From the NCBI RefSeq assembly GCF_021568795.1, contig NZ_JAKGUE010000020.1, positions 1 through 43,247 on the forward strand: a DNA stretch of 43,247 nt. The letters run 5' to 3'. The notes beneath the pieces are model-generated. The model was not told the origin of the DNA. It saw only the letters and a program-made list of their open reading frames with translations, and searched no databases. This DNA is from Dethiosulfovibrio faecalis. Lineage in GTDB: Bacteria; Synergistota; Synergistia; Synergistales; Dethiosulfovibrionaceae. A program made the translations under genes and the position numbers. Shown here piece after piece: positions 1-43,247 of the stretch (its first letter is position 1; each line of letters starts with the position of its first letter).

Positions 1-1
1 A

Positions 2-187
2 ATAGACTTCTCCAAGCCTTTGAACCCTGGGAAGGGAACCAAGGCGGCCTACGATAGATTCCGTGAGGAAGTTCCCTACATAGAAAAGGACGTCTTCCTA
101 TATCCCCTTATCGACCAGGCTATCTCCATCGTTAAATCCGGAACCCTGGTGGAAGCGGTCGAGACGGCAGTTGGAGAACTGGATTAA
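2..187 (+). CDS. hutH: C-terminal end of histidine ammonia-lyase-like protein (partial)
   Basis: An open frame enters from the left edge and ends at TAA 185-187, leaving the last 61 residues. They contain KPLNPGKGTKAAYDRFRE, then VPYIEKDVFLYPLID, which resembles the C-terminal helical tail of histidine/aromatic amino acid ammonia-lyases (GT.AAY..IRE.VP.LE.D..LYPDI). The family deaminates histidine to urocanate in the cytoplasm using an MIO cofactor; the MIO-forming Ala-Ser-Gly lies outside the window. Urocanate hydratase 3.6 kb downstream on the same strand supports the histidine assignment. A phenylalanine or tyrosine lyase cannot be excluded from the tail alone. A strong hairpin follows 20 bases after the stop, so this gene is probably not co-transcribed with the genes downstream. 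Confidence 0.7.
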   Translation: MDFSKPLNPGKGTKAAYDRFREEVPYIEKDVFLYPLIDQAISIVKSGTLVEAVETAVGELD

Positions 188-207
188 AGAAAAAGATCTA
201 GACACAG

Positions 208-253
208 AAAAGATCTGAGGGAGATCCCAGTAGGGATCTCCCTCAGATCTTTT
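208..253. terminator. Bidirectional intrinsic terminator
   Basis: A perfect 21-bp inverted repeat: 208-228 pairs with 233-253 around the loop AGTA. The stem ends in AAAA/TTTT, giving a U-run on either strand. It separates the rightward hutH-like gene from the leftward SNF transporter and can serve both. Confidence 0.85.
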
Positions 254-273
254 CTATTCGCTACAAAGATAGG

Positions 274-1656
274 TCATCCTCCTATGTGAAAGAAATACTC
301 ATTGGCAGTGAAGGCCAAGACCACGAAAATAACGACGGGGATGATATACCGTATAAGGGTATAAAAAACCTCGAAATACCATGGAATTGTCTCATCCCGG
401 CTCAGGGCCCCCTCTACCTGCTTTCTGGGGAGGTGCCAGCCAACGAAGAGAACACAGATAATACCTCCGAGAGGAAGCAGGAAAGCTTCGATAAAATCGA
501 CCAGAAACCAAACCAAGGGAACTCCCATAACCTTGATATTTACGGCTCCTACCGACAAAGCACAAGGGATTCCTATTGCAAACATAGCTCCCGCCACTCC
601 TGCGACGGCAACTGGGCGACGAACATTCATATCCTCACAGAAATAGGCTACCACCACCTCTAAAGTGGTAACAGAGGAACTCAATGCAGCAATCGAAAGT
701 AGCAAAAAGAAAAGAACGGTAAAAACATAATGGACCATAAGCCCACCAGGAAGCTGCTGCAAGACGGCGGGGACGGTCACAAAAGCCAAACCGGAACTCT
801 TAGCAGGCTCAAATCCAAGGGCCAGAACGGCAGGGAATATGGCCAGACCTGATATGACCGCCACGGCAGTATCGGTCATAGACACCATGAAAGCATCCTT
901 TGCCAGATTATCCTTGTCGTCCATGTAGGATCCCAAGGTCACCATAACACCGTTTCCGACGCCTATGGAGAAAAAGGCAGCACCTATTGCAATGGCAACG
1001 GTTTTCCATCGGACTACGGAAAAATCAGGACGGAAGAGAAAATCCAGTCCAGCCTGGGCTCCATCCAACGTCAAGCTCCTCACCATAAGGACAACGAGAA
1101 TGACAAAGAGCAGCGGCATAACCACCTTGGCGAAACGTTCTATGCCGTTTCGAAGCCCCCCCATAACGACAAAAGCGGTGGCTCCCATAAAGATACCGTG
1201 CCATACCACCGGCCAGTATGGATCGTTGATAAACGCACCGAAATTTTTCCCTATCTCTTCTGCTCCGAGACCGACGAAAACTCCCCCCAGAGCCTTTACA
1301 ACGTGAGCCATGCTCCAACCCGCAACCACACCATAAAAACCGAGAATCAAAAAACACGACACTACGCAGAGCCAACCGCCCAAGTGCCAAGAGGTTCCCG
1401 GAGCCAACTTTTTCAAAGATCCAATCATATTTTTTCGGCCTTCACGACCAATGACAAACTCCGAAATCATCAAAGGAATGCCAATCAGCAGCACCGCGAC
1501 CAAATACATGATAACGAAAACTCCACCGCCGTTCTTGCCAGCCACATAAGGAAATCCCCAGATATTTCCTAGACCTACAGCTGCTCCGGCAGCGGTAAAG
1601 ATAGCCCCAAGGGACGAGCCGAATCGCTCTCGGGCAACACCAGTATTTTCCTTCAT
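274..1656 (-). CDS. Sodium-dependent transporter, neurotransmitter:sodium symporter (SNF) family
   Basis: This 460-residue membrane protein has about 11-12 hydrophobic segments and the family signature in TM1: GSSLGAIFTAAGAAVGLGNIWGFPY at residues 14-38 (shown in part: GAAVGLGNIWGFPY). The unwound Gly-Asn-Ile-Trp-Gly-Phe-Pro stretch forms the substrate and Na+ site in LeuT/MhsT relatives. The family imports amino acids with Na+ across the inner membrane. ATG 1656 is preceded by AGGAGG at 8 bases. The gene stands alone on the minus strand between the hutH-like end and a two-component system. The surrounding histidine catabolic genes make histidine or another fermented amino acid a plausible substrate, but this is inferred from position only. 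Confidence 0.88.
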   Translation of the reverse strand: MKENTGVARERFGSSLGAIFTAAGAAVGLGNIWGFPYVAGKNGGGVFVIMYLVAVLLIGIPLMISEFVIGREGRKNMIGSLKKLAPGTSWHLGGWLCVVSCFLILGFYGVVAGWSMAHVVKALGGVFVGLGAEEIGKNFGAFINDPYWPVVWHGIFMGATAFVVMGGLRNGIERFAKVVMPLLFVILVVLMVRSLTLDGAQAGLDFLFRPDFSVVRWKTVAIAIGAAFFSIGVGNGVMVTLGSYMDDKDNLAKDAFMVSMTDTAVAVISGLAIFPAVLALGFEPAKSSGLAFVTVPAVLQQLPGGLMVHYVFTVLFFLLLSIAALSSSVTTLEVVVAYFCEDMNVRRPVAVAGVAGAMFAIGIPCALSVGAVNIKVMGVPLVWFLVDFIEAFLLPLGGIICVLFVGWHLPRKQVEGALSRDETIPWYFEVFYTLIRYIIPVVIFVVLAFTANEYFFHIGG

Positions 1657-1700
1657 CGCATAAACCTCCTCTTACGTCTTTTCCCCGCCACCACAGGAAG

Positions 1701-1739
1701 CGGACCTTAAGCTAACCGTACCCGAAAATCGGACCTTAA
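1701..1739. promoter_or_regulatory. Direct repeat CGGACCTTAA, candidate operator
   Basis: The 10-mer CGGACCTTAA occurs at 1701-1710 and again at 1730-1739, a 29-base period or close to three helical turns. It lies in the 239-base divergent region between the SNF transporter (minus) and the PAS kinase (plus). The spacing and position suit a regulator of the transporter. I found no third copy ahead of urocanate hydratase, so a link to the neighbouring response regulator is speculative. Confidence 0.35.
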
Positions 1740-1895
1740 AGCCATCCCATTGAGAAAGGAACGTGAGTACTTGAGATTAGTCACAATAGACTATTCAATG
1801 CAAGAGAGCTAGCTGATAAAAATAGAGAGGACCACGCTCACTTGCTTTCGGCATGGAACGAATTAAGATATTTGCCGTAGGAAGGAGAATGTACA

Positions 1896-3032
1896 ATGCG
1901 ATACAAGGAACTTAAGCGCCGTGTCGACCAACTAGAGCAAGAAAAAGAAATCTTTCAGAAACTCCTTTCGCTGGTGCCCGTACCAGTTTTTTACGAAGAC
2001 GTTCACGGAGTTTATCTTGGCTGCAACAGAGCCTTCGCTGACTTCTTGGGACTTTTGGAAGAAGAGATCATCGGAAAAAGGGTTTTCGACGTCACATCGC
2101 CCTCCCAAGCCAAACTATATTTCGAAAGAGATCAGTTATTAATCGCCCAAGGCGGACCACCTCAGCAAGAGGAACGAGAACTGATCTACAGCGATGGAAC
2201 AATTCACACCGTGTCGTTCTCCAAGGCCCTCATCAAGGATGATAACGGCATAATTCTGGGCGTGATAGGAACCTTCGTCGATATATCTAAACGCAAGATA
2301 GCGGAGACACGGGAACGTCACTATCGGCATCGCCTTCAGGCCCTGGCTTCCGCCCTTTCGGTAGCAAAAGAGCAGGAACGCTGCCTCATCGCCAAAGAAC
2401 TTCACGATACCGTCGGCCAAAATCTGGCATCGGCAAAACTCAAGCTCCAGATGGGGTTGGAACTCGTAAACAGCTCCTCGTTGAAACAGGAATTAACCGA
2501 GGTGGTCGCCACTTTAGATACCGTTCTAAACGACACCCGCACTCTAACCTTTGACCTAGGTGTCCCTCTCCTTTACCAGGTAGGACTGAAGGCCGCCATC
2601 GAATGGCTCTGTCAAGAGTTAGAAAAAAAGTACGGTTTGGTCATCGACTACGACGCAAGCGGATTTAGAGAGCCTGATAACGACGACGTCAAGGCATTCG
2701 TATTTCGTTCCATACAGGAATTACTCATGAACGTAATCAAACACGGGCAAACCAACCAAGCAAAGATCAACACCACAACGGAAAACGATAGTATTATCGT
2801 CAGAGTTGCCGATGAAGGTGCAGGCTTCGATCTGGAAATATTGGAAAAATCCGACTTCACCCGCAAATCCTACGGACTATTCAGTCTTCAGACCGTGATT
2901 CGAGCTATGGGAGGCTCTGCAAAAATTGAGTCATATCCCGGTAAGGGAACAACCATCTCGCTTAATATCCCCTCGACAACCACAGCGCAAGAAAGGAGAT
3001 CCAATCATGACAACTATTCTGTTGGCCGATGA
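1896..3032 (+). CDS. PAS-domain sensor histidine kinase, HisKA_3 (NarX/LiaS-type)
   Basis: A 378-residue cytoplasmic kinase with no membrane segment. An N-terminal coil (1-22) leads to a PAS domain (about 23-133, ending GVIGTFVDISKRK), then the HisKA_3 dimerisation region with phospho-acceptor His170 in AKELHDTVGQN. The HATPase_c domain has an N-box (NVIKHG), DEGAGFDLE and GKGTTISLNIP. ATG 1896 follows GGAAGGAGA. It overlaps the response regulator gene by 26 bases, so the pair is co-translated. Lack of an extracytoplasmic domain suggests an internal ligand or redox state sensed by PAS. Position just upstream of urocanate hydratase suggests control of histidine/urocanate use; the ligand is unknown. 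Confidence 0.85.
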   Translation: MRYKELKRRVDQLEQEKEIFQKLLSLVPVPVFYEDVHGVYLGCNRAFADFLGLLEEEIIGKRVFDVTSPSQAKLYFERDQLLIAQGGPPQQEERELIYSDGTIHTVSFSKALIKDDNGIILGVIGTFVDISKRKIAETRERHYRHRLQALASALSVAKEQERCLIAKELHDTVGQNLASAKLKLQMGLELVNSSSLKQELTEVVATLDTVLNDTRTLTFDLGVPLLYQVGLKAAIEWLCQELEKKYGLVIDYDASGFREPDNDDVKAFVFRSIQELLMNVIKHGQTNQAKINTTTENDSIIVRVADEGAGFDLEILEKSDFTRKSYGLFSLQTVIRAMGGSAKIESYPGKGTTISLNIPSTTTAQERRSNHDNYSVGR

Positions 3033-3654
3033 CCACACGATTTTACGAGAGGGACTACGCTCCCTCCTGGGACGCCAACAAGAAATGACCGTCATTGCTG
3101 AGGCCTCCAACGGTCTGGACGCTGTTCGGCTGGCCGAATCGATGCAACCGGACGTGATCGTAATGGACGTTATGATGCCCGAGATGAACGGAATCGACGC
3201 AGCTCGAACCGTACGACTTAGAGGCATCTGCTCACGAATCGTGGCTCTTTCCATGTACGCCAATGCGAATTTCGTCTCCGAGATGTTCAAAGCCGGAGCC
3301 ACCGGTTTTCTAATGAAAGACTGCGCCTTCGACGAGTTGGCGGAAGCGGTAAAAACCGTCGCTCAAGGGAAGACCTATATCGGCCCGCGTGTCCGGGAAA
3401 TGCTTTCCGATATCTACTTGGAATCCATGGTTGGAGACATCCCCCAAGACGAAACCTACGAGCTATCCACAAGAGAGATCGAGGTACTTAGGCTATTGGG
3501 GGATGGCTTAACCAACAAAGAGGCCGCAGAGAAGCTTCATCTAAGCGTCAACACCGTTGCCTGCCATCGTCAAAACATAATGAAAAAACTAAATCTAAAG
3601 AACACCGTCGATCTAACCAAATACGCTATACGAAAAGGCTACGTAGGTTTCTGA
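3007..3654 (+). CDS. NarL/FixJ-family response regulator
   Basis: A 215-residue regulator with an N-terminal receiver domain (acidic pocket DD at 8-9, phospho-acceptor Asp54 in VMDVMMPEMNG, conserved Lys in FLMKD) and a C-terminal LuxR-type helix-turn-helix (STREIEVLRLLGDGLTNKEAAEKLHLSVNTVACH). ATG 3007 was chosen because AAAGGAGAT sits 7-8 bases before it and the receiver fold begins at once; the longer in-frame extension from 2926 lies in kinase coding sequence. It is the partner of the upstream kinase. Urocanate hydratase begins 116 bases after its stop with no terminator between, so it may be in the same transcript or be its target. Confidence 0.88.
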   Translation: MTTILLADDHTILREGLRSLLGRQQEMTVIAEASNGLDAVRLAESMQPDVIVMDVMMPEMNGIDAARTVRLRGICSRIVALSMYANANFVSEMFKAGATGFLMKDCAFDELAEAVKTVAQGKTYIGPRVREMLSDIYLESMVGDIPQDETYELSTREIEVLRLLGDGLTNKEAAEKLHLSVNTVACHRQNIMKKLNLKNTVDLTKYAIRKGYVGF

Positions 3655-3770
3655 CGTCTTTCATAGATTTCCACTAAAGCCCAGGCAGCTAATTCCTATG
3701 GTCAGAGGATAGAATCCATGAACGCATTCCCGTACTCTAAAATCAACCAAAGTAAAGGGGGAAAAGCTCC

Positions 3771-5801
3771 ATGGATCATATGAATAATCATCGGCTTCTC
3801 ACGGCCAGAAAAATCGATCTCGGAAACGAACTGCCACCCCCCCCCGAATTCGCTCCCGGCATTCGCCGGGCTCCGAATCGAGGGTTTAAGCTCACAAAAA
3901 CTCAGGCCGCAACGGCCTTGAAAAACGCCCTACGGTATGTACCTGAATCCCTCCACGCTAAATTGGCTCCGGAATTTATGGAAGAACTCTATTCCAGGGG
4001 ACGTATCTACGCCTACCGATATCGCCCCGAAGGACGGATCTGGGGGCGTTCCATCGACCACTATCAGGGGAAATGCCTTGAAGGGAAAGCTCTCCAGGCC
4101 ATGATCGATAACAACCTGGACTTCGACGTCGCTCTTTACCCTTACGAACTTGTAACATACGGCGAGTCGGGACAAGTATTTCAAAACTGGCTTCAGTACA
4201 GGTTGGTCATGGCGTATCTCCAAAACCTAGAGTCGGACCAGACCTTGGTCATCCAATCCGGCCATCCTCTGGGGATATTCCGCTCTTCGGTCGATGCTCC
4301 TCGGGTTATCAACTCAAACGGCATCATGGTAGGAGCTTACGATAACCAGGCAGATTGGGACGTAGCAGCTCAGATGGGCGTAACAAATTACGGACAGATG
4401 ACGGCCGGGGGCTGGTTCTTCATCGGCCCCCAAGGTATCATCCATGGCTGTTATTCGATGCTTCTTGGCGCCGCCAGGAAGGCAGGAATCGGAACAGGCG
4501 AAGACCTCAAGGGCGTTCTATACGTTTCCGCAGGAATCGGAAGCATCAGTAGCGCACAGCCCAAGGCTGCCCAGATCTCCGGTTGCGCCGCTATCATCGC
4601 AGAGGTAAACAACGACTTCATAGACAGCCGACTCAAAAAAGGCTGGTTGGACGACGCTTCGACCGACCTTGATACTCTCATCGATCGTGCCGTAGCCTGT
4701 AAAAACCGAAGGGAAGGGGTGGTTCTAGCCTATCGAGGCAACGTTGTAGACCTTTTGGAACGTCTGACTGAACGTAACGTAACCCCGGACATTCTATCGG
4801 ACCAAACATCGTGCCACATCCCCTACGACGGCGGATATACGCCTCAGGGGATAAGCTATGACCAAGGACGAGAACTTCTAGTCAAAGACAGAAAACAATT
4901 GAGGCGTCTGGTCGACCAAAGCCTTAGAGTCCATTGGAAACACATCAAAACCTTGACGGACCGGGGAGCCTGGTTCCTGGAATACGGCAACTCTATCATG
5001 GCAGCCATGGTGGAAGCTGGCGTCACCGAGTTGGCAAAAAACGGAAAGGACTCCAAGGATGGCTTTATCTTCCCCGATTTTATAGAAGCCATTACAGGTC
5101 CGGATCTATTCGACTACGGATATGGACCGTTTCGCTGGGTCTGCCTCAGCGGCAACCCATCCGATTTGGAAAAAACTGATCGCGCCGCAATGGACTGTAT
5201 CGATCCCGATCGACGTCCTCAAGACCGAGACAACTACAATTGGATTCGCCATGCTGGATCTCAAGACTTGGTCATCGGCACACAAGCCAGAATGCTCTAT
5301 CAAGATATGGAAGGACGGACTCGCATCGCGCTTCGATTCAACCATATGGTTCGCAACGGAGAGGTCGGCCCTATAATGATGGGACGGGACCATCACGACA
5401 CCGGAGGAGCCGACTGTCCCACCAGGGAGACGGCCAACATCAAAGACGGCAGTAACGTGACGGCAGACATGGCCGTTCACTGCTACGCTGGCAATGCCGC
5501 CAGAGGGATGACCTTCATTTCTCTCCATAACGGAGGAGGCGTCGGTATCGGACGAAGTATACATTCCGGATTTGCCCTTCTGCTGGACGGCAGCGACCGA
5601 GTCGACCAGATTATTCGTCTAGGAGTTTGTTGGGACGTCATGGGCGGCGTCGCCAGGAGAAGTTGGGCCAGAAACGATCACTCCATGGAAGTCGCTGCAC
5701 AACACAACGAAAGCAGCGAAGACACCATAACCTTGCCTTGGCTGGCAGACGAAGACCTAATCCAGCGAACGGTAGACCAGGTCTTGGGGGAAAGCCGATG
5801 A
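3771..5801 (+). CDS. hutU: Urocanate hydratase (urocanase)
   Basis: A 676-residue protein that adds water to urocanate to give imidazolonepropionate, the second step of histidine breakdown, using tightly bound NAD+ as electrophile. Family landmarks include VIQSGHPLGIF, a Gly-rich NAD-binding stretch with TAGGWFFIGPQGI, DQTSCHIPYDGGY, and the conserved active-region Cys458 in YGYGPFRWVCLSG, with the C-terminal HNGGGVGIGRSIHSG. The length matches the long clade (about 670, as in animal UROC1 and several anaerobes) rather than the roughly 557-residue proteobacterial enzymes. ATG 3771 follows AAAGGGGG; a second Met at 3780 is possible but further from the site. The stop overlaps the start of the next gene (ATGA). 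Confidence 0.95.
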   Translation: MDHMNNHRLLTARKIDLGNELPPPPEFAPGIRRAPNRGFKLTKTQAATALKNALRYVPESLHAKLAPEFMEELYSRGRIYAYRYRPEGRIWGRSIDHYQGKCLEGKALQAMIDNNLDFDVALYPYELVTYGESGQVFQNWLQYRLVMAYLQNLESDQTLVIQSGHPLGIFRSSVDAPRVINSNGIMVGAYDNQADWDVAAQMGVTNYGQMTAGGWFFIGPQGIIHGCYSMLLGAARKAGIGTGEDLKGVLYVSAGIGSISSAQPKAAQISGCAAIIAEVNNDFIDSRLKKGWLDDASTDLDTLIDRAVACKNRREGVVLAYRGNVVDLLERLTERNVTPDILSDQTSCHIPYDGGYTPQGISYDQGRELLVKDRKQLRRLVDQSLRVHWKHIKTLTDRGAWFLEYGNSIMAAMVEAGVTELAKNGKDSKDGFIFPDFIEAITGPDLFDYGYGPFRWVCLSGNPSDLEKTDRAAMDCIDPDRRPQDRDNYNWIRHAGSQDLVIGTQARMLYQDMEGRTRIALRFNHMVRNGEVGPIMMGRDHHDTGGADCPTRETANIKDGSNVTADMAVHCYAGNAARGMTFISLHNGGGVGIGRSIHSGFALLLDGSDRVDQIIRLGVCWDVMGGVARRSWARNDHSMEVAAQHNESSEDTITLPWLADEDLIQRTVDQVLGESR

Positions 5802-7807
5802 ATTCCATGCCTTACCCTCACCTGTTCACACCTATGTCTATCGGTGGAGTAGAGCTGAAAAACAGAATCTCTATGGCTCCCATGGGGATGAGCGGCTTGG
5901 TGACCTCCGAAGGAGGATTCACCAAGCGGGGAATGGAGTACTTCGTAGAACGAGCAAGAGGAGGGGTTGGTCTTCTCATAACAGGATGCGCCAAGGTGGA
6001 GAACGAAATCGAACCATTCGTCATGCCGTCTCAACCCAATCCAACGTTCAATCCCGCTCACTTCAGACAGACTGCCATGGAACTGACCGAGCGAGTTCAC
6101 GCCTACGGTTGCAGAATATTCCTTCAAATGACCTTGGGATTCGGCAGGGTGGTCCATCCTCATACCGCCACATCTCAGCCAATCGCGCCATCGCCGGTTC
6201 CCAACTTCTGGGATCCGAGTATCTCCTGTAGGGCGCTTACGACCGAAGAGGTCGAGCAACTCATCGAATCCTTCGCCGAAGCTGCAGTAATCGCTCGAGT
6301 AAGTGGTTTTGACGGAATAGAGGTACACGCCGTTCACGAGGGGTACCTGTTGGATCAGTTTACCCTTAAAGCCTTCAATCAACGCTCCGACCGTTTCGGC
6401 GGAGACTTGAATGGCCGACTGACTCTACCTATAGAACTACTGAAGCGAACCAAGGAATTAGCCGGTTCTGACTATCCCGTCATGCTTCGATACGGTGTTA
6501 AAACCTATATGAAAGGACTCCATAAGGGGATCCTACCGGGAGAAGATGCCATCGAAATGGGACGAGACATCGAAGAGGGACTCCAGGTAGCTCGAATATT
6601 GGAACAAGCCGGATATGACGCCTTCAATGCCGACGGCGGAAGTTACGATTCGTGGTATTGGGCCCATCCCCCCATGTATCTACAGGATGGAAGCTATCTT
6701 CATCTCACCAAACCGCTAAAAGAGGTCCTCTCCGTTCCGGTAATTTCAGCAGGAAAACTTGGAGATCCCGACGTAGCAGAACGAGCTATCTCAGAGGGCA
6801 GAACTGACGGAGTCTCTCTAGGACGACCCCTATTGACCGATCCCTTTTGGGCCGACAAGGTCAGAAAAAACGACATTTCCAGGATCAGGCCATGCGTAGG
6901 ATGTCACGAGGGATGTCTCAAGCGAATCGCCCTATGCAACCCTCTATGCTGCGCCGTCAATCCTCAGGTGGGACGAGAACGAGAATACGATCTAAAACCA
7001 ACCCTAGATCCTCGAAAAATTCTAGTCATAGGCGGTGGATTAGCCGGTATGGAGGCCGCCAGGGTCGCCGCATCGCGAGGTCATCAAGTAACCCTATATG
7101 AAGCCACCGAAGTCCTAGGCGGTCATATTGTTGAAGGATCGGTACCGTCCTTCAAGGATGACGATAAAAAACTTCTGGCGTGGTACAGACAGCAAATCGA
7201 GGATGCAGGAGTCGTCGTTCACCTCGGTCAACGTCTTTCCGTAGATCAAGCCCTGGACAAAAATGCAGAAGCCATCGTCGTCGCTACTGGGTCCACTGCG
7301 GTGATACCTCCCATCCCAGGACTGAACCCGTCTTCTCCTCACGTTCTTTCAACTAAAGAGGCACTCATGGGGCTCAAGAAGATAGGTAAGCGAGTTGCGA
7401 TAATAGGAGGAGGCTTAGTTGGTTGTGAAATAGCAATGTGGATAGCTCAAGACCAAAAGCATTCGGTGACGTTGATAGAACAATTACCGGAACTTATCTC
7501 TGTAGGAGACGTTCCTCGTCCCAACAAAACTATGCTCTTGGATTTACTGAACAAACTTAAGGTGGACCAAAAAACCGATACCAAGGTTGTTTCCGTACAG
7601 GAAAACAGCCTCACGATTGAATCCGACACAACGGAGACAATCCTCTGTGACTCTATTATTCTAGCTACAGGCTATCGCCCTGATAATCACCTATACCATA
7701 AACTTCGAACACTTCACCCGGAAGTTTACATTATAGGCGATGCGGTATGCCCCATAAATATAAAGAATGCCATCTGGAATGCTTACGAAATTGCCAGAGA
7801 AATCTAA
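5798..7807 (+). CDS. NADH:flavin oxidoreductase, 2-enoate/2,4-dienoyl-CoA reductase type
   Basis: A 669-residue flavin/Fe-S enzyme. Residues 1-360 form an Old Yellow Enzyme-type FMN barrel (LKNRISMAPMGM near the start; HAVHEGYLLDQFTLKAFNQRSD mid-barrel). A 4Fe-4S motif follows: Cys366-x2-Cys369-x3-Cys373 plus Cys384/385. The FAD/NAD(P)H module begins near 405 (VIGGGLAGMEAAR) with a second dinucleotide fold (RVAIIGGGLVGCE). Length and order match E. coli FadH, clostridial 2-enoate reductases and BaiCD-like enzymes, which reduce activated C=C bonds. ATG 5798 overlaps the hutU stop by ATGA, giving translational coupling. The last 400 bases look AT-richer. Substrate is unknown; urocanate, an acrylate-type acid made by the pathway, is the obvious candidate. 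Confidence 0.85.
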   Translation: MNSMPYPHLFTPMSIGGVELKNRISMAPMGMSGLVTSEGGFTKRGMEYFVERARGGVGLLITGCAKVENEIEPFVMPSQPNPTFNPAHFRQTAMELTERVHAYGCRIFLQMTLGFGRVVHPHTATSQPIAPSPVPNFWDPSISCRALTTEEVEQLIESFAEAAVIARVSGFDGIEVHAVHEGYLLDQFTLKAFNQRSDRFGGDLNGRLTLPIELLKRTKELAGSDYPVMLRYGVKTYMKGLHKGILPGEDAIEMGRDIEEGLQVARILEQAGYDAFNADGGSYDSWYWAHPPMYLQDGSYLHLTKPLKEVLSVPVISAGKLGDPDVAERAISEGRTDGVSLGRPLLTDPFWADKVRKNDISRIRPCVGCHEGCLKRIALCNPLCCAVNPQVGREREYDLKPTLDPRKILVIGGGLAGMEAARVAASRGHQVTLYEATEVLGGHIVEGSVPSFKDDDKKLLAWYRQQIEDAGVVVHLGQRLSVDQALDKNAEAIVVATGSTAVIPPIPGLNPSSPHVLSTKEALMGLKKIGKRVAIIGGGLVGCEIAMWIAQDQKHSVTLIEQLPELISVGDVPRPNKTMLLDLLNKLKVDQKTDTKVVSVQENSLTIESDTTETILCDSIILATGYRPDNHLYHKLRTLHPEVYIIGDAVCPINIKNAIWNAYEIAREI

Positions 7808-7816
7808 GAAGCAAAA

Positions 7817-7855
7817 AAAGAAAGAGAAAGGTCCATGTGACCTTTCTCTTTCTTT
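7817..7855. terminator. Bidirectional intrinsic terminator
   Basis: A 17-bp stem (7817-7833 with 7839-7855) around a 5-base loop. On the plus strand it ends in TTTCTTT after the enoate reductase; on the minus strand it is followed by TTTTTTT after the radical SAM gene. It ends both converging transcripts. Confidence 0.8.
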
Positions 7856-7869
7856 AATTAATGCCTCCA

Positions 7870-9285
7870 TTACTTTATCACAAGAGAATCTCCCTCAGAA
7901 TTTCTTTTAAGATATCTCTCCCTCTCGCACCCCTCCCATAGGGGGCGGTATAAGGATCTTATCGCCTTTCCGTAATCGTCCAATCCCTCCGCCACCGAGC
8001 CGGACAACATCCTCTCCAGCCCGGGATGACAGGGCTTGGCGTCGAAACGATCTATCAGTACCCTCAAAACGCGGGGATGGTCCAGTATCATGCAGGGACA
8101 CAGGAGATCGTCGTCGCCATCGTAGGGCTGGGCAGACCTTATGGCCGAGAAGAACGGGCTCCTGGCGATATCCACCAGGCTCTTCTCCCTTATGCTGTCC
8201 GCCGCAAAGGGGACGAAAACGCAGGGCTCGACCCTGCCGTCGGAGATGACGTGCCAGTAGCGACTGCCTCCCGCCATGCACCCGTCCACGTAGGGGCCGT
8301 CGTTCCAGAAATCGCCGGTGAATATGGGATACTCCCCGCTGGAACGCCAGCGAGAGACGCTATCGTGAAGGGCGGCCCTCTGTTCGGGACTGGCCATGTA
8401 GGTAAGGTCGGGGCTCACCCCTATGGGAACGTACTGAAAGAACCACCCCACCATGCAGCCCCGCTCCACCATGGAGCCTATGAACTCGTCGCTCGCCAGA
8501 TAGTCCGAGTTCAGGGACGTGCAGGTGGCGCTGAAGCCGAAGAGCATCCCCTGCTCCCTCATCCTGGAGAAGGCCTCCAGAACCTTGCGGTAGGTGCCCC
8601 TGCCCCGCCTGGCGTCGGTCTGATCCTCCGTCCCCTCCACCGACACCATGGGAGCGACGTTCCCCAGGGCGGCCATACGATCCACCGTACCGTCGTCCAG
8701 CAGGGTGCCGTTGGTGTAGAACTGGAAGTAGCAGTCGTCGTGCTTTTTCCACAGATCGAATATACGGGGATAAAGCAGGACCTCCCCTCCGGAGAGGGTA
8801 TAGAAATACATCCCGAGCTCCTTCCCCTGAATCAGAAGGTCGTCCAGCTCCTCGAAGGTGAGCTCTCCCCCTCTGTCGTACTCTCCGGCATAGCATCCGG
8901 TGCAGTGAAGGTTGCATTTCATGGTAGGACTTATCACCATGAAATTGGGCAGATGGACCCCCAGTTCGGCCTCCTTCTCCTCCCTAACTCCTCGGCCCAG
9001 CACCATGAAGTTGACTATCAGGTTTCGGATCATATTCTCCAGGGCCAGCGGCGACAGCTCCCGGACCGCCCGGACCAGAAAGGCCACAGACGGATCCTCG
9101 GAACGAACCATCTTCGCCATCCTGCACAGGGCCTCCCTGTGATACCGGGCCGGGGCCAATCTTCCTATGGACTCCAGCATATCGGCCAGATCGCCCATCT
9201 CTCCCTTTCGAACCTTCTCGACGGCCCGATCCAAAACTGAACGGGTCACGAAACCCTTCGCCTTCCGGAACAACGAAACCGCCAT
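7870..9285 (-). CDS. Radical SAM protein with SPASM-like C-terminus
   Basis: A 471-residue protein. An N-terminal region of about 115 residues precedes the radical SAM core, whose 4Fe-4S/SAM motif is Cys124-x3-Cys128-x2-Cys131 (SPTMKCNLHCTGCYAG), followed by LSGGEVLLYP. Further cysteines sit in DGRVEPCVFVPF, LLCPCMI and AKPCHPG, typical of SPASM/Twitch auxiliary cluster regions. Such enzymes often modify peptides or act as anaerobic maturases, but no small precursor gene is visible nearby. I chose ATG 9285 because GAGGAGGG lies 7 bases before it; an in-frame ATG 39 bases upstream has no comparable site. Substrate unknown. Confidence 0.85.
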   Translation of the reverse strand: MAVSLFRKAKGFVTRSVLDRAVEKVRKGEMGDLADMLESIGRLAPARYHREALCRMAKMVRSEDPSVAFLVRAVRELSPLALENMIRNLIVNFMVLGRGVREEKEAELGVHLPNFMVISPTMKCNLHCTGCYAGEYDRGGELTFEELDDLLIQGKELGMYFYTLSGGEVLLYPRIFDLWKKHDDCYFQFYTNGTLLDDGTVDRMAALGNVAPMVSVEGTEDQTDARRGRGTYRKVLEAFSRMREQGMLFGFSATCTSLNSDYLASDEFIGSMVERGCMVGWFFQYVPIGVSPDLTYMASPEQRAALHDSVSRWRSSGEYPIFTGDFWNDGPYVDGCMAGGSRYWHVISDGRVEPCVFVPFAADSIREKSLVDIARSPFFSAIRSAQPYDGDDDLLCPCMILDHPRVLRVLIDRFDAKPCHPGLERMLSGSVAEGLDDYGKAIRSLYRPLWEGCERERYLKRNSEGDSLVIK

Positions 9286-9355
9286 AATCGATCCCTCCTC
9301 GATCATCCTTATGTTCGGCCTCATTGTAGCCTTTTTTATTGTTTTTTCAAAACAA

Positions 9356-9383
9356 ACGGGGAGTCCCGAAAGGGGCTCCCCGT
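9356..9383 (-). terminator. Intrinsic terminator after DegU-like gene
   Basis: An inverted repeat ACGGGGAGtCCC/GGGGCTCCCCGT around GAAA, with TTTGTTTT following on the minus strand. It lies 23 bases past the stop of the DegU-like regulator and overlaps the upstream region of the radical SAM gene. Confidence 0.75.
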
Positions 9384-9405
9384 AGATACGGATAAGATCG
9401 AAGTC

Positions 9406-10074
9406 TCAGCCTTTGAAAAACGATGGGTCCTTCGAGGCCAGGCCGGACCGCCATGCCCAAGCCACAGCCTGGGTTCTGTCGGACACCCCCAGCTTGGCCA
9501 GGATATGGCTTATGTGGTTCTTCACCGTCTTGTCCGACAGGGACAGCCGATCCGCTATTTCCTGACCGTTCAGTCCCTGAGCCAGCCAGTAGAGCACCTC
9601 CAGCTCCCTTTCGGAGAGTCTGGACATACCCCTCTCCCGGGAGGTGTCCTCGGAGAAGCAGTTCAGGAGCTTGCCGGCGGCCCGGGAATCGACGTAGTTA
9701 TCCCCTCCTGATACCGTCCTTATGGCGGCTATCAGCTCGTCGAAGCCGGAGGTCTTCAGGACGAAGCCCTTTATCCCCGCTTTGGAAAGAAACACCATGT
9801 CCCGGTCGTCCTCCAAGGCGGTCAGGGCTATCACCGATCGGGCCATTCCGGCCTCCTCCATTTTGCCCACCAGCTCCACCCCGCCCATGCCCGGCATGGT
9901 CACGTCCACCAGTGCGATGTCGAAGTCCACCTTCTTCATCACCTCCAGCGCCTCCAGTCCGTCGCCGGCCTCTCCGGTCACCTCGATGTCATCCTCCAGG
10001 GACAGGGTGTTTATCACGCCGGTCCTGAATATGGCGTGGTCGTCCACCACCAGGACGCGAATGGGTTTTTCCAT
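9406..10074 (-). CDS. NarL/DegU-like response regulator
   Basis: A 222-residue regulator: receiver domain with DD at 11-12, phospho-acceptor Asp57 in ALVDVTMPGMGG and the conserved Lys in FVLKTSG, then a LuxR-type helix-turn-helix (LSERELEVLYWLAQGLNGQEIADRLSLSDKTVKNH). Its ATG shares one base with the stop of the DegS-like kinase (TGATG), so the two are translationally coupled. Targets cannot be inferred from the sequence; no matching operator was identified. A terminator follows directly, so the pair forms a two-gene operon. Confidence 0.9.
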   Translation of the reverse strand: MEKPIRVLVVDDHAIFRTGVINTLSLEDDIEVTGEAGDGLEALEVMKKVDFDIALVDVTMPGMGGVELVGKMEEAGMARSVIALTALEDDRDMVFLSKAGIKGFVLKTSGFDELIAAIRTVSGGDNYVDSRAAGKLLNCFSEDTSRERGMSRLSERELEVLYWLAQGLNGQEIADRLSLSDKTVKNHISHILAKLGVSDRTQAVAWAWRSGLASKDPSFFKG

Positions 10075-11210
10075 CAGATATCACTCCTTATAGGCACCTT
10101 TAAAGAGACTATCGTCCCCTGACCGGGTACGCTGTCGACGTTGAACTCCCCTCCGAGAATTCTGGACCTCTCCTCCATGGAGACCATCCCGTAAGAGCCC
10201 CTCTCCTTGGCCTCTTCCCTGGCGGTCTCGACATCGAAGCCGAAGCCGTCGTCCATTATCTTGACGAACAAAATATCGTCCCTCACGGAGAACAACACCG
10301 TCACCCTCTTAGGCTCCCCCTTGGTAACGGCGTTGGCCACCGCCTGACGAACGATCTTGTAGAGATGGGGTGCCATTCCCCCGGGGATATCCTCCACCGG
10401 ACCCATAGTCTTGAGCTTGACCGACACACCGTAGCGGCTGGACGTGGCCTCGACCCATCTATCCAAGGCGACCATCAGACCGTCCTCCAGGTCCCTGGGA
10501 TAGAGAAGATGCAGGAACGACCTTATCTCGTCCATAGTCTCCACCATCTGCTCCCTGACCTTGTCCAGTTCCTCGGAGGCCTTATCCACCTGGTCCTTTC
10601 GAAGAAGGCGTCGCACGAAGTCCATGGACATCAGAGCACCGGAGAACTTCTGGGCCGGACCGTCGTGAAGCTCCCGGGCCAGGCTCATGCTCTCTCTCTC
10701 CACAAGAGAATAGGCCTGAGCCAACCGCCTGGCCCCGCCCTTCTCCTCGTTTACCTCTATGGTCTCGATCCTGTCGCTGACGACGTTGAGGGCGACCCGG
10801 AGTCTTCCTACGGCGGAGTCGCTTTTCTCCACCCTGGAGGCCACCCTTCGTTCGTCCCTCTCTAGGTAGTCTCTAAGCTGTCTAAGCCCCTTTTCCCTCT
10901 CGGCCAGAGCGGCCTTACGAAACAGGAACTCCTCCGCCTTCTCGTAGGCCCTTCTCTGCTCCATCTCTGTGCCGCCTCTGACAGACTGGGACAGAACGCC
11001 CCTGGCGGAGAAGTAGAGGGACGTCATCTCGTCCATCTCGGATATCACCTGTTCCAGCTCGGAACGGGTCTTAGTCAACTCGGATCTTATGACGCTCAAC
11101 CGGTCGTCTTCGTCCTTTCGAAAGTCCGACACCGTGACCATGCTGTCCGCAAGGTCCTTTCGTATCTTCTCCATAACATGATGCAGTGTGTCGGACGAAT
11201 CACGAGCCAT
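10074..11210 (-). CDS. DegS-like cytoplasmic sensor histidine kinase
   Basis: A 378-residue kinase without membrane segments. Residues 1-170 are a long, charged coiled coil, as in the DegS sensor region. The phospho-acceptor is His182 in LARELHDGPAQKFSG; the HDGPAQ form is typical of DegS. HATPase_c features include DDGFGFDVE and GQGTIVSLKVP. ATG 11210 was chosen because AGGAGG lies 7 bases upstream; a TTG two codons earlier sits too close to it. It is followed, with one base of overlap, by the DegU-like regulator. It probably reports an intracellular state, since no periplasmic sensor exists. Confidence 0.88.
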   Translation of the reverse strand: MARDSSDTLHHVMEKIRKDLADSMVTVSDFRKDEDDRLSVIRSELTKTRSELEQVISEMDEMTSLYFSARGVLSQSVRGGTEMEQRRAYEKAEEFLFRKAALAEREKGLRQLRDYLERDERRVASRVEKSDSAVGRLRVALNVVSDRIETIEVNEEKGGARRLAQAYSLVERESMSLARELHDGPAQKFSGALMSMDFVRRLLRKDQVDKASEELDKVREQMVETMDEIRSFLHLLYPRDLEDGLMVALDRWVEATSSRYGVSVKLKTMGPVEDIPGGMAPHLYKIVRQAVANAVTKGEPKRVTVLFSVRDDILFVKIMDDGFGFDVETAREEAKERGSYGMVSMEERSRILGGEFNVDSVPGQGTIVSLKVPIRSDI

Positions 11211-11239
11211 GGTCAAACCTCCTCCAGGATTCGTTCCTA

Positions 11240-11268
11240 ATTATAGCGTATGCACCCATATCGCCCAA
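11240..11268 (-). promoter_or_regulatory. Probable promoter for the degS/degU-like operon
   Basis: On the minus strand TTGGGC (11268-11263), a 17-base spacer and a perfect TATAAT (11245-11240). It lies 30 bases before the DegS-like ATG, leaving a short leader with the AGGAGG site. Confidence 0.6.
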
Positions 11269-11367
11269 ATTTCGTGGCGACCGAAAGGAAAATAGGATAT
11301 CATACGTGGTTACCCGGCCGTAGGACGACGGCCTGACATTCGAGATAAAGGAAGGGAATGATCGGAA

Positions 11368-11958
11368 ATGGAACGAGCGAGGGGAAACGAGAACGTCCGC
11401 AGGATGGTGTGGGGTGCCCTGCTCTCCGGGCTGGCCACCGTGCTCATGTACGTGGACACGGTGGTACCTCTTTTTCCGTCGTTTCTGAAGATGGACCTGT
11501 CCGACGTTCCGGCACTGATAGGGGCCTTCGCCTGGGGCCCGGGCAACGGCGTCGCCATAGAGGCGGTGAAGAACCTGCTGCACTGCGCGGCGTCCTCATC
11601 GGCAGGAGTCGGGGAGATGGCCAACTTCGTCATGGGTTCGGCTCTGGTCCTCCCGGCGGGACTGATCTATCGGGCGAACAAGACGAAAACCGGGGCCCTG
11701 CTAGGTATGGCGGTAGGGGTTGCCGCCATGACAGCCACTGCGGCCATCCTAAACGGCACCGTGTTGATTCCCCTGTACTCCAAATTCGTCCCGATCGACA
11801 CTATCGTATCCATGGCCGGTGCCGCGATCCCCGGGATAGAGGACGTTCCGACTCTGGTGATATACGGAATAGTCCCCTTCAACCTTCTGAAGGGGACCGT
11901 CGTGTCGATATCTACGTTCTGGCTCTACAAGAGGATAAGCCCTCTTCTGGGAAACTAG
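11368..11958 (+). CDS. ribU: ECF transporter S component, RibU-like (riboflavin)
   Basis: A 196-residue membrane protein with about six hydrophobic segments. The early stretch VPLFPSFLKMDLSDVPALIGAFAWGP is diagnostic of the RibU family (key part FLKMDLSDVPAL), which binds riboflavin and docks with a shared ECF energising module encoded elsewhere. NKTKTGALLG in the middle also matches. ATG 11368 follows GGAAGGG at about 11 bases. The upstream 150 bases do not contain a recognisable FMN riboswitch. The stop overlaps the stop of the converging CpxA-like gene by four bases. A different vitamin substrate is possible but less likely given the signature. Confidence 0.75.
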   Translation: MERARGNENVRRMVWGALLSGLATVLMYVDTVVPLFPSFLKMDLSDVPALIGAFAWGPGNGVAIEAVKNLLHCAASSSAGVGEMANFVMGSALVLPAGLIYRANKTKTGALLGMAVGVAAMTATAAILNGTVLIPLYSKFVPIDTIVSMAGAAIPGIEDVPTLVIYGIVPFNLLKGTVVSISTFWLYKRISPLLGN

Positions 11959-13358
11959 CCGAACCCCAGGGGAAGTCTGATCCTGACCGACAGACCCCCT
12001 CCATCCCTGTTGGCCGCCTCCACGATGCCTCCGTGCCTCTCCACAGCCCTGCGGGCTATGGCCAAGCCGAGCCCGACTCCTCCGGAGTCCCTGTCCCTGG
12101 CCTCGCCTTCTCGGAAGAAGGGCCTGAATATGGCCTCCAGATTTTCCTCCGCAACGCCGGGCCCGCGGTCCTCCGCTATTATCGAGAGGGGAAGCTCCTC
12201 TTCAGGCTCGTACTCGGCCCTCAGCTCCACCACCGTGCCGGGGGCGGTGTACCTGACGCCGTTTCTCACGATGTTCTCCAGGGCGCTTTCCATGGCCCCT
12301 CTGTCGACCGATACGGCAACGTCCGGGACATCCCCTGAGACGACGTCCTTTCCGGAGGCGAGCGCCTCGAAACGGCCGTCCTTCGCCACGGAGGCCAGAA
12401 GTTCCCTCAGGGAAACCGACTCCCTCCTCTCCCCTCCGAAGCGGGATTCCTCCCTGGCGAGCCCGAGAAGATCGCCGATCATGCGGTTCATCCTCTCCGA
12501 CTCCCGCTCTATCCTGTCCATAAGGCCGTCCAGGTCATCGGGAAGCCTGTTTCTAAGCAGCTCCAGCGACAGGTTGAGCCTCGTAAGAGGGGACCTGAGC
12601 TCGTGGGAGATGTCCCCGAGAAGCCTGCTCTGGCCCGTGATGTTTCTCTCGACGTGATCGGCCATGGAATCGAAATTTCTGGCCAGCTGGCCTATCTCGT
12701 CGTCGCCGAAGGGGCCCTCCCTCTCGGCCCTTACGGACAGGTCCCCCGAGGCCAGAGCCAGAGAGGCCCTGCTCAACGCCTCGACCGGATAGCATATATG
12801 TCGGGCGAGAAAGTAGCTCACCGCCCCTCCGACCGCCATCAGGACGGCGAAATACAGGACCAGAGACAGGTAGAGGCCGTCCTTGGGAGGAAGGGCTCCG
12901 GGAAGGGCGAACAGGGTGACCACGTATGTCGCGCCGCCGGGCGAGACCACCGGTTCGGTGGCGGCGGGAAGATCCTTCATCCAGGAGGAGCGAGGAGGAC
13001 CAGAGAGACCGTGATGACGCCTGACGTCTGGCATCATCCTCTCTCCCCGAGAGGGGACCATCCCCGCCAGAGGAGCTCCCCTATCGTCCAGAATGACGAA
13101 CAGCAGCCGCCTCTCCTCCCTCAGACGGCCGAGCTCGTCCTTCAGGGCATCGGCCCCTCTCTCTTCGTAAAGGGCCACGAGAGACGGAGCCTCCCTATTC
13201 AGCTCCTTTCTGAGCTTGGCCTCCAGGGACAGATCCAGAAGCCCCAACCGGACGACAAGCCCCGTAACAGCGACGTGGAGCACCGACGCCGCTGCGATCG
13301 CCAGCAAAAAACCTAAAAAGATCTTTCTGAACAGGGTGGCGGACCTCAGCCAGGACAT
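11955..13358 (-). CDS. CpxA-like membrane sensor histidine kinase with HAMP
   Basis: A 467-residue inner-membrane kinase: TM1 at about 12-38, a periplasmic sensor of about 125 residues, TM2 at about 163-185, HAMP (186-240), HisKA with His252 in GDISHELRSPLTRL, and HATPase_c with NIVRNGVRY, EDRGPGV and GVGLGLAI. The arrangement and HELRSPLTRLNLSLELLR resemble CpxA, the envelope-stress sensor. The ATG lies one base after the response regulator stop. The CpxP/Spy-like gene with a shared candidate operator 2 kb away supports an envelope-stress role. The periplasmic domain itself is not one I recognise, so the signal may differ from that of E. coli Cpx. Confidence 0.85.
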   Translation of the reverse strand: MSWLRSATLFRKIFLGFLLAIAAASVLHVAVTGLVVRLGLLDLSLEAKLRKELNREAPSLVALYEERGADALKDELGRLREERRLLFVILDDRGAPLAGMVPSRGERMMPDVRRHHGLSGPPRSSWMKDLPAATEPVVSPGGATYVVTLFALPGALPPKDGLYLSLVLYFAVLMAVGGAVSYFLARHICYPVEALSRASLALASGDLSVRAEREGPFGDDEIGQLARNFDSMADHVERNITGQSRLLGDISHELRSPLTRLNLSLELLRNRLPDDLDGLMDRIERESERMNRMIGDLLGLAREESRFGGERRESVSLRELLASVAKDGRFEALASGKDVVSGDVPDVAVSVDRGAMESALENIVRNGVRYTAPGTVVELRAEYEPEEELPLSIIAEDRGPGVAEENLEAIFRPFFREGEARDRDSGGVGLGLAIARRAVERHGGIVEAANRDGGGLSVRIRLPLGFG

Positions 13359-13359
13359 C

Positions 13360-14043
13360 TCAGCTCACCGGAAGGGTATAGAGATAGCCCTCGCCCCGGA
13401 CGGTCCTTATTCGGTCCGTTCCGTCCTCGTGGGGACCGAGTTTCTTTCTGAGATTGCTGACGTGCATATCCAGGCTGCGGTCGAAAGGGGCCGCCGATCT
13501 CTCTAGTACCTTACGAAACAGATCGTCTCTGGACACAACCTGACCGGCCGAGCGGAGCAACACCTCCAACAGCCGAAACTCCATGGAGGTCAGATCCACT
13601 GTGATGCCATCCAACATAACCTGCCTGGAACGGACGAACATCTCCAGATCGTCCACCGTCAGGCGCTCCGGATCGGACGGACCGTTTCGCCTCCTCATGA
13701 CCGCCCGAACCCTGGCCAAAAGCTCTCTGGGGCTGAACGGCTTGGGAAGATAGTCGTCGGCTCCCATCTCCAGCCCCAGGACCCGGTCCACCTCGTCTCC
13801 CTTGGCGGTCAACATGATCACCGGAATGGACGACGTCCTCCTGATCTCCTTCAGGGCCTCGAAACCGCTCTGACCCGGCAGCATGACGTCCAACACGACC
13901 AGATCGTGCTTTCCCGCGGCGGCCTCCAGGGCTCCGTTTTTACCGTCGTAGCTGAGGCTTACCTGAAAGCCCTCTCCTCCGAGATACTCCGTCAGGAGCT
14001 CGCCCAACTCCCTGTCGTCGTCTACGACTAAAATTTTATCCAT
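13360..14043 (-). CDS. CpxR-like OmpR-family response regulator
   Basis: A 227-residue regulator: receiver domain (DDD at 8-10, Asp52 in VVLDVMLPGQSG, Lys in YLPKPFSPREL) and an OmpR/PhoB winged helix (VDDLEMFVRSRQVMLDG to GRGEGYLY-like end VRGEGYLYTLPVS). ATG 14043 follows GGAGG at 9 bases; an in-frame start 24 bases upstream would overlap the ribosome site. First gene of the two-gene operon with the CpxA-like kinase. A GTAAA-N5-GTAAG direct repeat and a TATAAT element lie upstream, consistent with self-regulation. Confidence 0.9.
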   Translation of the reverse strand: MDKILVVDDDRELGELLTEYLGGEGFQVSLSYDGKNGALEAAAGKHDLVVLDVMLPGQSGFEALKEIRRTSSIPVIMLTAKGDEVDRVLGLEMGADDYLPKPFSPRELLARVRAVMRRRNGPSDPERLTVDDLEMFVRSRQVMLDGITVDLTSMEFRLLEVLLRSAGQVVSRDDLFRKVLERSAAPFDRSLDMHVSNLRKKLGPHEDGTDRIRTVRGEGYLYTLPVS

Positions 14044-14095
14044 ACGGAAAAACCTCCCTCGAATCACAGCTTTTCACGACGCTCTCCGATAATTC

Positions 14096-14145
14096 ATTAT
14101 ATCGTGCTGAAACACGAAGAAGGGAACCCCCTTACCATTCTTTAC
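14096..14145 (-). promoter_or_regulatory. cpxRA-like promoter with CpxR-box-like direct repeat
   Basis: On the minus strand, GTAAA-GAATG-GTAAG (14145-14131) has the layout of the CpxR box GTAAA-N5-GTAAA. A TATAAT follows at 14101-14096. The adjacent plus-strand GGGAACC block (14122-14128) is also kept beside the matching repeat at 16114-16128. The site lies between the CpxR-like gene and the riboswitch promoter, so it could affect both. Confidence 0.6.
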
Positions 14146-14162
14146 GATTTTCTCGCCGGGGG

Positions 14163-14190
14163 TTGACCTCGTCGAAAAAAGGTATATAAT
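14163..14190 (+). promoter_or_regulatory. Promoter of the cobalamin riboswitch transcript
   Basis: TTGACC (14163-14168), a 16-base spacer and perfect TATAAT (14185-14190), placing the start about 12 bases before the riboswitch P1 stem. Confidence 0.75.
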
Positions 14191-14209
14191 GACCTTCGTA
14201 ATCGATCGA

Positions 14210-14348
14210 GTTCAGGTGACAGGGAAGACCGGTGAGAATCCGGCGCGGACCCGCCACTGTATACCCGACGTCGTCGAAAACGCCACTGGAGAGATTTCTC
14301 CGGGAAGGCTCGGCGACGGATGAGGGAAGCCAGGATACCGGCCTGAAC
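14210..14348 (+). ncRNA. Cobalamin (adenosylcobalamin) riboswitch
   Basis: The 5' and 3' ends pair as P1: GTTCAGG (14210-14216) with CCTGAAC (14342-14348). Between them are hallmark cobalamin elements: GGTGACAGGGAA, CCGGTGAGAATCCGG, GCGGACCCGCCACTGT, a GCCACTGG stem region, and the B12 box AAGCCAGGATACCGGCC. The RNA binds adenosylcobalamin and normally lowers downstream expression. A terminator hairpin stands between it and the CoA-transferase gene, indicating transcriptional control. Confidence 0.93.
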
Positions 14349-14437
14349 ACGCGACCCATCCACCCTGCGAGGACTCGGGGTAATCGGCGAGAAACCCGTC
14401 GGCTCACCGGCCGATCGGTTTTATTTCGTTGCGATTC

Positions 14438-14471
14438 AGAGACGTCCTTCAGGGGGCGTCTCTTTTTTTTT
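14438..14471 (+). terminator. Riboswitch-controlled intrinsic terminator
   Basis: AGAGACG(N12)CGTCTCT (14438-14463) followed by about nine T residues. It lies after the cobalamin riboswitch and 20 bases before the CoA-transferase ATG, so readthrough probably depends on the ligand state. The 90 bases between aptamer and hairpin contain further pairing segments that could act as anti-terminator. Confidence 0.8.
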
Positions 14472-14490
14472 CGTGAGAGGAGAACCAAAT

Positions 14491-16008
14491 ATGACCGATC
14501 TTTTCGGCCATGCAAAGGACAGAATCAGAAACACCGCCCTACGATCGAGACTGATGACGCCGGAGGAGGCCTCTATATACGTCCAGGACGGAGCCACGGT
14601 AGGATGCAGCGGCTTCACCCCGGCGGGATATCCCAAGGTGATACCGTCGGCGATGGCCGACAGAGCCCTGAACGGAGGTCCGAAAAACTTCACCTTATGG
14701 ACGGGAGCATCGGTAGCCCCCGAGCTGGACGGCAGATTGGCCGAGGCGGGAGCCATATCCTATCGGTTTCCCTACCAGACGGGCAAGGCGATCAGAGACG
14801 CCATAAACGGCGGCGAGGTCGGTTTTCAGGACATGCATCTTTCCATGACCCCTCAGAACCTTCGCTACGGCTTCTACGGACCGATGGACGTGGCGATAAT
14901 AGAGGTCTGCGCCATAACGGAGGAAGGCAACCTGGTGCCTACGACGTCGGTGGGAAACTCTCCCAGTTTCGTCGAATCGGCGGAACGGGTGATAGTAGAG
15001 GTGAACACCTCCCAGCCGGAGGGGCTGGAGGGCATCCACGACATATTCATCCCGGAGGAGCCGCCTTATAGAAAACCGTTTCACGTATTGAAGGTTAACG
15101 ACAGAATAGGCACTCCCTATATAACCTGTCCTATGGAGAAGATAGTGGCGATCGTTCCATCGAACGTACCGGACCACCTCACCCCGATGAAAGAGCCGGA
15201 TCCCGTCTCCCGGGCTATGGCCAGAAACCTCATGGACCTTCTGTCGGTCGAGGTCTCCTCCGGGAGACTCCCGCCGGGACTTCTGCCGATACAGGCCGGA
15301 GTCGGCAACGTCGCCAACGCCGTAATAGGGGAGTTGGTCGACTGGCCCACCGACGACCTAAGAATATACTCCGAGGTAATCCAGGATTCCATGTTGACCC
15401 TGCTGGAGACGGGCAAAGTCCAGCAGATGTCCGGAACGGCCTTCACCAACTCGCCGGAAGGAGCCAAGAAACTGCTCCGCCGACTAGAGGAAATAAGGAA
15501 AAAAGCGGTATTGAGGCCCCAGGAAATAAGCAACCATCCGGAGATAATACGCAGGCTAGGATTGATAGCGATAAACACGGCTCTGGAGGTGGACATCTAC
15601 GGTCACGTGAACTCCACCGTAGCCATGGGCAGCAAGATGATAAACGGCATAGGAGGATCGGGCGATTTCGCCAGAAACGCCTTTTTGAGCGTATTCCTGT
15701 GCCCCTCGACGGCGAACGGAGGAAAAATTTCCAGGATAGTTCCCTTCTGTTCACACGTGGACCACACCGAGCACGACGTGGACGTGGTAATAACCGAATA
15801 CGGCGTAGCGGACCTCCGTGGGCTCGTCCCCAGAGAGAGAAGCCGTCTCATGATAGAAAAATGCGCCCATCCCGATTATCGGGCACCTCTCAGGGAATAC
15901 CTGAGACTCGGCGAGGCCAGGGGAGGACACGAACCTCACGATCTGGCCTCCGCCCTGGGCTGGCACCTGAACTACATCGAAAAGGGGACCATGGTCCCCG
16001 ATCAATAA
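14491..16008 (+). CDS. Acetyl-CoA hydrolase/transferase family; succinate- or propionyl-CoA:carboxylate CoA-transferase
   Basis: A 505-residue class I CoA-transferase of the AarC/Cat1/ScpC group. N-terminal MTPEEASIYVQDGATVGCSGFTPAG is typical (key part GATVGCSGF). The predicted catalytic glutamate is Glu295 in IYSEVIQD, and the oxyanion/CoA loop is GIGGSGDF. The family moves CoA between succinate and acetate or propionate, conserving thioester energy during fermentation. ATG 14491 has AGAGGAG 8 bases upstream. The cobalamin riboswitch links expression to B12, suggesting ties to the AdoCbl-dependent methylmalonyl-CoA route, where propionyl-CoA:succinate transfer closes the cycle. Exact acyl specificity cannot be read from sequence. 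Confidence 0.85.
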   Translation: MTDLFGHAKDRIRNTALRSRLMTPEEASIYVQDGATVGCSGFTPAGYPKVIPSAMADRALNGGPKNFTLWTGASVAPELDGRLAEAGAISYRFPYQTGKAIRDAINGGEVGFQDMHLSMTPQNLRYGFYGPMDVAIIEVCAITEEGNLVPTTSVGNSPSFVESAERVIVEVNTSQPEGLEGIHDIFIPEEPPYRKPFHVLKVNDRIGTPYITCPMEKIVAIVPSNVPDHLTPMKEPDPVSRAMARNLMDLLSVEVSSGRLPPGLLPIQAGVGNVANAVIGELVDWPTDDLRIYSEVIQDSMLTLLETGKVQQMSGTAFTNSPEGAKKLLRRLEEIRKKAVLRPQEISNHPEIIRRLGLIAINTALEVDIYGHVNSTVAMGSKMINGIGGSGDFARNAFLSVFLCPSTANGGKISRIVPFCSHVDHTEHDVDVVITEYGVADLRGLVPRERSRLMIEKCAHPDYRAPLREYLRLGEARGGHEPHDLASALGWHLNYIEKGTMVPDQ

Positions 16009-16055
16009 GACCCTTCCTGAGACATCCCCATAGGGATGCAAACTCTTTCCCCATC

Positions 16056-16095
16056 CCCCCTGCCACCCCCAAATGGCAGGGGGTCCCCTTTTTTT
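16056..16095 (+). terminator. Intrinsic terminator after CoA-transferase
   Basis: Ten-bp stem CCCCCTGCCA (16056-16065) with TGGCAGGGGG (16074-16083), followed by TCCCC and a run of Ts. Confidence 0.8.
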
Positions 16096-16105
16096 ACCGA
16101 CGGGG

Positions 16106-16140
16106 GAACCTCCCTTACATTCCTTTACCGTTCCTATAAG
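16106..16140 (+). promoter_or_regulatory. CpxR-box-like repeat and promoter of the cpxP-like gene
   Basis: CTTAC-ATTCC-TTTAC (16114-16128), which reads GTAAAGGAATGTAAG on the minus strand, preceded by GGGAACC (16106-16112). TATAAG at 16135-16140 can serve as -10, putting the repeat over the -35 position as in PhoB/OmpR-class activated promoters. It matches the repeat upstream of the CpxR-like gene (14131-14145) in both motif and flanking block. Confidence 0.6.
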
Positions 16141-16233
16141 GCACCTTGACCTGCCCCGGGCTAGAATGGGGTCACAGCGAAAGAGAGAGCCCCCGAGCGG
16201 GAAGCTTATATCGACAAGAGGAGGAATTCAGAG

Positions 16234-17010
16234 ATGAAAAACGGAAAGAGAACACTGGCTATTTTGGCGGCGGTAGCGGCGGTTACGATCGGTTCGATGT
16301 CGGCGAGCGCCGAGGCTTGGAACGGATGCGGCGGACGGGACCGAGGACATAGGACGCACCACGACGGACAGACGATGAGAGGTTTCGGCCAGGGAATGAA
16401 CCGCTGGGGCGACGATCTGAGCCTGTCGGCGAAGCAGAAACTCGAGATGGGAGAGATAGAGCGCAAGTGGTTCGACGACAACTCGGAACTCGCCAGGAAA
16501 ACAGCCTGGGCCCTGAGGGACTATCGCTACGACCTGTCGGCGGGGAGAAATATAGACGAGGGCAAGGTCGCCGAGATGAAGAAGGACATGGTGGCCCTGG
16601 AGACCAAGAGGATGGAGCTTCATCGCGACCTCTACGGCCTTCTCGACGGGGATCAGAAAAAGCTGGCGGACAAAAGGCACCAGGAAGGCCCCTTCCGTAG
16701 AGGCGACGACGACAGAGGGAAAAGGCCCGGCAGATCCGGCAGGAACGAAGCCGTCGAAAGGGCCAGAGCCGACAACTGGAAGGCAATGGACGCCCTCAGG
16801 GACGAGATCCACTCGGCAATGACAGGCAACGCACCGGCGGACGACCTGGCAGCCCTGGCGGAGAAAAAGGTTGAGATCCGACTTCAGATGATCGAGAACA
16901 TGGGCAAGGAGAGGTTCCAGATGAGGAAGGACTTCACCCCCGGAGACCGGGACGGCTTCGGCCCCGGAAAAGGCGGCGCCGGATTCGACTCGAGGAAACG
17001 CAACGGCTAG
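16234..17010 (+). CDS. CpxP/Spy-like periplasmic protein
   Basis: A 258-residue exported protein: signal peptide 1-26 (SMSASA then EAWN), a Cys/His-rich start (CGGRDRGHRTHH), then highly charged helices. LSLSAKQKLEMGEIERKW near residue 68 resembles the LTxxQ motif region of CpxP/Spy/heavy-metal-sensor proteins, which act as periplasmic chaperones or stress modulators. A second helical unit follows after a basic linker. ATG 16234 has AGAGGAGG at 9 bases. It stands alone between terminators. The operator match to the CpxRA-like operon suggests it belongs to that regulon. Longer than E. coli CpxP (166), so the C-terminal part may be specific to this lineage. Confidence 0.7.
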   Translation: MKNGKRTLAILAAVAAVTIGSMSASAEAWNGCGGRDRGHRTHHDGQTMRGFGQGMNRWGDDLSLSAKQKLEMGEIERKWFDDNSELARKTAWALRDYRYDLSAGRNIDEGKVAEMKKDMVALETKRMELHRDLYGLLDGDQKKLADKRHQEGPFRRGDDDRGKRPGRSGRNEAVERARADNWKAMDALRDEIHSAMTGNAPADDLAALAEKKVEIRLQMIENMGKERFQMRKDFTPGDRDGFGPGKGGAGFDSRKRNG

Positions 17011-17023
17011 AGAGTAGATAACA

Positions 17024-17063
17024 AAAAGCAGCGGGCGCCTAAAATCGGGCGCCCGCTGCTTTT
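17024..17063. terminator. Bidirectional intrinsic terminator
   Basis: A 16-bp perfect stem (17024-17039 with 17048-17063) with A/T ends, placed between the converging cpxP-like gene and chemoreceptor gene. Confidence 0.85.
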
Positions 17064-17077
17064 ATCCTTATCTTTAT

Positions 17078-19108
17078 CTAGCTGTCCTTCTCCGACGGGA
17101 CAAGCCCCGTTTCACCCTTCCTCAGCTTGAAACGACTCAACATCTCCTCCAAACTCTTGGCGTCGTAGGCCAATCGTTCCGACTCCTTGGAGACCCCGTC
17201 GGAAGCCCTGAAGGTCTCCTCCACCGTAGAGAGGATGCGCTCCATCCGCTCGGCCACACCCCTGGTTCCCTGAGAGACCTTCTCCACCGAGTGCTCCATC
17301 TCCTGGGCGGACGCGGCCTGCTCCTCCGCTCCGGCCGCCACGTTCTGCATGGCCTGGTTTACCATTCCCACCGCCTGGAGGGTTCGATCCAGACGAGACT
17401 GGGCCACCGAGGCCCTCTCGGACGTGGACTCCAGAGATTCGGCGGAACGGCGACTATCCTCCATGGACTCTCGGGATTTTTCCTTCAGATCCTCTATAAG
17501 ACCGCCGACCTGCTGCGCCGCCTGGTTGCTCTCCTCCGCCAGCTTTCGGACCTCCTCCGCCACTACCGCGAAGCCTCGACCGGCATCTCCCGCTCTGGCG
17601 GCCTCTATGGCGGCGTTGAGAGCCAGAAGGTTCGTCTGGTCGGCTATAGCCGTTATTGTGGCGACGAAACCGGCCATATCCTCCACCGAACGGCCCAGAC
17701 TCTTCATGGTATCCATGGCCTCCTTGGAAGCGGACGTAACGGTCTTTATCTCCTCGATAACCCTCTCTACCTCCGCCACTGCCTCCTCGGCGGTGGACCC
17801 CATGGTGGTGGCGGCCTCGGCGCCCTCGGTGGCGGCGGAAGCCACCGAGGTAGCGCTGGCAGCCACCTCCTCGATACCCCCGTTGATCTGCCCGAGGGAA
17901 TCGGAGTTCTCGTCCGCCGATCGGGACGTGTCCTCTACCAGCCCCTTGGCCTCGTCCATGGCGGCCCCGGCCTCGCCGGAGTACTCGCTCAGGGCAGCCG
18001 CCGATGAAGTGAGATCGCCGACGGAACGGTCTATTATCGACAGCAGGCCGTTCAGCTCGTCCACCATATGGTCCATATCGGAGGCCAGATCGCCGAACTC
18101 GTCGCTCTGGGATACGTCGGAACGAAAGGTCAGATCGCCCTGGGCCATCGCTCGAGCCAGATTCGTCATGGGCCCGAGAGGACGAAGTATCCTCTTGACC
18201 ACCAAGGCCACCGCAATCATGGCGAGAAGCAGTGCGGCGATGCCTATTCCGGCGGTAACGGCAAGAATATGATTTCTAACGCCGTTCAAGGCCGCTACGG
18301 AGAGACCGGCGAAGGATATCCCTACGACCCGGCCGTCGCCGCCTTTTATGGGCTCGTAGGCCGTAACGTAAGGTATGCCCAGTATGGAGGCGGGACCGGT
18401 AAAGGAGCGTTCCTCCTTAAGCAGGATATCGGCGATCTTCGGATCCAGAGAGGTCCCGATCACCCTTTTGCCGTCCTTCACTATGGTGGTCATGAATCTC
18501 TTGTCTCCCAGAAATATGGTGACGTCCACCTTGAACAACCTCTTAGCCTCGTCCACGAAAGCCATATCGTCCATCCTTATTCCGGCGGACACAACGCCTA
18601 CGACCTTTCCTCCGCTGAAAACAGGAGCCCCCGCCCTGGCGGAGAAGGGAATCGCGGAACCTCTCTCAAGCGCCCAGGAAGCCTTTCCACCAAGAGCTGA
18701 GGCCACGTTGGACTGGTTCGACACCGAATCGCCGAGGCGGTCGGGCGAATGGGTCCTAGCCAAGACTACGCCCTTCGCATCGGTCACCGTGGCGAAGTCC
18801 AGATTCAGCTCCGCGAGGATAGGCGAGACCACCCGAACGATATCCTCCGTCTTCCCGCCGTCTATGGCCTCGGCCAGATCCGGTCTGTACGACAGAGCGA
18901 GAGCCCCGTCCATAGCCCTCTTTCCGGCGGCCTCCATGGAGTTCAGAAGCCCCATGGCCCCGGCCACCGCCTGCTCCTCCGCCTGCTCAACGAAGGCGTT
19001 CGAGAAAAGCCTCCAGGCCGGGACAGCCACGGCGATAACCACGATCAGCAGAATAGGCACCATGGTGAGGCCTATTTTTTTCCCTACAGACAAACGAAAC
19101 CCCTTCAA
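17078..19108 (-). CDS. Methyl-accepting chemotaxis protein with Cache-type sensor
   Basis: A 676-residue chemoreceptor: TM1 at about 12-32, a large periplasmic region with Cache-like features ([38 protein letters not shown]), TM2 near 283-305, HAMP ([21 protein letters not shown]), and the signalling hairpin with the invariant tip [26 protein letters not shown]. Such receptors bind small organic acids or amino acids outside and control CheA inside. The frame opens with TTG at 19108, 11 bases after AGGAG; no in-frame ATG with a better site exists. It is monocistronic here; no che genes are in the window. Confidence 0.92.
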
Positions 19109-19272
19109 AAAAAGCCATCTCCTTCTACCAATTTGGTATTACTTAATAGATTACATTGTACAGGAGACGACGAAAATAGCCGGACTATTCGAGAAGGGAT
19201 ATCGAATCGATCTGACAGTGACTTTTATATCGGTCGAGGGAGCATTTAAGCCCAGTTAAGAAGAACCTCCCT

Positions 19273-19314
19273 AAAAAAGCCCGCCCTGCGCGGAATCGCA
19301 GGGCGGGCTTTTTT
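19273..19314. terminator. Intrinsic terminator after YbaY-like gene
   Basis: An 18-bp perfect stem (19273-19290 with 19297-19314) with A6/T6 ends; its right arm touches the stop codon of the YbaY-like gene. It serves the minus-strand gene. Confidence 0.8.
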
Positions 19315-19718
19315 CATCTCACCGATCTCAATTTTATCTCGACAGGACCGTCGTCTTTCGGCATGGGAACCGGGTCCTTCGTGACGAACAACAGCTCTCC
19401 CGTGCCGTTCTCTATTCTGGCGGATAGGGAATAGATCAACCCCTCCGATATCGTCTTTTCCCTGTAAAGCAGCTCGAAGGGAAGAGGGACCTGTTCTCCC
19501 TCCAAAATTCGAGACACCGACGCCACGGGAATCCTGGATCCGTCCTTTTCCTCCGATAGAACCACTATAAGACGACATCCATCGGGAAGGGCTATCCTCT
19601 CCCTGTAAGACGCCGTCCCCAAGACGGATCGGTGATCGTAAAGCTCCGCGGCGAAAAAGACCGCCACGACCAGCAACGTTAAACCGACGACCATCGCCAA
19701 GGTTTTCTTCAAGTTCAA
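19314..19718 (-). CDS. YbaY/YscW-like small secreted protein
   Basis: A 134-residue protein with an N-terminal hydrophobic signal or anchor (residues 5-25) and one domain. GTASYRERIALPDGCRLIVVL, then VASVSRILEGEQVPLPFELLY and YSLSARIENGTGELLFVT follow the YbaY/YscW (PF09619) pattern (G.v.yrer.aLP..a.l.V.L; q.p.pf.l.y; y.v.a.i.dg..l.f). Family members are small envelope lipoproteins or chaperones of unclear function. No Cys follows the signal, so it is not an obvious lipoprotein. The start is TTG with AGGAG at 9 bases. Single gene. Confidence 0.6.
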   Translation of the reverse strand: MNLKKTLAMVVGLTLLVVAVFFAAELYDHRSVLGTASYRERIALPDGCRLIVVLSEEKDGSRIPVASVSRILEGEQVPLPFELLYREKTISEGLIYSLSARIENGTGELLFVTKDPVPMPKDDGPVEIKLRSVR

Positions 19719-19800
19719 GCGCTCTCGCTCCTCTCTCGTTTATCTCCATATATTATCACGAGGTAACCTCAGGATAAAAACTTCGGATCGAGAACGGGGT

Positions 19801-19832
19801 AAAAAAATCGGCGGAGAACAGCTCCCCGCCGA
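19801..19832 (-). terminator. Terminator of the CHAT/DUF4384 operon
   Basis: On the minus strand the hairpin TCGGCGGGGAG/CTCCGCCGA (19832-19808) is followed by seven Ts (19807-19801), about 45 bases after the stop of the last gene. Confidence 0.75.
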
Positions 19833-19876
19833 AAGAAAGACACCATGGAAAAGCCTTTAGAACTAGGAGCTAGAAA

Positions 19877-21052
19877 TCACAGATTCTCGCCTTGCTCCTG
19901 TATGTCCTTCAACAACTCCGCCTGTACATCTCCGTCTATATAGCTCAACTGAAGACTGCCGGAACCGTCCAGCCCCACGCTGGCGAACATCCATACAGTG
20001 TATCCGTCCACCAGCCAGGCGGCCTCTAGGGAAATACCATACCTCCTGACCATATCGGGGGCTCCGTATTTTCCCGACAGAGCATCCACCATCCCGGCGA
20101 ACTGACTGTATATCCAGGTAAGAGGAGCTCTGGTATCTTCGTAGGTCACCAATCCCGACACCCGGTAGACCAGCCCCTTATATTCCTCGACGGCAAAGAC
20201 AGCCTCTCCGTTTTTCATGAGGAAACCAGGAAGAGGGTTGTCGGGGAACTCGAAAACGGAGAACTCCACACCGTACTGGTTGGCCCCGTCTCCTCTATAG
20301 CAGACTATACCGTCGGACTCCAGCTTGGCTATCTCCTCCTCGGCGGAGACTCCCAGGGTTATCCCCCAGATGGCGGCCTTTTTAGAGGCCTTTTCCTTTG
20401 GCTCAGCCTCCTGAGCCAGCTCGGCCTGACGATCTATGACGTCCTTGGACTCCTCCTCAACCGCCGGATCCTCCTTGGTCTGAGCCGAAGCGACCTCGAC
20501 ATCCGAGAGGACCTGAGCCGTGTCCTCTACCAGAGAGTCCGCCTCCGATCCATCCATAGACCTTATCCTGGCCACAGTAGCATCGAAACCCTGTCTATCT
20601 CCCAGAAACGCCTGAGCCCAGGCGATTCCCTTAAGACAACGAAGAACCAGCTCGTCGTCCTGCGGAGACAGATCGATGGCTCCGTTAAAGGTCTCTATAG
20701 CCCTAGCGTAAGCCTCCGAGCCCAGCAAGGTCTCGCCGAGCCCCACCGTGGCCCAACTGCCCTCCTCGCCGGGCAAGACGGCCAGCGCCCTATCGAATCT
20801 GGCCTCGGCGCTTTTCCAGTCTCCCAGATATCTGAGACACCAGGCCGAAAAATCCAAAGACGTTCCGTCCTCCGGTTTTTCCGACAACACCCTGTCGAAA
20901 AGGGTCAGGGCCCCCCGGTAATCCTGAACCCTGTAGAGATTCTGGGCCCTCTCCCTGAGTTCATCGACGCCGGCCCAAAGAGGAGTCGCGCTTAAGATCA
21001 AAATGCCGCAGAGCCACAGTTTCAGCCCTTTTTTAAGAGATTTCACACCCAT
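19877..21052 (-). CDS. Exported TPR protein, paralogue 1 of the CHAT operon
   Basis: A 391-residue protein with a signal peptide (GILILSATPLWA then GVDELRER). Residues 27-150 hold about three TPR-like units (NLYRVQDYRGALTLFDRVLSEKP; WKSAEARFDRALAVLP; YARAIETFNGAIDLSP), then an acidic/basic linker, then a C-terminal domain of about 150 residues with YGAPDMVRRYGISLEAAWLVDGYTVWMF. Both the TPR part and the C-terminal domain are clearly related to the protein encoded two genes upstream (22104-23279). Last gene of a five-gene operon, 11 bases after the DUF4384 gene, with no strong ribosome site, suggesting coupled translation. No enzymatic motif seen; a scaffold or adaptor is likely. Confidence 0.75.
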   Translation of the reverse strand: MGVKSLKKGLKLWLCGILILSATPLWAGVDELRERAQNLYRVQDYRGALTLFDRVLSEKPEDGTSLDFSAWCLRYLGDWKSAEARFDRALAVLPGEEGSWATVGLGETLLGSEAYARAIETFNGAIDLSPQDDELVLRCLKGIAWAQAFLGDRQGFDATVARIRSMDGSEADSLVEDTAQVLSDVEVASAQTKEDPAVEEESKDVIDRQAELAQEAEPKEKASKKAAIWGITLGVSAEEEIAKLESDGIVCYRGDGANQYGVEFSVFEFPDNPLPGFLMKNGEAVFAVEEYKGLVYRVSGLVTYEDTRAPLTWIYSQFAGMVDALSGKYGAPDMVRRYGISLEAAWLVDGYTVWMFASVGLDGSGSLQLSYIDGDVQAELLKDIQEQGENL

Positions 21053-21063
21053 AGGTTCGAGGT

Positions 21064-22077
21064 CTACTCTTCTATCAGAACCTTGAGGGACAGGTCCATC
21101 TCGGTTCCGTCTTCGCCTGCCAGGTAGGCCGTGATAGTATCGAGCCCTACGGGAGTGGAGGGAACCAGTTTAAACTTATGCTCCTTGCCCGGCAGAATGA
21201 CGATACTTCCGGGATTTACATTGAGAGTCGTTCCCTCGGGAAGCAGATCGTTGTGCTTGCCGCTAACCCCATCGTTGACCACCTTGACCACCGTGCAGGG
21301 CATATTGCTAGAAAACTTGAGGAACATAGGCTCACCCGTGAGGAAATTATCCCTGTCGAGCCACATCTTGGCTACCCATCCGTCCTTCTCTGCGACGCCG
21401 AAGCCTCCCTTTTCATCGGACTCGCCTCTGGTGTGAATGGACAAAGCGACGGCATCCCATTCCAGGGGTTTATCGCTATTGACCTCTTCCTCCTCCTCTA
21501 CCAGAAGGATATCTCTGGTGGCCGCCTTGGCATCCTTGATGGAGGAAAAGGGTCCCATGATCTCCTCGTTCTCCTCGTCTATGACCTTGGTCTCCTGGTT
21601 GGTGGCTATGGCCTTGATGACGTCCGTACCGGCGGGACCTCCCACCTTGAGGGAAAACTTCTGCCCCTTGGCCGGTATCGCTATCTCCTGCCCCGCCTTG
21701 ACAAAACCGTCGGTCATCCACTTATTTGGGAACAGCTTGTAGATGCTTCCGCTGGGGGTGAAATCCAACACGGTCAGATAGCAGTCCTTCTCCGCCTTGA
21801 AAAAGACCGTCATCTTGTCGCCGATATCGTAGACATCGCCCTTCTCCGACCGATCGGACCAGAGCTTCAGGCCAAGAGGATCTCCTTCCGACGCCATCTC
21901 CTCCATCTGGAGCTTAGCCTCGGCGTCCTCTCCCTCCTCCGAATCCTCCTCTACCAGGACTATATCTCTCGTAGCTCCCGACTCTTTGGAGCGAACGTCC
22001 GCAGAGGCCACCCCGAAGGAGACCACACACAGAGCACATATCAACCCTAAAATAACCAAGAACCTAGACTTACTCAT
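21064..22077 (-). CDS. Exported protein with two DUF4384-like domains
   Basis: A 337-residue protein with a signal peptide (residues 1-26, ending GVASA). It has a repeated layout: an acidic segment opening with ATRDIVLVEE (35-44), a DUF4384-like beta domain (about 68-160, with YDIGDKMTVFFKAEKDCYLTVLDFTPSGSIYKLFPN), a second acidic segment ATRDILLVEE (186-195), and a divergent second domain (about 206-330). DUF4384 domains often accompany caspase-like or CHAT proteases and kinases and may act as adaptors or substrates. I chose ATG 22077, which has GGAGG at 9 bases; the ATG at 22083 is only 3 bases from it. It lies between two paralogous TPR genes. Confidence 0.75.
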   Translation of the reverse strand: MSKSRFLVILGLICALCVVSFGVASADVRSKESGATRDIVLVEEDSEEGEDAEAKLQMEEMASEGDPLGLKLWSDRSEKGDVYDIGDKMTVFFKAEKDCYLTVLDFTPSGSIYKLFPNKWMTDGFVKAGQEIAIPAKGQKFSLKVGGPAGTDVIKAIATNQETKVIDEENEEIMGPFSSIKDAKAATRDILLVEEEEEVNSDKPLEWDAVALSIHTRGESDEKGGFGVAEKDGWVAKMWLDRDNFLTGEPMFLKFSSNMPCTVVKVVNDGVSGKHNDLLPEGTTLNVNPGSIVILPGKEHKFKLVPSTPVGLDTITAYLAGEDGTEMDLSLKVLIEE

Positions 22078-22103
22078 ACTCATACACCTCCGCAACAGTT
22101 TTA

Positions 22104-23279
22104 TTAATTGTTTTTTTGGCTATGTATAAGAAAACGACCGAAAATGACCCTATCGGTTACCGCCAACTGAACCTTCACGCTTCCGTCCAACATGACCTCG
22201 ACTCCCAGTCGACCCATTCTGCCATGGGAGACGTGCCAGAGGGCCTCCATCGAAACTCCCTCTTTTTTTATATAAGCGGGATCGCCGTAAAAAGGCTTTA
22301 TCCCTTCCATCGCCTCGTCGAACAAGGTCATACCAGTGGATACGGGATCTTCCCGAACGCCGTAGATCCCCGTCACGGAGACCCTCAGCACCTTGTCCTC
22401 GAACTCGTCCACGACGACCGAAACGGCAGGTTTTCTAGGAATCCATCCATCGCCGGACCAATCGTCGGGAGGGGTTATCCCGTAATAGATAAGACCTTTC
22501 GCGTCGAAGCCGTCGGACCGCTTGGATCTTCCCCCTCTTTTGGAGAGCTCCGCCAACTCCTTGGCTATCGGACTGCCGGGGGAAAAATCGCACGCCAGCC
22601 GATCCGGAAAGGACGACTTGGCCCGATCCGCCGGATCGGGAGCGCTTTCAACCGAAGCTTTCTTCGGCGGAGCCTTCTTGACGGGCTTAGGCTTGGATTC
22701 CTGCTCCCGCACCGTCTTTTTCTCCTTTTTTACCCGTTCCAGAACCGTAGAAAGATCGTTCCTTACGGCCCGAGCCATATCGCCGTTCAGCTCAGAGATG
22801 GCGTTAAGAGCCTTTTCGAACCCTCGATCGTCTCCGGAAAAGGCACAGGACCACACGATTCCTCGAAGAGAACGGAGTAAAAGCTCCTCGTCTTCGGGAG
22901 CCCTGTTTATGGCCTCGGAGAAGGAACTACGGGCTTTATCGTAATCCGCCGCCCCGAGATAGGTCTCCCCCATTCCAACCGCCACCCAGGCGCCGGCCTC
23001 TCCCGGAAGCAGAGGAAGGGCCCGATCGAAACAGGCCAGGGCCTTTTCCCAATCTCCCTGGTACCTATGACACCAACCGGCATAATCCCACACAGCCCCC
23101 TCTTCGGGATTCGCTTCGGCCACCCTCAAAAAAAGGGTCAGAGCTCCTCTGTAGTCCATAACTCTGTAAAGGTTCAGAGCCCTCTCTCTCAGATGGTCTA
23201 CCTCTCCGAAAGAACGGCTCCCCAGACAGAGGGAGATGAGAACCGCCATGGTCAGGGAGCGTTTGACGAGCCCCCTCAT
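22104..23279 (-). CDS. Exported TPR protein, paralogue 2 of the CHAT operon
   Basis: A 391-residue protein with a signal peptide (MAVLISLCLGSRSFG region) and the same plan as the 19877-21052 product: TPR-like units (NLYRVMDYRGALTLFLRVAEANP; WEKALACFDRALPLLP; YDKARSSFSEAINRAP), a Lys/Pro-rich linker, and a C-terminal domain with FYGDPAYIKKEGVSMEALWHVS. ATG 23279 was chosen because it overlaps the CHAT gene stop as ATGA; upstream in-frame codons lie inside the CHAT gene. The coupling implies co-production with the CHAT protease at comparable levels. Function unknown; a partner or regulator of the protease is likely. Confidence 0.75.
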   Translation of the reverse strand: MRGLVKRSLTMAVLISLCLGSRSFGEVDHLRERALNLYRVMDYRGALTLFLRVAEANPEEGAVWDYAGWCHRYQGDWEKALACFDRALPLLPGEAGAWVAVGMGETYLGAADYDKARSSFSEAINRAPEDEELLLRSLRGIVWSCAFSGDDRGFEKALNAISELNGDMARAVRNDLSTVLERVKKEKKTVREQESKPKPVKKAPPKKASVESAPDPADRAKSSFPDRLACDFSPGSPIAKELAELSKRGGRSKRSDGFDAKGLIYYGITPPDDWSGDGWIPRKPAVSVVVDEFEDKVLRVSVTGIYGVREDPVSTGMTLFDEAMEGIKPFYGDPAYIKKEGVSMEALWHVSHGRMGRLGVEVMLDGSVKVQLAVTDRVIFGRFLIHSQKNN

Positions 23280-26200
23280 TTCGACTCTATCTCCCAGGGA
23301 ATCCCCACGTATTTGAGGACCGCCCACCCGGTGGGCTGCTCCCCTCCTTCGAGAACCTGGCGCTTGGATCCATTCAGGGCCTCCGCCGGGGAGACTCCCT
23401 TCGATATGGCAGAATACATGCCTCTCATGATGACTGGGGCGACAGCATCGGGAACGAGCCACCGAGACACCACGACGCCCTGTACTCCACCGGACAGAAA
23501 CACGCTGTTCAGCCCTATCATGCCGTCGCCGACGTAAAGATCTCCCAACCCCGTATCGCAGGCGGATAGCACCACCAGCCGCGACCTCCAGTTAATAGCG
23601 GCCAGCTCGCCCATCTGGGCGAAGGAGTCGTTTTCCCTGTCAGACGCAGGGGACAGGGCGAGACCGGGCTGAAGGAAGGGAATGCTGTGTCTGTCGTATC
23701 CGTGACAGGCAAAGTGGACGTAGCCGTAAGAACCTATATCGGCAGAGGCCATGGCGAACTCCGAGGCGTTCTCGCCCACCAGGCAAGCCACATCGCGACC
23801 GGCCTCCTTCCAGATCGAACTTAAATGGTTAGCCTCTTCTTGGGTTCCATCCAGGGGAGTCATACAGGGACCGGCCCTCAGCCTTACAGCCGCATCTATA
23901 GGACTCTCGGCATCTGAAAGGACCTCTTTAAGCTTTATCTTTTCCTCTTTCCTCGCCCCTCCGAAGTAGAGATATTTTGGATTGGCCACCACCGCGGCTG
24001 AATCGGAACAAGACCTCTCTCCGTAGCTTCCATGAACTATCAGAGACGCGCTGGGAATCTCGGCAAAATTCCAGCCCAGATCCAGCAGATATCTATTTTC
24101 CGATCCATCCTTCGCCACCATGGTCTCGTAGGGATAGAGGAAAAGCACGTCGTGAGGGATAACCAAAATATTCTTGACCTTGCCCAGATGAGCCCTCAGG
24201 GGAGCTAACAGCCATCTCTCGAGATCCCTGCCGTTGAGGCCGAAAATTCTCTGAGAGTCGTTGGTTCGCATCAGGCTGAACTCCTCGGCCTTATCCCTTC
24301 TCATCGTAGTCACGTAGGCAAAGAACAGACTATAGTCCAACTCCAGGGGGACCAACGCCACGGGCCGCCCCTTGCGGATCACGAAGGCAAAGGATATCTC
24401 CGGCGAGATATAGTAGTCGGCCACAGCCCAATCCGAAGGCACCAGATCCTGGATCTGCCCCGTCGTTGGCACCTCCACGGACCCCACGACCGTATGGCCG
24501 GACATGAACTCGTCGAGCTCCTTACGTTTCGACTGAAGTGCGGAGGCATAATCGACCATGGTGCCAAGATCGCCCTTCGAATAGGCCAGCTTGATGCCTC
24601 CCTCGAGGGTAGTCACCTCTCCCTTGAGATCTCTATATACGTCCCTCTCCTCGGGAGACAGCCTGTTCAGGAAGCCCATTCCCGTGGTGGAAAGAAGCTC
24701 CCTCCACTGACGGCTCTTCATGGATTCGAGGGCCCTCCAGACCTCCTCCATATCCTCATCGCTCTTAGTCTCCTGCCATCGCCGATAGGAACTATCTATC
24801 GTCAAGGTATAAGCCTCGAGCCTGTCGGCGGTAGCTCTGGACTCGGTCCCCTCCGCAGGGGAGATGCTCTCTATAACCGAAATGGCATCCCTCAAAAGAG
24901 ACAGACCACCGGCTCTGTCGCCCTTTTCGAACCGGGCCTTGGCGGAGAGGACCGTCGAACGCCAGGCCAGATCGGGGTTGGGAATCGTCCCTGTGGCGGT
25001 CCTCGCTACAAAGCCATATTCTTCCTTCAGGTTGTCCAAAGCCGTCGCGGCCCCCGATGGATCTCCCAGGGAGAGACCCATTTTACGGATGAGCAGATCC
25101 ATAGCCTGACGGTTATCGAAAGACAGGCCACCATGCGCTTTCAGTGTCTCCCGGCATAGCTTCCTCTCTCTACGGATCTCCATCCGGGCCAGAAAACTTC
25201 CCAGGGAGGCCAGCTTTTCCAAATCGTCCTTCAGAGAGTCGAGGCGTTTCCTTCCCTTATCTAGAGCAGGAGGAAACTTTTCAAGAAACTCCTCCATCGA
25301 CGACACAGGCCCGATCCGGACTCCAAGCTCTTTGAGAAGGGCGGCCCTCGTCGCGATATCGTTCCATCGGGCCACCTGATCCACCATCAACTCCGCTCCC
25401 TTTATCTGGCAGATCATAAATGAAGACAGACTCCCCGTATCGGTTCCCAGATCGGAAGAGCTGATCTTCTTTCCCGTTATAGATCGGACCAGATCGAGAA
25501 CGGCCTCGTCCATCCCTTTTTTTACCTCGGGCTTTTCCGACTGCTTTTTGGCCCTGGCTCCGTGATACGACGCCAGCCCCGACCTCACAGAGGAAGGCAT
25601 CGAACGCCCTTCGGACAGATCCTTGACCAAAGATGCCTCGGCCTTTTTGTCCATTCCGAGATAGGACGGTATATGGGCGACCACCTCCAAAGATCCCGCC
25701 AGCTCTTTTGAGCTCTCGTTTTCATACTTGGATTCAGGCTCGTCGCCCTCAAGCATCAGCCCCTCGGTCCGGATAACCATAGGACCGACCGCTCCCGAGA
25801 GAAGCCTCTCGCCAGCCCCTCTTCTGAGAGCGATCCAAAACTGGACCGGGACCTTGCAGCCTTCGCCCTTGAGGCCCCTGATGCCTTGTTCAAGCTTCTC
25901 CAAAACGGACAGCCGACTCTCGGCAAGACGGAACACCCCATCGGCCACGGCAAAGCGGGCAATTCCACCGGTACGGTTCCAACCCAGCATTCGAGAGACA
26001 GCCTCCACCGTCCTGTCCGATCTCAGTATCGACGAAGGCCTGAACCAAAGCTCCGAATTTTTATCCAGTGCCTTCCAATAGGGGGAAAAGAAACGATCCT
26101 TTTTCAACCGCCCTTCCGGCATGGTAAGCCCCTGCCAGGGAACCCCGACCAGAGATCTATAATCCACCTTCCCGGAAAGCCCCAGGTCCTCGCCTCTGGC

Positions 26201-27439
26201 GACCCTGTTGAACCCCAGGGACGCTATGAGGAAGATCTCCATGTCCCCTTGCTCCAGGGAACCTATGATCGCCTCTCTGTAGGAATCCTTGCTTTCGTCC
26301 CACATACCCATGGCGTAGTAGAGATCGGCTATGTTCGTAACGGCCTGGAGATAGCCGTTTTTTAGGCCCTTCTCCTTCGCCAGGTTTCTGCTTCTAAAGT
26401 AACAATCGTAGGCACCACGGTAATCTCCGTCGACTCGAAGCAACCGGCCTCTAGCCTGAAGAGCCATAAACTCCAGGGTCGCCCAGCCGTTCTCCACGGC
26501 CCTCTGCTCCACCGATTTCAGCGTCTCGGCGGCAAAACGAACGTTACCCAACTCTCCCTGAGCCACTACGACGTTGGCATCGACCATTAGCCTCTGTCTG
26601 TCGTCGAAGCTGGACAGTTTCTCGACCTCCTCGAGAGCCCGGGAGTAGGTTTTCTGGCTCTCCTCATAACACCCCAGCTGGTTCAGGGCGTTTGCCCTCT
26701 GGGAATAAGAGCTGAAAAGCAGAATCCTTCCGAGAGCCTCGGTTTTCTTGTCTTTTTTCAACGGCGCAGCTTTGACTATGGCCTCATCGCATATCGCCAT
26801 AGCACCCTTGAAATCGCCGTTTTTCTGGATACAGGCGGCGATCTGGAGCCCCACCCTTACCGAGGCGGAAACGCTGCCCTTAACCAGAGGAACGGCCTTT
26901 TGAAAAAGCTCCGTTGCCCGGCCGATCTGGCCCCTGGTCATGGCGACCTTACCCAACCCCTCCAGGGCCAACCCCTGGAACAAAGTTTTTTTAAGCTTTT
27001 CAGCCAGAGGCTCGGCATCGGCGTAGATTGCCTCGGCCTTCGCCAGATCTCCCTTCCTCAGATAGACCTGTGCCCCCGCTATAAAGGCGTTAAGCTGCTT
27101 ATCGCCCCGTCCTGCCTTCCCGTAGAGGACTCCGGCCCTCTCGTAAGCCTTGGCCTGATCCAGAAGATCCACGCCATCTACCTTTCCGAGACAGAGCCCA
27201 CGGTTATATGAGCAATCGGCGGCGTTGGCCATGTCCTTGCCCTTTTCGTAGGCTTTGGACGCCGAGCCGAAGATCTGGGCCGCCTTGGCGAATTCCTGTT
27301 TCTGATAGAGGGAGATTCCCTTTTTCTTCAGGTCGCCCCCGGAGGAGGCCATGGCGGCGGTCCCCATAAGGAGACCGGCCACCAAGACCATCGACATGAG
27401 CCGGTTAATCCAGCTTAAAGCGAGATAATTCCGTCCCAT
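23276..27439 (-). CDS. Exported TPR-CHAT caspase-like protease
   Basis: A 1387-residue protein. A signal peptide (about 1-31, VLVAGLLMGTAAMA then SSGG) is followed by many TPR-like helical pairs over roughly 35-460 and 800-960, and a C-terminal CHAT domain from about 990. The catalytic pair is His1246 in VHFACHGYD and Cys1294 in VVLSACDTGLGD, the hallmark of CHAT (clan CD) peptidases. CHAT proteins elsewhere include Csx29 (Craspase), activated by protein partners through TPRs. Here the signal peptide places it outside the cytoplasm, unlike the CRISPR-linked enzymes. ATG 27439 follows the upstream stop by 9 bases with only a weak AGGGTAGAG site. Second gene of the operon. Confidence 0.88.
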   Translation of the reverse strand: MGRNYLALSWINRLMSMVLVAGLLMGTAAMASSGGDLKKKGISLYQKQEFAKAAQIFGSASKAYEKGKDMANAADCSYNRGLCLGKVDGVDLLDQAKAYERAGVLYGKAGRGDKQLNAFIAGAQVYLRKGDLAKAEAIYADAEPLAEKLKKTLFQGLALEGLGKVAMTRGQIGRATELFQKAVPLVKGSVSASVRVGLQIAACIQKNGDFKGAMAICDEAIVKAAPLKKDKKTEALGRILLFSSYSQRANALNQLGCYEESQKTYSRALEEVEKLSSFDDRQRLMVDANVVVAQGELGNVRFAAETLKSVEQRAVENGWATLEFMALQARGRLLRVDGDYRGAYDCYFRSRNLAKEKGLKNGYLQAVTNIADLYYAMGMWDESKDSYREAIIGSLEQGDMEIFLIASLGFNRVARGEDLGLSGKVDYRSLVGVPWQGLTMPEGRLKKDRFFSPYWKALDKNSELWFRPSSILRSDRTVEAVSRMLGWNRTGGIARFAVADGVFRLAESRLSVLEKLEQGIRGLKGEGCKVPVQFWIALRRGAGERLLSGAVGPMVIRTEGLMLEGDEPESKYENESSKELAGSLEVVAHIPSYLGMDKKAEASLVKDLSEGRSMPSSVRSGLASYHGARAKKQSEKPEVKKGMDEAVLDLVRSITGKKISSSDLGTDTGSLSSFMICQIKGAELMVDQVARWNDIATRAALLKELGVRIGPVSSMEEFLEKFPPALDKGRKRLDSLKDDLEKLASLGSFLARMEIRRERKLCRETLKAHGGLSFDNRQAMDLLIRKMGLSLGDPSGAATALDNLKEEYGFVARTATGTIPNPDLAWRSTVLSAKARFEKGDRAGGLSLLRDAISVIESISPAEGTESRATADRLEAYTLTIDSSYRRWQETKSDEDMEEVWRALESMKSRQWRELLSTTGMGFLNRLSPEERDVYRDLKGEVTTLEGGIKLAYSKGDLGTMVDYASALQSKRKELDEFMSGHTVVGSVEVPTTGQIQDLVPSDWAVADYYISPEISFAFVIRKGRPVALVPLELDYSLFFAYVTTMRRDKAEEFSLMRTNDSQRIFGLNGRDLERWLLAPLRAHLGKVKNILVIPHDVLFLYPYETMVAKDGSENRYLLDLGWNFAEIPSASLIVHGSYGERSCSDSAAVVANPKYLYFGGARKEEKIKLKEVLSDAESPIDAAVRLRAGPCMTPLDGTQEEANHLSSIWKEAGRDVACLVGENASEFAMASADIGSYGYVHFACHGYDRHSIPFLQPGLALSPASDRENDSFAQMGELAAINWRSRLVVLSACDTGLGDLYVGDGMIGLNSVFLSGGVQGVVVSRWLVPDAVAPVIMRGMYSAISKGVSPAEALNGSKRQVLEGGEQPTGWAVLKYVGIPWEIESK

Positions 27440-27448
27440 GACTCTACC

Positions 27449-28462
27449 CTAAAACGGAGACTTTATCTTGATTCCACCTATGGGAAGGGTAATGCCGCCG
27501 CCACCGCCGCTCATTCCGCCGATCATGCCTCCGAAATCGGGAATGGACAGAGAGGGAACGGAAACCTTCTCTCCAACCAGACCGCCGACCGTCTGAGCAA
27601 AGGGTCCGAAGCCCTTCATGAATCCCTGCATCTGTTTACCGATACCCTCGAAAATCCCCTGGAGACCCTGGAGGGAACTGGCATCCATATTGGGCATTCC
27701 GCCCTTTTGCATCTGGCCGATCAGCCCCTGCATGACCGACTGCATGTTGCCCATGATGGATTCCATTCCGGAAAATACGTTTTTAGCTCCACCGACGACG
27801 TTCTTTTTAAGCAACGCCTTGTCCTCCTTCGCCAGATCCTCGGACTTTATTGACTTGGCCTGAGAATGAGCGTTTTCTATGGCGACATCGGAATTCTTGC
27901 GGATCCCCTCGTTTCTGGCCTTCAACTCGTTGGCCGTAAGAGGCTGATCCTTAAGGGAGTCCACGGCACTCCTCCAGGATGCGTAACAGGCCTCCGAACC
28001 CTTTATGGCCTGAGCGTCCTTTGTGGTGCTTTTTATGAGAGCGACCTCCTCGTCGGTAAGGGCCCTCAACTTCTTCAGAGCTCCTTTAGCCTGGGGAATC
28101 TCCTTTTTGAGCTTGGCCGATAGAGAGGCGACCTGAGAGTCCAGCCCCTCCCTGTGAGCCCCGTAGAGATCCTTCTGGGTCTGGAGAGCCCCGTTTATAA
28201 CGGTGTATTGAGCAAGTTTATCCTTGTGGATCTTATCCATGCTTCTAGCGGCCTTCTTCCCGGCAGCTCCGGACTTCTTCATCTTGGTCTTCTGAACGAC
28301 CATGTTGGTCTCGTCCGCGCCCTGGATCCCCTGAAGCTCCTGGCTTTCCGCCGCAAGGGACGTCTCGTTCTGAACCATGACGTCCATAGCCATATCGGCT
28401 ATGAGGATACCGCATATCAGCACCGTAACCACAATCAACACAACTCTTAGAAACCTGCTCAT
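27449..28462 (-). CDS. Membrane-anchored coiled-coil protein of unknown function, first gene of CHAT operon
   Basis: A 337-residue protein I do not recognise. Residues 5-25 form a hydrophobic anchor or signal (VVLIVVTVLICGILIADM). Residues 30-230 are Lys/Ala/Gln-rich and strongly helical (coiled coil likely). The C-terminal third is Met/Gly/Gln-rich (SIMGNMQSVMQGLIGQMQ; GGMIGGMSGGGGG) and ends in GIKIKSPF. No cysteine pair or enzymatic motif is visible. ATG 28462 follows GGAGG at 6-7 bases. It opens the operon, 9 bases before the CHAT gene. A filament-forming or membrane-tethering partner of the protease is one possible reading, not shown by sequence. Confidence 0.7.
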   Translation of the reverse strand: MSRFLRVVLIVVTVLICGILIADMAMDVMVQNETSLAAESQELQGIQGADETNMVVQKTKMKKSGAAGKKAARSMDKIHKDKLAQYTVINGALQTQKDLYGAHREGLDSQVASLSAKLKKEIPQAKGALKKLRALTDEEVALIKSTTKDAQAIKGSEACYASWRSAVDSLKDQPLTANELKARNEGIRKNSDVAIENAHSQAKSIKSEDLAKEDKALLKKNVVGGAKNVFSGMESIMGNMQSVMQGLIGQMQKGGMPNMDASSLQGLQGIFEGIGKQMQGFMKGFGPFAQTVGGLVGEKVSVPSLSIPDFGGMIGGMSGGGGGITLPIGGIKIKSPF

Positions 28463-28652
28463 ATCGCACCTCCACTATATTTTGATCTACTAATATTTCG
28501 CATTGTAAGATAGTTTTTGTATATACATAAGCTCCATTCGATGTATTGTTGTAAGTTCAAAAAGGCTTCTAAATAATACACCTAAAAAACTCATCGTTAA
28601 ATAGGGCATATACCCTACACGGTTTTCTCCTTTAACCGCCTTCCCGTGACCC

Positions 28653-28681
28653 CTGACATAAGAGTCCCATAAACATATTAC
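28653..28681 (+). promoter_or_regulatory. Candidate promoter of the trypsin-Sel1 gene
   Basis: CTGACA (28653-28658), a 17-base spacer and TATTAC (28676-28681), 65 bases before the ATG. The whole 284-base region (28463-28746) between the divergent CHAT operon and this gene is visibly AT-rich; I found no clear shared operator in it. Confidence 0.4.
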
Positions 28682-28746
28682 TTCGTAAAAATCGGCGGTT
28701 TAGTGTGTTAGTATTTGAGAAATATCGAAGGGAAGGCCGGGATACT

Positions 28747-30549
28747 ATGGTTCGGGTCGAGAAGCTCCTGTCTAAGAGTTACTTTCGTTTCACTTTATGT
28801 CTGCTATGCTGTTTTACGGTCCTCGGAGGGCCCCTTCACGCCGCCGAGATCGACATCCTGGCCCTGATGGAGGAAAGGCAGAGGGCCGTATCGGACATGC
28901 TGGAATCCAGCATCCTCTACGTTTTGGTGGAAGACGACGACTCCTACAGCATGGGCACGGCCTTCGTGGTGGCCGACGGAGTCGCCCTGACCAACGCCCA
29001 CGTCGTGGAATCCGCCGGCGACATCCTGGTAATGAGCTCCTTCCAGAGACCTGTCGAGGCCAGGCTTTTCAAAAGGGAATACAGAGGCGACACAGGAGGA
29101 AACGACTTCGCACTGCTCAAGTTCGCCCCCTCGCCTAAACTGACACCGGTGACCTTCACCAACAGGATAAACCGCATGGACAGAGTCAGCGCCTGGGGTT
29201 TTCCCGTTCTGGTGACCCAGTTCGATCAGAGCTTCGACGACATACTGGAGGGATCTCTTAAAAAAGCCCCTCCCATGGTCTACACCGAGGGAACGGTCAG
29301 CGCCCTGGTAGAGAAAAACGGAGAGAGAACGGTCATCCACTCCGCCGCCATAGCGGGAGGAAACAGCGGCGGTCCTCTGGTCAACGTCAGAGGAGAGGTC
29401 GTGGGCATAAACACCTGGGGATACACCGAGGAGGACGAAGGAGCCTTCGTCAACGCCTCCATCCCCACAGAGAGGATCGTTCCCTTTCTCCAGAAAAGCG
29501 GAATAAGCCCGAGGTTCTCTCGAAACTCTCCCGCCATGCCTCGGGCGTCGCTGCCCCAGATATCGCTGCCTCAGGTATCGTCGCCCCGGATAAACCCTTC
29601 GGATAGCGACCGATTCTCCCAGTCGGAGCTGTCCAGCCTCAGGGAACTGGCCCGATCGGGCGATTCCGACGCCCAGGCCGCCCTGGGAGCCATCTACTAC
29701 GACGGAGAAGACGTCCCCCAGGACACGGGGCAGGCTGTCGAATGGCTGGAGAAAGCCGTCCGAGGAGGAAGCCCGGACGCAAAGGCTCTTCTCGGGGTGA
29801 TACTGATATTCGAGGAGAGCTACAGAGACCCGGCCAGAGGGATATCGCTGCTTAGGGAATCCTCCGGCTCCGACTCGGACGGGGAGATCTTCTCCATGCT
29901 CTCCAGAATCCTCTACGACGGGGAGGTTTTCGGGGTTCCGAGAGACGAAGACGAAGCCTTCAAATGGGCCCAAAAAGCCTCGGACAAAGGCGACTCGGAC
30001 GGAACCGCCATGCTGGCCATGCTCTACTATTTCGGCGAGGGAGTCGACGAAAACGACGCGAAGGCCCTTCAACTGGCCGAAAAGGCGGTAAAAGACGGGA
30101 ACTCCCTGGGGAAGGCTATCATGGCCTGGATGTACTACGACGGAGTCGCAGTCGAGGAGGACCTAGAGACGGCCCTGGCTCTGGCCACCGACGCAGCCGA
30201 GGACGACGAACCGTCCGCTCAGGGCCTGCTGGCCTACATGTATTTCTACGGCTACGGGGTCGAGGAGGATCACGCCGCCGCCGAGGGCTGGGCAAGGAGG
30301 GCGTCGGACCAGGGCAACGAGTTCGGCTGGTTCGTCCTCGGATCGCTGTACATGGAGGGAGCCGCCGTCGAGAAGGACCTCGCCATGGCCTGGGCCTACA
30401 TGGACCTGGCCAACGACAGATACGTCTCCGACGCGGAAGAAGCCCTGGAGGAACTGACCCAAAGGATGTCCTCCAAAGACCTGAAGAGAGGCGGAGAAAT
30501 CCAGAATCGCTGGTTCGAGGAATGGGGGATCTTACGTACCGATCCCTAG
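28747..30549 (+). CDS. Exported trypsin-like serine protease with C-terminal Sel1 repeats
   Basis: A 600-residue protein: signal peptide (about 1-32, ending GGPLHA), a trypsin-like/HtrA-type domain (about 40-265) with complete triad His85 (TNAHVV), Asp120 (GGNDFALLKF) and Ser207 (AGGNSGGPLV), a Pro/Ser linker (270-300), then about seven Sel1 repeats (310-580; for example AQAALGAIYYDGEDVPQD and AMLAMLYYFGEGVDEND). No PDZ domain is present; Sel1 repeats replace it as the binding module. ATG 28747 was chosen over a GTG 42 bases upstream because it follows GGGAAGG and gives a standard signal peptide. Divergent from the CHAT operon, so likely part of the same exported proteolytic module. Confidence 0.88.
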   Translation: MVRVEKLLSKSYFRFTLCLLCCFTVLGGPLHAAEIDILALMEERQRAVSDMLESSILYVLVEDDDSYSMGTAFVVADGVALTNAHVVESAGDILVMSSFQRPVEARLFKREYRGDTGGNDFALLKFAPSPKLTPVTFTNRINRMDRVSAWGFPVLVTQFDQSFDDILEGSLKKAPPMVYTEGTVSALVEKNGERTVIHSAAIAGGNSGGPLVNVRGEVVGINTWGYTEEDEGAFVNASIPTERIVPFLQKSGISPRFSRNSPAMPRASLPQISLPQVSSPRINPSDSDRFSQSELSSLRELARSGDSDAQAALGAIYYDGEDVPQDTGQAVEWLEKAVRGGSPDAKALLGVILIFEESYRDPARGISLLRESSGSDSDGEIFSMLSRILYDGEVFGVPRDEDEAFKWAQKASDKGDSDGTAMLAMLYYFGEGVDENDAKALQLAEKAVKDGNSLGKAIMAWMYYDGVAVEEDLETALALATDAAEDDEPSAQGLLAYMYFYGYGVEEDHAAAEGWARRASDQGNEFGWFVLGSLYMEGAAVEKDLAMAWAYMDLANDRYVSDAEEALEELTQRMSSKDLKRGGEIQNRWFEEWGILRTDP

Positions 30550-30614
30550 CGAATATCGTAATCCAACGTACCGTATCCACCGTATTTCCCCATGTTCTCG
30601 ACCTTGGATCTAAG

Positions 30615-30644
30615 CTGAAAAAGGCGTAAAATGGATTTTATAAT
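30615..30644 (+). promoter_or_regulatory. Probable promoter of the small coiled-coil gene
   Basis: CTGAAA (30615-30620), an 18-base spacer and perfect TATAAT (30639-30644), followed by GGAGG and ATG 30666 with a very short leader. Confidence 0.5.
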
Positions 30645-30665
30645 CGATAAGCGAGGAGGCTTTAT

Positions 30666-31142
30666 ATGTCGATAGGATCGATAGGAAGCACCGTCGAGCA
30701 GCAAAACCCATACTCGGAGCAAGTAAAAAAGGCTCGAAACGAAGAGGCAGAGGGGACGGTCGACGGCACGGCGAAAACGGAACCGGAGGAAAGCGTCGCA
30801 TCGGCCGAAAACCAAGATGAATATATCCCAAGCGATGGCGATCAGGAACGGGCTTCCGGCGTCTATAGGATGGAAAAAGACGAAAACGGCAACTCAAAGG
30901 TTACCGTAGACGCCCCCTCCTCCGAAAAATCATCGTCCTCCACTACGAACACGGACAGCGTCGACGCGGAGATAAAGAAACTAAAGCAACAGAGGGCCCA
31001 GCTTCAAAAACAGCTTCAAAACGCACAAGGAGACGAGAACCAGCGCAAAAGCATAGAAAAACAACTCGCTCAAGTAGAGGCGGAGATAGCGTTCAAGAAC
31101 AGCGACGCCTACAGAAAACAACAGTCTACCTGTACCGCTTAA
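30666..31142 (+). CDS. Small hydrophilic coiled-coil protein, possibly FlxA-like
   Basis: A 158-residue acidic protein. It starts MSIGSIGSTVEQQNPY without a signal peptide, runs through a Glu/Ser/Thr-rich disordered half, and ends in a coiled coil (EIKKLKQQRAQLQKQLQNAQ, then QRKSIEKQLAQVEAEI). The coil resembles the FlxA-like family, linked to flagellar regulons in some bacteria, but low complexity makes this weak. ATG 30666 has GGAGG at 6 bases. Single gene between the protease gene and nrdJ, ended by its own terminator. Function unknown. Confidence 0.6.
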   Translation: MSIGSIGSTVEQQNPYSEQVKKARNEEAEGTVDGTAKTEPEESVASAENQDEYIPSDGDQERASGVYRMEKDENGNSKVTVDAPSSEKSSSSTTNTDSVDAEIKKLKQQRAQLQKQLQNAQGDENQRKSIEKQLAQVEAEIAFKNSDAYRKQQSTCTA

Positions 31143-31150
31143 CGAAGAGA

Positions 31151-31179
31151 CAGAGGCCCCGGCAAAGCCGGGGCCTCTG
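31151..31179. terminator. Intrinsic terminator between small coiled-coil gene and nrdJ
   Basis: A 13-bp perfect stem CAGAGGCCCCGGC/GCCGGGGCCTCTG around AAA, followed by ATTTTCC on the plus strand. It may also stop the converging nrdJ transcript, though the minus-strand U-run is poor. Confidence 0.7.
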
Positions 31180-31198
31180 ATTTTCCTCTTTCCGTTCT

Positions 31199-34100
31199 CT
31201 ATTTACAGGGCGAGTAGCCGCAGCTGAAGCAGTACTCGCAGCCGCCTACCATCTCCATGGGAGAGCCGCACTCGGGACACTTGGGAACATCCTTCAACGT
31301 CTCGCCGCCCAGTCCGGAAAGCTTCTCCATGAGGATGGCTATACCGTCCGGGATCGAACGGACGACCCTGTCGTCGTCGCACTCGAAAAGCCAGTACTCT
31401 TTGCCGGAAATGCCCCTCAAAGTGGAGATGAAATCCTCCAGCCTGCCGCCGCTGCGAAGACCTATGGAGATCACCCGGGACAGGGCCTCGGTCATGCTCT
31501 TCATCTCCGAACCGCTCTTGCCCAGAGACGCGAAAACCTCGAAGGGATCGTCGCTATCGTAGTTTATGGTCACGTACATGCTGCCCCAGGGGGTCACGTC
31601 CTTTATCGTCTTGCCGAAAACGATACTGCCCGGACGCTCCTTCACCTTGGAGCTGAGGGGACGCTTTTCCGGCTCGTCGGACTTCTTGGCCTCTATGGGC
31701 TGATCCGACCGGGAACCGTCGCGATATATGGTGATACCCTTGCATCCCATGCGGTAACAGTCCTCGTAGACCTGCCTGACGTCGTCCACCGTCGCCTCCG
31801 AAGGCAGGTTCACCGTCTTGCTGATGCCGCTGTCCACCACGGCGGCGAAGATCCCGGTAACCTCCACGTGGGAATCGGTGCCTATGTCGTAGGCGGTGAC
31901 GAAACGGGGGTCGGAGATCCCGCCGGTGCGGCGGAACTCGTCTTTATGCTCCGCCGTCATCAGACGGTGGAAATACTCCCTCGTCTCGTAGCCTCCGTCC
32001 CCGGTGGCGGACATCACCTTTCTGCTCCAACTCCAGGCGAAATTGGGCTCTATGCCGGGGCTGGCGTCCAGCAACATCGATATGGACCCGGTCGGAGCCA
32101 CGCTGAGACGACGGCTGTTTCTCATCCTGCCGGAGAAAAGGGCCTCCAGCACCTCTCGGACCAGCCCCATCCCGTCGCCTTTGTGAACCGAGGCGGCGCT
32201 CAAAAGGACCTCCAGGGTGTTAACCAGAGTATAGGGAACCGTGTCGGTCCGCCTCATACGCTCCAGCAGCTCCCTGAAACCGCCCTCGTCCATACGCTCC
32301 AGCCAACGATCCACAGCATCGGGCAACCCGGCCTCGCAGCGGAAGCTCTCCATGAGATCCGACACCAGCCGATGCTCCGGGAAGGGATCCTTTCCCTCCT
32401 CAGACACTATCCTGACCGTGGCGGCCAGGGCCGCCGAGGCCATGGTCCCTCCCAGAGAGCGGCAGAACCGGTTGAAACTCTCCGAACCGTAGGAGATCCC
32501 CAGCATTATGGCAGCGTCGGCAAGCCCCATCAGGCCGAGCCCTACGGGACGTATCATCTTGGTGCGATCGGCGATCCGCTCCAGCGGATAGGACGTGGCG
32601 TCTATAACCAGATCGAGATAGTAGACCGACCGAAACACCTGATCCACGAAGGAATCCATGTCGAAGACCGCCTCTCCGCTGGATTCGCTCGACACGAAAG
32701 CCTCCAGGTTAACCGATCCCAGGTTGCAGCTGGTGTAATTAGGCAACGGCTGCTCACCGCAGTTGTGGACGTAAAGCCCGTTGGCGTCGAAGGCGTTTAC
32801 CCCCGGCACCTGAACGTCGAAAACCGCCTCCTCCCCGCAAGCAACCAGGGAATCGAACCGAGCGATAAAACGCTCCCTATTTTGTCTTCGATCATAGCTA
32901 TTTATAGCGTTTTCCAGTTTTAGACTTTTATCTGAGTCCTCAAAACCCACACGAGCCTGGAACCGACTGAGATTATCGTTACTTATCACTAATTCATGTT
33001 GATCTTGGATTTGATAGAGACGACTTCCTCCCTTGCCATCCGGCATGGACCTTAAGTTGGCCTTCCTTCTGTATTTATATATCTTACTGACTATACCTAA
33101 ACGAGCCAACATACGCTGTACGGACTGCAATGTATGTAAGTTACTTTGAGCTAGACGAACGCTAAGGCCTTTTTCCTGAGAACCCTGAACGGAACCATCG
33201 GAATCAAAAAGACCACGAAGAAAACCAGAATAAAACGAGCTGGAAGTTTCTCCTTCAAGGGTAGGAGATATCATTTTATTTCCTACAGACATCCCCAAAT
33301 CCGTGGCAAGCTGTTTTATTGCAGAAGTGGAAAGTCGGAACTCGTCACGTCCAGAAACGGAAGTCCAGCCAGCAAAATCACTTCTATGTTTCAATTTCAA
33401 AGCACAAGATAAAGCCTTATTCATCACGGCATCTTGACCTACAGAATCATCGTTGCTGGCTTTCTCAGGCATCCAAACGGAAAGAACCGCCTTACCGTTT
33501 TTTATAGTGCCATCTCCAAGAAGCAACCCCATAAGGTATCCTTCCGACTCTGTATATCTGCCATTCCAGCCTATAAAATCTCTATGGTTGTTTAAAACCA
33601 AAAGATCGCTTTCGGAAAGATCCGATGCCGGAATCCACTCAAAATCCATGCGATCTCTCGATTTATAGATTACGCGTCTAACCTTATGATCGACGGTTAG
33701 TTTTAGGGAATGTCCTTCCTTGGTCTTCAGCTCGAAAACGGGCTTTACGCCTGTGGAGAAAAAACCCTCCGTTTCGTGCCCCTTGCCGTCCACCAGCAGA
33801 GTCGTCGGCCTTCCGACCAGATTCACCGCCTGCTGGGGTCCCTCGTCGGTCATAACCCAGGTATCTCCGGTAACACACGGATTGGTGGACTCTATGCGCC
33901 ATTGGGGGTCTTTCTTCAGTATGTTGTCCACGTTGGCCCTGTCGCCGAAGAACACGCCGGGATCCCCTCTGCGCCAGGCGTTTCGACACAGCTTATCCCA
34001 CAGATCGGCGGCCTTCACCGTCTTGGCGACGGAACCGTCCGCCCTGGAACGGAGGTTAAAATCCCCTCCCTGGGCTGCCTTGGTCAGAAGCTCGTCCGAG

Positions 34101-34894
34101 ACGGAAACGGAAATGTTGAAATAGGGCAGCTTGCCGTCCTCCACCTTGGCGTCCATGAAACGCTCCACGTCGGGATGATCGTCGTAAAGCATCCCCATCA
34201 AAGCGGCCCTGCGCCGTCCTCCCTGGACCACCACGGACCCCATGGTGTTCCAGGTCTCCATGAAGGAAACCGGACCGCTGGCCTTGCCGCCGGTGCCTCC
34301 CTTTATATCCGAGCCGAACTCCCTCAGATTGCCGAAATTGCCGCCGACCCCTCCGCCGTACTTGCTTATGACGGCGGCGTCCTTTACCGAATCGAAAATT
34401 CCCTCGATGCTGTCCTCCACGGAGATGACGAAACAGGCGAAAAGCTGCTGGCTCTCCGTCTTGCCGTCTCTCACCGCCACGTAATCCGAATAGGACATAT
34501 CGTCGGGCGACCGGTAGATCAGCTCCGACATGGCCGGATCCACGGTCATACCGGCGGCGGCACCGAAAAGGCAGGGGGAGTTGAACAGAAAACGGCGGTT
34601 CAATATATCGGAGAAAAGATTCTTCTCTAGAACCCTGATCCAGTTCAGACCTTCCTCGTTTACGTATAGAGTCTCCACCGAGGCTATGACACGAGACACC
34701 CTTCGGGCGAACTCCTCGAAGGACGCCTCCTTTCGGACCTTCCCCTCCGCCCGGTCGTAGCGGCTCAGGAGATACCTCTGATCCAGCAGCCAGGCTGCGT
34801 TCTCCGACTGCCTCGGAATAAGGGGATTCTCCAACATATTAACGTCGACGGACGGATCGAAACGGTCCCTGTAGCGCCTATCCTCTTTGGTCAT
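31199..34894 (-). CDS. nrdJ: Adenosylcobalamin-dependent (class II) ribonucleotide reductase with intein
   Basis: A 1231-residue precursor; removing a 372-residue intein (340-711) leaves 859 residues, a usual NrdJ length. The enzyme reduces ribonucleotides to deoxyribonucleotides using an AdoCbl-generated thiyl radical, needing no oxygen. Landmarks: RFLFNSPCLFGAA (one of the redox cysteines), the catalytic NPCGEQPLP motif (Asn, radical Cys, Glu), PTGSISMLLDASPGIEPNF, and a C-terminal zinc-type tail (CPECGSPM and CEYCFSCGYSPC). ATG 34894 has GGAGG at 7 bases. Tandem NrdR-like boxes lie just upstream. No other rnr genes are in the window. Confidence 0.95.
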   Translation of the reverse strand: MTKEDRRYRDRFDPSVDVNMLENPLIPRQSENAAWLLDQRYLLSRYDRAEGKVRKEASFEEFARRVSRVIASVETLYVNEEGLNWIRVLEKNLFSDILNRRFLFNSPCLFGAAAGMTVDPAMSELIYRSPDDMSYSDYVAVRDGKTESQQLFACFVISVEDSIEGIFDSVKDAAVISKYGGGVGGNFGNLREFGSDIKGGTGGKASGPVSFMETWNTMGSVVVQGGRRRAALMGMLYDDHPDVERFMDAKVEDGKLPYFNISVSVSDELLTKAAQGGDFNLRSRADGSVAKTVKAADLWDKLCRNAWRRGDPGVFFGDRANVDNILKKDPQWRIESTNPCVTGDTWVMTDEGPQQAVNLVGRPTTLLVDGKGHETEGFFSTGVKPVFELKTKEGHSLKLTVDHKVRRVIYKSRDRMDFEWIPASDLSESDLLVLNNHRDFIGWNGRYTESEGYLMGLLLGDGTIKNGKAVLSVWMPEKASNDDSVGQDAVMNKALSCALKLKHRSDFAGWTSVSGRDEFRLSTSAIKQLATDLGMSVGNKMISPTLEGETSSSFYSGFLRGLFDSDGSVQGSQEKGLSVRLAQSNLHTLQSVQRMLARLGIVSKIYKYRRKANLRSMPDGKGGSRLYQIQDQHELVISNDNLSRFQARVGFEDSDKSLKLENAINSYDRRQNRERFIARFDSLVACGEEAVFDVQVPGVNAFDANGLYVHNCGEQPLPNYTSCNLGSVNLEAFVSSESSGEAVFDMDSFVDQVFRSVYYLDLVIDATSYPLERIADRTKMIRPVGLGLMGLADAAIMLGISYGSESFNRFCRSLGGTMASAALAATVRIVSEEGKDPFPEHRLVSDLMESFRCEAGLPDAVDRWLERMDEGGFRELLERMRRTDTVPYTLVNTLEVLLSAASVHKGDGMGLVREVLEALFSGRMRNSRRLSVAPTGSISMLLDASPGIEPNFAWSWSRKVMSATGDGGYETREYFHRLMTAEHKDEFRRTGGISDPRFVTAYDIGTDSHVEVTGIFAAVVDSGISKTVNLPSEATVDDVRQVYEDCYRMGCKGITIYRDGSRSDQPIEAKKSDEPEKRPLSSKVKERPGSIVFGKTIKDVTPWGSMYVTINYDSDDPFEVFASLGKSGSEMKSMTEALSRVISIGLRSGGRLEDFISTLRGISGKEYWLFECDDDRVVRSIPDGIAILMEKLSGLGGETLKDVPKCPECGSPMEMVGGCEYCFSCGYSPCK
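32762..33877 (-). mobile_element. Intein with LAGLIDADG homing endonuclease in NrdJ
   Basis: A 372-residue in-frame insert, residues 340-711 of the precursor. It starts with Cys (CVTGDTWVMTDEG, block A), has TVDH (block B, 400-403), two LAGLIDADG helices (YLMGLLLGDG at 453-462; FLRGLFDSDG at 558-567), and ends VFDVQVPGVNAFDANGLYVHN (blocks F/G; key end GLYVHN) before Cys+1. All splice-junction residues (Cys1, terminal His-Asn, Cys+1) are present, so it should splice. It sits between Pro and Cys of the catalytic NPCGE motif, so the enzyme is inactive until splicing. The endonuclease core (about 32880-33700) is more AT-rich than the splicing blocks and host gene. Confidence 0.93.
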
Positions 34895-34917
34895 GACATA
34901 TCCTCCATATCCTTAAC

Positions 34918-34965
34918 ACATCATAATTAGAGTGCGAAAACGAAAAATACCCCTACATATAGGGG
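34918..34965 (-). promoter_or_regulatory. Tandem NrdR-box-like operators upstream of nrdJ
   Basis: A perfect palindrome CCCCTACATATAGGGG (34950-34965) shares the CTA.ATATAG core of the NrdR box, and a weaker match ACATCATAATTAGAGT lies at 34918-34933. Their centres are 32 bases apart with a 16-base gap, which is the spacing known for paired NrdR boxes. They are 24-71 bases before the nrdJ ATG, consistent with repression by NrdR-(d)ATP. Confidence 0.65.
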
Positions 34966-35003
34966 CATAGACGACTTAGCATCCTCATTATACTTCATCC
35001 TTC

Positions 35004-35044
35004 AAAAAAGGCGAGAGGCCCGATGTAAAAACCGGGCCTCCCGC
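35004..35044 (-). terminator. Intrinsic terminator after the Synergist-CTERM gene
   Basis: GAGGCCCG (35015-35022) pairs with CGGGCCTC (35033-35040), extended by GCG/CGC with one mismatch; on the minus strand it is followed by CCTTTTTT. Confidence 0.7.
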
Positions 35045-35084
35045 AAAATAATCGCAAATCTTAAAAACCGACCACCACGACCAG

Positions 35085-35444
35085 CTACCTCCGGATCAAA
35101 GGCAAAACCCCCAGCAACAGCAACAGAGCGCTCACGGGGGTAACTCCGACGGAACATCCCCCACCGGAGGAAGGATCCATACCGCCCTCGGGAGTAGTCC
35201 CCCCTACTACGAAAACCTCTCCCTTGGGAAAGGCGATGTCGTTCGACTGGTTGTCGCAGGACTTCAAGAAATCTTTCCAAGCCGTCTCTATATCACCGGA
35301 CAGAGTGACCTCCACCCCGTCGACCTGGATCACCAACCGAGACACCTCGGCCGCGTCGGATACGAAAGAAGTCGAAAGAATAAAAAACGCGCAGAGCAGG
35401 GAAAAAGCCAGAGCCTTGAAAGCTCGAAAAGCATATGAATTCAT
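35085..35444 (-). CDS. Small exported protein with Synergist-CTERM-type sorting tail
   Basis: A 119-residue protein: N-terminal signal peptide (about 1-31, LLCAFFILSTSFVSDA), a short domain (VSRLVIQVDGVEVTLSGDIETAW) with a Cys at 63, a Gly/Thr/Pro linker, then the C-terminal SSGGGCSVG (92-100), a Leu-rich helix (ALLLLLGVLPL) and terminal Arg-Arg. That triplet of Gly-Cys motif, hydrophobic helix and basic end is the layout of the Synergist-CTERM protein-sorting domain, restricted to Synergistota. The protein is presumably processed and anchored at the envelope. GAGGAGG lies 13 bases before ATG 35444 or 10 before GTG 35447; either may be used. The domain itself is unrecognised. Confidence 0.7.
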   Translation of the reverse strand: MNSYAFRAFKALAFSLLCAFFILSTSFVSDAAEVSRLVIQVDGVEVTLSGDIETAWKDFLKSCDNQSNDIAFPKGEVFVVGGTTPEGGMDPSSGGGCSVGVTPVSALLLLLGVLPLIRR

Positions 35445-35547
35445 CACAGAAAGAAAACCTCCTCGACCGCAACGATGTCGGCAGGTTGATCGCCTGTAAA
35501 ACAGTATATCACCATCCGGCCCCGGAGTGGTTCCCCGGGGGATAGGC

Positions 35548-35556
35548 TGGTACAAT
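35548..35556 (+). promoter_or_regulatory. Extended -10 promoter for the glycosyltransferase fusion gene
   Basis: TGGTACAAT is an extended -10 element (TGn plus TACAAT) 52 bases before ATG 35609; no good -35 is present, as is usual for this promoter class. Confidence 0.4.
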
Positions 35557-35608
35557 ATGAAACCGACGAAGACCGACACGTCTAAAGCAAAAAAAGGGAG
35601 AACCTGTC

Positions 35609-37783
35609 ATGAAAGATAGAAAAATCCTCATAGTGACCACCGTAGCGGTAACCCTGGAGGCCTTCCTGCTGCCCCACGCCGAGAGGCTAAAAGAGGACGG
35701 CTGGCAGGTGGACTGCCTGGCCAACGGGGCGTCGAAGAGCGAAAAATGCCGCCTCGCCTTCGACCACTGCCACGACATAGGCTGGGGACGCACCCCTCTG
35801 GACCTTAAAAACTTTACCGAATATCCCGCCCGGATAAAAAAGCTGGTCGCAAGGAAGGGGTACGACGTAGTCCACGTCCACACCCCCGTAGCCTCCTTCG
35901 TCACCAGATTCGCCCTTAGAGACCTTAAAAAACGCACAAAGACCAAGGTCGTCTACACCGCCCACGGATTCCACTTCTACAGGGGAGGAAACCCGGTCAA
36001 AAACGCCCTGTTTCTGGGACTGGAAAAACTGGCGGCACGCTGGACCGACGAGCTCGAGGTGATAAACGGCGAGGACTACCAAGCCGCCATAACCCACCTT
36101 CTGCCCAGGGAAAGAGTGCGTTTTCTGAAAGACGGAGTCGGACTGGACAGGGCCCACTACAACCCCGATGCCGTGCCGAAGGAAGCGATCCGGCAGGCGA
36201 GGCACGACATGGGCCTGACCGACGGGGACGTACTCTTCACCATGATAGCCGAGTTCAACAGAGGCAAGAGACATTCCGACCTCATAAATGCCTTCGCCAT
36301 GGTAAAGGACCCCAAAGCCCATCTGGCCTTTTTAGGAAAGGGAAAGCTCATGGAGAAAAGCAAAGAGCTATGTAGAAGCCTCGGCATAGCCGAAAGGGTC
36401 CACTTTCTGGGGCACGTTTCGGACGTGAGGCCCTACATACTGGCATCCAGGGCCACGGTGCTTCCCTCGGAGAGGGAGGGCCTTCCGAGAAGCGTAATGG
36501 AGAGCATAGCCCTGGGAGTGCCGGTGATAGGGGCAAACGCCAGGGGAACCAGGGACCTGCTGAAAGACAACGGAGGATGGATCGTGCCGGTGGGAGGGAT
36601 AGCCGAGATGAAAAAAACCATGGAGAAAGCCATCGGGACAAGAGGGCGCAAAAAGGCCTCCATGGTCTACTGCGTGTTTCAGGACATAAAGCCCAACATG
36701 ATGGGGGTGGCAAAAAAAGTAAAGGGACAGGTGAAACACATGTCCCAATACTTCGACCTCTCCTGCCTGTTCGTAGGGAACCACGACATGTCCCTGGCCC
36801 ATACGATAGCCGACCGAAAGGACATCGTGCTGAAAGACATCCCCAGATCGAACATACTTTCCTACAGAGTCGATGGCCTCAGAACCGCCTACGACTGGAT
36901 AGCCAGACACAGACCGGACTATCTCTACCTGAGATACCCGCTGGGGTGCCCCTTCTCCGCTCTTTTCACCTACATGGTATCCCGAATGGGAGTAAAAATC
37001 ATAACCGAACACCAATCCAAGGAACCCTACGAGCTTCGTCTGTTGAAGAAATACCACTTCATGGTATCGGATTGGCTTTTCGGCAGACTTACCCTCCGAA
37101 ACGTATCCCTCATAATCGGAGTAACACCCGAGATAAGGGACTTCGAGAAAAACAGGGCTCCCCACAGTAGCGCCGTGTGTATAACCAACGGCATAGACGT
37201 GGAGGACTACCCCGTCAGGCATTACGAAAAGCCATCCGACAAGGAAGGGGTCGACCTCCTTTTTTCCGGCGCTCTGGCCTCCTGGCACGGCCTGGACCGG
37301 CTGATATCGGCAATGGCGAAGTTTCACGAATGCCCCGTTAGGCTTCATATAGCCGGGGAGGGAGAGGAAATGGACAGATTGCGCTCCATGGCCGAAAAAC
37401 TGCCTCCGATTCATTCGGTTACGTTCTACGGCTACCTGGACAAGGGCGAGATATCGGACCTCTTCGACTGGTGCGACGCAGCGATAGGATCCTTAGCGCT
37501 GGACCGAAAGGGACTCCGCCAAGCCTGCACCCTCAAGACCAGAGAGTACGCCGCGAGGGGGATACCCTTCGTGATAAACTACGACGACCCGGACTTCAGA
37601 AACATACCGTGGGTACTTCGTCTTCCTTCCAGGCCTCAGATAGACATACACCGTATATGCTATTGGTCAACCAATAACAGGCAAAAGCCAGCGGAGATAA
37701 GGGCAAAATCCTCGTCTATAATAAGCTACGAGGAAAAAACCAGACAACTGAAGCAGGCGATTCGAGAAATACTTTTCACATAA
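35609..37783 (+). CDS. Fusion of two GT4-type glycosyltransferases
   Basis: A 724-residue protein with two GT-B glycosyltransferase units. Unit 1 (1-351) starts MKDRKILIVTTVAVTLEAFLLPHA, has VVHVHTPVASF, YTAHGFHFY and the E-x7-E motif in SEREGLPRSVMESIALGVPV, but stops short of the usual last helices. Unit 2 begins at Met352 (MVYCVFQDIKPNMMGVAKKV), is about 373 residues, near full length, and carries ITEHQSKEPYE, CITNGIDVEDY and FSGALASWHGLDRLI. Such enzymes build surface polysaccharides from nucleotide sugars at the inner membrane. The junction at 345-352 suggests two neighbouring genes joined in frame by a deletion. A terminator follows, then the IS element. Confidence 0.85.
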   Translation: MKDRKILIVTTVAVTLEAFLLPHAERLKEDGWQVDCLANGASKSEKCRLAFDHCHDIGWGRTPLDLKNFTEYPARIKKLVARKGYDVVHVHTPVASFVTRFALRDLKKRTKTKVVYTAHGFHFYRGGNPVKNALFLGLEKLAARWTDELEVINGEDYQAAITHLLPRERVRFLKDGVGLDRAHYNPDAVPKEAIRQARHDMGLTDGDVLFTMIAEFNRGKRHSDLINAFAMVKDPKAHLAFLGKGKLMEKSKELCRSLGIAERVHFLGHVSDVRPYILASRATVLPSEREGLPRSVMESIALGVPVIGANARGTRDLLKDNGGWIVPVGGIAEMKKTMEKAIGTRGRKKASMVYCVFQDIKPNMMGVAKKVKGQVKHMSQYFDLSCLFVGNHDMSLAHTIADRKDIVLKDIPRSNILSYRVDGLRTAYDWIARHRPDYLYLRYPLGCPFSALFTYMVSRMGVKIITEHQSKEPYELRLLKKYHFMVSDWLFGRLTLRNVSLIIGVTPEIRDFEKNRAPHSSAVCITNGIDVEDYPVRHYEKPSDKEGVDLLFSGALASWHGLDRLISAMAKFHECPVRLHIAGEGEEMDRLRSMAEKLPPIHSVTFYGYLDKGEISDLFDWCDAAIGSLALDRKGLRQACTLKTREYAARGIPFVINYDDPDFRNIPWVLRLPSRPQIDIHRICYWSTNNRQKPAEIRAKSSSIISYEEKTRQLKQAIREILFT

Positions 37784-37790
37784 AAGAGCT

Positions 37791-37831
37791 AAAAGTCCCG
37801 CTTTACCGTCAATCCGGTTGAGCGGGACTTT
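37791..37831 (+). terminator. Intrinsic terminator after the glycosyltransferase fusion
   Basis: AAAGTCCCGCT (37792-37802) pairs with AGCGGGACTTT (37821-37831), with an inner ACCG/CGGT pair; T-rich sequence follows. Confidence 0.75.
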
Positions 37832-37993
37832 CCTCATCTGATATGTTTTTTCAATTTTTTTATCGCCCAAAATCTAACCCCTACGACCCCCTCTAGTATA
37901 GTGGACCCGGAAAAATGGACCACCGAGTAAGTTGCTAGGTTAAGGTGAAGAACAGGCTGCTGTATCATAGGTCTCAGAAAGAGAGGGGACATA

Positions 37994-38137
37994 ATGGCAG
38001 CCAAACGACAACGACGTTCACCGGAATTCAAGACTAAAGTAGCCCTGGCAGCGCTGAAGGGCGATAAGACCCTAGTGCAGCTCTCCAGTGATTTTGGAGT
38101 CTCCACAGCGACTCAAAATGGAGCTAGACTGGCTTAA
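37994..38137 (+). pseudogene. Truncated IS3-family OrfA
   Basis: A 47-residue remnant (MAAKRQRRSPEFKTKVALAAL at its start, with FKTKVALAAL as key part) that begins as a normal helix-turn-helix OrfA but ends early. After FGVST the sequence jumps to the OrfA tail region (MELDWLKK, in another frame), so roughly 30 residues are deleted. Full-length OrfA is about 90-100 residues. A run of eight As at the end resembles the slippage site used for OrfAB production. Confidence 0.75.
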
Positions 38138-38417
38138 AAAAAATCAGGTGTTGACTCTTGAGGAAAAACGAGCCTGTGTGGAACCGAATCATCCTCAGAT
38201 CAGTGTTCGCAAACAATGTGATCTTCTCTGTTTGAACCGTTCCAGCTTTTACTCTCCCCCGACGTTTGGGAGAGAGAGTTTAGAGAACCTGGAGATCATG
38301 GAATGTATAGATAAACAGTACACTGACATCCCAACCTACGGGAGCAGGCGAATGACCGTCTGGATTCAAGGAGGGGAAGCCCAATCAGGTCTGGAGCACG
38401 GATATCACGTACTGTAG
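38088..38417 (+). pseudogene. OrfA tail plus 5' part of IS3-family transposase OrfB
   Basis: The frame reads from the OrfA tail (MELDWLKKN) into OrfB (HPQISVRKQCDLLCLNRSSFY, then YTDIPTYGSRRMTVWIQGG) and then breaks. The following sequence belongs to a later part of OrfB in a different frame, so an out-of-frame deletion of about 150 bases removed the segment before the first catalytic Asp. Confidence 0.75.
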
Positions 38418-38856
38418 ACTCACCTGTGGGTTCATGTATCTCGTAGCTGTCATCGACTGGTACAGCCGCTATATCCTCTCCTGGGAGCTATCCAATACTC
38501 TTGACGCTGAATTCTGCATCGTGGCTTTGAAGAAAGCTCTGGAGATAGGCAAGCCAGAGATCTTCAATACCGACCAAGGCTGTCAGTTCACCAGCAAGGC
38601 CTTTCTGAAGCCTCTGAAGGAACGGTCCATCAACATAAGCATGGATGGTCGTGGTCGAGCTCTGGACAATATTTTCGTCGAACGGTTCTGGCGGACGCTC
38701 AAATACGAGTGGTTGTACCTGAATGAATATGAGCGGGTCGCCGATCTATCTCGAGACTTACAGAAATACCTGACATTCTATAACAGTGAGAGGCTTCACT
38801 CCTCACTGGGATACCGGACACCGCAGGAGATCTACTTCGGAAAGGAAGACCTATAG
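38383..38856 (+). pseudogene. 3' part of IS3-family transposase OrfB (rve/DDE core)
   Basis: From codon 38383 the frame reads NQVWSTDITY, then MYLVAVIDWYSRYILSWELS, NTDQGCQFTS and DNIFVERFWRTLKYEW to the stop. The DDE triad (Asp in STDI, Asp in TDQG, Glu in VERF) is complete, but it is separated from the OrfB N-terminus by a deletion and frame change. An open frame from ATG 38434 would lack the first Asp. Probably inactive without help from an intact copy. Confidence 0.75.
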
Positions 38857-38914
38857 CAGTCTGACCTAAACTAATCTAGGCTAAAAAATGGTCTTGACAA
38901 TGGGGTCCACCATA

Positions 38915-40042
38915 CTAGAACATTGAATTCAGCATTGCCTTATATGCTTTGCCACAAAATTTGTAAAATGCCTTCTCAGATGGATAGGCGGAATGGGGCT
39001 TTTCAGGCCTGGCTAGATAGCTATCAAGCTCATCTCTCGACCATCCCATTTTCTTGAGGAAATAGGCAATATCCTCCTCAAGCTCTCTCTCTGAAGGATA
39101 GGCGATGCCCGCCAGTCCCTTTAAGGCATCTTCCCTGGACATCTGTCCGCTGACAACGAGGGTAGCCAAATGGACCTTCCTTTTGTCTACACCAAACTTT
39201 TCGGGAAGGATATACCCCTGATAAAACCTGGTGAATATCGACTCGTAGTGCTTGTAGGGGTAGGGCTTATAGCTAAAATCACGCTGCAAGACCTCCAGAG
39301 CAGCAAACTTATTATATTCGGTATAGTCCAAAAAAGACTCCCACTTTATGCCACCAACCATGCCCTTCAAGATAAACTCCACTGTGCCTATAGAGGGAAA
39401 TGTCTTCAAAGAAATACCCTGAAATTTTTTAGCTATAGCCTTTATGTTTTTTTTATCCCACTTCAACCACGTCCAACTGTAAGGTATCCTCATGCCCTCC
39501 GTGGCCTGGTTTGAGCCGGACAATATATGCTTTATCCCGTATTTACCGGCCATCCTATAGTTAACGGCCAACATTGCGTTGTCGTACAATAACTCTACAT
39601 CGATAACATCGGCGTCGAAAAAAGCCTGCATAAGACTTTTGTACTCTTCCCAGTTTATGACGTGGGTGTATAAATCCACCCCAAGTTTTTGGACGAGGTT
39701 CGATATGTTATTCTGGGCCAGCTCAGAGTTCCAGCCGTTATCCATGTGGACCGCCAGAGGTCTTAGCCCTAACTCTATAGCCTTCACCAAAACCCACGAG
39801 CTATCCACCCCACCGGAGACACCGATAATGCAGTCGTACGGTTTGCCCTTTCCGTCTTTTTTTACTTTAGCTACAAAAGCATCAAGCTCTTTTTTCCTAG
39901 CCTCAGGATCTTTGAAAAGAACCTTCGACGAACGACTCAAAAAATCGGTGCAGTAGTTACACACACCGTTCTCGTCAAAAGATATATCCCTAGCGGTGGT
40001 GTCCATGACGCACCTAGAGCACATTCTGTAGTTTTTATCCAT
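38915..40042 (-). CDS. N-acetyl sugar amidotransferase (WbpG/PseA-like)
   Basis: A 375-residue protein: a Cys4 site (Cys8, Cys11, Cys28, Cys31 in CSRCVMDTT and CNYCTDF) and a PP-loop ATPase motif SGGVDSS (76-82). The family adenylates an acetamido sugar and installs an amidino group with ammonia from a HisH/HisF-like pair, making acetamidino sugars for O-antigen or flagellin glycans (WbpG in P. aeruginosa O5, PseA/LegA relatives). The HisF-like gene ends 1 base upstream of its start. Its TAG stop lies in the CTAG target duplication of the IS, so the protein is intact. Confidence 0.88.
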   Translation of the reverse strand: MDKNYRMCSRCVMDTTARDISFDENGVCNYCTDFLSRSSKVLFKDPEARKKELDAFVAKVKKDGKGKPYDCIIGVSGGVDSSWVLVKAIELGLRPLAVHMDNGWNSELAQNNISNLVQKLGVDLYTHVINWEEYKSLMQAFFDADVIDVELLYDNAMLAVNYRMAGKYGIKHILSGSNQATEGMRIPYSWTWLKWDKKNIKAIAKKFQGISLKTFPSIGTVEFILKGMVGGIKWESFLDYTEYNKFAALEVLQRDFSYKPYPYKHYESIFTRFYQGYILPEKFGVDKRKVHLATLVVSGQMSREDALKGLAGIAYPSERELEEDIAYFLKKMGWSRDELDSYLARPEKPHSAYPSEKAFYKFCGKAYKAMLNSMF

Positions 40043-40043
40043 C

Positions 40044-40811
40044 TCAATCCATCGCTCCTAACTCTTTTTCCAGCTCTTCGTATTTTGGATACGTTATCAA
40101 AACAGCTCTATGAGGACCGTGGAATACGAAAAAAGCCCCCGCAGCAACTGCACTGGCTCCGGCATCAATGGCGTCTCTCATGTCTTTTATGCTGCCAACT
40201 CCACCCGAGGCGATCAACGGAACGGAGAGAGAGCTTGAAACCTGGGTTATAAGCTCCAGGTCCATACCGGACATAGTACCATCCCTGTCTACAGAGTTTA
40301 GCAGGACCTCTCCGGCCCCAGCCTCCACTGCGGAGGAGATATAATCCATGAAGGGCTTTTTCAGCGTTTTTTTCGTTGAGGCAGAGTAGAGGCGCTTTCT
40401 TCCAAGCCAATTTTTCTTAACGTCCACGGAGACCACCACGCTCTGGCTTCCATAACAAGAGGCTATATCCTCAATCAAAGAGGGATCGCCTAAAACAGCG
40501 GTCTGCAAGCAAACCTTTTCAACCCCCAAGGAAAAAAGCCTTCGGGCCTGTTCAAGACTGGAGATACCACCACCGTAACAAAGGGGCATAAAGCACTCAC
40601 CGGCAAACCTCTCTATCAGATCGTAATCAGGCCCCTTTCCCTTAGGGGAAGCGGAGATATCCAGGACCATCAGCTCATCCACCTCTTTTTCGTTGAAGAT
40701 TCGGATGGCGTTGATGGGATCGCCCACGTATTTGGGATCGGAAAAACGACAGGTCTTTACCAGCCCGCCGTCGGAAAGCAGGAGGCTGGGTATTATTCTG
40801 GTTTTAAGCAT
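40044..40811 (-). CDS. hisF: HisF-like ammonia-channel partner of the sugar amidotransferase
   Basis: A 255-residue TIM-barrel protein of the HisF family (MLKTRIIPSLLLSDGGLVKT; SGGVGSIKDMRDAIDAGASAVAAGAFF, key part SGGVGSIKDM). In histidine-pathway HisF the N-terminal motif is RIIPCLDVD with catalytic Asp11; here Leu replaces it (RIIPSLLLSD), while the second Asp (VSVDVKKN) remains. This favours the HisF2 role: passing ammonia from the HisH-like glutaminase to the WbpG-like enzyme rather than making imidazole glycerol phosphate. It overlaps the HisH-like gene by 8 bases and precedes the amidotransferase directly. No other his genes are nearby. Confidence 0.85.
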   Translation of the reverse strand: MLKTRIIPSLLLSDGGLVKTCRFSDPKYVGDPINAIRIFNEKEVDELMVLDISASPKGKGPDYDLIERFAGECFMPLCYGGGISSLEQARRLFSLGVEKVCLQTAVLGDPSLIEDIASCYGSQSVVVSVDVKKNWLGRKRLYSASTKKTLKKPFMDYISSAVEAGAGEVLLNSVDRDGTMSGMDLELITQVSSSLSVPLIASGGVGSIKDMRDAIDAGASAVAAGAFFVFHGPHRAVLITYPKYEELEKELGAMD

Positions 40812-41418
40812 TGGGAAACTCCATAAACCGTCTCACTAGGGCCATGCCGAAACGGTGGCTTTTTTCCGGATGAAACTGAACGCCGAAGATGTTGCCTCTG
40901 GCGAAGGCGGCCACAAAGTCGTGTCCATAGCGACACCTTGCGATAACGTCGGAATCGTTGTCGCAGCTTACGTAGTAGGAATGGACAAAGTAAAATCTTT
41001 GTCTCTCCTCCGGCACTATCAGAGGATTTTCCATCGGGATATTCACCGTGTTCCACCCCATATGAGGAATCTTGAGCTTGGGATCGTCAAAGGAAAATTT
41101 GCAAACGTCTCCATCGATCCAGCCCAAGCCGGGAAGTGATCCCTCCTGGCTGGACCTGGTCATGAGCTGCATCCCAAGACATATCCCGAGAACCGGAATC
41201 CCTCTATCTAAAACCGCCTTGGAGAGGACGTTCATTAGCCCCCGTTCCTCCAAAGCTCCCATACCGGCATCGAAGGCCCCAACACCAGGCAATATGAGCT
41301 TATGGGCGTCGAGTATACTTTCTGGATCGGAGGAAATCTCACATTCTCCCCCGACGTGCCGGACCATATTTGCCACGGAGTTTACGTTGCCAACTCCGTA
41401 ATCGACTATCAAAAGCAT
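40804..41418 (-). CDS. hisH: HisH-like glutamine amidotransferase
   Basis: A 204-residue class I glutaminase with catalytic Cys80 (GICLGMQLM), His183 and Glu185 (VQFHPEKS). It releases ammonia from glutamine and hands it to its HisF-like partner. I chose ATG 41418, giving the standard start MLLIVDYGVGNVNSV; a TTG five codons upstream overlaps the glycosyltransferase stop and is less likely. With the HisF-like and WbpG-like genes it forms the three-part system that makes acetamidino sugars. Histidine biosynthesis is unlikely given the neighbours. Confidence 0.85.
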   Translation of the reverse strand: MLLIVDYGVGNVNSVANMVRHVGGECEISSDPESILDAHKLILPGVGAFDAGMGALEERGLMNVLSKAVLDRGIPVLGICLGMQLMTRSSQEGSLPGLGWIDGDVCKFSFDDPKLKIPHMGWNTVNIPMENPLIVPEERQRFYFVHSYYVSCDNDSDVIARCRYGHDFVAAFARGNIFGVQFHPEKSHRFGMALVRRFMEFPNA

Positions 41419-41422
41419 AGCA

Positions 41423-42595
41423 TCACTCGCCAATCAAATTTTGGATTATACCTCGCATGATCTTGCTCTCTTCTTCAAAACAAAGTTCCTTCGCTGCAAC
41501 ATCACAGCATCGCTTAGCCCTATCTATATCCTCACAGGAAAGACCGTTAAGAGCCTCTGCCATAGATTCAACCGAAAAAGACTCCGAAACTACTCCACAA
41601 CCGTATTTCTTTACCAGCTCGGCCATATCAGGAGATGGACCAATAGCCACCATAATCCTAGCTTGGATATACTCAAAGAACTTGTTGGGAAGACAATGTT
41701 TTAAATTAAAGGTAGAAGGCTCGTAGTAAAAAAAACCTATGTCATATTTACTTATTATGGGGATTATCTCATCTAAAGCCACGGGCTTCATAAATCTAAT
41801 TCTAGAATCTTTGGATGCCAGCTCTTTTAGCTCCGACTGATATCCAGGGCTTCCCACCAAGAAAAAATCCAATGAGAAGCGATCGTCCAGCAAAACCAAA
41901 ATCTCGATCAGCTTTTCAAGCTGACGATTTCTGTTGGCCGCCCCATGGTAAACCATCTTTATGTGATCTTTATCCGTAAGCCTGACCGGCATATCCACGT
42001 AAGAAGGAGTGCTTCTATAAAGAACAGAAGATATACCAAACTCCTTCTTGAATGCCTCTCTCAAACCTTCTGAAACAGTTACTACAGTGTCGCACCTAAC
42101 CATATATTTTCGACAAAGTTGAATACGCCTGGGCTTCTCTGCGAAGTTAAACCACGGACTCTCCTCATTTTGTTTAGGATAATATTCTCTAGCATCAAAT
42201 ATAAGTTTCGCACCGTTTTTTATCTGGAACGCCAACGGTAAAAGCTGTAAGTCCTCTATGACAATTAGATCAAAGCTCTCGTCCGAAAGCTTTTTACTCC
42301 AGCCCTTAAAGTTGAATCTCCACGAGTCAAAAACACATCTCAGAGTTTCGACAGGGGAGACAGCTGCACATAAAGCCCAAATTCGTCTTAATAATTTATT
42401 CTGTACACCTGTTCCTAATGGAGACAGCTTGAGGTGTCTCTGGATTTTGGGAAATGCGCACTCTTTACCCTTAAAGGGCAAGCCCAAGACATCGACGGCT
42501 AACCCCATGGAGACACACAGTTCAACGATCCTCCTTGGACGGGGATCTCTCGAGGGATCCGTAAGAGACATGACTAATACCTTCTTGTTCTGCAA
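41423..42595 (-). CDS. GT4-family glycosyltransferase
   Basis: A 390-residue GT-B glycosyltransferase: N-terminal VLVMSLTDPSRDPRPRRIVELC, LIVIEDLQLLPLA, DAREYYPK, and a C-terminal donor-binding region (HCLPNKFFEYIQARIMVAIG, with PNKFFEYIQA as key part). It likely adds a sugar to the surface polysaccharide repeat. The only fitting start is TTG 42595 with no clear ribosome site, 16 bases after the stop of a truncated rmlB-like gene. It is therefore possible that the original start was lost with the deletion that cut rmlB. Donor and acceptor unknown. Four bases separate it from the HisH-like ATG. Confidence 0.8.
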   Translation of the reverse strand: MQNKKVLVMSLTDPSRDPRPRRIVELCVSMGLAVDVLGLPFKGKECAFPKIQRHLKLSPLGTGVQNKLLRRIWALCAAVSPVETLRCVFDSWRFNFKGWSKKLSDESFDLIVIEDLQLLPLAFQIKNGAKLIFDAREYYPKQNEESPWFNFAEKPRRIQLCRKYMVRCDTVVTVSEGLREAFKKEFGISSVLYRSTPSYVDMPVRLTDKDHIKMVYHGAANRNRQLEKLIEILVLLDDRFSLDFFLVGSPGYQSELKELASKDSRIRFMKPVALDEIIPIISKYDIGFFYYEPSTFNLKHCLPNKFFEYIQARIMVAIGPSPDMAELVKKYGCGVVSESFSVESMAEALNGLSCEDIDRAKRCCDVAAKELCFEEESKIMRGIIQNLIGE

Positions 42596-42611
42596 CGTAA
42601 ATCACATACTT

Positions 42612-42884
42612 TCATCCGATAGAACGGTCCACATGGTTTTCCGCCGCCAGGTTAAATATGCCATGGATTCCTCTGTCGATGAGGATATGGGATACCAGAT
42701 TTCCATCGGCGATATCGCCTCTTATGAAGGAGTAGTTATCCTTGCCCTCAAGGTTCGCCAGAGAATACAGGTTTCCTGCGTAGGTCAGAAAATCCAGCAC
42801 CGTTACGTTATGCCCCTGTTCCACCAGCAGGTGGACCAGGTTACTTCCTATAAATCCGGCTCCGCCTGTGATTAGGTAGTTCAT
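42612..42884 (-). pseudogene. N-terminal fragment of dTDP-glucose 4,6-dehydratase-like gene
   Basis: A 90-residue open frame that is the start of an extended SDR: NYLITGGAGFIGSNLVHLL (NAD-binding GxxGxxG), DFLTYAGNLYSL and NLAAENHVDRSIG then stop. The TYAGN and HVDRSI motifs point to RmlB (rfbB). Full RmlB is about 330-350 residues and the catalytic YxxxK and substrate domain are absent. The break right after VDRSI suggests a deletion. Probably non-functional. Confidence 0.8.
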
Positions 42885-42888
42885 CAGA

Positions 42889-43149
42889 TCACCTCATGCA
42901 CTCGTAGTAGATCTTCTCCCATAGTTCTCGAGCTTTTTGGGTGGAAAAATTCTTAAAAACACAGTCTCTATTAGAGACAGCCGTTTTTGCTGAAAAAATA
43001 AAATCCGAAGGTAGACACTCTCGTAGTATTTTTTTTGTGTCGTATACTTTAAAGCCCATAGAGGAGTAGTCCTTGTAGGTTGTCGTATCTGACCTAACAA
43101 AAACTTTTGCACCTAAAGAAAGGGCAAGATTTAAATTACCCAGCCCCTG
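42889..43149 (-). pseudogene. 3' remnant of WecF-like (GT56) glycosyltransferase interrupted by IS
   Basis: The last 86 or so residues of a protein resembling TDP-Fuc4NAc:lipid II transferases: IQGLGNLNLALSLGAKVFVRSD, then TYKDYSSMGFKVYDT (family pattern QqGlGN..l.L.lGkkVf.r.d...y..l...G.kVydt). The upstream part is replaced at 43150 by the end of the inverted IS copy. The open frame runs a few codons into the IS but has no native start. If a simple insertion, the N-terminal part lies beyond the window edge. Confidence 0.65.
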
Positions 43150-43247
43150 TATGGTGGACCCCATTGTCAAGACCATTTTTTAGCCTAGATTAGTTTAGGT
43201 CAGACTGCTATAGGTCTTCCTTTCCGAAGTAGATCTCCTGCGGTGTC
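43150..43247 (-). mobile_element. IS3-family insertion sequence, copy 2 (partial, inverted)
   Basis: The last 98 bases are the reverse complement of 38817-38914, with no difference that I can see: TATGGTGGACCCC terminal repeat, the untranslated end, and the last codons of OrfB (ending YFGKEDL). The rest continues past the edge. It is oriented opposite to copy 1 and truncates the wecF-like gene. Confidence 0.9.

Follow-up and report, generated by a model that had tools for sequence, protein, structure and literature searches.

The best-known CHAT proteases are switches that operate in the cytoplasm, in CRISPR immunity and cell death. In Csx29, which is encoded with Cas7-11 (gRAMP) and Csx30 in the Craspase system, the CHAT dyad is brought back into alignment by an allosteric signal and one partner is then cut once, in a flexible loop (PMC10028731, PMC9729208). 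CHAT is also the bacterial family closest to separase (PMC9729208). The DUF4384 domain has been described in another proteolytic setting, being repeatedly fused to caspase-fold p20 domains in orthocaspases, some of which additionally carry a trypsin domain (PMC6426788, PMC8283722).

The window considered here, that is, the whole 43,247-nucleotide stretch of Dethiosulfovibrio faecalis DNA analyzed, encodes a protein of Csx29-like layout in which a TPR array is followed by a CHAT protease with a His/Cys dyad; the closest solved sequences are the Csx29 TPR-CHAT chains, at weak similarity (E about 0.01). Whereas Csx29 is cytoplasmic, lacks a signal peptide, and comprises about 700 residues, the window protein has 1387 residues, bears a hydrophobic N-terminal signal that recurs in all complete homologues, and is encoded with unrelated partners; unlike at Craspase loci, there is no Cas gene among the flanking genes of the window that have Pfam matches. 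No securin-like gene was recognized, and the position that by spacing would correspond to the P1-Arg-binding Asp of separase is Pro or Ala. The locus also departs from the orthocaspases, which hold a C14 caspase and DUF4384 in one chain, whereas here a CHAT protease accompanies a separate exported DUF4384 protein. Peptidase_C14 p20 (PF00656) found no Pfam match in any of the six proteins of the locus.

Further likenesses are found on two Alphaproteobacterial plasmids. On Rhizobium bangladeshense p1, exported caspase-fold proteases accompany DUF4384: the cluster encodes a caspase, a trypsin-caspase-DUF4384 protein, and a DUF4384-OmpA protein that is exported. On Pseudosulfitobacter pseudonitzschiae unnamed9, an exported caspase is encoded with a trypsin, a TPR protein, and a CHAT protein that is likewise exported. 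Unlike the five minus-strand genes described here, these clusters contain trypsin and C14 caspase genes; relatives of the coiled-coil protein are absent from plasmids, and the TRDI motif discussed below is missing from the DUF4384 proteins of Rhizobium. The Rhizobium cluster (L113:1-12357) adjoins a serpin gene, possibly encoding an inhibitor. A preliminary description of the locus held that no such system had been described. This stands for the composition itself, as the literature searched contained no counterpart of the five-gene set and no paper joining "CHAT domain" and DUF4384, but it needs narrowing, since the component families are already known and the plasmids carry exported clusters of caspase and trypsin with DUF4384 or CHAT. 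As judged from sequence comparison, the five minus-strand genes are a co-inherited exported module with a predicted proteolytic function.

Organization of the Locus

Five packed minus-strand genes and one divergent gene had been reported, and the open reading frames of all six were confirmed at their coordinates, with some starts refined. In 5′ to 3′ order, the minus-strand genes encode a membrane-anchored coiled-coil protein (CC; 27449-28462, 337 residues), the TPR-CHAT protease (23276-27439), the predicted exported TPR protein TPR_b (22104-23279), the DUF4384 protein (21064-22083), and TPR_a (19877-21052), a predicted exported paralogue of TPR_b. The refined start of TPR_b is the ATG at 23279, which overlaps the CHAT stop by 4 bases, and that of the DUF4384 gene is the ATG at 22083, preceded by GGAGG. 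Successive gaps measure 9, -4, 20, and 11 bases, and an intrinsic terminator-like hairpin on the same strand (19808-19832; 11 pairs and a T7 tail) follows TPR_a; given this spacing and the closing hairpin, the five genes are read as one operon. The divergent trypsin-Sel1 gene (28747-30549, plus strand), with a refined start at the ATG at 28747, is separated from CC by 284 bases.

Beyond the hairpin lies a YscW-like gene (19314-19718), which was rejected as a sixth member because it falls in flanking sequence that is syntenic at 94-95% identity in G040, a genome lacking the module. An all-against-all comparison of neighbors likewise yielded no sixth conserved exported partner, as extra exported genes occur at three loci only. 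These loci (L044:18-2372, L049:319-2832, and L062:151-2076) share further exported proteins of ~450 and ~160 residues that are absent from the window.

Predicted Export of the Module Proteins

The preliminary description assigned an N-terminal signal or anchor to all six products, and hydropathy bears this out, with a hydrophobic N-terminal segment in 6/6 window proteins. Export was called from hydropathy together with conservation of this segment in homologues, where it is retained in 14/15 CHAT, 17/17 DUF4384, 16/16 CC, and 27/27 TPR sequences; the single CHAT homologue without it is N-truncated at a contig end. Synergistota is a diderm phylum, and the module members are most likely extracytoplasmic, with the periplasm as the most likely compartment.

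The TPR-CHAT Protease and the TPR and Coiled-Coil Proteins

The CHAT domain (residues 1070-1375) matches PF12770 with E 1.9e-44 and 152.7 bits against a curated cut-off of 24, and the gene is the only CHAT gene of the genome. The catalytic residues named in the preliminary description for both proteases are in place. In the CHAT protein, the predicted dyad of His1246 (codon 23702-23704, minus strand) and Cys1294 (codon 23558-23560, minus strand) is invariant in 15/15 aligned sequences, from which activity is predicted. Counting from the catalytic Cys puts Pro or Ala at the P1-binding position, so homology does not predict a cut following the TRDI Arg, and an Arg-P1 specificity derived from D1331 was dropped after positions were counted against the published separase/Csx29 correspondence (PMC9729208).

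The structure model of the CHAT domain is poor (pLDDT 57) and too weak to address active-site geometry. Its top Foldseek match is DdvA (E 5e-4), with a SAVED-CHAT filament among the next matches, and from so weak a model these resemblances serve as leads only.

TPR matches were obtained for three window proteins (Pfam). TPR_a and TPR_b share a C-terminal domain of ~150 residues without a clear family, for which only one of the two gives a weak DUF6301 match. The CC protein, the product of the first operon gene, has no Pfam family match and is marked by a conserved juxtamembrane segment, ELQG(I/V)QGAD. At one locus (L047:130-10321), a CC homologue occurs without CHAT, in an operon encoding FHA, VWA-FHA, TM2-FHA, trypsin-FHA, Ser/Thr kinase-Sel1, and Sel1 proteins, which suggests that a second exported-protease system also makes use of the CC family.

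A Duplicated Linker Motif in the DUF4384 Protein

The DUF4384 protein matches PF14326 over two stretches (E 3.9e-30; 104.2 bits against a curated cut-off of 27), and its AlphaFold model (pLDDT 74) places two beta-sandwich domains (residues about 72-170 and 205-339) after the signal peptide. The sequence ATRDI(V/L/I)L, with acidic residues after it, appears twice, once after the signal peptide (TRDIVLV, residues 38-44; 21952-21972, minus strand) and once between the two domains (TRDILLV, residues 189-195; 21499-21519, minus strand), as located by alignment and model. The first copy (TR.I) is present in the window protein and all homologues listed, and the second in all but one divergent second gene (L109). 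The two motifs average 0.88 and 0.86 in conservation, above the folded domains (0.73 and 0.66) and the linker sequence that directly follows each motif (0.54 and 0.38), and each motif is inside or at the border of a segment modeled with pLDDT <50. Elsewhere in the genome, DNA patterns for TRDI match twice: one match falls within the gene of an MBOAT-like membrane protein, the other on the noncoding strand of a mutase gene. Because the motif is short, near-invariant, duplicated, situated in flexible linkers, and part of a protein co-encoded with a protease, it is most simply taken as a candidate site at which the CHAT protease docks or cuts.

The model also invites a structural reading, in which the module builds a scaffold or adhesin-like assembly at the surface or envelope, with CHAT processing a structural partner as the assembly forms instead of responding to a signal. 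The resemblance of the DUF4384 model to tandem Ig/FnIII-like extracellular proteins such as RbmA and GbpA is in keeping with such a role, as is the finding that Pfam detects a cytoplasmic output domain in no member. Yet the fold matches are those of a generic beta-sandwich with low TM-scores, and Pfam recognizes no cell-wall or outer-membrane anchoring domain in the window proteins; we regard this alternative as unlikely.

Conservation of the Module across Synergistota

The preliminary description had named co-occurrence in relatives as the check on its grouping. Among 151 Synergistota genomes, CHAT is found in 10, CC in 13, and DUF4384 in 12, and both DUF4384 and CC are present in 10/10 CHAT genomes (Fisher p 5e-14 and 2e-13, respectively), adjoining the CHAT gene at complete loci. 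The additional genomes with CC or DUF4384 include three (G104, G112, and G148) whose loci are cut by contig ends, and G006 is the only genome with CC in a clearly different setting. At complete loci, the CC, DUF4384, TPR, and CHAT genes, in some cases with a further TPR gene, lie adjacent on one strand in shuffled order: CC-CHAT-TPR-DUF-TPR in the window, DUF-CC-CHAT-TPR with a single longer TPR protein in one genus, CC-DUF-TPR-CHAT-TPR at several other loci, and DUF-TPR-CHAT-CC-TPR at L048. A set that stays constant while its order changes suggests functional coupling. The pairwise identity matrices of CHAT, DUF4384, and CC also correlate (r 0.84-0.89, Mantel p 1e-4), which is what genes passed on together should show, although shared ancestry alone could produce it. 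These profile counts cover Synergistota; a scan of named genomes, conducted with narrow peptide patterns, recovered the module in Synergistaceae and Synergistales genomes, mostly MAGs.

The Trypsin-Sel1 Neighbor

The divergent gene encodes a protein with a Trypsin_2 domain (4.1e-21) and Sel1 repeats (Pfam), complete with the triad His85/Asp120/Ser207; in PADLOC it matches other trypsin-type proteins, for instance RT-Protease_XI. The preliminary description counted it in the set and envisaged a six-gene cascade in which the trypsin-Sel1 and CHAT proteases act in sequence outside the cytoplasm. Its divergent position next to the CHAT operon and the predicted export of both proteases lend this some plausibility, and analogous pairings exist, namely the operon in G006 in which a CC homologue is encoded with trypsin-FHA, FHA/VWA, and kinase-Sel1 proteins, and the exported caspase and trypsin clusters of Pseudosulfitobacter and Rhizobium. 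The distribution of the gene argues strongly the other way. It adjoins the module in the window and at no other module locus, and its close orthologues, found in 8 genomes of which 2 have the module (co-occurrence p = 0.09), reside in differing, unrelated neighborhoods. Those of G051 and G081 (81% identity, same genus) and of G030, G043, G122, and G119 (57-63%, the G119 copy being partial) are in genomes without the module, and G105 has its module on another contig. These contexts speak against membership; on the evidence of comparative genomics, the trypsin-Sel1 gene is a bystander, and the cascade appears highly improbable.

Genomic History and a Possible Role in Defense

Among the relatives sampled, the other 5 genomes from the genus and 6 from the family have no copy of the module. 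In G040, a close relative, window positions 7904-19834 are matched on one contig at 94-95% identity and positions from 30580 onward on a different contig, leaving unmatched a stretch of about 19835-30579 that is almost exactly the module plus the trypsin interval. Simple insertion at one site was set aside because the flanks lie on different G040 contigs, and a rearrangement may have contributed; the module could have been gained by transfer accompanied by rearrangement, or lost elsewhere. Carriage by phage or plasmid was discounted, as no relative of the module occurs in the viral contigs scanned and none of CC in plasmids. There is no tRNA in the window.

Several features of the flanks deserve mention in their own right. 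To the left, at 11955-17010, are genes for a CpxP/Spy-like LTXXQ protein and an OmpR-type two-component pair, which probably are unlinked to the module, being in the G040-syntenic part. To the right, just past the synteny break, a small FlxA-like coiled-coil protein (30666-31142) adjoins a reductase gene in G040 too. This gene encodes a ribonucleotide reductase (31199-34894) whose intein bears a LAGLIDADG endonuclease; the intein is shorter in G040 and G052, where ~240 residues are missing at the endonuclease position, and G105 lacks it.

Patchy distribution is one of the observations that would fit a role in conflict or defense, with the module as the exported branch of an immunity or killing system built on caspases. 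Craspase contains a CHAT protease, and proteases of this family are also linked to bacterial gasdermins (PMC10028731, PMC9729208), and DdvA, the best match of the low-confidence CHAT model, is a transmembrane anti-sigma factor of Myxococcus whose partner sigma factor DdvS controls a phage-defense island (PMC12288465, PMC4374960). The module itself includes no anti-sigma or sigma gene. The system-specific models of PADLOC gave no defense-specific match, with module proteins matching generic TPR models only, and none of the genes nearby was recognized as encoding a toxin, pore former, nuclease, or Cas protein. Combined with the lack of viral-contig relatives, these results make a defense role quite unlikely. 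Pfam shows no family of the gasdermin kind in the neighbors, among which CC, having no family match, may still be a remote relative. The preliminary description had also entertained envelope stress or killing as the function, for which no evidence was found.

A Model for the Module

The reading we favor, with a probability of roughly one-half, is that the products of the five minus-strand genes form a single protease complex outside the cytoplasm. It builds on the Csx29-like layout and the closest solved sequences, transposed to proteins that are exported and have different partners. In such a complex, TPR-CHAT would be a caspase/separase-like cysteine endopeptidase acting beyond the inner membrane, with the periplasm as its most likely site, and CC would anchor the assembly at the inner membrane. 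TPR_a and TPR_b would act on the large TPR region of the protease, either as adaptors or as inhibitors, and the DUF4384 protein would be the most likely docking partner or substrate, the ATRDI(V/L/I)L linker before each of its Ig-like domains being bound or cut by the CHAT protease. As in Csx29, the protease would be turned on by a signal that reaches its TPR part. We infer here the formation of the complex, its exact location, the identity of the substrate, and the trigger.

A more specific form of this model, which we advance tentatively as a possibility, is a self-contained extracytoplasmic caspase-type switch, in which the exported separase-like protease recognizes the twin motif of its co-exported DUF4384 partner and thereby releases or rearranges that partner upon an envelope signal. 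If this switch operates as envisaged, it would be, to our knowledge, the first described CHAT protease system wholly outside the cytoplasm. Through the twin motif, it can be tested directly whether a co-encoded partner is a substrate or a docking protein, an opportunity that most bacterial CHAT proteins do not offer. As a co-inherited exported unit of Synergistota, the module would carry CHAT protease chemistry outside the cytoplasm.
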